Source of the DNA: Corynebacterium halotolerans YIM 70093 = DSM 44683
GTDB lineage: Bacteria; Actinomycetota; Actinomycetes; Mycobacteriales; Mycobacteriaceae
Reading direction: 5' to 3'
Length of the DNA stretch: 64,000 nucleotides
Assembly (NCBI RefSeq): GCF_000341345.1
Contig: NC_020302.1
Coordinates: 1,096,075 to 1,160,074 of the forward strand
Position 1 is the first letter of the stretch. Every line of letters begins with the position of its first letter. Both the position numbers and the translations under genes were made by a program. This document shows positions 1 to 64,000 of the stretch, piece by piece. Under the pieces are notes generated by a model. The model was not told the origin of the DNA, searched no databases, and was given only the letters and a program-made list of their open reading frames with translations.

Positions 1-56
1 CCGTAGGCGAGGGCGCTGGCCAAGGTCAGCGCGATGGTGGGAAGGGACTTCTTCAC
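1..56 (-). CDS. N-terminus of a secreted protein (partial)
   Basis: Only the first 18 codons are inside the window. A GTG codon at 56-54 opens a reading frame beginning MKKSLPTIALTLASALAYG, which has the basic n-region and hydrophobic core of a signal peptide. Upstream there is only a weak purine stretch (AAAAGAA) as ribosome binding site. The mature protein lies beyond the window edge, so no function can be given. Confidence 0.45.
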   Translation of the reverse strand, partial: MKKSLPTIALTLASALAY

Positions 57-393
57 AGTATGTTCTTTTCGGGGTTTCGGAGAGACCGGCGTATCGGGTT
101 CGCCGCAGTGGACCGAGCGGAAACATTATCAACAGAACGTGGTGCGCGCTGTGATACGAGATATTTCTGTGCCGGAAGGGCAGCGGTCACCCGGTGTTTT
201 CCCGTCACTACGGCCGAGCTCTCAGTGGGCCCCATCTGATGCGTCGCCGACCCCGGTTGCCGTACCCGTGAGACGCCGGCCCCGCCCGCCCACCGCGGTT
301 TTCACTACGCTGAAAAGTATCCGATTTTCGTCTCGGACCTCGTAGTCCGATGGTTGCAGCGAGGTAAGACGCATCAACACGCACGAGTCGCCC
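57..393. other. Intergenic region without a convincing gene
   Basis: About 340 nt between the divergent secreted-protein start and the EEP gene. It contains the promoters of both genes by position. Possible frames inside are Arg/Pro-rich in composition and look like noise. I see no RNA gene or strong terminator here. Confidence 0.5.
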
Positions 394-1242
394 GTGGATC
401 CTGATCCACGGCTCCCGCTCATCGGGCCGGTGGCGGCGCCCGCTTTCCAGGTGATGGGCTGGAATATCCGCCGACGTCTGTCGCCCGTCACCCCACGCCC
501 CGCGGACCGTTGGGACCGCCGCGCTCCCCGGATGCGGGCACTGCTGCAGGTGGAGCAGCCGACGGTGCTCGGCGCGCAGGAAGCGCTCCCGGATCAGGTC
601 AGCTTCCTGCAGGACTCGCTCGGGCAGGGCTACCGTGTCATCGGCCAGGGGCGAAGCGCCAACGGTGGGGGAGAAGCCTCTCCGATCCTCTATGACAGCC
701 GGAGACTGGAGCTGCTGGACTGGAAGCAGAGTGCACTTTCCGACACCCCGGAGCGGCCGGGGTCGGTCTCCTGGGGAAACATCATCCCCCGCATCATGGT
801 GTCAGCGATTTTCCGGGACCGTGTGACCTCGCGGCGCTTTCTCACCGTGAACACCCACCTGGATCACCTCTCCCGGCGTTCGCGGGTGCGATCCGCGCAG
901 GCGGTTCTCCGGGTCGTGTCCGACAGTGGCTTGTCTGCCGTGGTCACCGGTGATCTGAATGACGGTGCGGGCAGTGCGCCGCTGCGCGAGTTGCTTACGG
1001 AGGGAGAGCTCGTGGACACGTGGGAGACGGCGGAAGCCCACGACAGTGAGGCCTGGGGCACCTTCCCGAATTACCGGGCGCCCCGCCGTGGCGGGCGCCG
1101 CCTCGACTGGATCTTGGCCTCGCCGACCTTTCGGGTGCTCCGTGCCGCGACCAATCCGCAGCGTCACGACGGAGGATGGGCGTCGGATCACCTGCCGGTG
1201 CAAGCCGTGATGCTTCCGCCCGAGAACAGTGGTGCTCAATGA
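394..1242 (+). CDS. Endonuclease/exonuclease/phosphatase (EEP) family protein
   Basis: 282 residues from a GTG start. All EEP-fold signatures are present in order: WNI near residue 23, the metal-binding QE (AQEAL, about 62), NTHLDH (about 153), GDLND (about 188), LDWIL (about 243) and the C-terminal SDHLP (about 267). This supports a divalent-metal phosphodiesterase or phosphatase fold, but substrate (nucleic acid, lipid or sugar phosphate) cannot be told. No signal peptide is evident. The stop codon overlaps the ATG of the following membrane protein (ATGA), so the two are probably translationally coupled. The start codon lies within a 16-nt palindrome (394-409). Confidence 0.8.
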   Translation: MDPDPRLPLIGPVAAPAFQVMGWNIRRRLSPVTPRPADRWDRRAPRMRALLQVEQPTVLGAQEALPDQVSFLQDSLGQGYRVIGQGRSANGGGEASPILYDSRRLELLDWKQSALSDTPERPGSVSWGNIIPRIMVSAIFRDRVTSRRFLTVNTHLDHLSRRSRVRSAQAVLRVVSDSGLSAVVTGDLNDGAGSAPLRELLTEGELVDTWETAEAHDSEAWGTFPNYRAPRRGGRRLDWILASPTFRVLRAATNPQRHDGGWASDHLPVQAVMLPPENSGAQ

Positions 1243-1955
1243 TCGATAATTTTCTACGCCCGCCGCGGGGCCTGAGCGAGGTAGTGGCCGACACCCTCCG
1301 TGGGCTTGGCGCGCTCAGTGTTATTCTCGCCGCCGTTTTCTTCGAATTGACGGACGCCGGAGTCATCGCGTTCACCCTGCCCGGACTTGTCGCACCGCGC
1401 TTCATCGGAATCAAGCCATGGCCGGACATCATGCTCTCGGTCACGCTGCTCGTCGCTGCCTGGAGTAGCGTCCTCGATCTGTACACGAGAATCACCTGGT
1501 GGGATCTGGTCGTGCATTTCTTCTGTGTCGGAGTTCTGGCGGTGGGATGTTACCTGTTTCTCGCACGCCTGCGGATTGTGCCCACCCCGTTCACGAGTGG
1601 GTTCACATCGCCGGGCGGTGTCATCCTCACCACCACATTCGGGCTGGCCCTGGGCTCCCTGTGGGAAATGGTGGAATGGTTGGGCTACGCCTACATCACC
1701 TCCGACATCTATGTCACCTATGAGGACACGATCAGCGATATGGCAACGGGCGGACTGGGGGCACTGGGCATGGGTTTCGCTGTCGCCTATCTTCCACTGC
1801 TCCACACCGCGCACCCAACCTCGGCCAGTGCGCCACCAATGTCGGAAGGCAAGAGCCGCCTCAACCGCCAGCGAAGTACGGACCGTGACAGTGATCCGGG
1901 ATCCTCCTCAAGCATGGTTTGCAGGGTGTCCCCGGAAAAAGACCTGCTGGACTGA
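1239..1955 (+). CDS. DUF2238/YjdF-type integral membrane protein
   Basis: 238 residues starting at an ATG that overlaps the previous stop. About five or six hydrophobic segments occupy residues 20-190. The conserved polar motifs of the family are visible: WDLVVHFF, WEMVEW and YEDTISDMATGGLGAL, which place His, Glu and Asp near membrane segments. The C-terminal ~45 residues are Ser/Arg-rich and look like an unconserved cytoplasmic tail. The family has no established function; an intramembrane metal site has been suggested by its His/Glu/Asp pattern only by inference. The operon link with the EEP phosphohydrolase hints at a membrane-lipid or phosphate-ester role, which is speculative. Confidence 0.72.
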   Translation: MIDNFLRPPRGLSEVVADTLRGLGALSVILAAVFFELTDAGVIAFTLPGLVAPRFIGIKPWPDIMLSVTLLVAAWSSVLDLYTRITWWDLVVHFFCVGVLAVGCYLFLARLRIVPTPFTSGFTSPGGVILTTTFGLALGSLWEMVEWLGYAYITSDIYVTYEDTISDMATGGLGALGMGFAVAYLPLLHTAHPTSASAPPMSEGKSRLNRQRSTDRDSDPGSSSSMVCRVSPEKDLLD

Positions 1956-2158
1956 TGCCGGGTGGAGCGGTTTCGCTCAACCGCGGCCACACCAGACGGC
2001 CCCGGCAACACCGCTGTCCATTCACGGTGAACCTGACGCATCACCATCGAGCCAGTGTCCGCACGCGGTGTGCGGGGCCAGTGGCGATGGTTGCCGTAGG
2101 GGGTTGGCTGAGGACGAAACGTGGTCGAGTTAACGCGTAGGCGTCTGTTCCCTCGCAT

Positions 2159-3061
2159 TCACTCCTCCGGCGGATTCAGCTGCGCCGCGGCCGCCTCCCG
2201 GTGTGTCTCATCGCCCGTGTCCAGGACATAGATGCCGTAGCCGACCGCGTTGGCCGAGAACATCTCGGCGCAGTGCTCCGCCAGGCGGGGCCAGATCCGG
2301 CCACCACCCCGCACGTACCGGTCCACCGTCACCTGGAACGCCTCGGGTGCGGCGGTGGCCTGGTGGAAGGAGAGATCCCGGGCCGGATCGCCGACGGAGG
2401 CGGTGGTCCAGTCCAGGACGGCGCTGATGCGGCCGCCCCGGATCAGCGTGTGGCCGGGGTAGATCTCGCCGTGGGTGAGCACGGTGTGCTCCGGCCAGTA
2501 GCCGTCCTCGTCCAGCCAGGCCTCCCACCGGTCCAGCAGGTGTCCGGCCACGGTGAATTCCCGGGCGACCCGTTCGATGTCGTCCCGCCAGGCCTGACGG
2601 AGCCCCGCGGGGCTGTGGACCTCGACGCCGGTGGCCGCGGCGTCGTCAAGCGGGGTCCCGTGCAGTTCGGCCAGCAGATCGCCGAGTGACTCCGCGAACG
2701 CCGGGGAGGACACGTCAACCTGCCAGACCGGTGTGCCATTCTCGTCGAGCTCCAGTCCGGGTTCGCCGGGCAGCAGGGGATAGGCGATCAATGACGCGGA
2801 GTGGATCCGCCAGCCCGGCACGGCGGCGCTGAGACGAGGCGCGACCAGCTGCAGGACCTTTCCCTCCGGCGCGGCGCGGTCCATCACCTCCGGGCGGCGG
2901 GGGATGCGCAGCACCCAGTCCTCACCGGTGTCCGTGCGGGCGAGTGCGACCCGGAAATCGAGTCCCATCTCGTTGATGCGCAGTGATTCAGGCTGGAGGG
3001 ACAGGCCGTGCCCGGCGGCCAGGTCGAGGATGTCAGCGGTGATCGTGTCGTGGTCAGTCAT
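2159..3061 (-). CDS. Macrolide 2'-phosphotransferase-like kinase (APH fold)
   Basis: 300 residues from ATG 3061. The protein aligns with the Mph branch of the aminoglycoside phosphotransferase fold: an N-lobe with GLDFRVALA and WVLRIPRR (the ATP-site lysine is replaced by Arg here), then LTHGEIYPGHTLI in place of the HGD(L)xPGH catalytic loop, and AVLDWTTASVGDPARDL, matching the DW(T/S)xxxxxDPxxD metal-binding motif. The usual catalytic Asp of HGD is Glu in this protein. Related enzymes phosphorylate the 2'-OH of macrolides with GTP; whether this one does is not shown by the sequence. It stands alone, transcribed toward the DUF2238 gene. Confidence 0.72.
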   Translation of the reverse strand: MTDHDTITADILDLAAGHGLSLQPESLRINEMGLDFRVALARTDTGEDWVLRIPRRPEVMDRAAPEGKVLQLVAPRLSAAVPGWRIHSASLIAYPLLPGEPGLELDENGTPVWQVDVSSPAFAESLGDLLAELHGTPLDDAAATGVEVHSPAGLRQAWRDDIERVAREFTVAGHLLDRWEAWLDEDGYWPEHTVLTHGEIYPGHTLIRGGRISAVLDWTTASVGDPARDLSFHQATAAPEAFQVTVDRYVRGGGRIWPRLAEHCAEMFSANAVGYGIYVLDTGDETHREAAAAQLNPPEE

Positions 3062-4644
<1,583 letters not shown>

Positions 4645-4697
4645 TCCCCGGGCCCCTCCTTCGCGCCCCTGACCCGGAGATCTCCGGCGGGGGTCAG

Positions 4698-4721
4698 CCC
4701 CCGCGACCCGGGTCGCGGGGG
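4698..4721 (+). terminator. Terminator after nrdF
   Basis: A perfect 24-nt palindrome (CCCCCGCGACCC followed by its complement GGGTCGCGGGGG) followed by GTTT, about 50 nt after the nrdF stop. The stem is very GC-rich, so it should act as a strong transcription stop even with a short T run. Confidence 0.7.
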
Positions 4722-4815
4722 TTTGGCGTGCCACGCGCCGGTGCCTGCGTCCCTATCCTGGCGGCATGGTCTCCTCCCACCCGGCAGGAGCCCGGCGACA
4801 AGCTAAGGAACCGAC

Positions 4816-5442
4816 ATGGCACACCGGCACACCCTCGCGCGGCAGGGGGAATCCGCACCCTTCCACTTTGAGACCACCTGGCGGGTGCCCGCGGAGGCGG
4901 AACAGGTCTGGCGGGTGCTCTCCGACGTCTCCTCCTGGCCGGACTGGTGGCCGGGGATGCGCACCGCGCGGATGCGCGGGAGCGGGGACCGGGCGTCGCT
5001 GATGGTGCAGAGCCCGCTGGGGTACCGCCTGCGCTTCGCCATTGCTCTGCTGTCCTCCGAACCGCCCACCTCGGCCGAGCTCACGGTGGACGGCGACCTG
5101 CGCGGCGAGGGGAGTTTCACCGCGCACCAGGACGCGGACGGAACCCGGCTGACGATCACGTGGTGCGTGGTCACCCGCCGCCGCCTGATCGGGGCGGTGC
5201 GTCCCGTCGCCACCTGGGCCCACGACGCGGTGATGGCGGCCGGACAGCGGGGGCTGCGCAGGGCGTGCGAACGGTCAAGCAACCGCAGCCGTCTGCCGGC
5301 GTCCGGGGCCGCGGTGTCGTCGAAGGTGCTCGGAGGTGTTCTCGTCCTGGTCTCCGGGGGGCTCATCGGCGGCCGTCTCCTGCGGGCCCGCCGCGAACGC
5401 GCCGCGGCCGGGCAACCGGAGGAGCTTCCGGTCGGGGCGTAG
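4816..5442 (+). CDS. SRPBCC/START-like protein with C-terminal membrane anchor
   Basis: 208 residues from ATG 4816 with AAGGAAC as ribosome binding site; a -10 TATCCT at 4754-4759 suggests a leader of about 50 nt. Residues 15-150 look like a polyketide-cyclase/START-type domain, beginning HFETTWRVPAEAEQVWRVLSD and WPDWWPG, which forms a hydrophobic ligand pocket in this superfamily. Residues about 172-192 (VLGGVLVLVSGGLIGGRLL) form one membrane span followed by a basic tail. Ligand unknown. It is monocistronic between the nrdF terminator and a convergent hydrolase gene. Confidence 0.72.
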   Translation: MAHRHTLARQGESAPFHFETTWRVPAEAEQVWRVLSDVSSWPDWWPGMRTARMRGSGDRASLMVQSPLGYRLRFAIALLSSEPPTSAELTVDGDLRGEGSFTAHQDADGTRLTITWCVVTRRRLIGAVRPVATWAHDAVMAAGQRGLRRACERSSNRSRLPASGAAVSSKVLGGVLVLVSGGLIGGRLLRARRERAAAGQPEELPVGA

Positions 5443-5490
5443 CGGGGTCCGGGCGGGCGTCGATGAGCGCTGTCGGGGCCGAGGGGACCT

Positions 5491-6129
5491 TCAGCCGATC
5501 TCCACGGATTCCCCGGGCGCCAGCGGCAGGTACTCGCTGCCGTGCTCCCCGGCGAGCTTGCTCAGCTGCTTGCGGTTGATCGCCAGGCCGTGGTCGTTGA
5601 CGATCCCGTCGTGGATGGCGATGAAGCGCTTCGGCGGGTACTGCGACAGGAACTCCTCGATGTCGAGCATCTTCACCCAGGGTCCGTTGACCGGGAGCAG
5701 GACGCAGTCCACGTCCCGGATCGGGTGGAAGGCGTCGCCCGCGTGCAGCACCTGCCCGTTGAACAGGTAGCCGGTGTTCTCCGCGACAGGCGTGGCGCGG
5801 GTGACCACGGCGTGGTCGGCGCCGACGACCCGGACGTCGAGGGCGCCCACCCGGAAGGTGTCGCCGTGGGTGACCACGGTGACGTCGTCGGCCAGGTGCG
5901 CGGCGACGGACGCGGGGGCGAAGATCCGCAGATCGGGGTTGTCGTGGCGGGCGGCGCCGAGCGCCTCCGGATCGACGTGGTCGGGGTGGACGTGGGTGAC
6001 CAGCACGGCGTCGACAGCCGCGAGGTCGTCGGGCACGCCGAAGGAGCCGGGGTCCACGAGGACGCGGGTGCCCTCGTGTTCGATGCGCACGCAGGCGTGG
6101 ATGTGTCGGGTGATCTTCATGCCTCCCAT
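5491..6129 (-). CDS. Metallo-beta-lactamase-fold hydrolase (UlaG-like)
   Basis: 212 residues. The zinc-site motif THVHPDHVD (about residues 45-53), then D133-type GDAFHPI and a late IAIHDGI histidine, define the MBL superfamily; the compact N-terminus (MKITRHIHACVRIEHEGTRVLVDPG) matches the UlaG / lactonase-like branch with a bare beta-lactamase domain. Such proteins act on lactones, phosphodiesters or other esters in the cytoplasm. Two in-frame ATGs, 6129 and 6120, are possible starts; a GGGAGG lies between them and does not settle the choice. No operon partner. Confidence 0.75.
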   Translation of the reverse strand: MGGMKITRHIHACVRIEHEGTRVLVDPGSFGVPDDLAAVDAVLVTHVHPDHVDPEALGAARHDNPDLRIFAPASVAAHLADDVTVVTHGDTFRVGALDVRVVGADHAVVTRATPVAENTGYLFNGQVLHAGDAFHPIRDVDCVLLPVNGPWVKMLDIEEFLSQYPPKRFIAIHDGIVNDHGLAINRKQLSKLAGEHGSEYLPLAPGESVEIG

Positions 6130-6251
6130 TGTGGGGAAGTTCCGCCCGCCGTGACGGGGTTGGGGACACGGGGGACATGGGGGCGTCGATAAGCGGACGC
6201 CAAACCCCCGGCCGCACCGGGGCGGTCCGGGGGTGAGGCGCAGGACGGGTT

Positions 6252-7970
6252 CTACTTCACCGTGTACGGCAGCACGAGGCGCGACCGGTGCTGCGCGTCG
6301 CGGTAGACGGTGGTCGTGGTCTTGCGGCCGACCGGCAGGTGGAAGGCGTCCGGCGGCAGCAGGGAGTTGTGCTCGTCCGACATCGGTTCGTTGTTCGACA
6401 GCTCCGCGACCAGCTTGTGGCCCGGCTGGAAGGAGTTGGCGAACGGGTAGATGCGGATGATGTACTCGTTGATCTCGCCCGGGGTGACCGGCTGCTTGCG
6501 GGTGTGCGGGTGGACCGGGTTGCCCTCGGAGGACAGTTCCTCATCCAGCTCGTTCTGGGAGGCCTTGAGGTAGCCGGTGGTGATCAGCTGGCGCCTGCCG
6601 TTCGGGGCGACGTCCCACAGGCGCAGGATGAAGTTGGTGTCGTCGACGTCGAGGGCGGCGAAGATGTGGGCGGCACCGGTGCCCATCATCTCGGTCGGCT
6701 CCGTGAAGGGGGCGGTGGACCAGGAGATCATCGCCGTGTCGTTGGTCAGCGTCATCGGCAGCTGGGTGAAGGACTCCGGGGCGGCCCACTCGACGCCGAG
6801 GGCCTCCGGACGCTCCGAGAGGACGTGGCGCGGGCGCAGGTACAGCGGCCGGTACTCGACCTCCTTCGGCGGGAACTGGGTGCCGGTGACCTGCTCGTGG
6901 GAGCCCTCGACGTGGACGTTGAGGACCGGCTCGTCCAGCACGCCGTTGTCGTTGCCCTTGAGCCACTGGTCGTACCAGCGGAACATCTCGTCGTGGGCGT
7001 CTACGAAGGGCCGCGAGTTCATCGGCGGGTAGGGCAGGATGTCCAGCTTCTTCGGGCCCTGGACCGTGTTGAACAGCTCGATGGTGCCGTCCATCGTCCA
7101 GCCGCGGCCCTGGGCGATCTGCAGGTAGGTCGGGATGGTGATGTTCTCGGCCAGGGTGATCGGGTTGCGCTCCTCGTACCACTCGCCGTCGAGGTCGTTC
7201 ATGACGATGTCGAACCAGGCCTCGTGGTGCTTCGGGTAGAGCAGGGTGTGGAACATGTTCGGCCAGTTGGCCACGTCCGGATCCTGCAGGCGCTCGGCCA
7301 CCTTCTGCTTGATCTCCTCGGCGGAGAACTCCTCCAGCATGCGGGACTTGACGCGGTCGGTGAACGCCCAACCGGAGTCGCCGCCGCGGCCCTCGCGGGC
7401 GGCGCGCGGCATCAGCCACATGACGCCGCCGTGGTAGGTGGTCTCGTAGAAGTCGTAGTGGCCGCCGTTGACGAAGATGGCCTTCAGGGCGGGCGGGTTC
7501 TCCGCGGCCGCGAGCACGGACATGGAGCCGAAGTAGGAGGTGCCGATCATGCCGACGTTGCCGTCGCACCAGGGCTGCTCGGCGACCCACTGGATGAAGT
7601 CGTAGGCGTCCTCGCCGAGGGAGACCCCGCCGGCGTTGTAGTTGCCGATGTGCTCGCCCTCGGAGTGGCCGGAGCCGCGGATGTCACCGATGACGTGGAC
7701 GTAGTCCTCGGAGACGACCCGGGCGATGTCGCCGGCCTCGATGCAGCCGTCCCACAGGACCGAGGGGCGGTACTGGCCCGGCATCTTCAGGGAGAAGGCC
7801 TGGAGCTCCTTGCCGTAGGGGCTCAGGGCGATGAGCGCGGGGCGGGGGATCTCATCCGGCTTGTGGTAGACGTCGGCGGCCAGGTGGACGCCGTCGCGCA
7901 TGGGGACCCGCAGGTCCTTGCGGACGGCGATCGGCTGCCCGCCGGCGTCGATGGTGGTGAAGTCGCTCAT
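6252..7970 (-). CDS. CocE/NonD-family alpha/beta hydrolase (X-Pro dipeptidyl-peptidase-like)
   Basis: 572 residues from ATG 7970, which has AGGAG 10 nt upstream. The N-terminal catalytic domain starts VPMRDGVHLAADVY, carries the oxyanion DIRGSGHSEG and the nucleophile elbow GMIGTSYFGSM (Ser of GTSYFG). A lid follows (about residues 170-330), and a C-terminal jelly-roll domain (about 350-572) has the family's DTNFILRLWDV motif. Characterised relatives hydrolyse cocaine, glutaryl-7-ACA or alpha-amino-acid esters; the substrate here is unknown. It is divergent from an MBL-fold hydrolase, and a shared AT-rich palindrome between them suggests common control. Confidence 0.82.
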   Translation of the reverse strand: MSDFTTIDAGGQPIAVRKDLRVPMRDGVHLAADVYHKPDEIPRPALIALSPYGKELQAFSLKMPGQYRPSVLWDGCIEAGDIARVVSEDYVHVIGDIRGSGHSEGEHIGNYNAGGVSLGEDAYDFIQWVAEQPWCDGNVGMIGTSYFGSMSVLAAAENPPALKAIFVNGGHYDFYETTYHGGVMWLMPRAAREGRGGDSGWAFTDRVKSRMLEEFSAEEIKQKVAERLQDPDVANWPNMFHTLLYPKHHEAWFDIVMNDLDGEWYEERNPITLAENITIPTYLQIAQGRGWTMDGTIELFNTVQGPKKLDILPYPPMNSRPFVDAHDEMFRWYDQWLKGNDNGVLDEPVLNVHVEGSHEQVTGTQFPPKEVEYRPLYLRPRHVLSERPEALGVEWAAPESFTQLPMTLTNDTAMISWSTAPFTEPTEMMGTGAAHIFAALDVDDTNFILRLWDVAPNGRRQLITTGYLKASQNELDEELSSEGNPVHPHTRKQPVTPGEINEYIIRIYPFANSFQPGHKLVAELSNNEPMSDEHNSLLPPDAFHLPVGRKTTTTVYRDAQHRSRLVLPYTVK

Positions 7971-8050
7971 GGGTGTCCAGCTCCTAGGAATGAGGTAAAC
8001 GGGCGTCGGAGTCAGCGTGTGGGTTGCGACACAGCGTGATAGTTGAAATA

Positions 8051-8062
8051 TTATTATAATAA
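8051..8062. promoter_or_regulatory. AT-rich palindrome in a divergent promoter
   Basis: TTATTATAATAA is a perfect 12-nt palindrome inside an AT island (8043-8065) in otherwise GC-rich DNA. It contains a consensus TATAAT on the plus strand (8055-8060) and another on the minus strand, so it may be overlapping -10 elements, an operator, or both, for the CocE-like and MBL-fold genes. Confidence 0.5.
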
Positions 8063-8123
8063 AGTGGGAGCCGCAAGGCCCTATGATCCGGTTAACGCAG
8101 GTTCCGACCCCAGGAGAGCACCC

Positions 8124-9062
8124 ATGACCCAGCCCACCACCATCAGCCCGCTGATCGCCCCCTGGGGCCGGTTCAGCCTCTACACCTTCTTCATCGACGC
8201 CCCGGAACCCGCGGTCGTCGACACCGGCATCTCCACCACCCCCACCGAGGGGATGATCCCTGAGCTGGAGAAGCTCGGCCGCCGCGTCGAGGACGTCAGG
8301 TGGATCCTCCTCAGCCACGGCCACATCGACCACCTCGGCGGGGCCCACGCCCTGTGGGAGCTGACCGGCCGCAGGGCCAAGGTGGTCATCCACGAGGAGG
8401 ATCTGAGGTACCTGCAGTCCCGCCGCGCGCACGTGGACAACTACCTGGGTCTGCGCGCCAACTACATCGACAACCCCGACGCCGAGGCCCAGCAGACGCA
8501 GATGGCGTCGAAGGCGATCTCCGGGGAGATGTCCGCCGATGTCGTGGTCAGGGGAGGGGAGAAGCTCGACCTCGGCGGGGGCGTGACGGTGACCGTCCAC
8601 CACGTGCCGGGCCACTCCCTGGGCTCGGTGGCCTACGTCGTCGACGGGCAGAACGACGCCTTCGTCGGCGACGCCGTCCAGGTCCACGGTGCCGCCAACG
8701 GCTTCCCCGGCTACGAGGACCCCGACGCCTACCGGGCGTCGCTGGAGCACCTGCGCGACGAGGTCAGGCCGGCCCGCATGTACATGGGCCACCCGTACCG
8801 CACCTCCGAGGGCGTCGCCTACCCCGTGGAGCTGGGCGCCGAGGACGCCATGTGCGCGATCACCGAATCCCTCGAGATCGAGGCCCGCGTGCGTGAGGCC
8901 GCCCGCCGTGCGATCGAGCACGGTCTGGCGACGGATGATTCCACCTACTCGCCGTTCCGGGCCGTGGCCGAGGAGCTCGGCTACACCGGCGACCCCACAC
9001 TCGAGCCCTCGCCGTTCTTCACCACCCTGGACGGCTACCGGCGGCTGTTCGGGGGAAAGTAG
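8124..9062 (+). CDS. Metallo-beta-lactamase-fold hydrolase
   Basis: 312 residues from ATG 8124, with CAGGAGAGC at 8111-8119. The zinc motif LSHGHIDHLGG (about residues 68-78) is complete, followed by VPGHSLGSVAYVV (third His) and FVGDAVQVHG (bridging Asp); a late MGHPYR histidine completes the site. The helical C-terminal part (about residues 220-312) is typical of glyoxalase-II/lactonase-like members. Reaction probably cleavage of a thioester, lactone or other ester; not identifiable further. The head-to-head arrangement with the CocE-like hydrolase suggests both serve one hydrolytic pathway. Confidence 0.78.
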   Translation: MTQPTTISPLIAPWGRFSLYTFFIDAPEPAVVDTGISTTPTEGMIPELEKLGRRVEDVRWILLSHGHIDHLGGAHALWELTGRRAKVVIHEEDLRYLQSRRAHVDNYLGLRANYIDNPDAEAQQTQMASKAISGEMSADVVVRGGEKLDLGGGVTVTVHHVPGHSLGSVAYVVDGQNDAFVGDAVQVHGAANGFPGYEDPDAYRASLEHLRDEVRPARMYMGHPYRTSEGVAYPVELGAEDAMCAITESLEIEARVREAARRAIEHGLATDDSTYSPFRAVAEELGYTGDPTLEPSPFFTTLDGYRRLFGGK

Positions 9063-9072
9063 GGGACTGTCC

Positions 9073-9146
9073 GTTGTGGCGGGGCGGTTTGAGGCCGAAA
9101 TGAGCCGTTATCGCTCTGCTCCTGCCGGAAACCGCCCCTCCACAAC
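9073..9146 (+). repeat. 74-nt palindromic repeat, copy A
   Basis: The element begins GTTGTGG-C-GGGGCGGTTT and ends AAACCGCCCC-T-CCACAAC, so its 18-nt ends are inverted repeats apart from one position, around a ~38-nt core starting GAGGCCGAAATG. A second copy of identical length lies in inverted orientation at 10174-10247. By hand, 51 of 74 positions match, concentrated in the ends and the GAGGC-GAAATG block. It looks like a small REP- or MITE-type element. Confidence 0.7.
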
Positions 9147-9155
9147 ATCCCGGTC

Positions 9156-10130
9156 TCACCGCCAGGCGGGACCCGCGGACGTCCACTGACTCCGCGGCAG
9201 GCGGTAGCCGCTCCTCAACAACTGGTGGTGCCGTCGCAGCACCGCCGCCATGCCACTGCCGTCCCGGTAGGAGTCCCGGTCGATCCGAACCAGCACCACA
9301 CCGGCGTTGAGCAGCTCATCTTGCCGCAGCATCGAATCCCGGATCGCCGTCAGCGGGTCCAGCCCGAACTCGCCCTCGAACTTTCCCTGGCCGTCGTACT
9401 CGACGGCCAGGCCGGTATCGGGGAAGAAGAAGTCCACCCGGCCCAGGAAATCGCCGGCCTCGTTGTACAGCTCCGCCTGCTGCACCGGCGCCGGCAGCCC
9501 CTGCCGCCACATCCGGACCTTGAGCGAGGACTCCCGCGGGCTTTCCGAGGCCGCCGTCGCCAAGCGGACCGCCTGGCGCGCGGCGGACACGTTCGTGCTC
9601 CCCACCAGCTTGCCGACGCCGTCCTCCAGCTCACCGCGGCCGCACAAACCGTGGTGCAGGCAATGATCCAGCGCCACAGTGGCGTCCTCCAGAGTGTGCC
9701 AGCGCGCCAGGTCGAGGCAGGTGCGCACCCGTTCCGTCACCCGGACCTGCCCGTATCTCGTCCGCAGCACCGTGATCCCGCCCTCCCCGGACACCGTGCG
9801 CAGCACCATCCACCTGCCGACCTGTCCCCGCCTGCGGTGCGGACCAGCGAGTTCCACCGGGAGATCCGTGGTCGTGACGTCGAGAGGCAGGCCCCACAGC
9901 AGTGCGGCGCTCCTGCCGACGACGACCGCGCCGGGGGTGGACACCGCCTGGGCGGTGATCCATGCGACGTGGGCGTTACTGCGGTCCAGCCGGCGGTGCT
10001 CCGCCGCGTCGATGTAGACGCCGGGAGCGAGCCTGGACAGCTGCCCCCGGTGATACCGCCGAATAATCCGCATCTGCTCCGCCGCCGGCTTTCCGGCCGT
10101 GTGAATCAGCGGTCCCCCTACCCGGTTCAT
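9156..10130 (-). CDS. AbiEi-like / DUF559 nuclease-fold protein
   Basis: 324 residues from ATG 10130. The N-terminal ~70 residues (AAEQMRIIRRYHRGQLSRLAPGVYI) resemble the winged-helix AbiEi antitoxin domain. The middle resembles DUF-type transcriptional regulators, with ERVRTCLDLARW. The C-terminal part (about 225-305) has the DUF559/Vsr-like nuclease core: GRVDFFFPDTGLAVEYDGQGKFE with Asp, Glu and a Lys, then VVLVRIDRDSY. Such genes are common and strain-variable in actinobacteria and are often annotated as type IV antitoxins, but no partner toxin gene is adjacent here. The gene is bracketed by two inverted copies of a palindromic repeat. Confidence 0.72.
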   Translation of the reverse strand: MNRVGGPLIHTAGKPAAEQMRIIRRYHRGQLSRLAPGVYIDAAEHRRLDRSNAHVAWITAQAVSTPGAVVVGRSAALLWGLPLDVTTTDLPVELAGPHRRRGQVGRWMVLRTVSGEGGITVLRTRYGQVRVTERVRTCLDLARWHTLEDATVALDHCLHHGLCGRGELEDGVGKLVGSTNVSAARQAVRLATAASESPRESSLKVRMWRQGLPAPVQQAELYNEAGDFLGRVDFFFPDTGLAVEYDGQGKFEGEFGLDPLTAIRDSMLRQDELLNAGVVLVRIDRDSYRDGSGMAAVLRRHHQLLRSGYRLPRSQWTSAGPAWR

Positions 10131-10173
10131 GCCCGGATTCTCACACACAGGATCCTGCACTGCATCCGGGGAC

Positions 10174-10247
10174 GTTATAACGGGGCGGTTTGAAGCTGGA
10201 ACCGGGCATTTTCGAGCCATTTCAGCCTCAAACCGCCCATTCATAAC
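10174..10247 (-). repeat. 74-nt palindromic repeat, copy B
   Basis: Inverted partner of the element at 9073-9146. Read on the minus strand it starts GTTATGAATGGGCGGTTTGA and ends TCAAACCGCCC-CGTT-ATAAC, so it is again self-complementary at both ends. The two copies enclose the AbiEi/DUF559 gene and its upstream region. Confidence 0.7.
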
Positions 10248-10305
10248 AGAACGCGAAGCCCCGCCCATCCGGAGAACCGGGAGTGGGGCTTCACCGGGAG
10301 CAGGC

Positions 10306-11589
10306 TCAGGCCTTCACGGCGTCCGGCTCCCCGTCCCGGGCCGGGGTCTGCTGCACGACCTCCCCCGCGCGACGACGGACGATGCGCGGCGCGGTCTCCT
10401 TCAGGAACAGCGCGAAGAAGGTGGCCACCAGTGCACCCCCGCTGGAGATGAGCAGCGCGCTGGACAGGCCGTAGACGTCGGCGACCGCGCCCGTGACGAT
10501 CGGGTTGAGGAAGCCGCCGAAGAGTTCGCCGAGGCCGACCGGCAGTCCGACGGCCAGGCCGGCGACGGCCGGGCGCACCGACTCGGCGGGGATGACGGAC
10601 ATGGCCATGCCGCCCACGCCCATGCCGGCGGCGAGGACGAAGACCGCCAGACCCAGCAGGACCGGGTTCTCGATCACGAGGAAGGACAACGGTGCCAGAG
10701 CGGAGAGCAGCCCGAAGACCACGGCGGTGGGCTTGCGGCCCATCCGGTCGGAGATCAGGGGCACGATAAATCCCCACAGGGCGGTGCCCAGGCCGAAGGC
10801 GGACATGATCAGGCTCATGGAGCTGGCCGACGTGCCGCGGATATTGGTGAGGAACAGCGGGGCGAAGACCTGGAGGGCGATGAGGTAGACCATGAAGCCG
10901 GAGAACATGATCACCGAGAGGAGCACGTTCCGGTTCCGCAGCACCTCCTTGAGCTGGCCCTTCTCGGCGGGCCCGCCGTACTGGGCGGCCTCGGCGGAGG
11001 TGGCCTCCGGCTCCCGCATGACCTTCCAGATGACGAACGCCATGATCAGGCCCGGCAGGATGGTGAAGAAGAACGCCGTGCGCCAGTCGAAGATATTGGC
11101 CAGCGCCACGATGACGAGCGGGGCGAGGATGCTGCCGAACAGGCCGTTGGCCGTGTTCATGGTGAAGCCCAGGTTGAAGCCGCGGCGGTGCGGCGAGGAT
11201 TCCATGGCCAGCACCGACTGGGTGACGGGGATGGTCGGGCCCTCGAACAGCCCCATCATCAGACGCAGGATGATCAGGTGGACGAAGGTAGCGGCGAATC
11301 CCTGCATGAACGAGGCCACCGAGAAGATGACCAGCAGGGTGACCAGGTACGTCCGCTTGCTGGCGACCTTGTCGGAGATGCGCCCGCCGACGATCGACGC
11401 CAAGGCCCAGGTCAGGGCGGCCGCGGCGGCCAGCTGACCGACCTGGGCGTTGTTCAGACCGAGATCGGCCTGGATGAAGGGCATGAGGAAGTTGATGACC
11501 AGCCGGTCGAAGAAGACGAGTCCGACGGCGAAGAAGAAGACGGTGACGAGCTTGTTCTCGTAGGTCCAGAAGGGGGTCTTACGTGACGT
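10306..11589 (-). CDS. MFS transporter, anion/aromatic-acid type; probable ACG start
   Basis: 427 residues if translation begins at the ACG codon 11589-11587, which is preceded by GGAGGA (11594-11599) four nt away and opens (M)SRKTPFWTYENKL. The first ATG (11484) would remove most of membrane span 1, which includes the family motif FFDRLVINFLMPFIQADLGL, and no ATG, GTG or TTG exists between. Twelve spans are predicted, with the loop 2-3 motif GGRISDKVASKR and loop 8-9 SDRMGRKP. This is the architecture of the anion:cation symporter group, which imports organic or aromatic acids by proton symport. It is the last gene of an operon with hydrolases and a monooxygenase, so it likely imports their substrate. 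Confidence 0.8.
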   Translation of the reverse strand, partial: TSRKTPFWTYENKLVTVFFFAVGLVFFDRLVINFLMPFIQADLGLNNAQVGQLAAAAALTWALASIVGGRISDKVASKRTYLVTLLVIFSVASFMQGFAATFVHLIILRLMMGLFEGPTIPVTQSVLAMESSPHRRGFNLGFTMNTANGLFGSILAPLVIVALANIFDWRTAFFFTILPGLIMAFVIWKVMREPEATSAEAAQYGGPAEKGQLKEVLRNRNVLLSVIMFSGFMVYLIALQVFAPLFLTNIRGTSASSMSLIMSAFGLGTALWGFIVPLISDRMGRKPTAVVFGLLSALAPLSFLVIENPVLLGLAVFVLAAGMGVGGMAMSVIPAESVRPAVAGLAVGLPVGLGELFGGFLNPIVTGAVADVYGLSSALLISSGGALVATFFALFLKETAPRIVRRRAGEVVQQTPARDGEPDAVKA

Positions 11590-11788
11590 GGTGTCCTCCG
11601 TGGGGCACTCAGTGCAGTAGATGGGGGAGGGGGAAGGCTCACGAACTTCCGTGAAATGGGATGGCTTCCGGACGACCCGGTCATGCTGCGGGGTCGTCTG
11701 GGTGGGGAAAGGGGAAGCGGGGCCCCTGTGGAGGAGTGCTCACTGCCGGGCCGCCGTGGGGCGGGCGCGGCTCGTGGTGCGGGGGCGG

Positions 11789-12712
11789 TCAGCCCTCGTT
11801 GAGGAAGCGGGCGGTGTCGTGGAACACCTCGTAGAACTCGGGTATCCACGAGAAGTTGGCCACGAAGCCGTGGTTGGCGGCGTCGTAACGCTTGGTGGTG
11901 ACCTCGACGCCGGCGTCCTCCAGACGCTGACCGTAGGCCTCGCCCTCGTCGCGCAGCGGGTCGTAGCCGGCGGTGACGATCAAGGCCTTCGGCAGGCCGG
12001 AGAGGTCCTCGCGCTTGATGGGGGAGACCAGCGGGTCGGCCGGATCGGCGCCGTTGTCCAGGTAGAAGGAGTTGAAGGGGGCCAGGCCGTTGTACTCCAG
12101 GCCGTAGCCCTCGGCGTTCTCCTGCAGCGACGGCCAACGCGACCGGTCGAAGTCCAGGTCCACGGACGGGTAGTAGAGCACCTGGTGGGTGATGCGGTCG
12201 AAGCCCTCGTCGTGGGCCATGGCGGTCACGGCCGCGACGAAGTTGCCGCCGGAGCTGTCGCCGGCCAGGGCCAGGTTCCTTCCGTCCCAGTCCAGCCGGT
12301 CACCGCTGTCGGCGGCCCACTTCACGACGCCGAGACACTCGTTGAGCGCGGTCGGGAACGCCGCCTCCGGGGCGAGACTGTAGCCGACGGAGATGACCTT
12401 GTGGCCGGTCTCCTTCGCCAGTGAACGTGCCACGTGGTCGTGGGTGTCCAGGCTGCCGGAGAAGAACGCGCCGCCGTGGAAGTAGACGATCAGGCCGAAG
12501 GAATCGGCCTCGACCGGGGTGTAGATGCGGACCGGCACATCACCGGCGGGCGTCGACGCCGTGGTGTCCGCGACGTCGTGAAGCGGCAGGCGATCCTCGG
12601 GCGGCGGGACCTGGCCGGCCTCGGCCTCGCGCATGGCCTGCGGGTTCGGCGGGGTGGTGGAGGCGGGCGGGATCTGCTCGACGATCCTGGCGATCTCGGG
12701 GTGCAGGGTCAT
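11789..12712 (-). CDS. Alpha/beta hydrolase, hormone-sensitive-lipase family esterase
   Basis: 307 residues from ATG 12712, with AAAGGA 10 nt upstream. The HSL-type oxyanion motif YFHGGAFFSG (about 74-83), nucleophile elbow LAGDSSGGNF (Ser about 147), acid Asp in AGYDPLRDEG and catalytic His in AANHGFV are all in place. It should hydrolyse short-chain carboxylic esters in the cytoplasm. It lies between the FAD monooxygenase and the MFS transporter genes on the same strand, with about 200 nt to the transporter and 105 nt from the monooxygenase, and is presumably co-transcribed with them. Confidence 0.87.
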   Translation of the reverse strand: MTLHPEIARIVEQIPPASTTPPNPQAMREAEAGQVPPPEDRLPLHDVADTTASTPAGDVPVRIYTPVEADSFGLIVYFHGGAFFSGSLDTHDHVARSLAKETGHKVISVGYSLAPEAAFPTALNECLGVVKWAADSGDRLDWDGRNLALAGDSSGGNFVAAVTAMAHDEGFDRITHQVLYYPSVDLDFDRSRWPSLQENAEGYGLEYNGLAPFNSFYLDNGADPADPLVSPIKREDLSGLPKALIVTAGYDPLRDEGEAYGQRLEDAGVEVTTKRYDAANHGFVANFSWIPEFYEVFHDTARFLNEG

Positions 12713-12817
12713 GGGTGATGCATTCCTTTCGTGTACGGCGACGGCGCCGGCGCGGCAACCTGGCCCCAGTATGGTTGTCGCACCGGCGCCGTCAGGTGGT
12801 GCGGTCGTGGGCGGGGA

Positions 12818-13945
12818 TCAGTAGTTGATCTTCTCCTTCTCCGGGAAAGCGGTCTTGCCGGCGGACTCCGCGTTCCAGGACTCGCGGGAGATACGCTGCA
12901 GCTCCTGGACCGGCTCCTTGCGCTGGGAGGTGTAGAGGGCCAGCGCCTCGGGCACGGTGTCGGCCTCGACGAGGCAGTCGGCCAGCACACCGGCGTCGAT
13001 GACCGCGGAGTTCGCACCCTGGCCCTGGTGGTGCAGCATGGCGTGGGCGGCGTCGCCGATCAGGACGACCGCGTCTGAGTTCCACTTGTCCTGCGGGTCC
13101 AGATCCGCGGCGGCGCGCTGGTTGACCTCGTCCCAGTCGAGCTTCTCGACGATCCTGAGCAGACGCTCGTCGAAGTTCTTCAGCATCTCGAGCACCTCCT
13201 CCTTCGACACGTTCGGGTTCCAGGTGGTGTCGTCGTGCGGAACGGTGATGTCGAAGGAGATCTGGCCGTTCTCACCGCGGTGGCGCAGCGGCAGGAAGTA
13301 GATCATGCGGCCGGTCTCGGCCTCGAGGTAGAGGCGCAGGTTGTCGTCGACGAGCAGTCCCTCGCCCAGGGAGCCGTCGATGACGGCGCGGTAGGCGTGG
13401 GCGCGCTGCATGACCGGCTGGGAATCGGACCACAGGCCGCGAACCTTGGACTTGATGCCGTCGGCGCCGACGACGATGTCGAAGGTCTCCTCGACGCCGT
13501 TGGAGAACCTGACGGTGGCCGAGTCACCGTTGTCGGTGATCTCCTCGGCCCGGTGGCCGAGCTGGAGAACACCCTCGGGCAGCTGACTGACCAGTGCGTC
13601 GATGAAGTCGCGACGGTGGATCATGCGGGTGTTGTGCTTCTCGCCGCCCTCGGACAGGTGCGGCCACTCCTCGCGGGTGATCACGTTGCCCTTGGCGTCG
13701 AGGATCTCGAAGTAGTCGGACGGGGAGGTGACCTTCTCGATGGCGTCGAAGATACCGAGCTTCTTGAAGAGCTTGACCGACGCCGGGCGCAGGCCGATGC
13801 CCGCGCCGACCTCCCCGGAGGCGGGAGCCTGCTCGTAGACCTTGACGTTGGCGCCGATCTGGCTGAGCGCCAGGCCCGCGGTGGCGCCGGCGTAGCCGCC
13901 GCCGATGACGGCGATGTTCAGGTTCTTGATGTCGGAAGCCTGCAT
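12818..13945 (-). CDS. FAD-dependent aromatic monooxygenase (PHBH-fold, salicylate/3-hydroxybenzoate hydroxylase-like)
   Basis: 375 residues from ATG 13945 with AGAGAAG upstream. It has the Rossmann motif IAVIGGGYAGATAGLALSQIG, the DG motif VVGADGIKSKVRG (about 165-177) and the GD motif VVLIGDAAHAMLHHQGQGAN (about 292-311) that define class A flavoprotein hydroxylases using NAD(P)H and O2. The absence of a C-terminal thioredoxin-like domain and the 375-residue length place it with single-component enzymes acting on small hydroxylated aromatics or heterocycles. Substrate is unknown. Its operon partners (phosphotriesterase-type hydrolases, esterase, organic-acid carrier) suggest hydrolytic release of an aromatic followed by hydroxylation. 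Confidence 0.87.
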   Translation of the reverse strand: MQASDIKNLNIAVIGGGYAGATAGLALSQIGANVKVYEQAPASGEVGAGIGLRPASVKLFKKLGIFDAIEKVTSPSDYFEILDAKGNVITREEWPHLSEGGEKHNTRMIHRRDFIDALVSQLPEGVLQLGHRAEEITDNGDSATVRFSNGVEETFDIVVGADGIKSKVRGLWSDSQPVMQRAHAYRAVIDGSLGEGLLVDDNLRLYLEAETGRMIYFLPLRHRGENGQISFDITVPHDDTTWNPNVSKEEVLEMLKNFDERLLRIVEKLDWDEVNQRAAADLDPQDKWNSDAVVLIGDAAHAMLHHQGQGANSAVIDAGVLADCLVEADTVPEALALYTSQRKEPVQELQRISRESWNAESAGKTAFPEKEKINY

Positions 13946-14023
13946 GGTTCTTCTCTTTCCGGGATGCGGCGCCTTCTGCGCGCCGGGTGTGGGGTGGGAA
14001 GTTGCTGGTGGAGCGGGGGAGGA

Positions 14024-14977
14024 TCAGGCCTGCATGGCCAGAAAGTCGTGGGCGTTGTCGACGAAGATCTGGTTGATCGTCTCCTCGTCGATGTCGTTGC
14101 GCTGCAGGTCGGGGATGAGGACCTCGAAAATGTAGTTGATGGTGTGGCCCTTGACTCCGGGCCAGCCGAGCGGGGAGCAGTTGGCGTCGGCCGAGGCGAG
14201 CACCTTATCGACGTGGCCGGCAGCCAGGGTGCGCAGGAAGTGGTCCATGCGGTCCTTGCGGGGGCGGGCCCAGAACGGTGGGTCCGGCAGTTCGGTCTCG
14301 TAGCCGAAGGTGTCGAAGCCCAGGCGGCCGCCCACCTCGAGGATCCGCTCGGTCGGGGTCTGCGCGTGGTTGACGCCGTCATCGACGTGGCCGAAGAGCA
14401 CGCGGTCGAGATCCAGTCCCTCCTCCTGGAAGATGGCGATGGCGGGCTCGGCGTCGATCGCCAGGTGGGTCATGACCGGCACGCCGGTGGCGACGGCGGC
14501 CCGGGCCGCGGCGCGGTAGATGCGCTTGTCCAGCTCGGTCATGCGGCCCCCGCGGGAGACGCCGACCTTGATGATGCCGGCCTTGGCGCCTGAGCCGGTG
14601 ATGCCCACGGTGATCTCGTGGATGAAGACCTTGGTCAGGTAGTCGACGGAGGCCTGCGCGAAGTGCGGCAGGGCCGTGTCACCGCCGACGAAGCCGGTGC
14701 AGGCGATGATGTTCACGCCGGTCTTCTCGGACAGGGACTGGTAGTAGGGGATGTCCCGGCCGTTGCAGATGCCGGTGGCGTCGACAAACGTGCCGCCGCC
14801 GTACTCGTGGAACTTACGCAGTTTCGGGACGGTCTCCTCGTAGCGGACTTCCGGGGCCTTCCACCACTTGGTGTCCAGCTCGGAGCCGGGCATGCCGTAA
14901 CCGATGTGCTCGTGGATGGCGACGAAGCCGAGTTCCTCGACCGGGATGGTGCCCAGCACGGTGTTGACCTTGGACAA
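14024..14977 (-). CDS. Phosphotriesterase-family metal hydrolase (catalytically intact)
   Basis: 317 residues. The best-placed start is TTG 14977, since AGAGGTG lies 6 nt before it; GTG 14986 overlaps that site. All six metal ligands of the phosphotriesterase barrel are present in order: AIHEH (His-x-His), IIKVG (lysine that is carboxylated in the family), MTHLA, FGHVD and the late ASADAN (Asp). Relatives are lactonases or organophosphate, phosphodiester or amide hydrolases with a binuclear metal centre. The next gene upstream encodes a paralogue with these residues lost. Both belong to the operon running toward the MFS carrier. Confidence 0.86.
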   Translation of the reverse strand: MSKVNTVLGTIPVEELGFVAIHEHIGYGMPGSELDTKWWKAPEVRYEETVPKLRKFHEYGGGTFVDATGICNGRDIPYYQSLSEKTGVNIIACTGFVGGDTALPHFAQASVDYLTKVFIHEITVGITGSGAKAGIIKVGVSRGGRMTELDKRIYRAAARAAVATGVPVMTHLAIDAEPAIAIFQEEGLDLDRVLFGHVDDGVNHAQTPTERILEVGGRLGFDTFGYETELPDPPFWARPRKDRMDHFLRTLAAGHVDKVLASADANCSPLGWPGVKGHTINYIFEVLIPDLQRNDIDEETINQIFVDNAHDFLAMQA

Positions 14978-15024
14978 CTTGTTCACCTCTTGTTTTCTGT
15001 GGTCTGTGGGATAACGCGGCGGTG

Positions 15025-15999
15025 TCAGCGCACGGTCAGCAGGTCGCGGGGGTTGTCCTCGAGGATGCGCTTCGCGTCCTCGTCGGTCAGGCCCTGCTCC
15101 TTGGCGAAGGGGATGAAGGTCGCGGCGACGTAGCTGTAGGGCAGCTCGTAGGCCGGCAGTCCCTTGGCGACGCCGATGGCGTTGCCGGAGAGGATGACAC
15201 GGTCGGCGAAGCCTTCCTTGACCAGCTCGAGCACGAGGTCAACGCGCTCGCGGTCGGTGAGGTGGTCGGCGTCGTCGTCCAGGCCGACGTGGTCGAGCCC
15301 GACGTAGGCGCCCCGGCGGGCGATCTCGAGGGGAGCGCCGGCCTCGACGGCGTCGCGACGGTCGAGGCCGTTGACGAGGACACGCTCGGCCGGCAGTCCC
15401 TCGTCGAGGACGATGCCGAGTTCGGCCACGGCGTCGGCGCCGAAGCGGATGGAGGCCGGCACGCCGGTGCTGAGGGCGGCGCGGGCCGCGCCCCGGAAGA
15501 GGCTCTCGTCGGTGGCGGTCATGCCCTCACGGGTGGCGGTGGTGGTCACGATGCCGGCGCCGGCGCGGCGCTCGACGCGGGGAACGACCATGCCCTCGGT
15601 GACCTCCTTGGCGAAGAGGTCGGCGAACTTCTCGGCCGGCCACGGCGTCGGGGGGTTGGTCTGTGGCGTCAGGAAATAACCGCCGAGCATCTCCTCCGGG
15701 CCCTGGCCGGTGGAGGCGATGATGTTGACACCCGTGGAGCGGGAGAGGGTCTCGTACAGTTTCAGGTCGCGGCCGTGGAACATGCCGGTGGAGTCCACGA
15801 TGGTTCCGCCGCCGTGCTCCTTGAAGTCGGTGAGCTTGCGCTTGAGGATGTCGAAGATCTCGGCGCGGTCGAAGTCGATGTCCGGTGCGTACTGCGCCCC
15901 CGGGAACACCGAGAGCAGGGCCTCATGGACAGCCACGACCCCCAGTTCTTCCGCGGGGACGGGGCCGAGGACCGTGTTGACCGTCTTTCCGTCTGTCAT
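15025..15999 (-). CDS. Phosphotriesterase-family paralogue with degenerate metal site (pseudoenzyme)
   Basis: 324 residues from ATG 15999 (AAAGG eight nt upstream; a GTG at 16005 is closer than ideal). The overall frame follows the neighbouring paralogue (VNTVLGPVPAEELGVVAVHE; HGGGTIVDSTG; GVNIIASTG), so the barrel fold is kept, but five of six ligands differ by my hand alignment: HEH is HEA, the carboxylated Lys is Thr (AGIVTTT), the next His is Arg (SIRFG), the following His is Gly (LVNGLD) and the catalytic Asp is Asn (LSGNA). The frame is intact with no stops, so it is expressed rather than decaying. It is first in the operon. It may be a structural or regulatory partner of the active paralogue. 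Confidence 0.8.
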   Translation of the reverse strand: MTDGKTVNTVLGPVPAEELGVVAVHEALLSVFPGAQYAPDIDFDRAEIFDILKRKLTDFKEHGGGTIVDSTGMFHGRDLKLYETLSRSTGVNIIASTGQGPEEMLGGYFLTPQTNPPTPWPAEKFADLFAKEVTEGMVVPRVERRAGAGIVTTTATREGMTATDESLFRGAARAALSTGVPASIRFGADAVAELGIVLDEGLPAERVLVNGLDRRDAVEAGAPLEIARRGAYVGLDHVGLDDDADHLTDRERVDLVLELVKEGFADRVILSGNAIGVAKGLPAYELPYSYVAATFIPFAKEQGLTDEDAKRILEDNPRDLLTVR

Positions 16000-16005
16000 T
16001 GGCAC

Positions 16006-16543
16006 TACCTTTCGTTGGCGTGATGCCGCCCGGGCATCACGCGCCGTGAATATTCAGGCACCGCATCGGCCGGGATCGGTTCGGTGATGAAGCGGTGCAG
16101 GCGGCAGCAAACGCAGGAGAAGCAATGGGCCGGAAAGCTCGGTGTCCGCCAGGCGAGCCGCAGCACACTGTCCCTTTAATGTGACCTTCCTTACGTTCTT
16201 AGGAATAGATTGACATATTGACATGCCAAAGTCAAGAACGGGGTGAACGGGTGAAATCTTTCCCCTGAAAGGGGCGGTGAACGGGGGTGTTCCGAATTTT
16301 CCGGGGCCCCGGGGAGGTGCTTTCCGCCGCATCCCCGGTCCCCCGTTCCGCGGCCTGAGCCGTCCACCGGTGGGAATGTTGTCCCTGCTCTGGCCGCATC
16401 CTCTGGTGGGATGGGTCATGGATCCGGGATCCGGGGTCGAATCTACCGGAGGACGGACGTCGCGCACATGCGCGGTCGGCCGGTACGTCGGGGAGGGCCC
16501 GCGACGCAGGGGCCGAGCCCGGATGGCGCCCGGACAGGGGTTC
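16006..16543. other. Promoter region of the hydrolase/monooxygenase operon
   Basis: About 540 nt between the first operon gene and the regulator gene upstream. The AT-richer part at 16170-16240 carries a minus-strand TTGACT (16230-16235) and tandem TTGAC/GTCAA motifs. The rest (16250-16540) has no credible gene; frames there lack a ribosome binding site and have poor amino-acid composition. Confidence 0.45.
16209..16235. promoter_or_regulatory. Candidate operator: tandem ATTGACAT plus inverted TTGAC/GTCAA
   Basis: Two exact head-to-tail octamers ATTGACAT occupy 16209-16224; the second also forms an inverted pair TTGAC-N8-GTCAA ending at 16235. The site overlaps the likely promoter of the minus-strand operon, and the nearest regulator is the GntR/UTRA protein, so it is a good candidate binding site for that protein. 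Confidence 0.45.
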
Positions 16544-17287
16544 CTAGCGGTTCTCCACGAAGCGGTACTTGAACTCCTCGGCCAGGTGCAGGGCGATGCG
16601 CCAGCCCGCGGGGACCCCACCCGTGGTGAAGAAGGTGGTCTCTATCGCCAACAGGGGGCTGTTCTCGGCCACCCCGAGAATGGCGGCGTGCTCGGCCGAG
16701 GCCGACGTCGCCCAGGTGACGTGTTCGGCGCGGTCGAGCAGGATGCCGTACTGCTGCTCCATCAGCTCGAAGGCGGAACCGGAGGCCTCGAGATCCGCGG
16801 CCGTCGGGTGGAAGTCGGCCGGCGGGCGGACATAGACGTCCGCGGTGAGCAGCGGGGAATCATCCACCGAGATCACCCGGCTGAAGTGCAGGAGCTGTTC
16901 GTCCTGCTCCACCTGCAGGTGGCGCTGGACATGGGCGGGCGGTGTCACGCGGCTGACGGCTGAGACGGCCGACGTCGGGTGCAGTCCCCGGTCGGACAGG
17001 TAGCGGTGCAGGCCACCCACCCGCAGGTCGGCGGGCCGGTCCACCCGCGCCCCGCTCACGGGGAATGTCCCCTTGCCCTGCTTGCGGAAGACGTAGCCCT
17101 CGTTGGTCAGTTCCCGCAGAGCCTGCCGGATGGGGGCGCGGCTGACCCCGAACCGTTCGAGCAGCTGCGCCTCGGTCATCGGCGTGCCGGGATCCGCCAC
17201 CCCCTCCAGGATCTCCGTGCGCAGGATCTCCTTGATCTGCTTGTACATGGGGATGCCGGACGAGGAATCGAGCTCGCTGGTTGCCAT
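16544..17287 (-). CDS. GntR-family regulator, HutC/UTRA subfamily
   Basis: 247 residues from ATG 17287 with GGAGGGACC upstream. The N-terminal winged helix (about residues 12-78: PMYKQIKEILRTEILEG, MTEAQLLERFGVSRAPIRQALRELTNEGYV, RKQGKGTFV-like) is typical GntR. Residues about 95-240 form a UTRA ligand-binding domain ending EEFKYRFVENR. UTRA regulators sense small molecules, usually pathway substrates or sugar phosphates, and mostly repress. It is upstream of and co-directional with the phosphotriesterase/monooxygenase operon, making it the probable local regulator. Confidence 0.9.
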   Translation of the reverse strand: MATSELDSSSGIPMYKQIKEILRTEILEGVADPGTPMTEAQLLERFGVSRAPIRQALRELTNEGYVFRKQGKGTFPVSGARVDRPADLRVGGLHRYLSDRGLHPTSAVSAVSRVTPPAHVQRHLQVEQDEQLLHFSRVISVDDSPLLTADVYVRPPADFHPTAADLEASGSAFELMEQQYGILLDRAEHVTWATSASAEHAAILGVAENSPLLAIETTFFTTGGVPAGWRIALHLAEEFKYRFVENR

Positions 17288-17545
17288 CTGGGTTTGGTCC
17301 CTCCACGTCGTTGGTCCCCCGAGGTGAGTTTTCAGCAAGTCAACCACACCCCGCGGGGAGTCCGGTGCGGAACGCCCGCGTCGGACGGATGATCGTAGGG
17401 CCGGATTATCGCACGGGGCTGCCACGCGACGACCCGGTGTGTGGACGTCGGGTGAGGGCGGGTGGGCTGTGTAGCGTGGGAGTGTCGTGCTCACCACCGG
17501 TGACGGTCGCGGAGCACACCGGCCGAGCAGACGAGGAGGACTTTC

Positions 17546-18604
17546 ATGGGCACCCGCGTGCGTGAGCTGATCATGACGTTGCCGCCGGCGGCCTTCGCCT
17601 TCGTCATGGCGGCCGGCATCGTGGCGGTGGGACTGGATCTGGTCGGCCTGGCCGCCGCATCCTGGGTCCTGATCGGTGTCGCCGGCGTCGGCTACCTCGC
17701 GCTCGTCGTCATGACCGTGGTGCGGCTGCTCCGCTGGCGTCATCTGCTGGTGGGGGACCTCCGCGACCCGGCGCGTTCCTTCGGGTTCTTCACGTTTGTG
17801 GCCGGGACCGACGTGCTTGGCGTGGCCCTGGCCGAGCACGGGGCCTACCGTGCGGCGCTGGTTCTCCTGCTCATCGGTCTCGTGGCGGGCGTCATCCTCG
17901 GGTACGTCGTGCCGTGGCTGGCGGCGCTCGGCGGGGGACCACCGCCGCTGCGGGTGGTCGACGGCACGTGGTTCGTGTGGGTGGTGGCCGCCCAGTCCGT
18001 GGCCGTCCTGGCGGCCATGCTCTCACCCGTGTTCCCCGGGTGGACATATGAACTGGCCACTGTGTCGGTCATGGGGTGGTCGGCCGGGGCCGTGCTGTAC
18101 CTGGCGGTCGCGGCGCTGGTCCTCGTGCGCCTGACCGGTCAGCCCGTGGGGCCGGCGGACATGAACCAGTCCTACTGGATCACCATGGGGGCGATGGCCG
18201 TCACGATCGTCGGCGGATCCCTCATCGTGGGGCTCGATCCGGGGAGCTCGCCGATGGTGACGGCCTCCCAGCAGCTGATCTCCGGTGTCAGCGTGATCAT
18301 GTGGTGCTTCGCCACCGCGCTGATTCCCCTGCTGGTCGCCGTCGGATTCTGGCGCCACATCGTGCACGGGATTCCGCTGCACTACAAGGCCGCGCAGTGG
18401 AGCATCGTCTTCCCGCTCGGGATGTACGCGGTGGCCGGCATGCAGCTCGGGCGCGCCGATGACCTGCCGATGGTGGCGGCGATCGGCCGGGGCTGGATCT
18501 GGGTGGCGGTGGGCGCCTGGTTGCTGACCTTCGTGGCGATGCTGGTCGCCGTCTTCGCCCGGCGCCGCCCCGCGGGAGTGTCGGCGCTGCCCTCGGCGGG
18601 GTAG
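17546..18604 (+). CDS. TDT-family transporter (TehA/SLAC1-like)
   Basis: 352 residues from an ATG with a GAGGAGGAC ribosome binding site. About ten membrane spans; the first contains PPAAFAFVMAAGIVAVG, as in the tellurite-resistance/dicarboxylate transporter family, and the last third includes YWITMGAMAVTIVGG and FPLGMYAVAG, typical of the family's SLAC1-like pore. Family members move C4-dicarboxylates, sulfite, malate or small anions across the cytoplasmic membrane. Substrate is not decided by the sequence. It stands alone, 22 nt before a leaderless methyltransferase gene. Confidence 0.82.
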   Translation: MGTRVRELIMTLPPAAFAFVMAAGIVAVGLDLVGLAAASWVLIGVAGVGYLALVVMTVVRLLRWRHLLVGDLRDPARSFGFFTFVAGTDVLGVALAEHGAYRAALVLLLIGLVAGVILGYVVPWLAALGGGPPPLRVVDGTWFVWVVAAQSVAVLAAMLSPVFPGWTYELATVSVMGWSAGAVLYLAVAALVLVRLTGQPVGPADMNQSYWITMGAMAVTIVGGSLIVGLDPGSSPMVTASQQLISGVSVIMWCFATALIPLLVAVGFWRHIVHGIPLHYKAAQWSIVFPLGMYAVAGMQLGRADDLPMVAAIGRGWIWVAVGAWLLTFVAMLVAVFARRRPAGVSALPSAG

Positions 18605-18611
18605 GAGCCGG

Positions 18612-18617
18612 TATCCT
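18612..18617 (+). promoter_or_regulatory. Leaderless -10 element (TATCCT)
   Basis: TATCCT ends 8 nt before ATG 18626, the spacing expected when transcription starts on the start codon. No ribosome binding site is present. Confidence 0.55.
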
Positions 18618-18625
18618 GTGGTGCC

Positions 18626-19066
18626 ATGAGGATCCCTCCCGCAGTGTGGGCCGCCGGTGCCGGTCTCACCCAGTTGGCGATGACGCGTGGTGCCCGCGCT
18701 GCGCGGGCGACGACGAGCGCGGCCACGGTGCTCGGCGTGGCCTCCGCAGGTCTGGCCGTCGGTGCCGTGCTGCGTTTCCGCTCGCGGGGTACCACGGTCG
18801 ACCCGATGGACGTCGACAGGGCGCAGGCCCTGGTCACTGACGGCGTGAACGCGTGGACGCGCAATCCGATGTACGTCGGGCTGGCCGGGATGCTGGCGGC
18901 GCACGCGGTGCACCGGCGCTCGCCGGCCGGCCTGCTGCCTGTGCTGGGGTTCGTGCTGGCCATCGACCGTTGGCAGATCCCCGCGGAGGAGGCGGCGCTG
19001 GAGCGGGCCTTCGGCGGCGAGTACGACGCTTATCGACGCGCCATCCCGCGCTGGGTGCTGCGCTAG
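18626..19066 (+). CDS. Isoprenylcysteine carboxyl methyltransferase/PEMT-like membrane protein
   Basis: 146 residues. Three or four hydrophobic segments are followed by the conserved SAM-binding C-terminal block: GVNAWTRNPMYVGLAGM (about 72-88) and EEAALERAFGGEYDAYRRAIPRW (about 118-140). These are hallmarks of the ICMT/phospholipid N-methyltransferase superfamily. The substrate of most bacterial members is unknown. The start is leaderless (TATCCT 8 nt upstream). Confidence 0.82.
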   Translation: MRIPPAVWAAGAGLTQLAMTRGARAARATTSAATVLGVASAGLAVGAVLRFRSRGTTVDPMDVDRAQALVTDGVNAWTRNPMYVGLAGMLAAHAVHRRSPAGLLPVLGFVLAIDRWQIPAEEAALERAFGGEYDAYRRAIPRWVLR

Positions 19067-19075
19067 CACCTGCGG

Positions 19076-19894
19076 CTACAGCCGCGTGCCGGTCAGTTCT
19101 GAGCTGATCTCCCACAGCCTGCGCCGGAACCGCGGATCCTGCGCCTGGGGGAGTGCGCGGGCTTCCCGCGTCCCGGAGAAGTACCGGCCACTGACCCCGG
19201 CCAGCTCGGGCGCGTCGATCAGGCGGCGGGTGGCCGCGATGCCGGTGGACAACTCGTCGATGGTGTGGCCCCAGCCCTCGTGCACCATCGCCGTCGGCAT
19301 CAGCGTGGCCGGGTGCAGGCTGTTGACCGTGACCTCCGCCGGGTCCAGGTGTTCGGCGAGCTCAAAGCCGGCGGCGACCATCGCCAGTTTGCTCTGGGCG
19401 TAGGCCCGCGAGCCGGAGTAGCCGTGCCGGAGATGGAGATCCTCGAGCTCCACCTCCTGCTGGGCGGCGGAGGCGACGTTGACGATGCGCGCCGGGGCGC
19501 CGCGCCGCAGCAGTGGAAGCAGCAGCAGGCTCAGGGCGAACGGTGCCAGGTGGTTGACCGCCAGGCGCAGCTCGACGCCGTCGGGGGACAGCTCCCGCCG
19601 GTCGCCGCGGCCGGGGCCGACACCCGCATTGTTGACCAGCACGTGCAGGTGGTCCGTGAGGTCGGCGACCTGCGTGGCGAGAGCGTGGACCTGCGCCTGC
19701 TCCGACAGGTCGGCAGTCACGGTTTCGACGGTGGCGGTGGCGCCAGCCAGCTCGGAGCGCAGATCGGCGAGCCGGTCCGGGTTGCGACCGTGCAGGATGA
19801 GCCGTCCGGGTTCCCCGCTCAGTGCGCGGGCGAGGCCGTGGCCCAGGCCGCCGGTGGCGCCGGTGATGAGGACAGTGCGGTCGGGGCCGGACAT
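19076..19894 (-). CDS. Short-chain dehydrogenase/reductase
   Basis: 272 residues from ATG 19894, with AAGGAGG upstream. Classical SDR signatures: cofactor motif TGATGGLGHGLA (about 11-22), LVNNAGVG (about 85-92), catalytic Ser in NVASAAQQ and YAQSK (Tyr/Lys, about 168-172). The sequence resembles WW-domain oxidoreductase/retinol-dehydrogenase-like SDRs. Substrate unknown. It is 35 nt downstream of a quinone-oxidoreductase gene on the same strand and probably co-transcribed. Confidence 0.87.
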   Translation of the reverse strand: MSGPDRTVLITGATGGLGHGLARALSGEPGRLILHGRNPDRLADLRSELAGATATVETVTADLSEQAQVHALATQVADLTDHLHVLVNNAGVGPGRGDRRELSPDGVELRLAVNHLAPFALSLLLLPLLRRGAPARIVNVASAAQQEVELEDLHLRHGYSGSRAYAQSKLAMVAAGFELAEHLDPAEVTVNSLHPATLMPTAMVHEGWGHTIDELSTGIAATRRLIDAPELAGVSGRYFSGTREARALPQAQDPRFRRRLWEISSELTGTRL

Positions 19895-19929
19895 GTGGGC
19901 CTCCTTCTCGGTGCGGGGAGGGGTCGGGA

Positions 19930-20853
19930 TCAGCGCTCTACGTCGATGACGATCTTGCCGTTCGCCTCGCCGTTCCGGCTGAGGCGGAAGCCCTCGGCCA
20001 CCTCGCCCAACGGCAGGATGCGGTCGATGTCGACCGTGAGGTCGCCCGCCGCCACCAGCTGCAGCAACTCGGCGAGCCCGGCACCGTCGGGGCGGACCCA
20101 CAACCACCGACCGCCGTGTTCGGTGACCTCCGGGTCGGCGATCGAGACGTGGCGGTCGCCGTCGCCCAGCACCTCGAGCGTGGTCCCGAGGACCCCGCCG
20201 ACGAAATCGGCCACGGCGTCGATGCCTTCCGGGGCCGCCTCCCGGAGGCGTTCGGTCAGCCCGTCGCCGTACTCGACCGGCGTGGCGCCGACGGCGCGCA
20301 GCTTGTCGAAGTTGTCCGGCGAACAGGTGCCGATCACCCTGGCGCCGCGGAGTACCGCCTGCTGGGCCGCGAGATACCCGACGCCGCCCGATGCCGCGTG
20401 GAGCAGGACGATGTCGGAGTCCGTGACCTGGAGGGCCTCGATCGACCGCTTGGCAGTCAGCCCGGTCAGGGGCAGCGCCGCGGCCTGTTCATCGCTGACA
20501 CCCTCGGGGATGGGGGCGGCGAACTCCGCGGGCATGGCGATGTACTCGGCGAAGGTGCCGCCGGAGACGACCATCTTGCGGGCGTAGGCGGCCACCCGGT
20601 CGCCCACGGCGAATTCGGGGGTGTCCGGGCCGAGCCCCTCGACGACACCGGCGACGTCCCAGCCCGGCACCACGGGGAAGTGCGCCTCCAGCATGGAATC
20701 GAGGGCCCCGGACATGACCTTCCAATCCACCGGATTGACCGAGGCGCGGGTCACGCGCACCAGAATCTGGCCCGGGCCCACCTTCGGGTCGGGGATGTCC
20801 CGCAGCTGCAGAACGTCATTGTCGCCGTACTCGTAATAGGTCATTGCTCGCAT
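19930..20853 (-). CDS. Zinc-independent NADPH:quinone oxidoreductase-like MDR protein
   Basis: 307 residues from ATG 20853, which is leaderless (TACCCT at 20861-20866). It is a medium-chain reductase: N-terminal GroES-like domain (VTRASVNPVDWKVMSG, PGWDVAGVV), nucleotide-binding motif LLHAASGGVGYLAAQQA (about 148-164), and the terminal PLGEVAEGFRLSRNGEANGKIVI. The zinc ligands of alcohol dehydrogenases are absent. Likely reduces quinones or enones with NADPH. Likely in an operon with the SDR gene downstream. Confidence 0.86.
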   Translation of the reverse strand: MRAMTYYEYGDNDVLQLRDIPDPKVGPGQILVRVTRASVNPVDWKVMSGALDSMLEAHFPVVPGWDVAGVVEGLGPDTPEFAVGDRVAAYARKMVVSGGTFAEYIAMPAEFAAPIPEGVSDEQAAALPLTGLTAKRSIEALQVTDSDIVLLHAASGGVGYLAAQQAVLRGARVIGTCSPDNFDKLRAVGATPVEYGDGLTERLREAAPEGIDAVADFVGGVLGTTLEVLGDGDRHVSIADPEVTEHGGRWLWVRPDGAGLAELLQLVAAGDLTVDIDRILPLGEVAEGFRLSRNGEANGKIVIDVER

Positions 20854-21199
20854 GTCCGCCAGGGTAGGGGTGGCTCGGCGTTTCTTCCACGACGACCACT
20901 GCAGCAGGTGGCTGAGCTGCAATGATGCGGCGGGAGAGCATCCCTCCGGCGGGCACCGGTAGAAATGGGGCGTACGCCACCGGCCCCGGCAGGTCTTCCG
21001 CCGCCGCCCGGGCGGGCGACGCGGGCGTCGGCAGGCGGCGGGGTAGTGATTTTTCCGGGCCGACGGACGGAAGTCCCGGTAACGTCGGGGGCAGGTGGCC
21101 GTCCACCGGAGGACGGCGAGGGAACTCCCGTGCTCCGGCCGGCTCCGGCGGCACCCGCCCTCAGCACGAGAGCACCCGTTTCCCAGAGGAGGGACCCAC
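20854..21199. other. Divergent promoter region between two oxidoreductase genes
   Basis: About 346 nt. The minus-strand leaderless promoter of the gene ending at 20853 lies at 20861-20866; the plus-strand gene has a ribosome binding site GAGGAGGGAC just before 21200. A CGTACGCCACCGG-rich stretch and GC-rich frames in between look non-coding. No clear operator seen. Confidence 0.4.
20861..20866 (-). promoter_or_regulatory. Leaderless -10 element (TACCCT, minus strand)
   Basis: Read on the minus strand, TACCCT ends 7 nt before ATG 20853, with no ribosome binding site in between. Confidence 0.55.
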
Positions 21200-22120
21200 A
21201 TGCCAACGCGAAGCCGAGTTGTGGTGGCCGAGAAGTTCGGCGGACCCGACGTGATCACGATCGACGAGCGGGACATGCCCGATCTCGCGCCGGGCGGCGT
21301 GCGCGTCGCGGTGCGGGCGGCCGGCGTGAACCAGCTCGACGCCCGCCGCCGGACCGGCAGCCTCGGCGGCGAGGCGCCCGTCCCCCTCGGCGGAGCGTTC
21401 GCCGGGGTGGTCGTGGAATCCAACGACGCCGGCTGGGAGGTCGGCGAGGAGGTCATCGGCTGGGGCGCCGAGGCCGCCGCAGCGGACCTGGTCGACGTCA
21501 CCGCCGACCGGCTCGCCGCCCGGCCCGGGGACATGGAGTGGGAACTGGCCGCCGGACTGCCGGCCGTGGGGCAGGCGGCGCTGTCCGCCCTCCAGGACTT
21601 CGATCTCGAGCCCAACGATGTCATCGTGATCCATGGTGCTGCCGGGGGAGTGGGTACAGCACTCATCCAGCTGGCCGTGACCCGCGGGCTGCGCGTCATC
21701 GCCACCGCCGCCGAGGAGAACCGGGAGTACCTGAGGGAGCTCGGGGCGGTGCCGGTCACCGAGGGCGACGATTTGTCCGGGCGCATCGAGGCCGCGACCG
21801 AGGGTGACCCGGTCGCGGCCTCAATCGATCTGCGCGGCACCCCCGAGACCGGTGAGTACGCCGACTCCCTGGAGGGCGCCGGCGGGGCGGCCATCACCCT
21901 GGTCCCCGAGACCCGCGACTCGCACGGCATCGCCATGCCCCTGGTGAAGCTCGGCTCCGCCCAGATGCTGGAGCTGCTCGACGCGGTGTCCGCCGGGCGG
22001 CTGAAGCTGCCGGTGGAAACGGTGCCCCTCGCCGACGTCGCGGAGGCCCACCGTCGTCTCGACGCCGACGAGGTGCGGGGTGCGCTGGTGCTCGACCTCT
22101 CGGACAATCCGCACCTGTGA
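21200..22120 (+). CDS. Zinc-independent quinone oxidoreductase-like MDR protein
   Basis: 306 residues from ATG 21200 after GAGGAGGGAC. GroES-like domain (VRAAGVNQLDARRRTG, PLGGAFAGVVVE) then the Rossmann motif VIHGAAGGVGTALIQLA (about 145-161) and the usual PLADVAEAHRRLDADEVRGALVL ending. Lacks catalytic zinc ligands. It is a paralogue of the proteins at 19930-20853 and 36734-37666. Probably NADPH-dependent reduction of quinones or alpha,beta-unsaturated carbonyls. Confidence 0.86.
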   Translation: MPTRSRVVVAEKFGGPDVITIDERDMPDLAPGGVRVAVRAAGVNQLDARRRTGSLGGEAPVPLGGAFAGVVVESNDAGWEVGEEVIGWGAEAAAADLVDVTADRLAARPGDMEWELAAGLPAVGQAALSALQDFDLEPNDVIVIHGAAGGVGTALIQLAVTRGLRVIATAAEENREYLRELGAVPVTEGDDLSGRIEAATEGDPVAASIDLRGTPETGEYADSLEGAGGAAITLVPETRDSHGIAMPLVKLGSAQMLELLDAVSAGRLKLPVETVPLADVAEAHRRLDADEVRGALVLDLSDNPHL

Positions 22121-22250
22121 GTGGAACATCCGTGTCACTGCAGGAAAAGACCGACGTAGCTATGCTGAACCCGTGACCTGAATCACGAGCTGCGCCTGAT
22201 GGCCGAGGCACTTGGCGTCAGGGCGGACATGACGCAACCGGAGGAGCGAC

Positions 22251-23939
22251 ATGACTGACAATGACCAGATCCTGACCACCCGACAGGGACACCCCGTCCC
22301 CGACAACCAGAACACCCGCACGGTCGGCAACCGCGGACCGGCGACCCTGGAGAACTACCACTTCCTGGAGAAGATCTCCCACTTCGACCGCGAGCGGATT
22401 CCCGAGCGTGTGGTCCACGCCCGCGGCTTCGTGGCCTATGGCGAGTTCGAGGCCACCGGCAAGATCGGCGACGAGCCGGCCTCGAAGTACACCCGCGCCA
22501 AGCTGTTCCAGGAGGCCGGCAAGAAAACCGAGCTGGCCATCCGTTTCTCCACGGTCATCGGCGGCCGCGACTCCTCGGAAGTGGCCCGCGACCCCCGCGG
22601 CTTCGCGGTGAAGTTCTACACCGAGGACGGCAACTGGGATCTGGTGGGCAACAACCTGGCCATCTTCTTCATCCGGGACGCGATCAAGTTCCCGGACGTC
22701 ATCCACGCCCTGAAGCCGGATCCGGTCACCTTCCGCCAGGAGCCCAACCGCATCTTCGACTTCATGAGCCAGTCCCCGGAGTCGATGCACATGCTCACCC
22801 ACCTGTTCTCCCCGCGCGGTATCCCCGCCACCTACCGCCACATGGAGGGCTTCGGCGTCAACACCTACAAGATGGTCAACGCCGACGGTGAGACCGTTCT
22901 GGTCAAGTACCACTTCCACCCGCACCAGGGCGTCGCCTCCCTCACCGAGGAGGAGGCCGCCAAGGTCCAGGGACAGGACCTGGGTACGGCATCGAAGGAC
23001 CTCTTCGAGGCCATCGAGCGCGGGGACCACCCGAAGTGGGACCTCTACGTGCAGATCATGGAGGACGGCTACCACGAGGAGCTGGACTGGGATCCGCTGG
23101 ACGACACCAAGACCTGGCCCGAGGATCAGTTCCCGCTGCGCCACGTGGGCGTGATGACGCTCAACCGTAACGTCGAGGACTTCCACAACGAGAACGAGCA
23201 GATCGCCATGGGCACCGGCGTGCTGGTCGACGGCCTGGACTTCTCCGACGACAAGATGCTGGTCGGGCGCACCTTCAGCTACTCCGACACCCAGCGCTAC
23301 CGCGTCGGCGGCAACTACCTGCAGCTGCCGGTGAACCAGCCCAAGGGCGTCAAGGGCCGGGTGCACACCAACCAGCGCGGCGGCGAGATGTCCTACGGGG
23401 TGGATCTGCACCCGGACCAGAACCCGCACGTCAACTACGAGCCCAGTATCCACAACGGGCTGCAGGAGTCGGAGAAGACCCCGAACTACCCGCCGGAGGT
23501 CACCGGGCAGCTGATGCGCGCGGAGCTGGACCGCACCAACGACTACCTGCACGCGCGCGGCCGCTACAACACCATGATGGACTGGGAGCGCGACGAGCTG
23601 GTCAAGGTCCTGGGTGGCATGCTCTCCGACTGTGAGCGCGACGTCCAGGAGCGCATGCTCTGGCACTTCTTCATGGTCCACGACGACTACGGCAAGCGCG
23701 TCGGCGAGATCATCGGTCTCACCGCCGACGACGTCAAGCACCTCAAGCCGCTGCCGAGGCAGACGTTCACCGACGACGAGAACAAGCGGCTCGAGAACCT
23801 CGGCGACAACGGTGATGTCATCGACCCGAAGCAGTGGGGCCAGCAGACGAGCTCGGTGATCAACCACCAGGCCACCGCCGAGGACGTCCTCAACGGCTCG
23901 CTGGGCAACCTGCCGCGCACCGGTGGCGACGAGGGATAA
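22251..23939 (+). CDS. katA: Monofunctional haem catalase
   Basis: 562 residues from ATG 22251, preceded by GGAGGAGCG; a -10 TATGCT sits at 22161-22166. It dismutates H2O2 to water and oxygen. Visible features: distal His56 in [11 protein letters not shown], the Asn-containing [24 protein letters not shown], and proximal haem ligand Tyr344 in [13 protein letters not shown]. The C-terminal ~50 residues extend beyond the small-subunit catalase core. Downstream lies a hairpin, then a flavin oxidase gene that could be a source of H2O2, and further on sodC. The product is likely cytoplasmic as no signal peptide exists. Confidence 0.96.
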
Positions 23940-23983
23940 CAGTCATTTCCGCGGGCAGGGAAACTGACGGCCGGCGGATGAGC

Positions 23984-24026
23984 TGAAGCGGCGGGAGAGG
24001 GACACGGTCCCGGTCCCGCCGCTTCA
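23984..24026 (+). terminator. Hairpin after katA
   Basis: TGAAGCGGCGGGA at 23984-23996 pairs perfectly with TCCCGCCGCTTCA at 24014-24026 (13 bp, 17-nt loop), 45 nt after the katA stop. No strong T tract follows, so termination may be partial. Confidence 0.55.
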
Positions 24027-24066
24027 CCCGTTTCGGCGCGCCGGACGAAGACACAGGAGGACAGAA

Positions 24067-25266
24067 GTGGCGGAGGAATTCGTCAACTGGTCGGGCAGCA
24101 TCAGGTTCACGCCCTCGGACCGCGCGCAGCCGAAGAACACCCGGGAGGTCACCCGGCTGGTGACCGGGGCACGCAAGGCCTCACGCACCCTCCGCCCGGT
24201 CGGATCCGGCCACTCCTCCCAACCCGTCTTCAACACCGGCGACACCCTTGTGTCTCTGGACAGCATGAACGGGGTGGCGGACGCCGACCCGGAAAAACAC
24301 CGGGCGCGCGTGCTGCCGGGCACCGGGCTGCACCAGTTGGGTAGACAACTGGCGAAGCACGGTCTGGCCATGGAGAACCTCGGCGACGTGGACTACCAGA
24401 CCATCGCTGGGGCGATCGGCACCGCCACCCACGGCACGGGAATCGCCCTGGGCAATCTCTCCTCCACCCTGATCGGTGGCCGACTGGTCAACGGCCTGGG
24501 GGAGGAGGTCGCCTTCGGCGTGGACGCCGGGGAAGACCGGGAGCATGATCTGTTGCGCGCCGCCCAGGTCTCACTGGGCAGCCTGGGGATCCTGACCTCG
24601 CTGACCCTGCGGCTCGAGGAGTCCTACGAACTGCACCGGCAGAACTGGATCACCCACATCGACTGGGTGCTGGAGAACTTCGCCGAGCTGATCGAGACGA
24701 ACCGCAGCGTGGACTTCTACTGGTATCCGCGCAGCGATCTCGCCCAGGTGCGCATGCTCAACAAACCCGGCGAGGAACCCGATCTCGTACCCGAGGGGCG
24801 GCTCAAGGAGGACCGGACGGGCCCCTCGTACGAGATCATCCCCAACGACCGGCACCTGCACTTCGAGGAAATGGAGTACATGCTCCCGCTGGACACGCAG
24901 TTGGAGGCGTTCCGGCAGGTGCGTGAACGCGTCAAGACACGGCATCGCGCCACCGTGGGATGGCGGGTGCTGGTGCGCACCATCGCACCGGACCGGGCGA
25001 TGCTGTCCAACGCCCAGACGCGGCCCACGATGACCATCGCTCTGCTGCAGAACAACACGCTGGCGTTCCAGCAGTACTTCGACGACCTCGAACCGTTGTT
25101 CCGCCGCTTCGGTGGCCGGCCGCACTGGGGAAAGAAGCACTCGCTCAAGGGCGCCGAGCTCTACCTGGAATGGGGAACCTTCCAGCGGATCCGCCGCGAG
25201 ATGGATCCCGGGGGAGTGTTCATGAACGACTACCTGCGCGAGCTGTTCGCGGAGACAGGGGAATGA
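24067..25266 (+). CDS. FAD-dependent sugar-lactone oxidase (D-arabinono-1,4-lactone oxidase family)
   Basis: 399 residues from GTG 24067 with AGGAGGACAG upstream. The N-terminal FAD-binding PCMH domain starts with NWSGSIRF and contains RPVGSGHSSQPVF and the family motif IGTATHGTG (about 117-125). The C-terminal ALO domain (about 180-390) ends with the diagnostic RPHWGKKH. Such enzymes oxidise sugar lactones (L-gulono-, L-galactono- or D-arabinono-1,4-lactone) or alditols, often giving H2O2. In actinobacteria the physiological lactone is uncertain. Its stop overlaps the next gene (ASRT domain), indicating coupling, and catalase is encoded just upstream. Confidence 0.87.
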   Translation: MAEEFVNWSGSIRFTPSDRAQPKNTREVTRLVTGARKASRTLRPVGSGHSSQPVFNTGDTLVSLDSMNGVADADPEKHRARVLPGTGLHQLGRQLAKHGLAMENLGDVDYQTIAGAIGTATHGTGIALGNLSSTLIGGRLVNGLGEEVAFGVDAGEDREHDLLRAAQVSLGSLGILTSLTLRLEESYELHRQNWITHIDWVLENFAELIETNRSVDFYWYPRSDLAQVRMLNKPGEEPDLVPEGRLKEDRTGPSYEIIPNDRHLHFEEMEYMLPLDTQLEAFRQVRERVKTRHRATVGWRVLVRTIAPDRAMLSNAQTRPTMTIALLQNNTLAFQQYFDDLEPLFRRFGGRPHWGKKHSLKGAELYLEWGTFQRIRREMDPGGVFMNDYLRELFAETGE

Positions 25267-25670
25267 GAACGATGAAACAGTCAGGCAAGAACACATCCGC
25301 CGGCCTGGGACGCACCACCTGGGTGTTCTCCGCGGGTTTCGCCCCCAGTCAGAGCACCGGCCGCGAGCCGGAGTTCACCTCACGCAACACACTGTGCCTG
25401 CTCAACACCGGGGACACCCCCGCCTGCGTGAGCCTGATGGTCTACCACGAGGACTCCGATCCGGTGGGGGCCTACGAGATCCGGGTGGAGCCGCGGCGCG
25501 TGAAACACCAGCGGATCAACGGCCTGATTGAACCGGAGGCGGTGCCGCTGGACGTCCCCTTGGGGCTGGTGCTGGAACCCGACGTCCCCGTGGTGGCACA
25601 GCTGTACTATCTGGACTCCCGCAACGGGGAGCTGACGGTCTCGCACCTGAATCCCGCCCCGCTCGATTGA
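25263..25670 (+). CDS. Sensory rhodopsin transducer (ASRT) family protein
   Basis: 135 residues from ATG 25263 (overlapping the previous stop); a second ATG at 25272 is also possible. The family pattern is clear: GRTTWVFSAGFAP, FTSRNTLCLLNTGDTPACVSLMVYHEDSDPVG, VEPRRVKHQRINGL and VPVVAQLYYLDSRNGELT. These make the all-beta fold of the Anabaena sensory rhodopsin transducer. No rhodopsin gene is near; in most bacteria the family occurs without one and is thought to bind small ligands such as sugars. Coupling to a sugar-lactone oxidase fits that idea. Confidence 0.82.
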   Translation: MRTMKQSGKNTSAGLGRTTWVFSAGFAPSQSTGREPEFTSRNTLCLLNTGDTPACVSLMVYHEDSDPVGAYEIRVEPRRVKHQRINGLIEPEAVPLDVPLGLVLEPDVPVVAQLYYLDSRNGELTVSHLNPAPLD

Positions 25671-25700
25671 CAGGACACGGGGATACACCCAGGGACGCGA

Positions 25701-25732
25701 GAAGACCTCCCGGTTCCGTCCGGGAGGTCTTC
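25701..25732. terminator. Bidirectional terminator
   Basis: GAAGACCTCCCGG at 25701-25713 pairs perfectly with CCGGGAGGTCTTC at 25720-25732 (13 bp, 6-nt loop), between the convergent ASRT gene and sodC. It can serve both strands. Confidence 0.72.
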
Positions 25733-25757
25733 GGCGTGTGCGGGGAGGGAGGGGGGA

Positions 25758-26465
25758 TTAACCGCCGATGACGCCACAGGCGAGGCGGCTGCCCGCGTCA
25801 CCGGTGCTCAACGTCTCATCATCGATGCCGTCGGTGGCGTAGCGCTCCGGGATATTCGCGTAGTTGTCGGGGTTGGAGTGGATCATCAGCGCCGAGCCGT
25901 CCTCATCCTCCAGGTCCGACAGGCTCAGCCGGTCGGTCTCGAAGGTGATCATCGCGTCCCCGGACTCCTTCACCAGCAGCTGCGGCAGGTCACCGGTGTG
26001 ATTGGGGTGTTCGGACTCGTCGGAGCCGATGTGGCTGCCGGCGGACATAAAGTCACCGGTGTCGGCCGGATCGTCCGGGGCGGCGCTGTCCGGCTCGCAG
26101 GTGCCGATCTGGTGGATGTGGAGGCCGTAGAACCCCGGCTCCATCCCGGAGAGCTCGACGCCGATCTCCACGGCGCCGTCGGTCTCGTTGAACTCGGCGG
26201 TGCCCAGCTCCGAGCCGTCGGCGTTGTTCATGGTCGCGGTGAGCTCCGCGTCGTCGGCGGCGGCGGCGCTGGTCGTGGTCCCGTCGGTCTCCGTGGCGGT
26301 GTTGACGGGCTGGGTGGTCTGGTCGGCGGGGGAGTTGTCCATGGTGTCCTGCGCCTCGCCGTTGGTGGCGCAGGCGCTGACGGCGAGCAGTCCGACGGCT
26401 CCCACGGCGGCGGTGAGGACACGGGGCAGGGTTCTGGTGGTGGTCGATCGGGGCGTGATTCGCAT
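25758..26465 (-). CDS. sodC: Cu/Zn superoxide dismutase, lipoprotein
   Basis: 235 residues from ATG 26465 with GAGGAGC upstream. A basic n-region and hydrophobic stretch end in the lipobox LLAVSAC (Cys about 32), so the protein is secreted and lipid-anchored. A Thr/Asp/Ala-rich linker (about 33-75) precedes the SOD domain: GLHIHQIGTCEP (copper/zinc His plus disulfide Cys), HPNHTGDLP (zinc region), ALMIHSNPDNY and the end GDAGSRLACGVIGG (active-site Arg and second Cys). It removes superoxide outside the membrane. It is convergent with the ASRT gene. Confidence 0.94.
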   Translation of the reverse strand: MRITPRSTTTRTLPRVLTAAVGAVGLLAVSACATNGEAQDTMDNSPADQTTQPVNTATETDGTTTSAAAADDAELTATMNNADGSELGTAEFNETDGAVEIGVELSGMEPGFYGLHIHQIGTCEPDSAAPDDPADTGDFMSAGSHIGSDESEHPNHTGDLPQLLVKESGDAMITFETDRLSLSDLEDEDGSALMIHSNPDNYANIPERYATDGIDDETLSTGDAGSRLACGVIGG

Positions 26466-26628
26466 GATGGCTCCTCTCGTGGATGACCCGGGCAAATGCG
26501 GGAAAGCCCACCATGCGGTGCAGCGACGTGCCTCGGCGGAATCTTTCCGGACCTGCTCGGCTCTCGTGTGCCCTCCACGCTACAGAGCATTCACCGCCGC
26601 GTCAGCGGTTTCACCCGGCCGGACGTAG

Positions 26629-26634
26629 TACGGT
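26629..26634 (+). promoter_or_regulatory. Leaderless -10 element (TACGGT) for tdk
   Basis: TACGGT lies 6 nt before ATG 26641, and there is no ribosome binding site. Confidence 0.5.
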
Positions 26635-26640
26635 GCGGGT

Positions 26641-27213
26641 ATGCACGACAGGCAGGCCGGTCGGCTGCGGGTGATCACCGGGCCGATGTTCGCGGGCAAG
26701 ACCGAGGATCTGCTGCACCGCATCCGGGGTGCGAGACAGCAGGGGGACGACGTCGTCGTGGTCACCCACGCCCTCGACGACCGTTACGGACGACGGATCG
26801 TGGCCTCCCACACCGGGTTGAGCACTCCCGCCCACGCGGTCACTGACGCCGAGGCCGTCGCCGGACTGGCCCTGGCCCGGCCGGTGGATCTCGTCGCCGT
26901 CGACGAGGCCCAGTTCTTCGGTATCGGACTCGTCCCGGTGCTCAACCGGATCCTGGACGCGGGGATCCCGGTCGACATCGCGGGGCTGTGCATGACCTTC
27001 GACGGTGGACCCTACGAGCCGATCGCCACATTGATGGCGCACGCGGAGGAGATCACGAAACTCACGGCCGCGTGCGAGATCTGTGGGCGGGACGCGGCCT
27101 TCCACCAGCTCCGGCACCCCGAGGCGCACGCCGACGCCCGCGAATCGTCCGTCGCGCGCGTCGGTGGGGCGGAGATGTACGAGGCGCGGTGCCGCCGTCA
27201 CTTCACCGGCTGA
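26641..27213 (+). CDS. tdk: Thymidine kinase (type II)
   Basis: 190 residues. It phosphorylates thymidine with ATP in pyrimidine salvage. Walker A GPMFAGKTEDL (about 14-24), VDEAQFF (catalytic Glu, about 87-93), the lasso-region and a zinc-knuckle pair (CEIC at about 144-147 and CRRH at the C-terminus, where the last usual Cys is His) are visible. YEARCRRHF ends the protein as in the family. The start appears leaderless. Convergent with the following methyltransferase gene. Confidence 0.94.
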   Translation: MHDRQAGRLRVITGPMFAGKTEDLLHRIRGARQQGDDVVVVTHALDDRYGRRIVASHTGLSTPAHAVTDAEAVAGLALARPVDLVAVDEAQFFGIGLVPVLNRILDAGIPVDIAGLCMTFDGGPYEPIATLMAHAEEITKLTAACEICGRDAAFHQLRHPEAHADARESSVARVGGAEMYEARCRRHFTG

Positions 27214-27235
27214 CGGTTTCCCGGGCCATGGAACA

Positions 27236-27829
27236 TCAGCGTTCGCGCAGCAGCGGGACGAAGCGGAAACCGCCGTGGTAGGTCACCCGCGGCGCTCCGG
27301 GGTGGTTCAGGCGGACCTTGATCATCAGGCCGGCCACCGGGATGACCAGGATGCCGCCCGCACCGAGCTGGTCGACCAGTTCGTCGGGGAGCTCATCGGC
27401 CTCGGCGGAGACGAGAATGCGGTCGAAGGGGCCGTCGTCGGGGAGACCGAACACCTCCGGGACGGCCTGCCGGATCTCCGCGTTGGACAGCTCCAGCCGG
27501 GCCAGGTTGTCCCGGCCGAACTCGGTCAGCTGGGGAATACGTTCCACGCCGGTGACCTGGCCCGATTCTCCCACCAGACGGGACAGCAGGGCGGTGGTCC
27601 AACCGGAGCCGCAGCCGATGTCGAGGACGCGGTCACCCGCGCGCACCTCAAGGAGTTCGAGCATGGTGGCCACGGTGGTCGGCTGGGAGTTGGTCTGGCC
27701 GTGGCCGATGGGCAGCGGGACGTCCTGTCCCGCGTGCGGGCGCTGCCGGGGCGGCAGGAACCCGGTACGGTCGATGTCGCGCATCGTCGCCCGGAGCCGC
27801 AGGCGATCCGCCGGTTGTCCGTGCGTCAT
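27236..27829 (-). CDS. Protein-L-isoaspartate O-methyltransferase-like protein
   Basis: 197 residues from ATG 27829 with GAAGGGACG upstream. Contains DVPLPIGHGQTNSQPTTVATMLELL, equivalent to the PIMT post-motif, and SAM-binding motif I VLDIGCGSGWTTALLSRLVG (about 69-88). The C-terminal GGILVIPVAG matches the PIMT fold. It may repair isoaspartyl residues, but the N-terminus is shorter than in classical PIMT and many actinobacterial relatives are of uncertain function. Confidence 0.82.
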   Translation of the reverse strand: MTHGQPADRLRLRATMRDIDRTGFLPPRQRPHAGQDVPLPIGHGQTNSQPTTVATMLELLEVRAGDRVLDIGCGSGWTTALLSRLVGESGQVTGVERIPQLTEFGRDNLARLELSNAEIRQAVPEVFGLPDDGPFDRILVSAEADELPDELVDQLGAGGILVIPVAGLMIKVRLNHPGAPRVTYHGGFRFVPLLRER

Positions 27830-27965
27830 GTCGTCCCTTCCCCGGCCTCGTCGGAGCTGGGCCGGCAGGAGGAGCTGATATGTGACCCATGCTACAACTG
27901 CGGTCATCCGATTCCAAGGCTCCGTCGACCGCGGAAACCCGTTGCCGGGGATGCGGGGACGTGGC

Positions 27966-27971
27966 TACTCT
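27966..27971 (+). promoter_or_regulatory. Leaderless -10 element (TACTCT) for the macro-domain gene
   Basis: TACTCT ends 6 nt before GTG 27978, the codon at which homologous macro-domain proteins begin. This supports that start over in-frame upstream codons. Confidence 0.5.
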
Positions 27972-27977
27972 GAGGGC

Positions 27978-28505
27978 GTGGAACTGCGCATTCAACCCGG
28001 GGACATCACGACCATCGAGGTCGACGCCGTCGTCAATGCGGCAAACTCCAACCTGCTCGGCGGCGGAGGAGTCGACGGGGCGATCCACCGGCGCGGAGGC
28101 CGCGCGATCCTGGCGGAGTGTCGGCGCTTGCGGGCCGGGAAGCTACCGGACGGCCTGCCGGCGGGACAGGCGGTGGCCACCACCGCAGGCGAGCTGCCCG
28201 CACGCTGGGTGATCCACACTGTTGGTCCCGTATACGCCAAGGGCGAAGACCGTTCGGATATCCTGGCCTCCTGCTACCGCGAATCGCTGCGGGTGGCCGC
28301 GGAGCTGGGGGTGGCAACCGTCGCGTTCCCGGCGATCTCGGCCGGTGTGTACGGCTGGCCCATGGTCGACGCCGCACGCATCGCCGTGAACACCGCCGCG
28401 GCCATGACCGACGAGGTCGGCGGGGTGGTGCGCCAGGTCATTTTCGTTCCGTTCGGCGACGAGGCCGAGGCGGCCTTCCGCACCGCCGTGGACCACTTCG
28501 GGTGA
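27978..28505 (+). CDS. Macro-domain O-acetyl-ADP-ribose deacetylase (YmdB-like)
   Basis: 175 residues from a leaderless GTG. The whole protein is one macro domain: IQPGDITTIEVDAVVNAANSNLLGGGGVDGAIHRRGG (about 5-41) carries the ADP-ribose pocket and the catalytic Asn/Asp region, followed by ARWVIHTVGPVY and FPAISAGVYGWP (phosphate-binding loop). Members hydrolyse O-acetyl-ADP-ribose or remove ADP-ribose from proteins. Upstream in-frame starts at 27882 or 27951 would add an unconserved stretch. Confidence 0.87.
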   Translation: MELRIQPGDITTIEVDAVVNAANSNLLGGGGVDGAIHRRGGRAILAECRRLRAGKLPDGLPAGQAVATTAGELPARWVIHTVGPVYAKGEDRSDILASCYRESLRVAAELGVATVAFPAISAGVYGWPMVDAARIAVNTAAAMTDEVGGVVRQVIFVPFGDEAEAAFRTAVDHFG

Positions 28506-28671
28506 GCGGAGGACACCAGGAGATACGGGGAAAGGTGCACGGGCATCGACCATACGCCTTTCAGATGGCGGCTGCACTTGGCTACCGTTGCCCCGCTTTC
28601 GCAGTGGCCGCATCGATAACGCGCTCCAGGGCAGGGTAACCAGGCACTCGGAGCCGACGGGCCGGCGGACG

Positions 28672-30258
28672 CTACTTCGCCTGATCGGCCTTGATCAGAT
28701 CGGAGGCGCGCTCACCCATGAGCATGCAGGTGATGTTCGGGTTGACCGCCACCAGCTGCGGCATGGCGGAGGCGTCCACCACGCGCAGGCCGCGCACGCC
28801 CTTGACCCGCAGCTGCGGATCCAACGGAGACATCTCGTCGTCCACGGCGCCCATGCGGCAGGAACCGGCCGGGTGGTAGACGGTGTTGTGGGTCTTGGAC
28901 ACGTACTCCGCGATGTCGGCGTCGGACTGCACATCCTCGCCGGGGAAGAGCTCCCGCCCGGCGTACTCCGACATGGCGGGCTGGGCAACGATCTCACGGG
29001 CGAGCTTTATCCCCTCGACCGCGATGCGCATGTCGTAGCCCTCCGAATCGGTGAAGTAGCGCGGATCGACCTTCGGCTTGTCCCGGAAATCGCAGGAGCG
29101 GAGACGCACGGTGCCGCGGGACTTCGCATGCGTGATGTTCGGAGTCAGCGCGAAGCTCTCGTCGGCGGTGGGGTAGCCGTGACGACGGGTGTGCATGTCG
29201 AAGGGCACCGATCCGTAGTGCATCATCAGATCCGGGAGATCGATGTCCTCATCGACCTGAGAGAAGATGCCGATCTCCCACCACTGGGTGGCCTCCCGGG
29301 TCATCGGGACCTTGGACTCCCAGGAGATCACGGCCTCCGGGTGGTCCTGCAGGTGGGAGCCCACGCCGGGGGAGTCGACGAGGGCTTCGACACCGACCTC
29401 CGCGAGGTGCTCGGCCGGACCGATACCGGACAGCATTAGCAGCTTCGGGGTGTCGATCGCCCCCGCGGAGACGATGACCTCCCGGTTCGCCTTGATCATG
29501 GAGGTGCGGCCGAAGGGATTGTCGAGGTACTCGATGCCGGTGGCACGCTTGTCCTCGTCGAACAGGATCCGGGCGACCTGACGGTCCGTGAGGATGTCGA
29601 GGTTCTCCCGCTCCAGAATCGGGTGCAGATAGGACACTGAGGAGGACGACCGGGTGCCGTCCGCCTTCGAGTTGATCTGGAAGAAATCGGCGCCCTTGAC
29701 GACCGTCTCCCCCTCGTTGAACGGGGTGCGCGGAATACCCTGCTGTTCGCAGGCGTCCAGGAGAGCCACACCCAGCTGGTCCTTCGGTGGAACACTCATC
29801 AGGTGGACCGGACCGTCGTGGCCATGGTGCTCACCTGCCCGGTCATTGGTCTCCAGGCGCTTGATCAGCGGCAGGATGATTTCAGCGTTCCAGCCCTCCG
29901 CCCCGAGCTCCTCCCAGAGATTCATGTCCTCCGCCGGCGGGTGGAAGGCGATGCAGGAGTTGTGCGAGGAACAACCTCCGAGCACTTTGGCCCGGGAGTG
30001 GCGCATGAAGGAGTTTCCGTTCTCCTGCGGCTCGATCGGGTAATCCCAGTCCAATCCCGATTCCAGTAGTTCCGGCCAACGCTTGAGCTGCAGCACCTCG
30101 TCCTTGTCGGTGTCCGTCGGGCCGGCCTCGACCAGCGCGACGGAAACGTTCGGGTCCTCACTGAGGCGTGCCGCGACCACGGCTCCCGAGGATCCGCCGC
30201 CGACGACGATGTAGTCGTAGCTCTGCTCCGGGTTCTGCTCGGTGTTCTTTACCGTCAA
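28672..30258 (-). CDS. codA: Choline oxidase-type GMC flavoenzyme (choline dehydrogenase/BetA family)
   Basis: 528 residues from TTG 30258. It oxidises choline to betaine aldehyde and, if a true oxidase, on to glycine betaine with O2. FAD motif YIVVGGGSSGAVVAARL opens the protein. GGCSSHNSCIAF places a His at residue 99 and Ser at 101, the positions of the FAD-linked His99 and active-site Ser101 of Arthrobacter choline oxidase; E. coli BetA lacks that His. The active-site HNTVYHPAGS and VNPNIT (His/Asn pair) are also there. It is the last gene of an operon after betT and betB, so both steps to betaine are doubly covered. Confidence 0.87.
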   Translation of the reverse strand: MTVKNTEQNPEQSYDYIVVGGGSSGAVVAARLSEDPNVSVALVEAGPTDTDKDEVLQLKRWPELLESGLDWDYPIEPQENGNSFMRHSRAKVLGGCSSHNSCIAFHPPAEDMNLWEELGAEGWNAEIILPLIKRLETNDRAGEHHGHDGPVHLMSVPPKDQLGVALLDACEQQGIPRTPFNEGETVVKGADFFQINSKADGTRSSSSVSYLHPILERENLDILTDRQVARILFDEDKRATGIEYLDNPFGRTSMIKANREVIVSAGAIDTPKLLMLSGIGPAEHLAEVGVEALVDSPGVGSHLQDHPEAVISWESKVPMTREATQWWEIGIFSQVDEDIDLPDLMMHYGSVPFDMHTRRHGYPTADESFALTPNITHAKSRGTVRLRSCDFRDKPKVDPRYFTDSEGYDMRIAVEGIKLAREIVAQPAMSEYAGRELFPGEDVQSDADIAEYVSKTHNTVYHPAGSCRMGAVDDEMSPLDPQLRVKGVRGLRVVDASAMPQLVAVNPNITCMLMGERASDLIKADQAK

Positions 30259-30358
30259 GATGTCTTTCCCTTTCAGTTGTGGGTGCCGTTCCGCGGGTAA
30301 GGAACAGCACGTTGGTTTTGCTTGGGGTTGTTGCCCCTGTTACGGCGGATGGAATCCC

Positions 30359-31852
30359 CTAGTGCTTCTCCGGGAACCAGCCGGACACCGCGGGTTCCGT
30401 GTTCTGGTAGATATGCTTGGCCTCGCGGTACTCCTCGAGGCCGGTCGGTCCCAGTTCACGCCCCACGCCGGACATCTTGAAACCGCCCCACTCGGCCTGC
30501 GGTAGGTAGGGGTGGAAGTCGTTGATCCAGATGGTGCCGTGGCGCAGGCGGCGCGAGACCCGGTTGGCGATGCCCGCGTCCGAGGTCCACACCGCGCCGG
30601 CGAGACCGTATTCCGTGTCATTGCCGAGCGCGACAGCCTCCTCCTCGGTGGAGAAGGTCTCGACGGTGATGACCGGGCCAAATCCCTCCTCCACGACAAC
30701 CGCCATTCCTGAGGCGCACCGGTCGAGCACCGTCGGCGCGTAGAAGAAGCCCTTCTCGTGCTCCGGGCCGCCCCAGTGGCCGCCCGTGCGCAGCCGGGCC
30801 CCGGCCGCGATGCCGCGATTGACATAGTCGGTGACCTTGTCCCGGTGCTCCGCGGAAACCAATGGTCCGGTCTCCGCCTTCTCGTCGAAGGGGCCGCCCA
30901 TGACGATCCCCTCGGCGCGGCGAACCAGTTCGTCGACGAACTTCTCCGCGATGGTGTCCTGGACGATCAACCGGGCACCGGCGGAGCAGACCAGGCCGGA
31001 ATCCAGGAAACCGGCGTTCAGAGCGTTGTCCAGCGCGGCGTCGAAATCGGCGTCCGCGAAGACGATGTTCGGGTTCTTTCCGCCGAGCTCGAGGGCGACC
31101 TTCTTGATGGTGCGTGAGGCGGATTCGGCGATCTTCCGGCCGGTCACCAGACCACCGGTGAAGGAGACCAGGTCGACGTCCGGGTGGGAGGACAGGGGGG
31201 CGCCCACGGTGCCACCGTCGCCAAGCACGAGGTTGGCGACGCCCGCTGGCAGACCTAGCTGGTCGAGCACGTCGATGATGAGGATCGTCGTGTGCGGAGT
31301 GAGTTCGGCGGGCTTGATCACGAAGGAATTTCCGGCGGCCAGTGCTGGGGCGATCTTCCATGCTGCCTGAAGCAGCGGGAAGTTCCACGGGGTGATCATG
31401 CCGCAGACACCGATCGGCTCGTAGACGACGCGGGAGATCACGGAGTCGTCCCCTGCGTCGACGAGACGGCCGGGGTGCTGGTCGGCGATCTTCCCGAAGT
31501 AGCGGAAGCAGGAGATGATGTCATCCATGTCGCCCTCGGCCTCGACCAGGCGCTTGCCGGTGTCGAGCGCTTCGGCGCGCGCGAATTCGTCTTTGCGTTC
31601 GGTCAGGGCGTCCGCGACCCGGAACAGGAAATCACCGCGTTCGGCTGCCGGGCGGTCAGCCCACACGCGGGAATCGAAAGCGCGCCGGGCGGCGGCGATG
31701 GCGGCCTCGGTGTCTGCCGTCGCCGCCTCGGAGACGACCCCGACGGTGGAACCGTCGGCAGGGCAGATCACGGTGCGGGTTTCTCCGGAGGATGAGGACT
31801 CCCACTTCCCGTCAATGTAGAGGGTGGCGGTGTCGTGGCGTTGTTCAGTCAT
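30359..31852 (-). CDS. betB: Betaine-aldehyde dehydrogenase
   Basis: 497 residues from ATG 31852 with GGAGG 7 nt upstream. Aldehyde-dehydrogenase superfamily: PWNFPLLQAAWKIAPALAAGNSFVIKPAE (cofactor region, about 160-190), SFTGGLVTGRKIAE, LELGGKNPNIVFADAD (general-base Glu) and catalytic Cys in GLVCSAGARLIV. The cysteine context is GLVCSAG rather than the more common GQVCSAG. It oxidises betaine aldehyde to glycine betaine with NAD(P)+. It lies 12 nt after betT and 100 nt before the choline-oxidase gene, forming the choline-to-betaine operon. Confidence 0.93.
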   Translation of the reverse strand: MTEQRHDTATLYIDGKWESSSSGETRTVICPADGSTVGVVSEAATADTEAAIAAARRAFDSRVWADRPAAERGDFLFRVADALTERKDEFARAEALDTGKRLVEAEGDMDDIISCFRYFGKIADQHPGRLVDAGDDSVISRVVYEPIGVCGMITPWNFPLLQAAWKIAPALAAGNSFVIKPAELTPHTTILIIDVLDQLGLPAGVANLVLGDGGTVGAPLSSHPDVDLVSFTGGLVTGRKIAESASRTIKKVALELGGKNPNIVFADADFDAALDNALNAGFLDSGLVCSAGARLIVQDTIAEKFVDELVRRAEGIVMGGPFDEKAETGPLVSAEHRDKVTDYVNRGIAAGARLRTGGHWGGPEHEKGFFYAPTVLDRCASGMAVVVEEGFGPVITVETFSTEEEAVALGNDTEYGLAGAVWTSDAGIANRVSRRLRHGTIWINDFHPYLPQAEWGGFKMSGVGRELGPTGLEEYREAKHIYQNTEPAVSGWFPEKH

Positions 31853-31864
31853 GTTGTGCCTCCG

Positions 31865-34081
31865 TTATGGGTTCTGTGGGTTGGGGTATGGGGCGGTGCC
31901 GAAGTCCATGGGAGGGGCGTCGGGATCGATCTGATCGGTGTCGACCCACTCCTCCGGTGCACCGGCGTGAACCTCCCGGGTGGGAGTGCCGCGGACTCCG
32001 GTCAGGGACATGTAGGTCAGGTGGGCGTCGTAGGCGTCGAGGATGTCGGAGATGACTTGTTCCTTGGAGTAGCCCATGATGTCGCGGCCCTGGGAACCCG
32101 TGAGGGAGAAGACCTCGAGCTTGAAGTACACGTCTTCGACCGCAGAGAGGTTGACCGCGAAGCTCGGGACGGAACAGGCGACCGGGTAGGCCTGGTACTT
32201 GAAGTTGTCCTGATCCGGGAACTTGACCACCAGATCCACGTAGGGGATCGGATAGTCGGGGTGTTCGCCCCGGTGACAGGAGACGTCGACGCCGAGTGTC
32301 TCCAGTTCTGCGGCGACTTCCTCGACCGCTGGGGCGGCCACGTTTTCCACGTATTTGGTCACCTGCCCGGCTGAGGGGAAAGACATTCGGCGGAGGAGCC
32401 GCTGACGCCAGTTGCTGCGGCCACCGGCGTCGCGCATGCGACCCGAGAGCGCACCAGCCAGCGAGGCCTGTCGTGAATCGAGGGCGTACCGCTCGGACTG
32501 CAGCACCCGCCAAACACTGATCATCAGGAGGTAGATGACCACCGAGAACGGCAGACCGATCAGCACAGTGGCCGCCTGCAGCGTGTAGACACCATCGATC
32601 AACAGCATCACCAGCGTCAGCGCACCGGTCAGCACCGCCCAGACGATACGCAGCCACGGCGCCCCGTCAGAGTCGGTGGCCGAGGGCTTCGACGTCATGT
32701 TGGCCATCACGAGGGACCCGGAGTCCGCGGAGGTGACATAGAAGAGCATGCCGGTGATCACTGCCAGGGCGACCGTGAAGGTGGTGCCCGGGTGTTGTGC
32801 CAACAGGTTGAAGAAGCCGGATTCCGGGGTATTGACGGCCATCTCGAGGAAGGCCCGGTCCCCGTCCCGGAAGAACCCGAGGGCAGCGTTGCCGAAGATG
32901 GAGGTCCACAGCAGGATGAAGCCGAAGGGGATCAGAAGCACACCGAGGACGAACTGCCGCAGAGTGCGGCCGCGGGAGATACGCGCCAGAAACAGGCCGA
33001 CGAAGGGAGCCCAGGCGATCCACCACGCCCAGAAGAACAGGGTCCAATCAGCCAACCACTGGTCCGCCGCGTAACCCGGGGCACCGTCGGTATAAGCGAA
33101 GGTGTTCAGCATCATCGACGGGAAACGGCTGAAGAAATCACCGATATTCTGGACCAGCGCGTTGAGTAGATCGGTGGTTTTCCCGGTGAACAGCACCCAC
33201 AGCATCAGCGCAACGGCCAGAACGACGTTGAGCTCCGACAGGCGCCGGATTCCGCGGTCCACACCGGACACAGTGGACACAATGGTGACGATGACGGACA
33301 GGGCGATCAAGCCAATCTGGACGGCAGTGGTGGTGGGGATGTCGAAGAGATAGGACAAACCGAAGTTCAGGAACACCACGCCGATACCCAACGAGACAGC
33401 GATGCCGAAGATGGTGCCGATGGTGGCGAAGATCTCGACACCGTGCCCCGCCGCACCGTGGATCCGGCGGCCGAAGACCGGAGCCAGCGCCGAGCGGATG
33501 CTCAGCGGCAGGTGATAGCGGTAGGCGAACAGTCCGAAGGCCATGCCCATCAGCGCATACATTGCCCAACCTGGGATGCCGTAGTGAAACATCGTCCACA
33601 ACGGGGCCATACGTGCGGCATCTTCGGACAGTGGCGCACCCTCTGGCGGGGTGAGGTAGTTGGTGGCCGGACCGGAGATGCCGAAGAACATCAGGTCAAC
33701 GCCGATGCCAGCGGCGAAGAGCATCGCCGCCCAGGTGAAGGGATTGAACTTCGGGGTGGAGTGGTCCGGGCCCATCTTGGTGTTTCCGACCCTTGAGAAA
33801 GCCACGACCAGCACGAAGACTACAACGAGTCCGGCGGTGAGAATGTAGTACCAGCCAAGATGTGTGGCGACCCAGTCCATGGCGCCAAAGATCACTACCT
33901 CAGCCTGCCCGGGGGCGAGCCACGCCCACAGGACGAAGGCGATGATGAGGGTCGCTGAGGTCACGAACACCGGCCAGTTGACCGGAGAGCGTGATCTCTC
34001 TATTGAAGGTTTTTGATTGGACACCCCGTCGTCAGCACCTTCGAGGACGTCGTTCGGCGGGTGGGGATCAACCGTGGTCAT
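31865..34081 (-). CDS. betT: High-affinity choline transporter, BCCT family
   Basis: 738 residues from ATG 34081, which has AGGAGGA at 34086-34092; upstream codons in frame lack any signal. Twelve membrane spans (about residues 35-540) carry BCCT signatures: GIGVDLMFFGISGP, and the substrate box FFWAWWIAWAPFVGLFLARISRGRT. A long C-terminal cytoplasmic domain (about 545-738), as in BetT rather than BetP, contains VACSVPSF and YSKEQVISDILDAYDAHL and is the osmosensory part in E. coli BetT. It takes up choline by cation symport for betaine synthesis by the two downstream genes. Confidence 0.92.
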   Translation of the reverse strand: MTTVDPHPPNDVLEGADDGVSNQKPSIERSRSPVNWPVFVTSATLIIAFVLWAWLAPGQAEVVIFGAMDWVATHLGWYYILTAGLVVVFVLVVAFSRVGNTKMGPDHSTPKFNPFTWAAMLFAAGIGVDLMFFGISGPATNYLTPPEGAPLSEDAARMAPLWTMFHYGIPGWAMYALMGMAFGLFAYRYHLPLSIRSALAPVFGRRIHGAAGHGVEIFATIGTIFGIAVSLGIGVVFLNFGLSYLFDIPTTTAVQIGLIALSVIVTIVSTVSGVDRGIRRLSELNVVLAVALMLWVLFTGKTTDLLNALVQNIGDFFSRFPSMMLNTFAYTDGAPGYAADQWLADWTLFFWAWWIAWAPFVGLFLARISRGRTLRQFVLGVLLIPFGFILLWTSIFGNAALGFFRDGDRAFLEMAVNTPESGFFNLLAQHPGTTFTVALAVITGMLFYVTSADSGSLVMANMTSKPSATDSDGAPWLRIVWAVLTGALTLVMLLIDGVYTLQAATVLIGLPFSVVIYLLMISVWRVLQSERYALDSRQASLAGALSGRMRDAGGRSNWRQRLLRRMSFPSAGQVTKYVENVAAPAVEEVAAELETLGVDVSCHRGEHPDYPIPYVDLVVKFPDQDNFKYQAYPVACSVPSFAVNLSAVEDVYFKLEVFSLTGSQGRDIMGYSKEQVISDILDAYDAHLTYMSLTGVRGTPTREVHAGAPEEWVDTDQIDPDAPPMDFGTAPYPNPQNP

Positions 34082-34721
34082 GAGTTCCTCCTCTTGAAAT
34101 ACCACGCTCACCGCCCCATGTACCTGCGGTGAGAAGACTTTCAGAAGATTGTCAGACCCGAACAACTGTAGGTAAGGCGGATAAATAGAACTATTTGCTA
34201 TTGCGTTGAGCAATGGCCGATCTGTTCTGACTCTCACCCCAAAATGTGGCTCTGCGTGGGAATTTGACTTATAAGGGCGTAGTTTGCTTGGGATTTCCGT
34301 AATTACCCCCTAAAGGGGGCGGGTGGCAGATGATTTTCTGGAGGAAAATGCCTCGGCGCGATAAGGGGGATTGCCGGCCCTCGGGGTGGCTGCGCACCTT
34401 TATGAGATGGCGGTGGTTCATGAACTGCAATCGACGCCTGTTTCTCCGTGTCCCGGCGCGATGAGACGTGGCAAGTTGTGGATGGCGCAGGCGCATCGCC
34501 ACTTCCACGAGCGGGTGGCTTCGGTGCAGTAACGCGACCGCGCGCGAGCGTGTCCCGCGCTCCTGCCAGATTCCGTGCTTGCGCAGGTAGGTGTGCATGC
34601 GTGTGCCAGGCGCCCCTGAGGAGAGGTGGCCAGGCAATGTGAACGGGCGGGATGCAGGGAGGTCCCGGCAGACGATGGCGGGAGCAACGTGTTTTGCCTG
34701 GCGATGCCGGGCTGAAGGGGC
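34082..34721. other. betT upstream region, AT-richer, with an inverted repeat
   Basis: About 640 nt, clearly lower in GC between 34100 and 34350 than its surroundings. Near 34197-34217 the near-palindrome GCTATTGC-GTTGA-GCAATGGC lies 116 nt upstream of betT and is a candidate operator. A plus-strand GGAGG-like stretch near 34340 does not lead to a credible gene. The 34380-34720 part shows only weak, unsupported reading frames. Confidence 0.45.
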
Positions 34722-35177
34722 CTACCCGAACTCGCGCAGATACAGCAGCATCGCGCCGCCGCCGTCGGGCTCGATGTTGGTGAAACCGTGCCGTTCGTAG
34801 AAGCGCCGGGCCTCAGTGTCGGGGGCGTCGACGCCGATGTGCATCTCCTCGCAGCCGTGGGCCCGCACGAGCCGGAGCAGCTCGTCCAGAATCCGGCCGC
34901 CGATGCCCTCACTGCGGCGTGCAGGTTCGACGTAGAGCTCCTCGAGCTGTGCGAGGGGGCCGTCGTGGTAGGGGGTCGGGCGCAGCGTCGCGAATGCGAA
35001 GCCGACCGCTTCCTCCCCGCCGGCCAGGAGAACGATGACATCGTCGCGGGCTAGGAGCGTCTCGAAGCGCCGCGCGAACTCGACCGCCGCGGGTTCGGGT
35101 ACCCCGAACTCGGCGTTGAACCGGTGGAGCAGCGTGCCGACGGTCCTCGCGTCGGCCGCCGTGGCCTGACGGATCAT
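34722..35177 (-). CDS. GNAT-family N-acetyltransferase
   Basis: 151 residues from ATG 35177, leaderless (TAAAAT 6 nt upstream); GTG 35183 is an alternative. The acetyl-CoA site is clear: LEELYVEPARRSEGIGGRILDELL (motif A with RxxGIG, about 78-101), then FYERHGFTNIEPDGGGAMLLYL. It transfers an acetyl group to an unknown amine. Single gene. Confidence 0.86.
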   Translation of the reverse strand: MIRQATAADARTVGTLLHRFNAEFGVPEPAAVEFARRFETLLARDDVIVLLAGGEEAVGFAFATLRPTPYHDGPLAQLEELYVEPARRSEGIGGRILDELLRLVRAHGCEEMHIGVDAPDTEARRFYERHGFTNIEPDGGGAMLLYLREFG

Positions 35178-35183
35178 GGCCAC

Positions 35184-35189
35184 ATTTTA
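35184..35189 (-). promoter_or_regulatory. Leaderless -10 element (TAAAAT, minus strand)
   Basis: Read on the minus strand, TAAAAT ends 6 nt before ATG 35177 of the acetyltransferase gene. Confidence 0.55.
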
Positions 35190-35249
35190 CCGGAGGACCG
35201 TGACCGCGGCAGGATGTCGTCACTTGTCCGGTCCGCCGCGGGTGGAAAG

Positions 35250-35287
35250 GGAAACGACCCCGGCGGGATGCCACCGGGGTCGTTTCC
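35250..35287. terminator. Strong hairpin terminator
   Basis: GGAAACGACCCCGG (35250-35263) pairs perfectly with CCGGGGTCGTTTCC (35274-35287); 14 bp, 10-nt loop. It lies 37 nt after the stop of the minus-strand BaeRF gene and before the acetyltransferase promoter. Confidence 0.75.
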
Positions 35288-35324
35288 GGAATTCACTCCC
35301 TGGGGGAGTGGTCCATCAGCTGTG

Positions 35325-36512
35325 TCAGCTCCTCAGCTTCTCCTCCTCCGCCTGCCGGGGCGAGACCTCGTCGCGATCCGGGTCCACGGCGCGCTCGCGG
35401 CGCGGATCATTGGACATGCTGGGCACCTGGCTGGACGGGGTGGCGTCATCGTCCCAACGCAGGAACGCGGCGACCCCGCCGGGCAGCTCGGTGAACTCGT
35501 CGTCCACCGCGTACACGCCCGCATCGGTCTGGATCGCCTGGTAGAGCAGCTCCTCGATGTTCTCGGGCTCCTGGCCCGGGATGAAGATCAGCTCGTCGAC
35601 CTGGCCGCGCTGCAGCACCTCGGCCACCCGGGCACCACCCGAGACGGAACCGATGTCGCGGCCCTGGGTCTCCTGGAAACGCTCATCCAGCTCCCGCTGG
35701 CTGTTGTCGATGTATTCCTGGGTCGCCTTCGCCAGTTCCTCGCGGAAGGAGTCCCGCTCAAGACTGACCCCGCGGGTGCCACCGGAGAGGGTGACCAGCC
35801 GGTCGAGCACCTCGCGCTTGAGCTCGGCCTTGAGCAGACCCTGGGCCCGGACATCGCCGGTGAGCAGCACCATGTGCGGCTTGCGCTCCGCCACCAACTT
35901 GTTCACGGCCTCGGCCACGGCCTCGGCGTTGCGCTCCCAGGAGTCCTCGACGCGGGCCTCGAAGTTGTCGGAGCGCCAGCCGTGCCCCGAATGGCCGGAG
36001 TCGGCACCGGAGGAGCGGGTCTTGTGCAGTTCATCGTGACCGCCGTCGACGGTGAGCTCATCACCCCGACCATTGGCGCTCTTGGACAGGTTCGGGTCCT
36101 CGGGGGCGCGCAGGTGCAGATCCGCACCCGCCCGGTCGACCTCGATGAGCAGCTGACTGACGGCGTACGGGGTCAGCTGCAGCAGGGGCAGCAGCTTCGG
36201 CCGGTCGCCCCAGTGGGCCAGCTCCTGATGCGGTGGGACGGGCAGCACACGATCGAGCACGATCTCGGAGTCGGTGGCCAGGATCGCCCGACCGTGGCGA
36301 CCGCCGATCGACGGCTGGCGGAGAATGCTCTCCTCGATCTCATCGAGGATTGCCCGTGGCGCGCCCTCCTCAGCGACCTGTGAACGGAACTGCTGCCACC
36401 GGGTTTCAAGCTCTGAAGCGGCGGTGGGGTCTGTTCGGGTGGTGTCGAGATAGACGGACAGGAAAGGACCGTCATTGTTCTCGAGTGCGGACTTGAGCCA
36501 AGGGAGCTTCAC
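35325..36512 (-). CDS. BaeRF/Vms1-like release-factor-fold protein (Rv2629 family)
   Basis: 395 residues from ATG 36512. The protein looks like the actinobacterial Rv2629 family: SVYLDTTRTDP at the start, HMVLLTGDVRAQGLLKAEL in the middle, and a C-terminal eL30-like VDELIFIPGQ. This is the eRF1-like fold also seen in eukaryotic Vms1/ANKZF1, which hydrolyse peptidyl-tRNA on stalled ribosomes. Mycobacterial members are hypoxia or stress linked. The last ~45 residues are charged and disordered. Function in this organism unproven. Confidence 0.77.
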   Translation of the reverse strand: MKLPWLKSALENNDGPFLSVYLDTTRTDPTAASELETRWQQFRSQVAEEGAPRAILDEIEESILRQPSIGGRHGRAILATDSEIVLDRVLPVPPHQELAHWGDRPKLLPLLQLTPYAVSQLLIEVDRAGADLHLRAPEDPNLSKSANGRGDELTVDGGHDELHKTRSSGADSGHSGHGWRSDNFEARVEDSWERNAEAVAEAVNKLVAERKPHMVLLTGDVRAQGLLKAELKREVLDRLVTLSGGTRGVSLERDSFREELAKATQEYIDNSQRELDERFQETQGRDIGSVSGGARVAEVLQRGQVDELIFIPGQEPENIEELLYQAIQTDAGVYAVDDEFTELPGGVAAFLRWDDDATPSSQVPSMSNDPRRERAVDPDRDEVSPRQAEEEKLRS

Positions 36513-36733
36513 GTTGACCTCCTCGATTGTTGTTCAGCGGGGTCGAAACGCCTCTGCTACGGTCGCCCGACCGCCGCTTTTGTAACCCCCATGTTGCACA
36601 CATCGGTGGGCACTGACAAGGTTTTGGTCTCTGACCTGGATCGATGTTGGCATTGACGGTAGCCCCTCTCGAAAAGGTGGTCCCTGACACAGTCCGGGGG
36701 AACTTTCGCCGGGGTCTGGCCCGTTGGCCGGGT

Positions 36734-37666
36734 ATGAAGGCAATTGGATTTCATGGGACAGGCGGACCGGAGGTCCTCGAGGTCGTCGATCTGGAGGACC
36801 CCGCGCCGCGCGAGGGAGAGATCCTGATCCGCGCCCACGCCGCCGCGGTGAACCCGACCGACACCGTCGGCCGCGCCGGGCAGCGAGCGGCCGGCAACCA
36901 CCGGCCGCCCTTCGTGCCGGGCATGGACGCCGCCGGGGTGGTCCGGGAGATCGGTTCGGGGACGCGCACCGACCTCGAGGTCGGCGACGCGGTGATGGCG
37001 GTCGTCGTGCCGAGTGGTTCTCACGGCGCCTACTCCGAGCTGCTCGCGGTTCCGGCGGACTCGGTCGTCTCCGCCCCGCGCGGAGCGGATCACGTGGAGG
37101 CCGCGACCCTACCGATGAACGGGCTCACCGCCCGGCTCGCGCTCGACACCCTCGGGCTGTCCGCCGGAGACGTGATCGCCGTGACAGGCGCTGCCGGGGC
37201 GATGGGCGGTTACGTCGTGCAGCTGGCCAAGGCGGACGGTCTGACCGTGGTGGCGGATGCGGCCGAGAAGGACGAAGAGCTCGGGCGCTCGCTCGGGGCC
37301 GACGTCGTGCTGCGGCGCGGCGACGGCTTCGCGGATCTGGTGCGCGAGCGGTACCCCGACGGCGTCGACGGGGGCGTCGACGGGGCTCTGCTGCTCGAGC
37401 GGTTCGCCCCCGCGGTCCGCGACGGCGGGACGATCATCACCATCCGCGGCTACGATGAACCCGGTGAACGGGGCATCACCTTCCGCCCCATCCTCGTGGT
37501 GGACTACGCCCGCGAGCGGGAGAAGCTGGACATACTGCGCGAGCAGGCTGAACAGGGGATTGTCTCCCTCCGCGTGGCGGATGTGCTGCCGAAGGAACAG
37601 GCTCCGGAGGCGCACCGGCGCCTGGAGGCGGGCGGGGTACGCGGTCGTCTTGTACTGACTTTCTGA
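36734..37666 (+). CDS. Zinc-independent NADP-dependent MDR oxidoreductase
   Basis: 310 residues from ATG 36734, where homologous proteins begin (MKAIGFHGTGGPEVLEV); no obvious ribosome binding site or leaderless -10 is present, so the start is less certain. GroES-like fold (AHAAAVNPTDTVGRAG, PGMDAAGVV), nucleotide site VTGAAGAMGGYVVQLAKADG, terminal EAHRRLEAGGVRGRLVLTF. Third member of this type in the window. Substrate unknown. It is directly upstream of the formate dehydrogenase operon, but the latter has its own promoter. Confidence 0.82.
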   Translation: MKAIGFHGTGGPEVLEVVDLEDPAPREGEILIRAHAAAVNPTDTVGRAGQRAAGNHRPPFVPGMDAAGVVREIGSGTRTDLEVGDAVMAVVVPSGSHGAYSELLAVPADSVVSAPRGADHVEAATLPMNGLTARLALDTLGLSAGDVIAVTGAAGAMGGYVVQLAKADGLTVVADAAEKDEELGRSLGADVVLRRGDGFADLVRERYPDGVDGGVDGALLLERFAPAVRDGGTIITIRGYDEPGERGITFRPILVVDYAREREKLDILREQAEQGIVSLRVADVLPKEQAPEAHRRLEAGGVRGRLVLTF

Positions 37667-37760
37667 GCCTTCTGACGCCCGTTGCCCGGGCGGACACCGA
37701 AACGACACCGAAACCTTGTCATCTCGAGGGCGATGCATGGCAGCCCAGAGGGAGAAGGGC

Positions 37761-37766
37761 TAGGGT
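37761..37766 (+). promoter_or_regulatory. Leaderless -10 element (TAGGGT) of the formate dehydrogenase operon
   Basis: TAGGGT ends 6 nt before ATG 37773, indicating that the formate dehydrogenase message starts on its start codon. No FNR-like palindrome was seen. Confidence 0.5.
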
Positions 37767-37772
37767 TGTGGC

Positions 37773-40700
37773 ATGTCGCGAAAAAGTCTCCTGGAGTGGC
37801 CGGTAATCCGGCAGCTGCGGTCGGGCGATGCATTCGGCCGCGGCGAAAACGTCCAGTCCCAAAAGTCCAAGGACCTCACCGCGCGCACCACCACCGCCGA
37901 CCGGGTCGTCCAAAGTGTCTGCCCGTACTGCGCCGTCGGCTGCGGCCAGCGGGTCTTCGTCAAGGATGAGAAGGTCATCCAGATCGAGGGGGATCCGGAT
38001 TCACCGGTCTCCCGCGGCCGCCTGTGCCCGAAGGGCTCCGCCAGTGAGCAGCTCGTGAACTCCTCGAGCCGTCAGACCGAGGTGCTCTACCGTGCGCCCA
38101 AGGCGAAGGAATGGCAGCGACTCGACGTCGACACCGCCATCGACATGATCGCCGACCGGTTCATGGAGGCCCGTCGCAACGGCTGGCAGGACACCGATGA
38201 TCAGGGCCGTCCGATCAACCGCACCATGGGCATCGCAGGCCTCGGTGGAGCGACCCTCGACAATGAGGAGAACTACCTCATCAAGAAGCTGTTCACCGCC
38301 GCCGGCGCGATTCAGCTGGAAAACCAGGCCCGCATATGACACTCCGCCACGGTTCCCGGTCTGGGAACCTCGTTCGGACGCGGCGGCGCCACCCAGTCGC
38401 TGCAGGATATGGCGAATGCTGACTGCATCGTCATTCAGGGATCCAACATGGCCGAAAACCACCCGGTGGGCTTCCAGTGGGTGACGGAGGCCAAGGCACG
38501 GGGCGCCAAGGTCATCCACGTTGACCCGCGGTACACCCGTACCTCGGCCGTGTCGAACCGGCACATCGCCCTGCGTGCCGGTTCGGACATCGTGCTGCTC
38601 GGTGCGCTGATCAACTACGTGCTCAGCAACGATCTGTGGTTCAAGGAGTACGTGCTCGCGTACACCAATGCGGCCACGATCATCCGTGATGAATTCCGGG
38701 ACACCGAGGACCTCGAGGGACTGTTCTCCGGCTATGACCCGGAGACCGGGGAGTACGACCTGGAGTCCTGGGCCTACAAGGCCCGGGGGGATCAGGCGGA
38801 GGCCGTCGGCGAGTGCAACGACGACGGCGCGGAGATGGCGGAGGAGGCCCGGCCCCACGCCTATGGTGCAGGTGGCCCCAAGGTCGAATCCTGGCGCTTC
38901 GAGACAGACGAGACGCTGGAGGATCCGAACACCGTCTTCCAGATCCTCAAGCGCCACTACTCCCGCTACACGCCGGAGATGGTGGAGGAGGCCTGCGGTG
39001 TCCCGCGGGAGGACTTCGAGTACCTCGCCCGCACGATCACCGAGAACTCCGGACGCGAGCGAACCACCTGCTTCGCCTACGCCGTCGGCTGGACCCAGCA
39101 CACCCTGGGCGCGCAGTTCATCCGCACCTCGACAATTCTCCAGCTTCTGCTGGGTAATGTCGGCCGTCCGGGCAGCGGCATCATGGCGCTGCGCGGACAC
39201 GCCAGTATCCAGGGCTCGACCGACATCCCGACGCTGTTCAACCTGCTGCCCGGCTATCTTCCGATGCCGAGCGTGGAGGAACAGACGCTGGAGGAGTACG
39301 TCCGCGACATCGCCTCACCGGAGCAGAAGGGCTTCTGGTCGAATGCGGACGCCTACACCGTCAGCCTGCTCAAGTCGTGGTTCGGCGACGCGGCCACCGA
39401 GGACAACGACTGGGGCTACAAGTTCCTGCCGAAGATCAACGGCGCCCACGACACGTACCACACCACGATGGCCATGATCGAGGACAAGGTCGACGGCTAC
39501 TTCGTCTTCGGCCAGAACCCGGCGGTGGGCTCCGCCCACGGCCGGATGCAGCGCGAAGGTCTGTCCCACCTGAAGTGGCTGGTCGTCCGCGACTTCCAGC
39601 TGATCGAGACGGCCACCTTCTGGAAGGACAGTCCCGAGATCGAGACGGGCGAGCTGCGCACCGAGGACATCGACACCGAGGTGTTCTTCATGCCAGCCGC
39701 CACCCACGTGGAGAAGGCGGGTACCTTCACCCAGACGCAGCGTATGCTGCAGTGGCGCCACAAGGCGGTCAATCCGCCGGGAGACGCCAAGAGTGAGCTG
39801 GAGTTCTTCTACAAGCTCGGCCAACGTATCCGCGCCAAGGTGGCGGACTCCACGGATCCGCGTGATCTGCCGCTGCAGTCGGTCACCTGGGACTACCCGA
39901 CCGACGAGCACGGCGATCCCGACGCCGAGGCGGTGCTGGCCGAGATCAACGGCCACCACCTCACCGGCGAGAAGGCTGGGCAGCCGCTGTCCGCCTTCAC
40001 CGAGATGAAGGCCGACGGCTCAACCTCGGGCGGCTGCTGGATCTACACCGGGGTCTACGCCGACGGCGTCAACCAGGCCGCCCGGCGCAAGCCGGGGCGC
40101 GAGCAGAACGAGACCGCACTCGAGTGGGGCTGGGCCTGGCCCGCCAACCGGCGCATCCTCTACAACCGCGCCTCCGCTGATCCTGAGGGCAAGCCGTGGA
40201 GTGAGCGCAAGAAGTACATCTGGTGGGACGCCGAGCAGGGCAAGTGGGTAGGCGACGACGTGCCGGACTTCCCGGTCGGTCTCGCTCCGGACTCCCGTCC
40301 GGACCGGGACGCCACCGGTGTCGCCGCACTCTCGGGCATTGACCCGTTCATCATGCAGGCCGACGGCAAGGGCTGGCTGTATGCCCCCAAGGGCACGATC
40401 GACGGTCCGTTGCCGACGCACTACGAGCCACAGGAGTCGCCGGTCGACAACCCGCTGTACGCGCAGCAGGCGAACCCGGCCCGGCTGATCTTCCCGCGCG
40501 AGGACAATCTCAGTGCGCAGAGCGCCGGGGCCGCCGGCACGGACGTCTACCCGTTCATCTTCACCACCTACCGGCTGACCGAACACCACACGGCCGGTGG
40601 AATGAGCCGCTGGCTGCCGTACCTGTCGGAGCTGCAGCCGGAGATGTTCTGCGAGATCTCCCCGGAGCTGGCGGAGGAACGCGGTCTGGAGAACTACGGC

Positions 40701-41084
40701 TGGGCCACGATCATCTCGCCGCGTACCGCCATCGAGGCGAAGGTGCTGGTCACTGAACGTGTCAAGGCGTTGAAGGTCGGCGGGAAGACCTTCCACCAGA
40801 TCGGCCTGCCGTATCACTGGGCGAACGGCGACAATGCCGTGGTCAGCGGCGACTCCGCCAACGATCTACTGGGCGTGACGCTGGATCCGAATGTCCAGAT
40901 TCAGGAGTCCAAGATCGGTGCCTGCGATATCCGGCCGGGTCGCCGTCCGCGGGGCAAGGACCTGCTCAAGCTCATTGACGAGTACCACGAGCGGGCAGGA
41001 CTGACGACCGAAACCAGCAACGAGAAGGTGACCGATCCGGAGGCCGAATTGGAATCCGGGAACGACGACGGGAAGGAGAAATAG
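37773..41084 (+). CDS. fdhA: Selenocysteine-containing formate dehydrogenase, catalytic subunit
   Basis: 1103 residues with an in-frame UGA at 38337-38339 read as selenocysteine (residue 189). It oxidises formate to CO2 at a Mo/W-bis-pterin centre. Residues about 50-95 carry the N-terminal 4Fe-4S ligands CPYCAVGC and GRLCPKGSA; ARI-Sec-HSATVPGLGTSFGRGG matches the catalytic motif of Sec formate dehydrogenases (Sec-His). Conserved pterin-binding regions NMAENHPVGF, IHVDPRYTRT and NVGRPGSGIMALRGHASIQGS follow. No twin-arginine signal peptide, so it is cytoplasmic. Translation depends on the SECIS hairpin and on the Sec genes 6 kb downstream. Fe-S and NrfD subunit genes follow directly. Confidence 0.94.
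38337..38369 (+). promoter_or_regulatory. UGA selenocysteine codon and bacterial SECIS element
   Basis: The UGA at 38337-38339 is followed 11 nt later by a perfect 7-bp hairpin, GGTTCCC (38351-38357) and GGGAACC (38363-38369), with the loop GGTCT. The E. coli fdhF SECIS has the same apical GGUCU at the same codon distance. SelB would bind the loop to deliver Sec-tRNA. Confidence 0.9.
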
Positions 41085-42110
41085 ATGACGATCAACCCGT
41101 TGATCGAGACGCCCACGCACATCCAATACGGGGACGAGGCACAGCCGCGCAAGGGTTTCTTCACGGACACCTCGATCTGCATCGGCTGCAAGGCCTGTGA
41201 GGTCGCCTGCAAGGAGTGGAACCAGAACCCGGTGGACTCGGACTTCAAGCTGTCGGAGTCGTCCTACGACAACACCGAGTCTCTCGGTGCCGACACCTGG
41301 CGGCACGTGGCCTTCGTCGAGCAGGGGAAGGACCGCCTCGAGGAGGCCCGCGAGTCCGGCCGCAAGCTGGTCGGTCTGGGCATGCCGTCCATCGGCTCGC
41401 CGGCCGAGCAGAAGCAGGATCTCAGCGACGTCGACACGACTCCGCCGGACACCCCGGACTTCCGCTGGCTGATGTCCTCGGACGTGTGCAAACACTGCAC
41501 TCACGCCGGTTGCCTGGACGTCTGTCCGACCGGTGCGCTCTTCCGCACCGAGCACGGCACCGTCGTCGTCCAGGACGACGTCTGCAACGGTTGCGGCACC
41601 TGTGTCGCCGGCTGCCCCTTCGGCGTGATCGAGCGCCGCTCCGATGGCGGGGTGAGCGTGAAGGAGGACCGCAGCCAGGCCCCGCAGGAGGAGGACTTCA
41701 TCCCGGGCGCGGACGACACGAAGCACAACGTCGGCGTCGCCCAGAAGTGCACCCTGTGCTACGACCGCATCAAGGACGGCCAGACCCCGGCGTGCGCCCA
41801 GGCCTGCCCGACCACCTCCATCAAGTACGGCGAGCACGACGAGCTGCTCGAGATCGCCCAGGCGCGGGTGGCCGAGCTGCACGCGCAGGGCATGACCGAG
41901 GCGCGCCTCTACGGCGCGAACCCCGAGGACGGCGTCGGTGGCACCGGCTCCATCTTCCTGCTGCTCGATGAACCCGAGGTCTACGGTCTTCCGCCGGATC
42001 CGCGCGTGCCCACCGCTGACCTGCCGCAGATGGCGAAGAAGGCCGGTGTCGCGGCACTGGGCATGCTGGGGGCCGTGGCCGGTGCGTTCCTGATGGGAGG
42101 CCGCAAGTGA
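41085..42110 (+). CDS. Formate dehydrogenase iron-sulfur subunit
   Basis: 341 residues beginning on the base after the previous stop. Four 4Fe-4S clusters are ligated by CIGCKACEVACKEWNQ, CKHCTHAGCLDVCPTGAL, CNGCGTCVAGCPFGV and CTLCYDRI...CAQACPTTS. A C-terminal hydrophobic stretch (about 318-336) anchors it in the membrane, as in FdnH. It passes electrons from the catalytic subunit to the membrane protein. The stop overlaps the next start by 4 nt (ATGA). Confidence 0.93.
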   Translation: MTINPLIETPTHIQYGDEAQPRKGFFTDTSICIGCKACEVACKEWNQNPVDSDFKLSESSYDNTESLGADTWRHVAFVEQGKDRLEEARESGRKLVGLGMPSIGSPAEQKQDLSDVDTTPPDTPDFRWLMSSDVCKHCTHAGCLDVCPTGALFRTEHGTVVVQDDVCNGCGTCVAGCPFGVIERRSDGGVSVKEDRSQAPQEEDFIPGADDTKHNVGVAQKCTLCYDRIKDGQTPACAQACPTTSIKYGEHDELLEIAQARVAELHAQGMTEARLYGANPEDGVGGTGSIFLLLDEPEVYGLPPDPRVPTADLPQMAKKAGVAALGMLGAVAGAFLMGGRK

Positions 42111-43207
42111 CGACCTCCCGTTTCGACAGCCTCCGGCCACCGGAGAAGTCCCGCAAGCGCCGGGACGGCGGAAAGAAGAAGAAACGCAACGCATGGCTCG
42201 GCTCGGGCGGAGACGGTTCCCGTCCGATGCCGATGGTGCCGGAGGCGGAGTTCTCCTCCTACTACGGCCGCCAGGTGGTCAAGGCTCCGCCGTGGGAGAA
42301 CCCCATCGCGATCTACCTGTTCCTGGGGGGCGTGGCCGGCGGTTCCGCGCTGCTCAGCGTGGGTGGACAGCTGACCGGGCGCACGAAACTGCGCCGCAAC
42401 GGCCGACTGGCCGCGCTCGGTGGAGCCGCGCTCGGCTCGCTGGCCCTGGTCGCGGATCTCGGCCGTCCCGAGCGGTTCCTCAACATGCTGCGCACCTTCA
42501 AGCTCAGCTCCCCGATGAGCGTGGGTTCCTGGATCCTGGTCAGCTTCGCCACGCCCGCGGGGGTGGCCGCGGTCGCTGAGCTTGACGACATGACCGGCCG
42601 GAAGGTACCGCTGCCGAAGTTCGCCCGGAACATCCTGCACAAGCTGTCCGGTCCGGCCGGGCTCGCCTCCGGTGCCCTCGGTGCGCCGCTGGCGGTCTAC
42701 ACCTCGGTACTGCTGTCGGACACCGCGGTGCCGACGTGGAACGCGGCGAAGGACCACCTGCCGTTCGTGTTCGTCAGCTCCGCCAGCCTGGCCTCCGGCG
42801 GTCTGGCCATGATCACCACCCCGGTGGAGGAGGCGGGTCCGGCCCGCGCCCTCGCGGTGGCGGGGGCGGTCGGCGATGTCGTCGCCACCCGCACCATGGA
42901 CGCGCAGATGGACCCCGTCGCCAATGAGCCGATGCACCAGGGCAGGCCCGGGAAGTTCCTCCGCCTGAGCGAGAAGCTGGTCATCGGCGGCGGACTGGGC
43001 GCGCTACTGGGGGGCCGCAACCGCATCGTCGCCGCCGCCTCCGGTGCCGCCCTGTTGGCCGGTTCCGCGCTGACGCGATTCGGCGTCCTGCACGCCGGCC
43101 TGAACTCGGCGAAGGACCCGCGCTACACCGTCGAGCCGCAGAAGCGCCGCCTGGCGGAGCGGCAGGCGCAGGGCAAGGTCGCCGACTCCATCACCACCGT
43201 CCGGTAA
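42107..43207 (+). CDS. NrfD/PsrC-type membrane subunit of formate dehydrogenase
   Basis: 366 residues overlapping the Fe-S subunit gene. A Lys/Arg-rich N-terminus (about 1-40) precedes ENPIAIYLFLGGVAGGSALLSVGGQ and about eight further hydrophobic segments, typical of NrfD/polysulfide-reductase membrane subunits, which transfer electrons to or from menaquinone. Conserved VADLGRPERFLNMLRTFKLSSPMSVGSW is the family quinone-site region. Formate dehydrogenases of E. coli use a cytochrome b subunit here instead, so this is an alternative architecture. Ends the operon, followed by a palindromic terminator. Confidence 0.88.
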   Translation: MTTSRFDSLRPPEKSRKRRDGGKKKKRNAWLGSGGDGSRPMPMVPEAEFSSYYGRQVVKAPPWENPIAIYLFLGGVAGGSALLSVGGQLTGRTKLRRNGRLAALGGAALGSLALVADLGRPERFLNMLRTFKLSSPMSVGSWILVSFATPAGVAAVAELDDMTGRKVPLPKFARNILHKLSGPAGLASGALGAPLAVYTSVLLSDTAVPTWNAAKDHLPFVFVSSASLASGGLAMITTPVEEAGPARALAVAGAVGDVVATRTMDAQMDPVANEPMHQGRPGKFLRLSEKLVIGGGLGALLGGRNRIVAAASGAALLAGSALTRFGVLHAGLNSAKDPRYTVEPQKRRLAERQAQGKVADSITTVR

Positions 43208-43212
43208 GACGG

Positions 43213-43232
43213 GCCGTTCCCGCGGGAACGGC
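43213..43232 (+). terminator. Terminator of the formate dehydrogenase operon
   Basis: GCCGTTCCCG followed by its exact complement CGGGAACGGC makes a 20-nt perfect palindrome 5 nt after the stop codon of the NrfD gene. No T tract follows. Confidence 0.55.
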
Positions 43233-43318
43233 TGCCGACGGAGCGCGCTTCCACTTCCGGGGACGCGCCCTTTCGTCATGTCCGGGACCGGGAGGGGTCA
43301 CCGCAAAAAATCAGAATA

Positions 43319-43614
43319 ATGGGAGGTGGGGCCGGCGTCATGGCTGGCGCCCATGGGCTTGCTCTGCCCGCCCGCACCACCCGCCGCGACATGTGGAAGC
43401 GCCTCGTGGAACGTCACGGTGTGGTGGGCGCCCCCTTTGATGAGCGCGTCGGCTGGCCGGTCGGTGACTTCCTCTTCCACTACAAGGCGGACAACACCAC
43501 CTTCACCGTGAAGATCCGCCAGGCCGGTTTCCACGACTCCCTGGACACGAGACCCGTCTGCTGCAGCTCTTCGACGACCTCGTGGGACACCAGATTCTGC
43601 CGCCGTTCCACTGA
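43319..43614 (+). pseudogene. Remnant of an SDR/epimerase-like gene, N-truncated and frameshifted
   Basis: From 43388 the frame reads DMWKRLVERHGVVGAPFDE, then VGWPVGDFLFHYKAD and TVKIRQAGFHDSLDTR, resembling the C-terminal third of NAD-dependent epimerase-like SDR proteins. After about 43550 the matching sequence continues in another frame (RLLQLFDDLVGHQILPPFH, stop at 43612-43614). The N-terminal Rossmann part is missing entirely. It lies between the formate dehydrogenase and selenium genes, and looks like deletion scar material. Confidence 0.6.
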
Positions 43615-43796
43615 CCGTGCCGGGCGGGAGGGGCGCAGCGGGACACCCCACGCTTCGGGTGATGTCATCCCGATTCAAACGAGTGGGAATCTACTCAAAG
43701 CGTGGGGGAGTTGTTGTGCCCCGGAGCTTATTGGGCGGTGGGGTCCGGTGCTGTGCGGGTCTGAAGGGGTCGCACGGAGAATCCGCTGTGCCGCGC

Positions 43797-44810
43797 CTAC
43801 TTCACGGTCACGGTGCCCTGCCCGGCGACGGTCTCGCCGATGACGGGGTAGCCGGGGACCTCGCCGATGACCAGCAGCCCGCCGGAGGTCTGGGCGTCGG
43901 CCAGCACCAGCAGGTCGTCCTCGGTCACCCCCTCACCGACACTGAGGTTCGGACGGACCCAGTCCAGGTTGCGCCGGCTGCCGCCGGGGATGAAGCCGTC
44001 GCGCAGGGCCTCGTCCGCACCGTCGATGTGGGGGACCGCCGAGGAATCGACCACCGCCCCGATGCCGGAGGCCCGGCACATCTTGTACAGGTGGCCGAGC
44101 AGGCCGAAGCCGGTGACGTCGGTGGCGGCCCGCGCACCCGCCGCCAGCGCGGCCTGTGCGGCGTCCCGGTTGAGGGCGGTCATGCTGTCGATCGCCGCCT
44201 GGAAGATCTCGCCGGTGGCCTTGTGCCGGTTGTTGAGCAGGCCCACACCGATCGGCTTCGTCAGCGTGATCGGCAGGCCGGCCTCGGCGGCGTCGTTGCG
44301 CATCAGCTTGTCCGGGTCGGCGATGCCGGTGACGGCCATGCCGTACGTCGGCTCGGGGGAGTCGATGGAGTGCCCGCCGGTCACCGGGGCACCGGCCTCG
44401 TTGGCCACGTCCATGCCACCGCGCAGCACCTCGGTGAGGATCTCCATCGGCAGCACCTCCCGCGGCCAGCCGACGAGGTTGAGGGCGGTGACGGGACGCC
44501 CACCCATCGCGTAGACGTCGGAGAGCGCGTTGGCGGCGGCAATACGGCCCCAGTCGTAGGGGGTGTTGACCATGGGCGTGAAGAAGTCGGCGGTGGAGAT
44601 GACCGCGAGGCCGTCGGCGATGCGCACCGCCGCGGCATCGTCGCCGTCATCCAGGCCGACGAGGACATCCGGGTGGGCGACCCCCGTCAGGCCGCGAACG
44701 GCGTCCTCGAGCTCTCCGGGCGGGATCTTGCACGCGCAGCCGCCGCCGTGCGCGTAGCCGGTTAGTTGGATGGCGTCGATTGCTGTCAGGGAGGGCTCGG
44801 TACCAGTCAT
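43797..44810 (-). CDS. selD: Selenide, water dikinase (selenophosphate synthase)
   Basis: 337 residues from ATG 44810 (leaderless, TAGGCT 7 nt upstream). It makes monoselenophosphate from selenide and ATP. The N-terminal active-site loop reads AHGGGCACKIPPGEL, the counterpart of the GCGCK motif of E. coli with catalytic Cys and Lys; a Cys, not Sec, occupies the site. VISTADFFTPMVNTPYDWGRIAAANALSDVYAMGG and GARAATDVTGFGLLGHL are strong family motifs. It is divergent from the tRNA-Sec/selA/selB unit and supplies its selenium donor. Confidence 0.96.
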   Translation of the reverse strand: MTGTEPSLTAIDAIQLTGYAHGGGCACKIPPGELEDAVRGLTGVAHPDVLVGLDDGDDAAAVRIADGLAVISTADFFTPMVNTPYDWGRIAAANALSDVYAMGGRPVTALNLVGWPREVLPMEILTEVLRGGMDVANEAGAPVTGGHSIDSPEPTYGMAVTGIADPDKLMRNDAAEAGLPITLTKPIGVGLLNNRHKATGEIFQAAIDSMTALNRDAAQAALAAGARAATDVTGFGLLGHLYKMCRASGIGAVVDSSAVPHIDGADEALRDGFIPGGSRRNLDWVRPNLSVGEGVTEDDLLVLADAQTSGGLLVIGEVPGYPVIGETVAGQGTVTVK

Positions 44811-44817
44811 ACCTGTG

Positions 44818-44823
44818 AGCCTA
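44818..44823 (-). promoter_or_regulatory. Leaderless -10 element (TAGGCT) for selD
   Basis: Read on the minus strand, TAGGCT ends 7 nt before the selD start codon at 44810. Confidence 0.55.
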
Positions 44824-44843
44824 ACCCCTCAGGGCGGAACCGG

Positions 44844-44874
44844 CTGACGCGCCAGGGATATGCGGTGCTAGGGT
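44844..44874 (+). promoter_or_regulatory. Promoter of tRNA-Sec
   Basis: A -10 TAGGGT at 44869-44874 ends 8 nt before the first base of the tRNA, with a possible -35 CTGACG at 44844-44849 (19-nt spacer). Confidence 0.5.
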
Positions 44875-44882
44875 TTCCCCTT

Positions 44883-44977
44883 GGAGGCGTACGTGTCCTG
44901 GTGGGCGCCCCGGTCTTCAAAACCGGTGAGGCCGAGTAGCTCGGTCTGGCGGGTTCGATTCCCGTCCGTCTCCGCCA
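44883..44977 (+). tRNA. selC: Selenocysteine tRNA (anticodon UCA)
   Basis: 95 nt including the encoded CCA. The structure is diagnostic: long acceptor stem GGAGGCG paired with CGTCTCC (one G-U; the eighth pair is T-C, unpaired), 6-bp D stem GTGTCC-TGGT-GGGCGC with a 4-nt loop, anticodon stem CCGGT-CTTCAAA-ACCGG with TCA at 44917-44919, a 7-bp extra arm GGCCGAG-TAG-CTCGGTC, and T stem GCGGG/CCCGT with loop TTCGATT. It is placed 45 nt before selA on the same strand, so they may share a transcript. Confidence 0.95.
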
Positions 44978-45022
44978 GACTTCTGTCGCACGGCAGCTGA
45001 AATACCAGGCCAGGAGGGTGCA

Positions 45023-46354
45023 GTGGGCAATGGTGACGATCCCCGCCGCCGCATTCCGCGAACGGATCAGTTGCTGGCCCTGCCCGAGGTGGCCGCAGCC
45101 CGCGCGCGCCTGAGCGAGACCCGCATCCGGGCGATCATCCGGGGCGCGCAGGACGACGCCCGCCGCGGTGGGATCTCCCCCGAAGAGGTCACGGACACGG
45201 TCGTCGGCACGCTCGCCGCCACCGCCACCAGCACCCTGACCCCGGTGCTCAACGCCACCGGCGTCATCGTCCACACCAACCTCGGTCGTGCCCCGCTGTC
45301 GGCCCCGGCGCGGGAGGCGCTCACCGCCGCCGCCGGCTACGTCGACGTCGAACTCGACCTGGCCACGGGACTGCGCTCGCGCACCCGCGGGGCCGGGGCG
45401 CGCGCGGCGCTGCTGGCCGCGTGCCCGGCGGCGGAGGACGCGCTGGTGGTCAACAACGGCGCGGCCGCCCTGCTGCTGGCCACCACGGCGCTGGCCGACG
45501 GGGGAGAGATCATCATCAGCCGCGGTGAGCTCATCGAGATCGGCGCCGGCTTCCGCCTGCCCGAACTCATCGAGACCACCGGTTCCCGCCTCCGCGAGAT
45601 CGGCGCGACCAACCGCACGCACCCGGCCGACTACGTGGACGCCGTCACCGACCGCACCCGCGCCCTGCTCAAGGTCCACCCCAGCAACTTCCGCGTCGAG
45701 GGCTTCACCTCCTCCGTCGACGTCCCCGAGCTGCGGCGCATCGCCGACGAGCACGACCTGGCACTGATCGCCGACCTCGGCAGCGGCCTGCTCACCCCGG
45801 ACCCCGTGCTGCCCGACGAGCCCGACATCGACGCCGCGCTGCGGGCGGGGGCGGACGTGGTCATCGCCAGCGGCGACAAGCTGCTCGGCGGCCCCCAGGC
45901 CGGCATCCTGCTCGGCCGCGCGGAGGTCATCGCCCGCCTCAAACGCCACCCGCTGGCGCGCGCGCTGCGCGTCGACAAGCTCACCCTGGCCGCCCTCGAG
46001 GCCACCGTGGCCGGGGGGCCCACCCCGGTGCAGCAGGCGCTCCATCCCGATACGGAACAGATCCGGCGACGCACCGGGGCCCTGGCCGAGGCCACCGGCG
46101 GGCGCGTCGTCGAACACGACGGCCGCGTCGGCGGCGGGGGAGCGCCCGGCCACCCGCTGCCCGGCCTGGCCGTCGAACTGCCCGAGGCCCTGGCCCCGCT
46201 GCTGCGCGCCGGCGGGCCCGTCGTCCTCGCCCGGGTCCACCAGGGCGCGTGCCTGATCGACCTGCGGTGCGTGCCGCCGCACGAGGACGACCGGCTGACG
46301 GCCGCGGTCACCACCGCGCTCACCAAGCTCACCACGCTGGAAGAGGGGAACTGA
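45023..46354 (+). CDS. selA: L-seryl-tRNA(Sec) selenium transferase
   Basis: 443 residues from GTG 45023 with AGGAGGG at 45012-45018. A PLP enzyme that converts Ser-tRNA-Sec to Sec-tRNA-Sec with selenophosphate. Features: N-terminal RRIPRTDQLLALPEVAAARARL, VLNATGVIVHTNLGRAPLS (about 75-93), the DVELDLATGLRSRTRGAG loop, and PLP-lysine K286 in IASGDKLLGGPQAGILLG. Ends 4 nt before the selB start, so selA and selB are co-transcribed. Confidence 0.96.
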   Translation: MGNGDDPRRRIPRTDQLLALPEVAAARARLSETRIRAIIRGAQDDARRGGISPEEVTDTVVGTLAATATSTLTPVLNATGVIVHTNLGRAPLSAPAREALTAAAGYVDVELDLATGLRSRTRGAGARAALLAACPAAEDALVVNNGAAALLLATTALADGGEIIISRGELIEIGAGFRLPELIETTGSRLREIGATNRTHPADYVDAVTDRTRALLKVHPSNFRVEGFTSSVDVPELRRIADEHDLALIADLGSGLLTPDPVLPDEPDIDAALRAGADVVIASGDKLLGGPQAGILLGRAEVIARLKRHPLARALRVDKLTLAALEATVAGGPTPVQQALHPDTEQIRRRTGALAEATGGRVVEHDGRVGGGGAPGHPLPGLAVELPEALAPLLRAGGPVVLARVHQGACLIDLRCVPPHEDDRLTAAVTTALTKLTTLEEGN

Positions 46355-46358
46355 AGCA

Positions 46359-48143
46359 TTGTTCGTCGTAGCCACCGCCGGACACGTCGACCACGGAAAA
46401 TCCACCCTGGTCCGCGCCCTGACCGGTATGGAACCCGACCGCTGGGCCGAGGAACGCGACCGCGGCCTGACCATCGACCTCGGCTTCGTCTGGACGGGGT
46501 TGCCCTCCGGCCGCCACGTCGCCTTCGTCGACGTGCCCGGGCATGAGCGCTTCCTCGGCAACATGCTCGCCGGCCTCGGCCCGGCCCCGGTGGTCTGCTT
46601 CATCGTCGCCGCCGACGAGGGCTGGCAGGCCCAGTCCACCGACCACCGCGACGCCGTCGCCGCCCTCGGCATCGAACACGGCCTGGTCGTGCTCACCCGC
46701 GCCGACCGGGCGGACCAGCCTCGCCGCGATGAGGTGCTCGCCCAGGTCCGCACCGAGCTGGCCGGCACCCCGCTGGCCGATGCCCCCGCGGTGACCGTCT
46801 CCGCCGTGACGGGGGAGGGGATCGACGACCTGCGTGCCGCCCTCGACGACGTGCTGGCCTCCGCCCCCGCCCCGGATCCGGACGAGCGCGTGCGGATGTG
46901 GATCGACCGTTCCTTCACCATCAAGGGGGCGGGCACCGTCGTCACCGGCACGCTCGCGGCAGGCACCCTGGTTGAGGGCGGACGCCTCGAGCTGATCGGC
47001 CGCGAGGCCGTCCGCCCGGTCACCATCCGCGCGCTGCACAGCCAGAACCGCTCCCACCCGGAGATCGGACCGGTCAACCGCGTGGCCGTCAACCTGCGCG
47101 GCGAATCCGCCGACGACATCCACCGCGGCGACGTACTGGTCAGCCCCGGTGCCTGGTCGGTCGTCGACACCGTCGACGTGCGCCGCACCACCGGTACGCC
47201 GCTGTCGGACGGGCCGCAGACCATCGTCGTGCATACCGGCACCGTCGCGGTGGAAGCGCAGCTGCGCCCCTTCAGTGACGACCACGCCCGCCTGACGCTC
47301 GACCGCCGCCTGCCGCTCGAGCTCGGCGACCGCTTCGTCCTGCGCGGTTCCGGCAGCCGCTCGGTGCTGGCCGGCGTGCAGGTCCTCGACGTCGACCCGC
47401 CGGAACTGACCCGCCGTGGCGACGGCCGCCGACGCGGCGAGGCGCTCGCGGGCATGAACCCGGCCGGTGACGCCGTTCTCGAGGTCACCCGCCGCGGATT
47501 CGTCCGCGTCGACGAACTCACCCGCATGGGCTTGGAGCTGCCCGCCGAAGCGCCCGCGCGCATCACCGCCTTCGGCCCCTGGTGGGTGGACTCCGTACTC
47601 GTCGACACCTGGCGCGGACGCCTGCGCGAGGCCGTCGAGCAGCTCGACCCGCTGTCGCCGGGCCTGTCGCGGGGCGCCGCCCGGGATCTGATCTCCTCGC
47701 CCGACGACGTGCTGCTCGACGCCGTCGTCGCCGCCGCCGGGCTCGAGCAGGAGGGCGGCCACATCCGCCAGCCTGGCCGGAAGGTGGACCTCGGCCCCGC
47801 CGAGAAGTCCGTGGCCACCATCGAGGGATGGCTGCGCGATGAACCCTTCGCCGCCCCCGACGCCAATGAACTCACCGACCTCAAGCTGGGGGCGAAGCAG
47901 CTGGCCGCCGCCGAGCGCGCCGGTCGCATCCTCCGCCTGGCCGACGGGGTCGTGCTGCTTCCCGACGCCCCGCGCAAGGCGGTGGCAACGTTGCGTCAGC
48001 TGGATCAGCCCTTCACCACTAGCCAGGCCCGCAAGGCGCTCGACACCTCCCGGCGCATCGCCATCCCGCTGCTCGAGCACATGGACGAGCTCGGCCTGAC
48101 CCGCCGCGTGGACGCCGGCAACCGGATCGTGGTGGGGAAGTAG
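46359..48143 (+). CDS. selB: Selenocysteine-specific elongation factor
   Basis: 594 residues from TTG 46359. GTPase domain: ATAGHVDHGKSTLVRALTG (G1), DRGLTIDLGFV (G2), FVDVPGHERFLGNMLAG (G3, with the His-Glu-Arg and SelB-typical Asn/Met), VLTRADR where EF-Tu has NKxD. Domain 2-3 barrels span about 175-335, and the C-terminal ~240 residues form the winged-helix SECIS-binding region (QLDQPFTTSQARKALDTSRRIAIPLLEHMDELGLTRRV at the end). It delivers Sec-tRNA to the UGA of the formate dehydrogenase mRNA. The stop overlaps the next GTG by one base. Confidence 0.95.
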   Translation: MFVVATAGHVDHGKSTLVRALTGMEPDRWAEERDRGLTIDLGFVWTGLPSGRHVAFVDVPGHERFLGNMLAGLGPAPVVCFIVAADEGWQAQSTDHRDAVAALGIEHGLVVLTRADRADQPRRDEVLAQVRTELAGTPLADAPAVTVSAVTGEGIDDLRAALDDVLASAPAPDPDERVRMWIDRSFTIKGAGTVVTGTLAAGTLVEGGRLELIGREAVRPVTIRALHSQNRSHPEIGPVNRVAVNLRGESADDIHRGDVLVSPGAWSVVDTVDVRRTTGTPLSDGPQTIVVHTGTVAVEAQLRPFSDDHARLTLDRRLPLELGDRFVLRGSGSRSVLAGVQVLDVDPPELTRRGDGRRRGEALAGMNPAGDAVLEVTRRGFVRVDELTRMGLELPAEAPARITAFGPWWVDSVLVDTWRGRLREAVEQLDPLSPGLSRGAARDLISSPDDVLLDAVVAAAGLEQEGGHIRQPGRKVDLGPAEKSVATIEGWLRDEPFAAPDANELTDLKLGAKQLAAAERAGRILRLADGVVLLPDAPRKAVATLRQLDQPFTTSQARKALDTSRRIAIPLLEHMDELGLTRRVDAGNRIVVGK

Positions 48144-48706
48144 TGGGCTACACCAGGCAGGAGCTGGAGACCTTCCGTGGGTGCACCGTCCCCGACCTGC
48201 TGCCCGAGCCGCTCAACCTGCTGTTCGTGGGCATCAACCCGGGACTGACCAGCGCGGCGGCCGGGGCGCACTTCGCCAAGCGCGGCAACCGCTTCTATCC
48301 GGCGCTGCACCGCGCGGGCATCACGGACACGCTCATCGACGCCTCCGAGGGCTTCACCGAGACCGATCTGGCGCAGCTGACCTCCCGCGGCATCGGCATC
48401 ACCAACATCGCCCCGCGGGCGACCGCCCGGGCCGATGAACTCGACGACGACGAACTGCGTGCCGGTCTGCGGCGACTGGACCGGCTCGTGGCCGAGCGTG
48501 CCCCGAAGGTGGTGGCGATCCTCGGCATCACCGCCTACCGCACGGCGTTCTCCCGGCCCAGGGCGAAGGTGGGGCGGCAGGAGTCGCCGTGGCCCGGCGT
48601 GGAACTGTTCGTCGCGCCGAATCCGAGCGGATTGAACGCGCACGCGCAGGTACCCGACCTGGCCGCCGCCTACAGGGACATCGCCCGGATTGCCGGGATC
48701 CTGTAG
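48143..48706 (+). CDS. mug: Mismatch-specific DNA glycosylase (G/U, Mug family)
   Basis: 187 residues from GTG 48143, overlapping the selB stop. The uracil-DNA-glycosylase fold of the Mug/TDG branch is seen in LLFVGINPGLTSAAAGAHFAKRGNRFYPAL (motif I GINPG, about 27-56), ITNIAPRATARADEL, VAILGITAYRTAF, and APNPSGLNAH (motif II, with the NPSG loop). It excises U or T mispaired with G in base-excision repair. No functional link to selenium is evident; its position is probably opportunistic. Confidence 0.92.
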   Translation: MGYTRQELETFRGCTVPDLLPEPLNLLFVGINPGLTSAAAGAHFAKRGNRFYPALHRAGITDTLIDASEGFTETDLAQLTSRGIGITNIAPRATARADELDDDELRAGLRRLDRLVAERAPKVVAILGITAYRTAFSRPRAKVGRQESPWPGVELFVAPNPSGLNAHAQVPDLAAAYRDIARIAGIL

Positions 48707-48891
48707 AACGCCCGCGCAAGACAAATGGTTTCCCCTGTTAGGGAATTGTGATCTTCGGGACAGGGGCAGGTCACCGGGGATTTCCGCCCCCTCCGGCCGC
48801 CCACGGTTCAGCCGATGTCACCCCAGCGGGGCGAAGGCGCGTTACGTTGAATGGGATACCCTTTTTTCGTTCATTTGTGAAGGAGAACCCC

Positions 48892-50736
48892 ATGCTCGAA
48901 CGCTTGGCGAGGTCCCTCAGATTGAAAACCGACCCTCCGGTGTACTTTGCGGCGGTCGGCATTGTCGTGGTCTTCGTGGCTGTCACCATCCTGTTCGGCG
49001 ACTGGGTCAGCGACGTCTTCGGCACCGCCTCGGACTGGGTGCTGTCCAATCTCGGTTGGTTCTACGTCCTCGGCGTCACGGTCTTCCTGATCTTCCTGGT
49101 CTTTGTCGCCCTGAGCCGGTACGGCCACGTCCGGCTGGGCGCCGACGACGAGCGGCCGGAGTACTCCACGCTGGCCTGGTTCGCGATGCTGTTTGCCGCC
49201 GGTATCGGCACGATCCTGATGTTCTGGGGCGTGGCGGAGCCGATCTCCCACTTCGCGAACCCGCCGATCGGCGATACCGTCCCGGGATCGGTCGAGGCCG
49301 CGGAGCAGGCCATCGCGATCACCCACTACCACTTCGGGCTGCACACCTGGACCATCTTCACGCTGCCCGCGCTGTGCTTCGCCTACTTCATCTACAAGCG
49401 CAAGATGCCGCCGCGCGTGAGCTCCATCTTTTCCCCGCTGCTGGGGGCGAAGGTCTACGGACCCATCGGCAAGACCATCGACGTCGCCGCCCTGATCGGC
49501 ACCGTCTTCGGCGTCGCGACATCCGTGGGACTCGGCACCCTGCAGATCAACGCCGGGTTGGCGGAACTGTTCGGCATCGAGTTCTCGCCGCTCGTCCAGG
49601 TGGTGGTGATCGTGGTCGTCACCGCCATCGCGTCGGTCTCGGTGGCGCTCGGCCTGGACCGGGGCATCAAGATCCTGTCGAACATCAACATCTGGATGGC
49701 CATCGGCCTGATGATCTTCGTCATTCTGGCGGGCCCGACCGTGCTGGTGCTCAAGGGCACCATCGAGTCCGTGGGCACCTACCTCAGCTGGCTGCCCGAG
49801 CTGGCGTTCTGGAACAACACGGTCCCGAACTCCCCGGACAACGCCACCTGGCAGAACACCTGGACGGTCTTCTACTGGGCCTGGACGATCACCTGGTCGC
49901 CCTTCGTGGGCATCTTCATCGCCCGGATCAGCCGGGGTCGCACCATCCGTCAGTTCGTCGTCGGCGTGCTGGGCCTGCCGGTGACCTTCTCCCTGATCTG
50001 GTTCGGTTCCTTCGGCACCTCCGCCTTCAACATCGAGCGCAACGGCGATGGCGGGCTCGTCAACGCGGTGGCTGTCGAGGGCGACATCCCGGGTGCGCTG
50101 TTCGAGTTCCTGTCGAACTACCCGGCCGCCACCTTCGTCTCGGGACTGGCGATCGTCATCGTGATCATCTTCTTCACCACCTCCGTGGACTCCGCGGCCA
50201 TGGTCACGGACATGATCGCCTCCGGCAGGGAACCGGCCTTCGCTCCGACCCACCAGAAGCTCATCTGGACGGTGCTCATGGGTGCGGTCGCGGCCGTCCT
50301 GCTCGCCGCCACCGGTGAGGGTGGACTGTCGGCACTCCAGCAGACGATCATCGTGGTCGGGCTGCCCTTCTTCATCATGGGCTTCATCATGATGTTCAGT
50401 CTCGGCGTGGCGCTGAAGAACGATACCGGTGATCCGATGCCCACCGTCACCCGACAGTGGGACTCCGCCCAGACCGCGGAGGAATGGGAACGTAACGAGG
50501 AATCTCCCTCCCCGGAGCCGATCGGCCCGATCCACCACATTCCCGACGACAACGGGGACGAGACGGTGATCAACCCGGCGGTGGTCGGTGCCGTCCTCGA
50601 GGAGTACTCGAGGAATCACGATGACCCGGAGGACCCGGAGGGAACCGGCGGCTCGTATGCTGCCCGCCCCGACGGTGAGCGGGACGATGACCGGGACACG
50701 GGCAGCACCGCCTCTCGTGGCAGGACCGGCGAATAG
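48892..50736 (+). CDS. BCCT-family osmolyte transporter (EctP/LcoP-like)
   Basis: 614 residues from ATG 48892 with AGGAG at 48881-48885. Twelve spans (about 20-510) with BCCT signatures AAGIGTILMFWGVAEPISHF and FYWAWTITWSPFVGIFIARISRGRT. The aromatic box reads WAWTITW where betaine carriers have WAWWISW, so specificity may be broader or shifted, as in EctP/LcoP proteins of C. glutamicum. C-terminal ~100 residues are acidic and cytoplasmic, consistent with osmosensing. It probably imports betaine, ectoine or proline under salt stress. A long terminator follows. Confidence 0.87.
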   Translation: MLERLARSLRLKTDPPVYFAAVGIVVVFVAVTILFGDWVSDVFGTASDWVLSNLGWFYVLGVTVFLIFLVFVALSRYGHVRLGADDERPEYSTLAWFAMLFAAGIGTILMFWGVAEPISHFANPPIGDTVPGSVEAAEQAIAITHYHFGLHTWTIFTLPALCFAYFIYKRKMPPRVSSIFSPLLGAKVYGPIGKTIDVAALIGTVFGVATSVGLGTLQINAGLAELFGIEFSPLVQVVVIVVVTAIASVSVALGLDRGIKILSNINIWMAIGLMIFVILAGPTVLVLKGTIESVGTYLSWLPELAFWNNTVPNSPDNATWQNTWTVFYWAWTITWSPFVGIFIARISRGRTIRQFVVGVLGLPVTFSLIWFGSFGTSAFNIERNGDGGLVNAVAVEGDIPGALFEFLSNYPAATFVSGLAIVIVIIFFTTSVDSAAMVTDMIASGREPAFAPTHQKLIWTVLMGAVAAVLLAATGEGGLSALQQTIIVVGLPFFIMGFIMMFSLGVALKNDTGDPMPTVTRQWDSAQTAEEWERNEESPSPEPIGPIHHIPDDNGDETVINPAVVGAVLEEYSRNHDDPEDPEGTGGSYAARPDGERDDDRDTGSTASRGRTGE

Positions 50737-50757
50737 CCCGGCGGCCCTCTGATAAGG

Positions 50758-50816
50758 CAACGGCGCGGGCGGCCGGCTGCGGGGATTTTCCCGGCAGTCG
50801 GCCGCCCGCGCCGTTG
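50758..50816 (+). terminator. Long GC-rich terminator after the BCCT gene
   Basis: The 18-nt arm at 50758-50775 pairs perfectly with 50799-50816 and extends inward by five more pairs including one G-U, giving about 23 bp. TTCTTCTG follows. It ends the BCCT transcript 22 nt after the stop. Confidence 0.8.
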
Positions 50817-50991
50817 TTCTTCTGTGGGGCGGTAAGGGGGGCGTGACCGCCGCGTTGCCACCGGAAAGGCTGATCGGATGATGGGCTGGATACTGACCTG
50901 GACCGGGAGGCCTGGGTCTGACCGCCGCCCGTGAGTGATCTGGCTAGGGTGGGGGCACACAGCCCCAACGCACTGGAAGGTGGCCCCGGAC

Positions 50992-51714
50992 ATGGAATCG
51001 AGCGTAGAGAAGCTGGACTGGAGCAACTGGAAACGCGTCCTGGTCGTGGTCGCGCACCCCGACGACGCCGAATACGGGTTGTCCGCCGCCGTCCACCACT
51101 GGACGAATGCCGGAGTGGAGGTCTCTTACCTTCTGCTCACCAACGGCCAGGCCGGTATGCAGCGCCCGCCCGAGGAGGCCGGCCGTGTGCGAGCCGAAGA
51201 ACAGCGCCACGCCTGTGAGGCCGTCGGCGTCAGCGACCTGATGCTGCTCAACCACCCGGACGGCCACCTGGTCTACGGTCTCGACCTGCGGCGCGACATC
51301 GCCCGCCGGATCCGGCGGCTGCGTCCCGACGCCGTCATCACCACCAATTTCGATCTTGAGGCGCCGTGGGGGCTCAACCAGGCCGACCACCGCGCCGCCG
51401 GTCTCGCCGCCGTCGACGCGGTGCGTGACGCCGGCAACCGCTGGGTGTTCCGCGAGCAGATCGAGCAGGAGGGACTGGAGACCTGGCACGTCGGCCACAT
51501 CCTGGTGGCCGGCCACGGCGCACCCACCCACGGCACCGCCGTCGGGCAGGCCGACCGCGATGCCGCCGTCGCCTCCCTCGAGTGCCACACCGAGTACCTC
51601 GCGGATCTGCCGGACCACCCGGCCCCGGCGGACTTCCTCCCGGAGATCCTCGCCGCGGACGGCGCCCTCCTCGGCGCGGACTTCGGTGTCACCTTCCGTG
51701 TCTACGCCAACTGA
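50992..51714 (+). CDS. PIG-L/LmbE-family deacetylase
   Basis: 240 residues from ATG 50992, with GGAAGGTGG upstream and a -10 TAGGGT at 50943-50948. Zinc-binding AHPDDAEYG (about 21-29) near the N-terminus and a later NQADHRAAGLAAVDAV with His define the family; LLLTNGQAGM matches the typical TxGExG region (here TNGQAG). Members remove acetyl groups from N-acetyl-glucosamine conjugates (mycothiol MshB, lincomycin LmbE). The exact substrate is open; mycothiol-related turnover is one possibility. Confidence 0.86.
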   Translation: MESSVEKLDWSNWKRVLVVVAHPDDAEYGLSAAVHHWTNAGVEVSYLLLTNGQAGMQRPPEEAGRVRAEEQRHACEAVGVSDLMLLNHPDGHLVYGLDLRRDIARRIRRLRPDAVITTNFDLEAPWGLNQADHRAAGLAAVDAVRDAGNRWVFREQIEQEGLETWHVGHILVAGHGAPTHGTAVGQADRDAAVASLECHTEYLADLPDHPAPADFLPEILAADGALLGADFGVTFRVYAN

Positions 51715-51854
51715 CGGAGGCTGCCCGGAGATCGGGGGAGCGCGGGCCCCACGAAGCGGTGCGCGATGCAGCCGGTGGGCCGGAAACCGCCCGCGGGATG
51801 GTCGCCCCCGGTACCCTGACAGCCATATCGTCATCGTGCCGAGAGGATCCCGCC

Positions 51855-52157
51855 ATGACATTCCGGAAGACGTTCGCCTCCCCGGCGGCCGCGGCGGCCC
51901 TCGCCATCGCCCTCGTCACCGCCCCGGCCGCCACCGCCCAGAAGGCGGACACCTCCGCCGACGCGTTCCGCCAGTCCGCGGAACCCGTGGCACTCGCCTG
52001 GTGGGACTTCTACTTCTCCCTCTTCGACAACCCGGTCACCGCCCCGAGCGCACTGGGCACGTCGCTGTCGGCGATGTCGCTGCAGTACCTGATCTACTGC
52101 CCGATCGCGCTGGAGCTCGGCCTGGAGGAGCGGTACTCGCCCCGCTGCACCTTCTGA
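51855..52157 (+). CDS. Small secreted protein of unknown function
   Basis: 100 residues from ATG 51855, with GAGAGGA and a -10 TACCCT at 51812-51817. A signal peptide is clear: MTFRKTFASPAAAAALAIAL then cleavage after TAPAATA (about residue 28). The mature ~72 residues are aromatic and Leu-rich (LAWWDFYFSLFDNPVTAP), with two Cys near the C-terminus (YCPIALELGLEERYSPRC) that may form a disulfide. I recognise no family. Confidence 0.7.
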   Translation: MTFRKTFASPAAAAALAIALVTAPAATAQKADTSADAFRQSAEPVALAWWDFYFSLFDNPVTAPSALGTSLSAMSLQYLIYCPIALELGLEERYSPRCTF

Positions 52158-52236
52158 CCGGACCCACGACGGGGGCGCCGGATTCTCACGTACCGTGGGG
52201 CACAAGACCGCACCGACCCCGTGGAAGGTACCGCTC

Positions 52237-53526
52237 ATGACCTCGAACGCCCCCGCCCGTGTCCGTTTCGAGCAGGGACTCAACTTCCTGCGCTCCGGTT
52301 ATCTCTTCGCCTCCCGCATCCGCGACAAGGCGGGAGTCGCCCCGGATTCCGACACTCCCGTGAAGTTGCGCATGCTCGGCAGACCGGCTGTCCTGGTCCG
52401 GGGTGAGGAGGGGGTGCGCCTGTTCTATGACGGGGACCGGATGAAACGCAACGGCGCGATGCCCATCTTCATCCGTAACCCGCTCTTCGGTCCGGGCGCG
52501 GTCCACAACCTCGACGGTAAGGCGCACGAGACCCGGAAGACCGTCCTGGTCGACCTGGCCTACAACGACGAGCACGTCGAACGGTTCAAGGAGCTGGTGG
52601 CAGAGGAGCTCGAGACGATGCTGGGGAAGTGGGCCACCGGCTCCGGCAACGTCTTCGACGACACCGCCGTCGCCTACGGACGGGCCGCGTTCCGGTGGGC
52701 GGAGCTGCCGCTGTCGGACCGCGAGATGGAGGCCCAGGCCCGCCGGATGAGCCGGCTGGTCGACGCCTTCGGGCAGCCGAGCCGCAACGCGATCGCCTGG
52801 GTGGACCGTTTCCGGCTCGACCGCTGGGCCACCCGGCTCATTCGCGACGTCCGCTCCGGCAGGACTCAGGCTCCCGCGGATTCCGTGCTCGCCCGCATGG
52901 CGAATCTGCACGATGAGAACGGCGAACTGGTCGACGACCGTACCGCGGGGGTGGACCTGCAGAACCTGACCCGGCCCACCGTGGCCGTGGGCCGCTTCGC
53001 GGCCTTCGCCGCCGCCGCCCTGGTGGAGCACCCCGAGTGGGTCGAGCGCATCCGCGCGGCCTCGGTGGCGGCCGGGGGCGGCCTCATCGATATTCCGGAG
53101 GCGGTGGCCTTCGCCCATGAGGTCCGCCGCACCTACCCCTTCGTCCCCATGCTGCCGGCGCTGGCCACCACCGACACCGAGATCAAGGGATGCCCGATCA
53201 AGAAGGGGCAGCGGGTGCTCCTCGACATTCTCGGTACCAACACCGCCCCGACCGAGTGGAAGGACGCCGGCGCCTTCGAGCCGGAGCGTTTCCTCGGCGT
53301 CGAGGACGCCGAGGAGATCACCTCGTTCATCCCGCAGGGCGGCGGCGATGTCCTGGAGGGCCACCGCTGCCCGGGGGAGAAGATCGCGATGACGGCGCTC
53401 TCCGCTGCAGTGGTGGCGCTGTGCCGGCCGCAGGTGTCGATCTCGGGGGAGATCGAGGACGTGGCCTTCCCGTGGACGAAGATGCTCACCCGCCCCTCGA
53501 CGGGCGTGCGGGTCAACGTCTCGTAG
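52237..53526 (+). CDS. Cytochrome P450 of the CYP152 fatty-acid peroxygenase/decarboxylase type
   Basis: 429 residues from ATG 52237 (GGAAGG eight nt upstream; a GTG at 52195 has no such support). CYP152 signatures: Arg246-Pro247 in NLTRPTVAVGRF, where typical P450s have the Thr-containing I-helix, and the haem motif FIPQGGGDVLEGHRCPGEK (Cys378). These bind the fatty-acid carboxylate and use H2O2. FGPGAVHNLDGKAHETRK places His90 where OleT decarboxylase has His85 and hydroxylating BSbeta has Gln. It may make terminal alkenes, or alpha/beta-hydroxy acids. No redox partner gene lies next to it, as expected for a peroxygenase. Confidence 0.88.
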   Translation: MTSNAPARVRFEQGLNFLRSGYLFASRIRDKAGVAPDSDTPVKLRMLGRPAVLVRGEEGVRLFYDGDRMKRNGAMPIFIRNPLFGPGAVHNLDGKAHETRKTVLVDLAYNDEHVERFKELVAEELETMLGKWATGSGNVFDDTAVAYGRAAFRWAELPLSDREMEAQARRMSRLVDAFGQPSRNAIAWVDRFRLDRWATRLIRDVRSGRTQAPADSVLARMANLHDENGELVDDRTAGVDLQNLTRPTVAVGRFAAFAAAALVEHPEWVERIRAASVAAGGGLIDIPEAVAFAHEVRRTYPFVPMLPALATTDTEIKGCPIKKGQRVLLDILGTNTAPTEWKDAGAFEPERFLGVEDAEEITSFIPQGGGDVLEGHRCPGEKIAMTALSAAVVALCRPQVSISGEIEDVAFPWTKMLTRPSTGVRVNVS

Positions 53527-53552
53527 ACGCAGCCACCGGTCCCGGCGCCGGG

Positions 53553-54809
53553 TCAGCCCAGCAGCACGATCAGCGCGAGGGTGATGAGCACCACGACCGC
53601 GAGCACCACGATCCACCACGGCCCGGACCAGCGGATCCGGTCGCTGCGCTGACGGTCGGCCCGGTGCGCGCCGCCGCCGCGGACCCTGCGCGCCTCCGCC
53701 ACCGAGCGGGGGATGCCCTGCACGGGTTCCGCGGCCTTCGCGGGGCCGGCCGCGTCCGGCAGGTCGTCATCCTCCACCACGCGGATCACCTCGGTGGCAT
53801 GGGCCCGCTCGGCGGGGGCCGGGGCCACCGGGGCCTTGTCGGCGGGTGCCTCATCGGCCGGTGCCTGCTCCGGGGTCACCGGCTCCTTGCCCGCCGTCTC
53901 ATCCCTGCGCTGCGTGGGGGAGACAATGCTGCGCCTCCGGTGGCTCTCGGCCCGCGCAGGGGTGACGGCCTCGAAGGAGTTCGAGGGCATGTGCACCGAC
54001 CAGCTCCCGTCGGCGCCGACGGACACCCCGGCCTCCGAGAGGTCCGGCACGCCGGCGCCCTCCGGTCCGGCCACGGCGGCGGGCACCGCGAGCGTCGGCA
54101 AGGGTGAGATCTCCGGTTCCAGATCCCGATCGTCCAGGTCGGAGGTGCGGGCGCATTCGACGCTCACGGCGCCGTCGCGGACGAAGGCGCGGGCCATCAC
54201 CCGCAGGCCGAGGGCGGCGAAGTGCGCGAGCGCGTCGCTGAGCTTGAGCGAGTCCCACCGGGTGGCCACGCCGAGCACGCGGCCGTCGTGGAGGACCGTG
54301 ACGCGGCCGTCGACCTCGACGAGCTCCACCAGGAGCTGCACAGTACCCAGCGCCGCGAGCTCGTCCGTTCCGACGTCGCCGTCGACCGCCGGATCCAGCT
54401 CGAGCGCGCGCCCCGGGGGCAGCAGCGTCCACGGTTCGTCCAACGGATCGTTGACCGGGACGCACCACTGCGGGTCCACCAGCAGCACGGACACCCCGAG
54501 GCCTGCGTTGGGCACGACCCGCACCTCGGCGGTGACCTGTGGGGTGAGCTGGGAACCGGTCACGCGCTCCAGCTGCGGGAACTGTTCCCGAAAATCCGCG
54601 GGCAGCGTGCCGATCACGCCGAAGTCCCACTTGACCTTGAAGCCGCCGCCGCGGGGGTCGGGCAGCAGGGTCACGGGTACCTCGACGGCGTCGTGGATGG
54701 CGCGGTCGTGGAAGTGGGAGAAGAGGATGGCCTGGTTGGGGTCCGCGACGGCGATCCGGTTGCTGGTCCCGACCGCCCGGGCGGGCAGGGCGTAGGGAGT
54801 GAACGGCAT
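53553..54809 (-). CDS. Hypothetical protein with disordered linker and C-terminal membrane anchor
   Basis: 418 residues from a leaderless ATG (TAGACT 6 nt upstream). Residues 1-225 look globular, with repeated beta-rich stretches (VPVTLLPDPRGGGFKVKWDFGVIG; AEVRVVPNAGLGVSVLLVDPQWCVPVND). Residues about 260-385 are Pro/Ala/Glu-rich and probably disordered; a basic patch is followed by a single membrane span (WWIVVLAVVVLITLALIVLLG) ending the protein, so the domain faces the cytoplasm (tail anchor). I do not recognise the family; it looks actinobacterial and conserved in style. Confidence 0.75.
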   Translation of the reverse strand: MPFTPYALPARAVGTSNRIAVADPNQAILFSHFHDRAIHDAVEVPVTLLPDPRGGGFKVKWDFGVIGTLPADFREQFPQLERVTGSQLTPQVTAEVRVVPNAGLGVSVLLVDPQWCVPVNDPLDEPWTLLPPGRALELDPAVDGDVGTDELAALGTVQLLVELVEVDGRVTVLHDGRVLGVATRWDSLKLSDALAHFAALGLRVMARAFVRDGAVSVECARTSDLDDRDLEPEISPLPTLAVPAAVAGPEGAGVPDLSEAGVSVGADGSWSVHMPSNSFEAVTPARAESHRRRSIVSPTQRRDETAGKEPVTPEQAPADEAPADKAPVAPAPAERAHATEVIRVVEDDDLPDAAGPAKAAEPVQGIPRSVAEARRVRGGGAHRADRQRSDRIRWSGPWWIVVLAVVVLITLALIVLLG

Positions 54810-54815
54810 GCCGGA

Positions 54816-54821
54816 AGTCTA
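54816..54821 (-). promoter_or_regulatory. Leaderless -10 element (TAGACT, minus strand)
   Basis: Read on the minus strand, TAGACT ends 6 nt before ATG 54809 of the tail-anchored hypothetical gene. Confidence 0.55.
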
Positions 54822-54872
54822 ACAACTCCGCGGGCGCGGCCCCGTGCGGCGCGGCGGGACCCGGGCCGGGGA

Positions 54873-57242
54873 TCAGGAGACGTATTCAGCCAGGTAGCGC
54901 CCAGTCACGGTGGTGCCGTCGGCGACCATCTCCACGGGCGTGCCGGTGAAGGTGACCTCGCCGCCCTCGGAGCCCGCGCCCGGGCCGAGGTCGATGACGT
55001 GGTCGGCGTGGGCGACCACGGCCAGATGGTGTTCGATGGTGATCACGGTGCGCCCGTCGTCGACGAGCCGGTCGAGCAGCCCCAGCAGCTTCTCGACGTC
55101 CGCGAGGTGCAGGCCGGTGGTCGGCTCGTCGAGAATGAGGATCTCCGCCTTCTCCGCCAGGTGGGCGGCGAGCTTGAGCCGCTGGCGCTCACCGCCGGAC
55201 AGGGTGGTCAGCGGCTGCCCCAGGGCGAGGTAGCCCAGGCCGACGTCGGCCAGCCGGGTGCAGATCTTCGCCGCGGCCGGCACCCGGGAGTCCGGGCCGG
55301 CGAAGAATTCCGCCGCCTCCTCGACGGGCATGGCCAGCACCTGCGCGATGTTGCGGCCGCCGAAGTGGTGGTCGAGCACGCTCTCCTCGAAGCGCCTGCC
55401 CTCGCAGACCTCGCAGGGCATGTCGACCCCGGCCATGATGCCCAGGTCCACGTAGACCACCCCGGCACCCTTGCAGTTCGGGCACGCGCCCTCGGAGTTG
55501 GGGCTGAACAGGGCGGGTTTGACCCCGTTGGCCTTCGCGAAGGCCTTGCGGATGGAGTCCAGGGCACCGGTGTAGGTGGCCGGGTTGGAGCGTCTTGAGC
55601 CGCGGATGGGGGACTGGTCGACCAGCACGGTCGTCTCCGAGCACGGTAGCTCGGCGATCAGCGAGGACTTGCCGGAGCCGGCCACCCCGGTGATGGCGGT
55701 GAGCACACCGAGCGGGACGTCCACGTCGACGTCGCGGAGGTTGTTGCGGCCCGCCCCGCGGATCTCCAGGGCGCCGGTGGGGGTGCGTGTCCCGTCCCTG
55801 AGACGGGCGCGGTCGTCGAGGTGGCGGCCGGTCAGCGTGTCCGAGGCCCGCAGCTGCCCGACGTCGCCGGTGAAACAGATCCCGCCGCCGTCGGTGCCCG
55901 CGCCGGGGCCGAGGTCGATGACGTGGTCGGCGATGGCGATGGTCTCGGGCTTGTGCTCGACGACCAGCACGGTGTTGCCCTTGTCGCGCAGCTCGAGCAG
56001 GAGGGTGTTCATCCGCCGGATGTCGTGCGGGTGCAGGCCCGCGGTGGGTTCATCGAAGATGTAGGTCACGTCCGTCAGGGCGGAACCCAGGTGGCGGATC
56101 ATCCTGGTGCGCTGGGCCTCGCCCCCCGACAGGGTGCCGGCCGGGCGGTCCAGGGTCAGGTACCCCAGCCCGATGGACACGAAGTTGTCGAGGGTCTCCC
56201 GGATGCCCTGGAGCAGCGGACCCACCGACGGCGCACCCAGGTCACCGGCCTCGCGGAACCACTCGGCCAGGTCGCGGATCTCCATGGCGCACAGCTCGGC
56301 GATGTTCCTGCCCCGGATCCGCGACTCCAGCGCGTGCTGCGCCAGCCGGGCGCCGCCGCACCCGGGACATTCGATGAAGGTCACGGCCCGGTCGACGAAT
56401 TCGCCGATGTGCCGCTGCATCGACTCCCGGTCCTTGGTGAGCATGGACTTTCTGATCCGCGGGATGAGCCCCTCGTAGGTCATGTTCATCTCGGCGATCT
56501 TCCGTTTCTCCGGTTCCGCGTAGAGAAACGCCTCGCGCTGCTTTGCCGTGAAGTCCTGCACCGGCTGGTCGGCGGGGTAGAGGCCGGACTCGGCGTACAT
56601 GCGGTGGGCCCACTGGCCGGGCTTGAAGCCGGGTGCCCTGATGGCGCCGTCGTTCAGCGAGAGCGATTCGTCGACGATCTCGTCCAGGTCGATGTCGGAG
56701 ACCCGCCCCATGCCGTCGCACCGCGGACACATGCCGCCGGTGCGCCTGAAGTCGGCGCGGACCTTCTTCTGCCGGCCCTTCTCCACGGTGATGGCCCCGG
56801 CCGCGCTGACCGAGGGGACGTTGAAGGAGTAGGCGCCCGGCCCGCCGGCGTTCGGCTCGGCGATACGCGAGAAGAGGATGCGCAGCATGGCGGTCGCGTC
56901 GGTGGCGGTGCCCACCGTGGAGCGGGAATTCGCTCCCATCGGCTCCTGGTCGACGATGATCGCGGTGGTGATTCCCTCGAGCCGGTCGACGTCCGGACGG
57001 GCCAGCGTGGGCATGAAGCCCTGGACGAAGGACGGGTAGGTCTCGTTGATCAGCCGTTGGGACTCGGCAGCGATGGTGGCGAAGACCAGCGACGACTTGC
57101 CGGAGCCGGAGACACCGGTGAACACCGTCAGACGGCGCTTGGGGATCTCGACGTCGATCCCGCGCAGGTTGTTCTCCCGGGCACCGAGGACGCGGATGAC
57201 GTCGTGGGTGTCGGCGGGAGCGGTGACGGGGGTTCCGGCCAT
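54873..57242 (-). CDS. UvrA-like ABC ATPase (short UvrA paralogue)
   Basis: 789 residues from ATG 57242 with GGAGAC upstream, shorter than UvrA (about 950). Two ABC modules: Walker A GVSGSGKSS (about 44) and GVAGSGKSS (about 515), signature LSGGEAQR and LSGGERQR, Walker B TYIFDEPTAGLHP and ILILDEPTTGLH. Zinc-finger Cys pairs CPRCDG, CPGCGG, CPNCKG and CEVCEG are retained, but the insertion regions are reduced. Such UvrA2-type proteins are linked to DNA-binding drug resistance; direct excision repair is less likely. It is followed downstream by the hypothetical tail-anchored gene. Confidence 0.88.
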   Translation of the reverse strand: MAGTPVTAPADTHDVIRVLGARENNLRGIDVEIPKRRLTVFTGVSGSGKSSLVFATIAAESQRLINETYPSFVQGFMPTLARPDVDRLEGITTAIIVDQEPMGANSRSTVGTATDATAMLRILFSRIAEPNAGGPGAYSFNVPSVSAAGAITVEKGRQKKVRADFRRTGGMCPRCDGMGRVSDIDLDEIVDESLSLNDGAIRAPGFKPGQWAHRMYAESGLYPADQPVQDFTAKQREAFLYAEPEKRKIAEMNMTYEGLIPRIRKSMLTKDRESMQRHIGEFVDRAVTFIECPGCGGARLAQHALESRIRGRNIAELCAMEIRDLAEWFREAGDLGAPSVGPLLQGIRETLDNFVSIGLGYLTLDRPAGTLSGGEAQRTRMIRHLGSALTDVTYIFDEPTAGLHPHDIRRMNTLLLELRDKGNTVLVVEHKPETIAIADHVIDLGPGAGTDGGGICFTGDVGQLRASDTLTGRHLDDRARLRDGTRTPTGALEIRGAGRNNLRDVDVDVPLGVLTAITGVAGSGKSSLIAELPCSETTVLVDQSPIRGSRRSNPATYTGALDSIRKAFAKANGVKPALFSPNSEGACPNCKGAGVVYVDLGIMAGVDMPCEVCEGRRFEESVLDHHFGGRNIAQVLAMPVEEAAEFFAGPDSRVPAAAKICTRLADVGLGYLALGQPLTTLSGGERQRLKLAAHLAEKAEILILDEPTTGLHLADVEKLLGLLDRLVDDGRTVITIEHHLAVVAHADHVIDLGPGAGSEGGEVTFTGTPVEMVADGTTVTGRYLAEYVS

Positions 57243-57324
57243 GGATGTCTCCGAGGATGCGGCTGTCAGGGTAGGGGAGAACCAGTCTAGGACGACCCGG
57301 CCCGCTCCGGCCCCGCGCCGAGGG

Positions 57325-58404
57325 TCACGGCACCCGGTGCGTCCAGGCCTCCGTGCCGAACTTCTCCTCCACGAGCTGGGCCGCGGCGTCGAGATCCGCC
57401 TGCGGGAGCTCGGCCGGCCGGGCGCCGTAACGGTTGCTGAACTCGTCGACGAGGGTGTCGATGATCTCCGCACGTTCCGCGCCCGTCTGCCGGCGCAGCG
57501 GATCCACGCGCCTCTTCGCGCTGCGCAGCCCCTTGCTGGCGAGTTTGACCTTGCCCACGCGCAGCACCTCGGCCATCTTGTCGGCGTCGATGTCGTAGGA
57601 CATCGTGACGTGGTGCAGGACCGCCCCCTTGCGTCGCTTCTGCGCGGCCCCGCCGATCTTGCCTCCGGTGGAGGTGATGTCGTTGATCGGCTGGTACCAC
57701 GCGTCGACGCCGTGCCGTGCCAGCGCGGCGAGCACCCACTGATCCAGGTAGGCGTAGGAGTCCTCGTAGCTGTAGCCGGCCACCAGGGAGGCGGGCGCGT
57801 AGAGGGAGTAGGTGATGCAGTTGCCGCCCTCCATGAACATCGCCCCGCCGCCGGAGATGCGGCGCACGACGGTGATCCCGTGCTTCTCGACGCCCGCGGG
57901 CTCCACCTCGTTGACGTACGACTGATAGGAGCCGATCACCGTGGCCCGGTCATCCCACTCCCAGATCCGCATCGTCGGGCCCCGCTGCCCCGCGGCCACC
58001 TGGTCGAGCAGCAGCTCGTCGAGGGCCACGTTGACCTGCGTGGGCAGGGGACCGGGGTGGAGGACCTCCCAGGAGTGATCCGTGAAATCGGTGCCGCCGA
58101 CCACCGCGCGGCGGACGGCCACCGCGATGTCGCGGGTGCTGAAACCGTGCAGGGCCAGCTCCCCGCCGAAGCCGGCCAGCGCGGCGTCGAGACGCCGCTG
58201 CAGCGAGTCCGTGTTCTCGGTGACCTCCGCGCCCACCAGGGCCGGGCCGAGGGACTCGAAGGCCTCCTCGGGTTCGAGGAAGAAGTCGCCGGAGACCTGG
58301 GCGGAGGAGATGGTGGCGGGGGCGGCGGATTCGGCGGGATCGGTGGTCACGTCCACGACGACCAACTTGCCGCCGGGGACCTTGAACTCGAAGTGGTGGT
58401 GCAT
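57325..58404 (-). CDS. lplA: Lipoate-protein ligase A
   Basis: 359 residues from a leaderless ATG (TAGTTT 7 nt upstream). It attaches lipoate to E2 and GcvH proteins through lipoyl-AMP. The N-terminal ~110 residues resemble the accessory domain of LplA placed ahead of the catalytic domain. The core has NVALDELLLDQV, MRIWEWDDRATVIGSYQSYVNEV, VVRRISGGGAMFME (RRxSGGG motif) and the lipoate-binding DITSTGGKIGGAAQKRRKGAVLHH with catalytic Lys. Convergent orientation relative to nothing nearby; divergent from the CNNM unit. Confidence 0.9.
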   Translation of the reverse strand: MHHHFEFKVPGGKLVVVDVTTDPAESAAPATISSAQVSGDFFLEPEEAFESLGPALVGAEVTENTDSLQRRLDAALAGFGGELALHGFSTRDIAVAVRRAVVGGTDFTDHSWEVLHPGPLPTQVNVALDELLLDQVAAGQRGPTMRIWEWDDRATVIGSYQSYVNEVEPAGVEKHGITVVRRISGGGAMFMEGGNCITYSLYAPASLVAGYSYEDSYAYLDQWVLAALARHGVDAWYQPINDITSTGGKIGGAAQKRRKGAVLHHVTMSYDIDADKMAEVLRVGKVKLASKGLRSAKRRVDPLRRQTGAERAEIIDTLVDEFSNRYGARPAELPQADLDAAAQLVEEKFGTEAWTHRVP

Positions 58405-58411
58405 GGACCCC

Positions 58412-58417
58412 AAACTA
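58412..58417 (-). promoter_or_regulatory. Leaderless -10 element (TAGTTT, minus strand) for lplA
   Basis: TAGTTT ends 7 nt before ATG 58404 on the minus strand. Confidence 0.55.
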
Positions 58418-58496
58418 CGCGCCGGGTGAGGCGGAGAGGTGAACCGGGAACTAAAACCGTTCCCGTGGCGTTGTGTCAATCGGTATGAATAGTGAT

Positions 58497-58649
58497 ATGG
58501 ACCAGAGAGATCCCGACCAACCCCCGAGTCCCGGCTTCAGCTTCACTGGGCTGGTGAGTCTGCCGGGGCAGGACAACACCGACGGGGCGCTCGTGTGCGG
58601 CCCGGAGGGGTGCCTGCCCGGCACGGAACCCGGAAGCGGGGTCGGCTAA
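58497..58649 (+). CDS. Small hypothetical protein, 50 residues
   Basis: Frame from ATG 58497 (or 58485) to TAA 58647, stopping 3 nt before the CNNM start ATG 58653. It reads MDQRDPDQPPSPGFSFTGLV and later VCGPEGCLPG, a Gly/Pro-rich peptide with two Cys. The tight spacing suggests coupled translation with the downstream membrane protein. I recognise no family, and coding status is inferred from the open frame and spacing only. Confidence 0.5.
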   Translation: MDQRDPDQPPSPGFSFTGLVSLPGQDNTDGALVCGPEGCLPGTEPGSGVG

Positions 58650-58652
58650 ACC

Positions 58653-60050
58653 ATGGGCGGCATCGCGTTGAACGCGCTTCTCGTCGTCATCTTCGTCATC
58701 ATCGGCGGGGTCTTCGCCGCGACGGAGATGGCCCTGGTCAGTCTGCGCGAGTCGCAGATCCGGAAGATGGAGCGTGGTACCGGGGCGGGCCGCAAGGTCG
58801 CGACGCTGGCCCGGGACTCCGGGCTCTTCCTCTCCGCGGTGCAGATCGGAGTGACCTTCGCCGGCTTCTTCTCCTCGGCGTTCGGCGCCTCCACCATCGC
58901 CCCGCAGATCGCCCCGATCCTGGAGGGCTGGGGCTTCAGCGAGGGCGCCGCCTCGATCACGGCCCTGGTGGTCATGACGCTGATCGTCTCCTACCTCTCA
59001 CTGGTCCTCGGCGAGCTGGTCCCCAAACGCATGGCGATGCAGAAGGCCGAGAGCTTCAGCCTGATCGTCGCCCCGCCGTTGGGCGTGTTCGCCACCCTGA
59101 TGCGCCCGGTGATCTGGATCGTCAACTCCTCGTCGAACCTGCTTCTGCGCGCGCTCGGCTTCGACCCGAACGCCCGGACCGAGGAGATGAGCAACGAGGA
59201 GGTCCGCGACATCGTCACCAGCCACGGCGGCTTCGACCCCTCCGAGCGGGAGCTGGTCACCGACGTCTTCGAGGCCGGTGACCGGCTCGTCGGCGAGGTC
59301 ATGCGCCACCGCTCGGACATGATCGCCTACGACGGAGAGCAGACCGTCGACGAGGTCGCCGCCGACATCACCGGCCGGCCCTATTCGCGCTACCCGGTCT
59401 ACGAGGACTCCATCGACATGGTCATCGGCTTCATCCATGTCCGCGACCTCCTCGAACACGCGGCGACCGGCCGCAGTGGGATACGCATCCGCCAGCTCAT
59501 CCGCCCGATCCTCCAGCTGCCCGGGACCGCCAAGCTGCCGAAGGCGATGTCGCAGATGCGCGCCTCCGGCCACCACATCGCGATCGTCGTCGACGAGTAC
59601 GGCGGCACCGACGGCATGGTCACCCTCGAGGACCTGCTCGAGGAGCTCGTCGGCGAGATCTGGGACGAGTACGACCGCGAGGAACGCCGCGCCGTCATGG
59701 CCCTGCACGAGTCGCGGCTGCTCGACGCCGGGACGAACCTGGAGGACTTCGCCGACGCCACCGGCATCACCCTGCCCGAGGGCCCCTACGAGACGGTCGC
59801 CGGTTGGATGATCACCCAACTGGGCCGCCTCGGACGGGAGGGCGACACCGTGCCCGTCCCGGCGTCGTTCACCGCCGACGCCGAGGATGACGAGAACCCC
59901 GGGCTCATCCGCTACCAGCTCGAGGTCGCCGAGATCTCCGGTAACCGCATCATCCGGGTGGAGCTGCGCAAGGCCCAGGTGGAGACGGTGGAACCGGGCG
60001 AGACCACGGGCCCCGAGTCCGGCTCCGGGGGCGAACCGGCCGGTAGCTAG
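58653..60050 (+). CDS. CNNM/CorC-family membrane protein with CBS pair
   Basis: 465 residues from ATG 58653. Four hydrophobic segments form the CNNM (DUF21) domain (about 1-195: [49 protein letters not shown]). A pair of CBS domains spans about 210-340 ([65 protein letters not shown]), and a CorC_HlyC domain closes the protein. The family is tied to Mg2+/Co2+ efflux or homeostasis; the hemolysin label is historical. Preceded by a small ORF; followed 12 nt later by a ZIP transporter with its own promoter. Confidence 0.92.
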
Positions 60051-60053
60051 ACT
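60048..60053 (+). promoter_or_regulatory. Leaderless -10 element (TAGACT) for zupT
   Basis: TAGACT overlaps the stop region of the previous gene and ends 8 nt before ATG 60062. Confidence 0.55.
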
Positions 60054-60061
60054 GAGCTGTC

Positions 60062-60868
60062 ATGTATGACGTGTCGACGGTGCTCTTCGCTTTCGGGCTG
60101 ACACTCTTCGCAGGCCTCGCGACGGGCATCGGCGGTTTGATCGCGGTGCTCAGGAAGGACCAGGGACCCCGGTTCCTGGCCGGCGCCCTCGGCCTGTCCG
60201 CGGGTGTGATGCTCTACGTGTCCTTCCTGGAGATTCTGCCCAAGGCCTTCGACGAGCTCGGCACGGCATGGGGGGAGCGCACCGGCGCGTGGGCGGCGGT
60301 GGGGGCCTTCTTCGCCGGTATCGCGCTGATCGCGGTCATCGACCGGCTCGTGCCGGAACCGATCAACCCGCACGAGCGGGGTATCAGCGCGGACCCCCAG
60401 CTGTCCGCGCAACGCCGGCGCATGATGAAGATGGGCGTGTTCACCGCCGGGGCGATCGCCATCCACAACTTTCCGGAGGGCTTCGCCACCTTCATCGCCG
60501 GCCTGGAGGACGCGTCCATCGCGATCCCCGTCGCGCTCGCGATCGCCATCCACAACGTCCCCGAGGGGGTGGCGGTGGCCGTGCCCATCCGCCAGGCCAC
60601 CGGCTCCCGGCGTAAGGCGCTGGCCTGGTCCACGGTCTCCGGCCTGGCGGAACCGGCCGGCGCGCTCGTCGGCTTCGCCCTGCTCATGCCCTTCCTGGGG
60701 CCGGTCACACTCGGGCTGTCGTTCGCCGCGGTCGCCGGCATCATGGTGTTCATCTGCCTGGATGAGCTGCTGCCCACCGCCGTGGCCACCGGCCGCCACC
60801 ACACCGCCATCTACGGGCTCGTCGCCGGTATGGCGATCATGGCGGTCTCCCTGCTGCTGTTCATCTAG
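60062..60868 (+). CDS. zupT: ZIP-family zinc transporter
   Basis: 268 residues, leaderless start. Eight spans. The binuclear metal-transport motifs AIAIHNFPEGFATF (about 133-147) and AIAIHNVPEGVAVAVPI (about 158-174) are the HN(x)PEG signature of ZupT. GLATGIGGLIAVL near the start is typical. It imports Zn2+ and other divalent metals. Its place behind the CNNM gene suggests a metal-homeostasis pair, though it has a separate promoter. Confidence 0.94.
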   Translation: MYDVSTVLFAFGLTLFAGLATGIGGLIAVLRKDQGPRFLAGALGLSAGVMLYVSFLEILPKAFDELGTAWGERTGAWAAVGAFFAGIALIAVIDRLVPEPINPHERGISADPQLSAQRRRMMKMGVFTAGAIAIHNFPEGFATFIAGLEDASIAIPVALAIAIHNVPEGVAVAVPIRQATGSRRKALAWSTVSGLAEPAGALVGFALLMPFLGPVTLGLSFAAVAGIMVFICLDELLPTAVATGRHHTAIYGLVAGMAIMAVSLLLFI

Positions 60869-60979
60869 GGCTGTGGCGGGGGTGGGGTGGGCCCCGCTCC
60901 GGCGGTGAGTTCGACGCCTCGGCACCGGTGTATCCCGCACGGGGCGGTGCCGGTCGGCGGCACCGCCACCGGATCGGAT

Positions 60980-61915
60980 TCAGTGCCCTGAGTGCGCTTC
61001 GCGGCCGGCGCCGGTGAGCTTCTTGATGCCCTCGATGAGGAGGACGACGACCACACCCCAGATCAGACCGACGATCAGGGAGAAGAAGGTGTTGACCAGC
61101 CAGCCCAGGAAACCGCCCCCGGCACCGACCTCCAGCCCGTGGATGAAGTCGTAGGGCCAGGTGAGACCGAACTCCTCGAGCCCGAGGACGATGATGTGGC
61201 CGCCGACCCAGAGCATCGCGAAGGTGCCGACGATCGAGATCGCCGCGAGCACCTTGGGCATGGCGGCGACCAGACCACGACCGAAGCCGGCGGCCGCTCC
61301 GCCGCGCCCGACCAGGGCCAGGCCGATGTCGTCCATCTTCACCAGCAGCGCCACCGCGCCGTACACCAGGGCGGTGATGCCGAGAGCCACGAGGACGAGC
61401 ACGACGGTACGGAGGAGGAACGTTTCGTCGGCGACCTCGTTGAGCGAGATGACCATGATCTCCGCGGAGAGGATGAGATCCGTGGTGATCGCCCCCTTGA
61501 CCAGGTTGTCCTCGGCGTCGGGGCCCTTGTCCTTCGCCGGTTTCTCCTTCTTCTCGTGGCCGAGCACCCGGCCGAGGACCTTCTCCGCGCCCTCGAAGCA
61601 CAGGTAGGTGCCGCCCACCATGAGGATCGGGGTCAGCGCCCAGGGCGCGATCCACGACAGCAGCAGGGCGATGGGGAGGATGATGACGAGCTTGTTGATC
61701 AGCGATCCCTTGGTGATCCGCCAGATCATCGGCAGCTCGCGCGCCGGGGTCACCCCCGAGACGAACCGCGGGGTGACGGCGGCGTCGTCGACCACCACGC
61801 CCGCGGCCTTCATACTGGTGCGGCCCGCGGCGGCAGCCACATCGTCCACGCTGGAGGCCGCGGTTCGCGCAATCAACGCCACATCATCGAGCAGTGCTAC
61901 CAGTCCACCGGCCAT
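60980..61915 (-). CDS. DUF808 (YedI-like) membrane protein
   Basis: 311 residues from ATG 61915 with AAAGG nine nt upstream; a GTG at 61924 is possible. GLVALLDDVALIARTAASSVDDVAAAAGRTSMKAAGVVVDDAAVTPRFV matches the DUF808 N-terminus, with about six membrane spans following. The family's function is unknown. Monocistronic. Confidence 0.87.
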   Translation of the reverse strand: MAGGLVALLDDVALIARTAASSVDDVAAAAGRTSMKAAGVVVDDAAVTPRFVSGVTPARELPMIWRITKGSLINKLVIILPIALLLSWIAPWALTPILMVGGTYLCFEGAEKVLGRVLGHEKKEKPAKDKGPDAEDNLVKGAITTDLILSAEIMVISLNEVADETFLLRTVVLVLVALGITALVYGAVALLVKMDDIGLALVGRGGAAAGFGRGLVAAMPKVLAAISIVGTFAMLWVGGHIIVLGLEEFGLTWPYDFIHGLEVGAGGGFLGWLVNTFFSLIVGLIWGVVVVLLIEGIKKLTGAGREAHSGH

Positions 61916-62001
61916 CGGGGCCACCTTTCGGATTCGGTTGAACGTGCATCGGTGACCGCCAGATTAGCCAGATCATGGCCCGCGTGCCGGAGCACCGGTT
62001 C

Positions 62002-62007
62002 TAAACT
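62002..62007 (+). promoter_or_regulatory. Leaderless -10 element (TAAACT)
   Basis: TAAACT ends 7 nt before ATG 62015 of the ketopantoate-reductase-like gene. Confidence 0.55.
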
Positions 62008-62014
62008 GGACGCC

Positions 62015-62893
62015 ATGAGGATCGCATTCATCGGTGCCGGCGCCGTCGGCGGCTGGTTCGGCGGCCGACTGGCCGCCGCGGGGCACGACGTCGTCTTCGT
62101 CGCCCGCGGCGCCACCCTGGACGCCCTGATCACCGAGGGGCTCCGGCTCAACGACGAGCCACCGCTGAAAGTCACCGCGGTGGGCTCGCTCGCGGAGGTG
62201 GGGGACTGCGACGTCGTCTTCCTCACGGTCAAGGCCACCGGCGGGACGAACGTGGGGGAGCTGCTGTCCGGGGCGCCCGGGCACGCCCTGGTGGCCGTCA
62301 CCCAGAACGCGGTGGAGGTGCCCACCCGGGTCGCCGAGGTCGTCGGCCGCGGGCGCACCCTGCCGGGCGTGGTCCGCGGGTTCTTCCACCACACCGGGCC
62401 CGGCCGGGTCGAGTTCCACGGCGGGCCGATCTCCTACACCTTCGGCACCTTCGACGGGCGCGCGGACGCCACCGTCGACGAGCTGGCCGCCGCCCTCAAC
62501 GAGGCCGGCATCGAGGCCACGGTGCACCCCGACATCTGGGCCGAGGTCTGGGAGAAAGCCATGTTCGTCACCTGCTTCGGGGGCCTCGGAGCGTGGACGG
62601 GCCGGCCGCTGGGCCACCTGCGCACCGTCGAACGCACCCGTCTGGAGGCCCTGATGCGGGAGGTCCACGCCGTCGCCCGGGCCGACGGTGTGCCGCTGGC
62701 CGACCACGCGGTCGCCCGCACCATGGCCTTCGCCGACCGGATGCCCGCCGAGGCCACCAGTTCCATGCAGCGCGACCTGGCCGCGGGGGATCCCGGCGAG
62801 CTGGACGCGCAGGTCGGCGCGGTGTGCCGGATCGGGGCGGCCCACGGCGTCGATACGCCCCTGCATTCGGGATTGCTGCGCGCGCTGGGGTAG
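62015..62893 (+). CDS. 2-dehydropantoate 2-reductase family protein
   Basis: 292 residues, leaderless start. NADPH-binding Rossmann start RIAFIGAGAVGGWFGGRLAAAGHDVVFVARG, VFLTVKAT, the catalytic Lys region AEVWEKAMFVTCFGGLGAWTGRPLG (Lys about 179) and a C-terminal ApbA_C domain with TSSMQRDLAAGDPGELDAQVGAV. It may make pantoate for CoA synthesis, but paralogues are common and not all act on ketopantoate, so I do not assign panE. Confidence 0.85.
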   Translation: MRIAFIGAGAVGGWFGGRLAAAGHDVVFVARGATLDALITEGLRLNDEPPLKVTAVGSLAEVGDCDVVFLTVKATGGTNVGELLSGAPGHALVAVTQNAVEVPTRVAEVVGRGRTLPGVVRGFFHHTGPGRVEFHGGPISYTFGTFDGRADATVDELAAALNEAGIEATVHPDIWAEVWEKAMFVTCFGGLGAWTGRPLGHLRTVERTRLEALMREVHAVARADGVPLADHAVARTMAFADRMPAEATSSMQRDLAAGDPGELDAQVGAVCRIGAAHGVDTPLHSGLLRALG

Positions 62894-62896
62894 ATT
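62891..62896 (+). promoter_or_regulatory. Leaderless -10 element (TAGATT)
   Basis: TAGATT overlaps the previous stop codon and ends 8 nt before ATG 62905. Confidence 0.55.
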
Positions 62897-62904
62897 AGCC
62901 AGTC

Positions 62905-63249
62905 ATGACCGCTTCCTCGACCGCCCGCGTGAAGACCGACCGGCCGGGACGCTACGGCAAGCAACTGGCCTCCCACTTCTCCACCAAGCTGCAGACCAGT
63001 TGGGACGCCGAGTCCGGCCGCGGGCACCTGACCTTCGCCGGGGAGGCCATCGGCGAGGTGGACATGGTCGTCGGGGACCGGGTGCTGCTGCTCCACCTGG
63101 AGTGCGACGAGGACGCCCTCGACCGGCTCGAGCGGGTCGTCGGCGTGCACCTCGTGCGCTTCGGCACCCGCGACGGGCTCGAGGTCGCCTGGCGACGCCG
63201 CGGCGGGGACGAGGGGACCCGTTGGACCGCCGCCGATCTCGAGGGCTAG
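62905..63249 (+). CDS. DUF2218 family protein
   Basis: 114 residues, leaderless start. RVKTDRPGRYGKQLASHFSTKL matches the DUF2218 start, which in relatives lies next to siderophore-uptake or transport genes. A small soluble alpha/beta protein of unknown function. Separate from the TPP-riboswitch unit by 18 nt. Confidence 0.8.
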   Translation: MTASSTARVKTDRPGRYGKQLASHFSTKLQTSWDAESGRGHLTFAGEAIGEVDMVVGDRVLLLHLECDEDALDRLERVVGVHLVRFGTRDGLEVAWRRRGGDEGTRWTAADLEG

Positions 63250-63267
63250 AGTAGTCGCGCAACGACA

Positions 63268-63355
63268 CCACCACGGGTGCCCGGTGAAATTCCGGGCTGA
63301 GACGCCGTCACGGCGAACCGTCGAACCTGATTCGGTTAGTACCGACGCTAGGGAG
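63268..63355 (+). ncRNA. TPP riboswitch (THI element)
   Basis: The conserved core runs ACGGGTGCCC, GGGCTGAGA, and later ACCGTCGAACCTGATTCGG followed by TTAGTACCGACGCTAGGGA, which is the standard thiamine-pyrophosphate aptamer. It ends about 6 nt before the ykoE start and overlaps its ribosome binding region (GGGAG), so TPP binding probably blocks translation. Confidence 0.94.
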
Positions 63356-63360
63356 AAAAC

Positions 63361-63984
63361 ATGAGCACAGGCCCGACCCTGCCCTCCGCCGGCCCGACGG
63401 ACCGGCGCCGGAAGCGCCCCTCGTGGCGGGTGATCGACATCATCATCGCCGCCGTCCTCGGCGTGGCCTGCGGACTGATCTTCTGGGTGTGGAACGGTAT
63501 CGGCTTCGCCGGCTTCACCGCCCTCGACGCCCTGACCCCGGGCTTCGGCGGCCTGGTCGCCGGCGTCTGGCTGCTGGGTGGCGTGATCGGCGGGCTGGTC
63601 ATCCGCAAGCCCGGGGCCGCGGTCTTCGTCGAGGTCATCGCCGCACTGGTCTCCGCCGCCCTGGGCAACCACTGGGGGATTGAGACCCTCTACTCGGGCC
63701 TGGCCCAGGGCGTGGGCGCCGAGCTGGTCTTCGCCGTCTTCGGCTACCGGCGCTTCGGTGTGGGCGTGGCCATGGCCGCCGGTGCCGCCGCCGGCCTCGG
63801 CGCCTTCGTCCTCGAGCTGTTCACCTCGGCGAACATCGCCAAGTCGCTGACCTTCAACTCCATCTACCTGACCTGCCTGCTCGTCTCCGGAGCCGTCCTC
63901 GCCGGGCTGCTGGGCCACTGGCTGGTCAAGGCGCTGGCACGGACCGGGGCGCTCGACCGTTTCGCCGCCGGCCGCACGGCATGA
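63361..63984 (+). CDS. ykoE: Thiamine/HMP ECF transporter S component
   Basis: 207 residues from ATG 63361. Six hydrophobic segments, starting WRVIDIIIAAVLGVACGLIFWVWNG, and GNHWGIETLYSGLAQGVGAELVFAVFGY match YkoE. It binds hydroxymethylpyrimidine or thiamine and docks on an energy-coupling module. Controlled by the TPP riboswitch just upstream. Its stop overlaps the following ATG, predicted to start the ATPase component (ykoD). Confidence 0.92.
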   Translation: MSTGPTLPSAGPTDRRRKRPSWRVIDIIIAAVLGVACGLIFWVWNGIGFAGFTALDALTPGFGGLVAGVWLLGGVIGGLVIRKPGAAVFVEVIAALVSAALGNHWGIETLYSGLAQGVGAELVFAVFGYRRFGVGVAMAAGAAAGLGAFVLELFTSANIAKSLTFNSIYLTCLLVSGAVLAGLLGHWLVKALARTGALDRFAAGRTA

Positions 63985-64000
63985 CGGGCGCCGTGCCCGG
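63981..64000 (+). CDS. Start of next ECF transporter gene (partial)
   Basis: ATG 63981 overlaps the ykoE stop (ATGA) and opens MTGAVP before the window ends. By operon logic it should be the ATPase component (YkoD-like) of the same ECF transporter, which is inference from context only. Confidence 0.5.

Follow-up and report, generated by a model that had tools for sequence, protein, structure and literature searches.

A predicted selenocysteine formate dehydrogenase module in Corynebacterium halotolerans, probably an old chromosomal block lost by many of its relatives

Organization of the locus

The window, a stretch of 64,000 nucleotides from the salt-tolerant species Corynebacterium halotolerans (strain YIM 70093 = DSM 44683), which is described as non-pathogenic (PMC3569386), carries a 10.4-kb selenocysteine (Sec) module at positions 37773-48143. 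Its first gene, fdhA (37773-41084, plus strand), specifies a formate dehydrogenase alpha subunit of 1103 residues, and its reading frame is open throughout except for a single in-frame TGA at codon 189 (38337-38339), the predicted Sec codon. A SECIS hairpin follows on the same strand (38351-38369), with a 7-bp stem formed by 38351-38357 and 38363-38369 around the loop 38358-38362. Two partner subunits lie directly downstream, also on the plus strand. The first, fdhB (41085-42110), encodes a beta subunit of the ferredoxin type (4Fe-4S) that has a hydrophobic stretch near its C terminus (residues 320-338) and scores 164 bits against the FDH-beta model, under the cut-off of 334.7. The second, fdhC (42107-43207), is an NrfD-type membrane subunit (PF03916, 62.8 bits) in which, at the threshold applied, four stretches count as hydrophobic; it matches NrfD families only, and not the cytochrome b gamma subunit that marks formate dehydrogenase N (FDH-N).

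The remainder of the module is devoted to Sec itself. Selenophosphate synthetase is encoded by selD on the minus strand (43797-44810; TIGR00476, 389.4 bits), followed on the plus strand by selC, a tRNA-Sec with anticodon TCA identified by ARAGORN (44883-44977; Rfam RF01852, 77.7 bits), by the selenocysteine synthase gene selA (45023-46354; TIGR00474, 405.3 bits; best solved relative 8uzw) and by selB (46359-48143; TIGR00475, 293.8 bits), whose product is a Sec-specific elongation factor with a C-terminal winged-helix domain (PF09107). The three proteins each exceed the cut-offs of their models, and SelA, SelB, SelD and tRNA-Sec together complete the bacterial Sec-decoding set. A first-pass annotation of this DNA had named a UGA-containing fdhA with SECIS, two partner subunits and the four Sec factors, and every one of them is confirmed in its place. 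The same annotation called the module self-contained, which holds for the Sec-specific factors but not overall, as fdhD lies about 580 kb away. Consensus promoters and terminators are no more numerous at the locus than in shuffled sequence.

Beyond selB, three conserved flanking genes define the chromosomal setting: a gene of cluster c12 (53553-54809, minus strand), which is the next cluster downstream of selB in many relatives and for which a Pfam search gave no match; a ZIP-family transporter, assigned by family match (60062-60868, plus strand); and a DUF808 protein (60980-61924, minus strand), used here as the synteny anchor.

The UGA codon and the predicted enzyme

Both halves of fdhA, on either side of the TGA, match the NCBIfam formate dehydrogenase family NF041513, to which a genome-wide search assigned the gene with 1924.8 bits (cut-off 1400) and "1 TGA". 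Residue 189 aligns to the selenocysteine, written X, of structure 1h0h_A, so that fdhA shows what typifies a selenoprotein gene, a UGA in frame where Sec is conserved. Across the collected loci, TGA occupies this aligned position at all 127 fdhA places (119 distinct stretches). Counted from the first base of the UGA as position 1, the SECIS loop, GGUCU, starts at position 22, and the stem retains all seven pairs in 80 of the 119 distinct stretches, six in 38 and five in one. When 22 of the 92 distinct stretches of 51 nt were compared for covariation, 96.1% of stem cells were paired and 10 cells had changes on both sides, a result as high in none of 500 shuffles, although two of the five covariation measures were not significant (double-change pairs, 39/500; pair types, 273/500). 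Folding of a 52-nt stretch was no better than in shuffles (z -0.14) and an Rfam search of the locus returned no SECIS match; the element is thus recognized by conserved position and covariation rather than by folding energy. That the UGA is a true stop, leaving fdhA a frameshift-free pseudogene or split gene and selenocysteine never made, is scarcely credible: the second half of the gene does have its own ATG at 38409, but the invariant UGA at the aligned Sec site, the covarying hairpin and the exact co-occurrence of UGA-fdhA with selA among 242 genomes all speak against it.

A second proposal of the first-pass annotation, that the whole selenium apparatus may serve one enzyme, also fares well. 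When a SECIS model of the FdhA type, which may overlook other selenoproteins, was run against the whole genome, it gave one match at 78.5 bits, with the next at 16 bits. Five weak matches elsewhere scored 14.6-16 bits; two of these start with TGA, and neither is flanked on each side by a long open reading frame. On this FdhA-type scan, the block probably serves a single client enzyme in C. halotolerans.

From the functions of their families, the Sec factors would act in sequence. SelD would provide selenophosphate and SelA would turn Ser-tRNA-Sec into Sec-tRNA-Sec, which SelB, once bound to the hairpin that starts 14 nt 3' of the first base of the UGA, would bring to that codon. The completed FdhA may then use a Mo- or W-Sec centre to oxidize formate, with electrons presumably passing via FdhB and its Fe-S clusters to the NrfD-type FdhC and on to the menaquinone pool.

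The enzyme is best understood by comparison with characterized systems. E. coli FDH-N (1kqf) has an alpha subunit of the same family, and its anchor, FdnI, is a cytochrome b; in the window an NrfD-type anchor takes that place. FdhA also differs from the FDH-N alpha subunit, which has a periplasmic active site, in that no Tat motif was found in it. The twin-arginine motif takes the form [ST]-R-R-x-[FL]-[LMIVF], and a scan for this pattern found it in none of the 25 FdhA N-termini, all of those retrieved from 27 loci. As this export motif was not seen, FdhA probably has its active site on the cytoplasmic side, in contrast to E. coli FDH-N. Bearing on this sidedness, the alpha subunit of the R. 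equi relative is reported to have a signal peptide by DeepTMHMM and none by SignalP (PMC13332983).

Closer likenesses are found among the actinobacteria, whose Sec-FDH and FqoABC systems combine the elements present here, an FdnG-like alpha subunit over its cut-off, an FdnH-like beta subunit and an NrfD-like anchor. FqoABC, a proposed formate:quinone oxidoreductase, likewise has FdnGH-like peripheral subunits and an NrfD-like anchor, with FqoC reported from 59 actinobacterial species; the accessible part of that account leaves selenocysteine and sel genes untreated (PMC8076601). The FDH1 cluster of Actinomycetospora chiangmaiensis resembles the window in its FdhA, FdhB and FdhC (1078, 362 and 366 residues), SelA and SelB but differs in that, in the excerpted listing, selD is absent and a permease is included, and the organism has three Sec-FDH systems; with selenite, formate accumulation by this organism, whose FDH1 includes a selenocysteine FDH, is described there as almost negligible (PMC7176365). 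Within the genus itself, the fdnG/fdxH-selABCD region of C. aurimucosum ATCC 700975, published in 2010, has the same kinds of genes and an internal UGA, so the Sec-FDH module is not new to Corynebacterium; the portion of that report available describes no genus-wide survey (PMC2830990). The C. aurimucosum genome examined here (G016) has the block at the same locus as the window, with DUF808 6 kb downstream, and its FdhA and SelA are 67% and 62% identical to those of the window over the best tblastn stretches. The block is in these respects an ordinary, well-supported example of a known module type.

Distribution and chromosomal setting in Corynebacterium

What is new is a survey of the genus, based on selA and UGA-containing fdhA across 242 genomes, each representing a species, in which the two genes mark an identical set of 78 species. 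SelA exceeds its cut-off in 78 genomes, and UGA-fdhA (in fragments in one of them) is found in the same 78 and in no other, bearing out the earlier suggestion that selenocysteine use is patchy in Corynebacterium. In none of the 242 genomes were selA and UGA-fdhA found apart, a clean example of a single enzyme that apparently sustains the 21st amino acid. With the module in a third of the species, its presence in C. halotolerans is probably not a surprising import.

The setting of the block is also shared. The order fdhA-fdhB-fdhC-selD (reversed)-selA-selB recurs in 38 of 40 stretches from Sec-containing genomes, and DUF808 lies within 25 kb downstream in 53 of the 54 genomes, the window included, in which block and DUF808 were listed on one contig; the other 24 of the 78 were left unscored (5 with the two on different contigs, 19 with no DUF808 among the matches listed). 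The one exception, G232, has DUF808 250 kb away. Synteny had been proposed as a test of transfer, with the same locus in most relatives pointing to retention; the common locus argues against transfer, but the block occurs in a third of the relatives rather than in most.

Species that lack the block complete the comparison. In 20 DUF808 stretches from Sec-less genomes no fdh or sel gene and no tRNA was found; the sole selB matches in these stretches were weak and lay at a typA-like gene. Two Sec-less genomes, G075 and G024, retain both flanks with the block absent and no remnant of it, and pair with occupied sites bearing the same flanks (G013 with G075, G015 with G024). Such pairs open the gain and loss of a codon's meaning to direct test.

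Histories of the enzyme and its decoding genes

Trees, built by quick or FastTree searches with concatenated rows dropped beforehand if they covered less than 80% of a gene or lacked one, place all 55 sampled Corynebacterium in one SelA+B+D clade, and the window groups with the genus, at support 100, in both the Sel and FdhA trees. Agreement with the species marker rpoB is partial, yet above chance, with 18 of 37 splits shared; of the 17 rpoB splits with support of at least 95, 13 are shared and one is contradicted, whereas at support of at least 80, 8 of 25 are contradicted. Congruence with a species tree, the other proposed test, thus weighs against transfer in the single clade and the strong splits, and less cleanly at lower support. 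Sec state changes six times among 60 rpoB rows, or four times counting starred branches alone, and these roughly six changes are probably losses. We infer one acquisition by, or ancestral presence in, the genus, with repeated loss afterwards. Together, co-occurrence in 78 species, the shared locus, the block-free flanks and the single Sel clade favor one old block over a recent import. With good confidence, then, the sequence evidence points to a predicted membrane-bound Sec-FDH encoded with its own Sec-specific machinery, probably an old Corynebacterium chromosomal module that many species have lost.

The compact layout had suggested a transferable cassette, and its recent entry into this Corynebacterium from another actinomycete would also fit the gene order, which is shared by 17 of 18 listed loci from outside Corynebacterium (80 in all), and the FdhA comparisons, in which the most identical of 107 rows is Arthrobacter gallicola (79%), although a later-added copy from G104 reaches 81%. 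Such an entry is nonetheless improbable given the genus-wide locus and the placement of the window inside Corynebacterium. Nor does the region look like a mobile island: the eight classified neighbor genes, including both adjoining ones, contain no transposase or integrase; GC content in 2-kb steps is 65-75%, against 68.4% for the chromosome (PMC3569386); and a repeat search of 36400-49000 found no convincing bounding repeats, its matches being 19-35 nt long, roughly 74-86% identical and probably no more than the chance similarity of GC-rich coding sequence. There is likewise no different locus in relatives and no tree placement outside the genus. No Corynebacterium appears among the plasmid rows and organism tallies listed (25 of 149 and 10 of 148), a listing that may omit records close to the genome of the window. 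For the sel genes, recent import into C. halotolerans is rejected by locus and tree; fdhABC may have entered in that way.

The two halves of the module may not share one history. Placing the window with its species kin, a group named after the rpoB and Sel trees had been viewed, is rejected by FdhA (p = 7e-7) and by FdhB+C (6e-5) but not by SelA+B+D (0.387), which suggests that the enzyme genes were either exchanged or descend from a duplicate that sorted differently. In G104, two UGA-fdhABC operons stand in tandem; FdhA of one pairs with the window (support 99), and the second FdhA pairs with G068 and G232 (support 100). A grouping of the window with G104 is rejected by the Sel data (p = 0.0003). 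A sel half that is old and fixed at the locus, beside an fdhABC half swapped in or surviving from an old duplicate operon, is on this evidence a serious candidate, with the chances slightly against it. The window is weakly placed by rpoB. In the Sel tree it is the earliest branch of Corynebacterium, as it is, together with the first G104 copy, in the FdhA tree, so that a single shared sel and fdh history could also account for the data.

Across the Actinomycetes, some evidence does point to mobility. Clades joining Corynebacterium with Mycobacteriaceae (p = 0.049), or with mycobacteria and Gordonia (p = 0.0024), are rejected, so that exchange between actinomycete families is likely. Among phages, five records have partial SelA matches (43-50% identity), none spanning 80% of the query. 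The cassette idea therefore survives for Actinomycetes at large, through these rejected clades, the fdhABC history and an Arthrobacter plasmid, and fails as recent import here, where 53 of 54 genomes share a locus and 55 form one clade. More tentatively, the meaning of UGA in Corynebacterium may be a switchable property of one slot, where selD-selC-selA-selB stays or goes as a unit while Sec-FDH operons are exchanged beside it (the operon in the window deriving from an old duplicate or a different lineage), and the Arthrobacter kit would ride a conjugative plasmid. That plasmid, pYA7-1a of Arthrobacter sp. YA7-1, carries the complete fdh-sel block with a Tn3-family transposase adjoining selB; as none of the 16 inverted-repeat pairs of at least 24 nt in the stretch searched bounds the module, its carriage as transposon cargo is unsupported. 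PLSDB typing predicts pYA7-1a to be conjugative (MOBP, MPF_T), which makes transfer elsewhere in the Actinomycetes plausible, and the plasmid copy may offer a natural means of expanding the code.

The selenocysteine module and its predicted client enzyme

The first-pass annotation described a complete selenocysteine (Sec) module, and every part is found in the block: fdhA (37773-41084, plus strand), then fdhB, an NrfD-type fdhC, selD (minus strand), tRNA-Sec, selA, and selB. The fdhA frame is open except for one TGA at codon 189, which aligns with the X of 1h0h, a solved selenocysteine enzyme. Two halves of the gene each match the NCBIfam formate dehydrogenase family NF041513, and the whole scores 1924.8 bits (cut-off 1400). 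The main text of the C. halotolerans YIM 70093 genome paper (PMC3569386) contains neither a “seleno-” word nor “formate.”

In the SECIS hairpin, a stem of 7 bp closes a loop of five bases that starts 22 nt from the U of UGA (U = 1), a spacing and loop equal to those of the E. coli fdhF hairpin. Folding energy by itself gives no signal for this stretch (z -0.14). Among 119 distinct stretches (127 places, the window's included), the loop is AGTTT in 52, GGTCT in 39, and AGTCT in 28. Across 22 diverse sequences drawn from 92 distinct 51-nt ones, 96.1% of stem cells are paired and both sides have changed in 10 cells; paired fraction, double-changed cells, and covariation score were each reached by 0 of 500 shuffles, the double-changed pairs (3) were matched by 39 of 500, and the pair types by 273 of 500.

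Searched with a SECIS model, the whole genome yields one site at 78.5 bits, with a runner-up at 16 bits, consistent with the proposal that the Sec machinery serves one enzyme; as the model is FdhA-type, a single client is likely, short of proof. Self-containment holds for the Sec-specific factors but not for FdhD, a formate dehydrogenase maturation factor encoded at C1:551440-552171, ~580 kb from the block.

The UGA would be read by standard bacterial Sec insertion, serving a formate dehydrogenase with an NrfD-like anchor, and formate would probably be oxidized in the cytoplasm, feeding menaquinone. A Tat motif is absent from 25 of 25 alpha subunit N-termini. Whereas FDH-N carries a Tat signal at this end, FdhA (window 37773-37930) has in its place an extension bearing the motif W-P-[VI]-x-[RK]-Q, common to the other N-termini compared. 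The R. equi relative was modeled after removal of a putative twin-arginine signal, and DeepTMHMM predicts a signal peptide for it where SignalP predicts none (PMC13332983), so that the sidedness given here is tentative. The name FqoABC has been proposed for this subunit set (PMC8076601), and selenium-dependent formate oxidation has been measured in A. chiangmaiensis (PMC7176365).

Distribution and chromosomal locus in Corynebacterium

The expectation of patchy selenocysteine use is borne out: of the 242 Corynebacterium genomes surveyed, SelA exceeds its cut-off in 78 and reaches E 0.001 in 83. NF041513 is over cut-off in 77, and the 78th (G204, 77% complete) has the gene in pieces; an N-terminal part of fdhA with one TGA occurs in each of the 78, and at these cut-offs selA and fdhA are never found apart. 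At E 0.001, 146 genomes match NF041513, weak matches included; among the matches listed, we read the weak ones as other molybdoenzymes. A weak selA fragment in G012 (C1:135798-135956, model residues 107-159), interrupted by one TGA and one TAA, may be a remnant of a lost module.

The order fdhA-fdhB-fdhC-selD(-)-selA-selB recurs in 38 of 40 stretches fetched from Sec-positive genomes; in G040 and G232, fdhABC sits farther upstream. Clustering of downstream genes identified the conserved neighbors c12, a ZIP transporter-family gene, DUF808, then c20, c22, and a typA-like gene (typA, like PIG-L below, is a presumptive label, given by our reading of the sequence and not by a family search). DUF808, on the strand opposite to selA, lies <25 kb downstream of it in 53 of the 54 genomes having both on one contig, the window included (distance 15.9 kb, flank kept); the exception is G232, and the count leaves aside 5 Sec-positive genomes with different contigs and 19 without DUF808 among the rows listed. 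The locus is thus shared by relatives as ancestral retention, rather than transfer, would have it, although only the 78 genomes carry the block.

Around DUF808, the 20 Sec-negative genomes fetched have no fdh gene, sel gene, or tRNA, and their weak selB matches fall on the typA-like gene. Both flanks were found in two: in G075, 1.4 kb separates the PIG-L gene from a weak match to c12 where Sec-positive G013 has the block, and in G024, c67 lies 2 kb from c12 where the block stands in G015, G016, and G150. Both gaps hold other open frames and no block remnant. In the C. aurimucosum group, the DUF808 matches contain one stop each (TGA in G016, G015, G150, G159, and G048; TAA in G115, G114, and G155), possibly mere overrun beyond the start codon.

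Ancestry of the sel genes and of fdhABC

On an rpoB tree of 60 of the 242 Corynebacterium (40 Sec-positive, 20 Sec-negative) and six outgroups, at least six changes of Sec state are needed, or four counting starred branches alone, and these changes are probably losses. In a SelA+SelB+SelD (Sel) tree, all 55 Corynebacterium sampled from the 78 Sec-positive ones form one clade (SH-aLRT 100) among 29 other Actinomycetes, gathered with the window's SelA as query, so that any bias favors outsiders near the window. Congruence with the rpoB tree is partial: 18 of 37 splits are common to both trees (relabeled mean 0.15, maximum 2), with 13 of 17 shared and 1 contradicted at support 95 but 15 of 25 shared and 8 contradicted at support 80. 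Because splits are partly shared and partly contradicted, the history of the block in Corynebacterium appears mainly, not purely, vertical. Placing Corynebacterium with Mycobacteriaceae/Skermania as one clade is rejected (p 0.049), as is adding Gordonia (p 0.0024). Micrococcales and Mycobacteriales are intermixed in the Sel tree, and Sec transfers among Actinobacteria have been listed by Peng et al. (PMC5029168).

The fdhABC half differs. Grouping the window with its kin (G013, G217, and G212 by rpoB; G130 and G199, without rpoB in the sample, by DUF808 identity and Sel position, the group being named after the trees were seen) is acceptable to the Sel data (p 0.387) but rejected by FdhA (p 7e-7) and by FdhB+C with G104 left out (p 6e-5). 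The window's FdhA pairs instead with the first fdhABC copy of G104 (support 99), a pairing of species that the Sel data reject (p 0.0003). Either an old duplicate was sorted differently or fdhABC was exchanged. The conflict could also reflect a poorly placed window species, since the first branch is the window itself in the Sel tree and the window plus the G104 copy in the FdhA tree. G104 (C1:1046500-1066499) carries two tandem fdhABC operons, each fdhA with an in-frame TGA and the two in different FdhA clades.

Plasmid copies and neighboring features

Two plasmid-named records hold the full gene order, tRNA-Sec, and in-frame UGA. Arthrobacter pYA7-1a has 129,773 bp and is typed as conjugative (MOBP, MPF_T); its complete fdhABC-selD-tRNA-Sec-selA-selB module occupies NZ_CP110115.1 29536-39409. 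A Tn3-family transposase adjoins selB, a site-specific integrase lies past fdhA at a distance of a few kb, and the plasmid's Sel proteins fall among those of other Arthrobacter and relatives. Tsukamurella “plasmid 17” (238,675 bp) is typed non-mobilizable, and by eye the neighbors of its module look chromosomal-like; pYA7-1a is the only good evidence of mobility. The suggested transferable cassette is plausible for Arthrobacter; in Corynebacterium the shared locus, single Sel clade, and mainly vertical history speak against recent import of the sel genes. Among the matches listed, titles and abstract openings revealed no literature on the pYA7-1a module, which is not proof of absence.

The C. 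aurimucosum region was published in 2010 (PMC2830990), clustering of fdhA with sel genes has been stated (PMC1794560), and fdhA is often the sole selenoprotein (PMC13188914); the present analysis adds the count across the genus, the common locus together with sites that lack the block, the disagreement between fdhABC and the Sel data, and the plasmid-borne module.

Near the UGA-recoding block, window 35325-36512 (minus strand) encodes an archaeo-eukaryotic-type release factor homologue of baeRF family 2; as Sec-negative relatives (G103, G031, and G121) also have this gene, a functional link to the block is unlikely. A TPP riboswitch (Rfam RF00059, 57.2 bits) at window 63263-63371 (plus strand) runs just into an ORF start at 63361.
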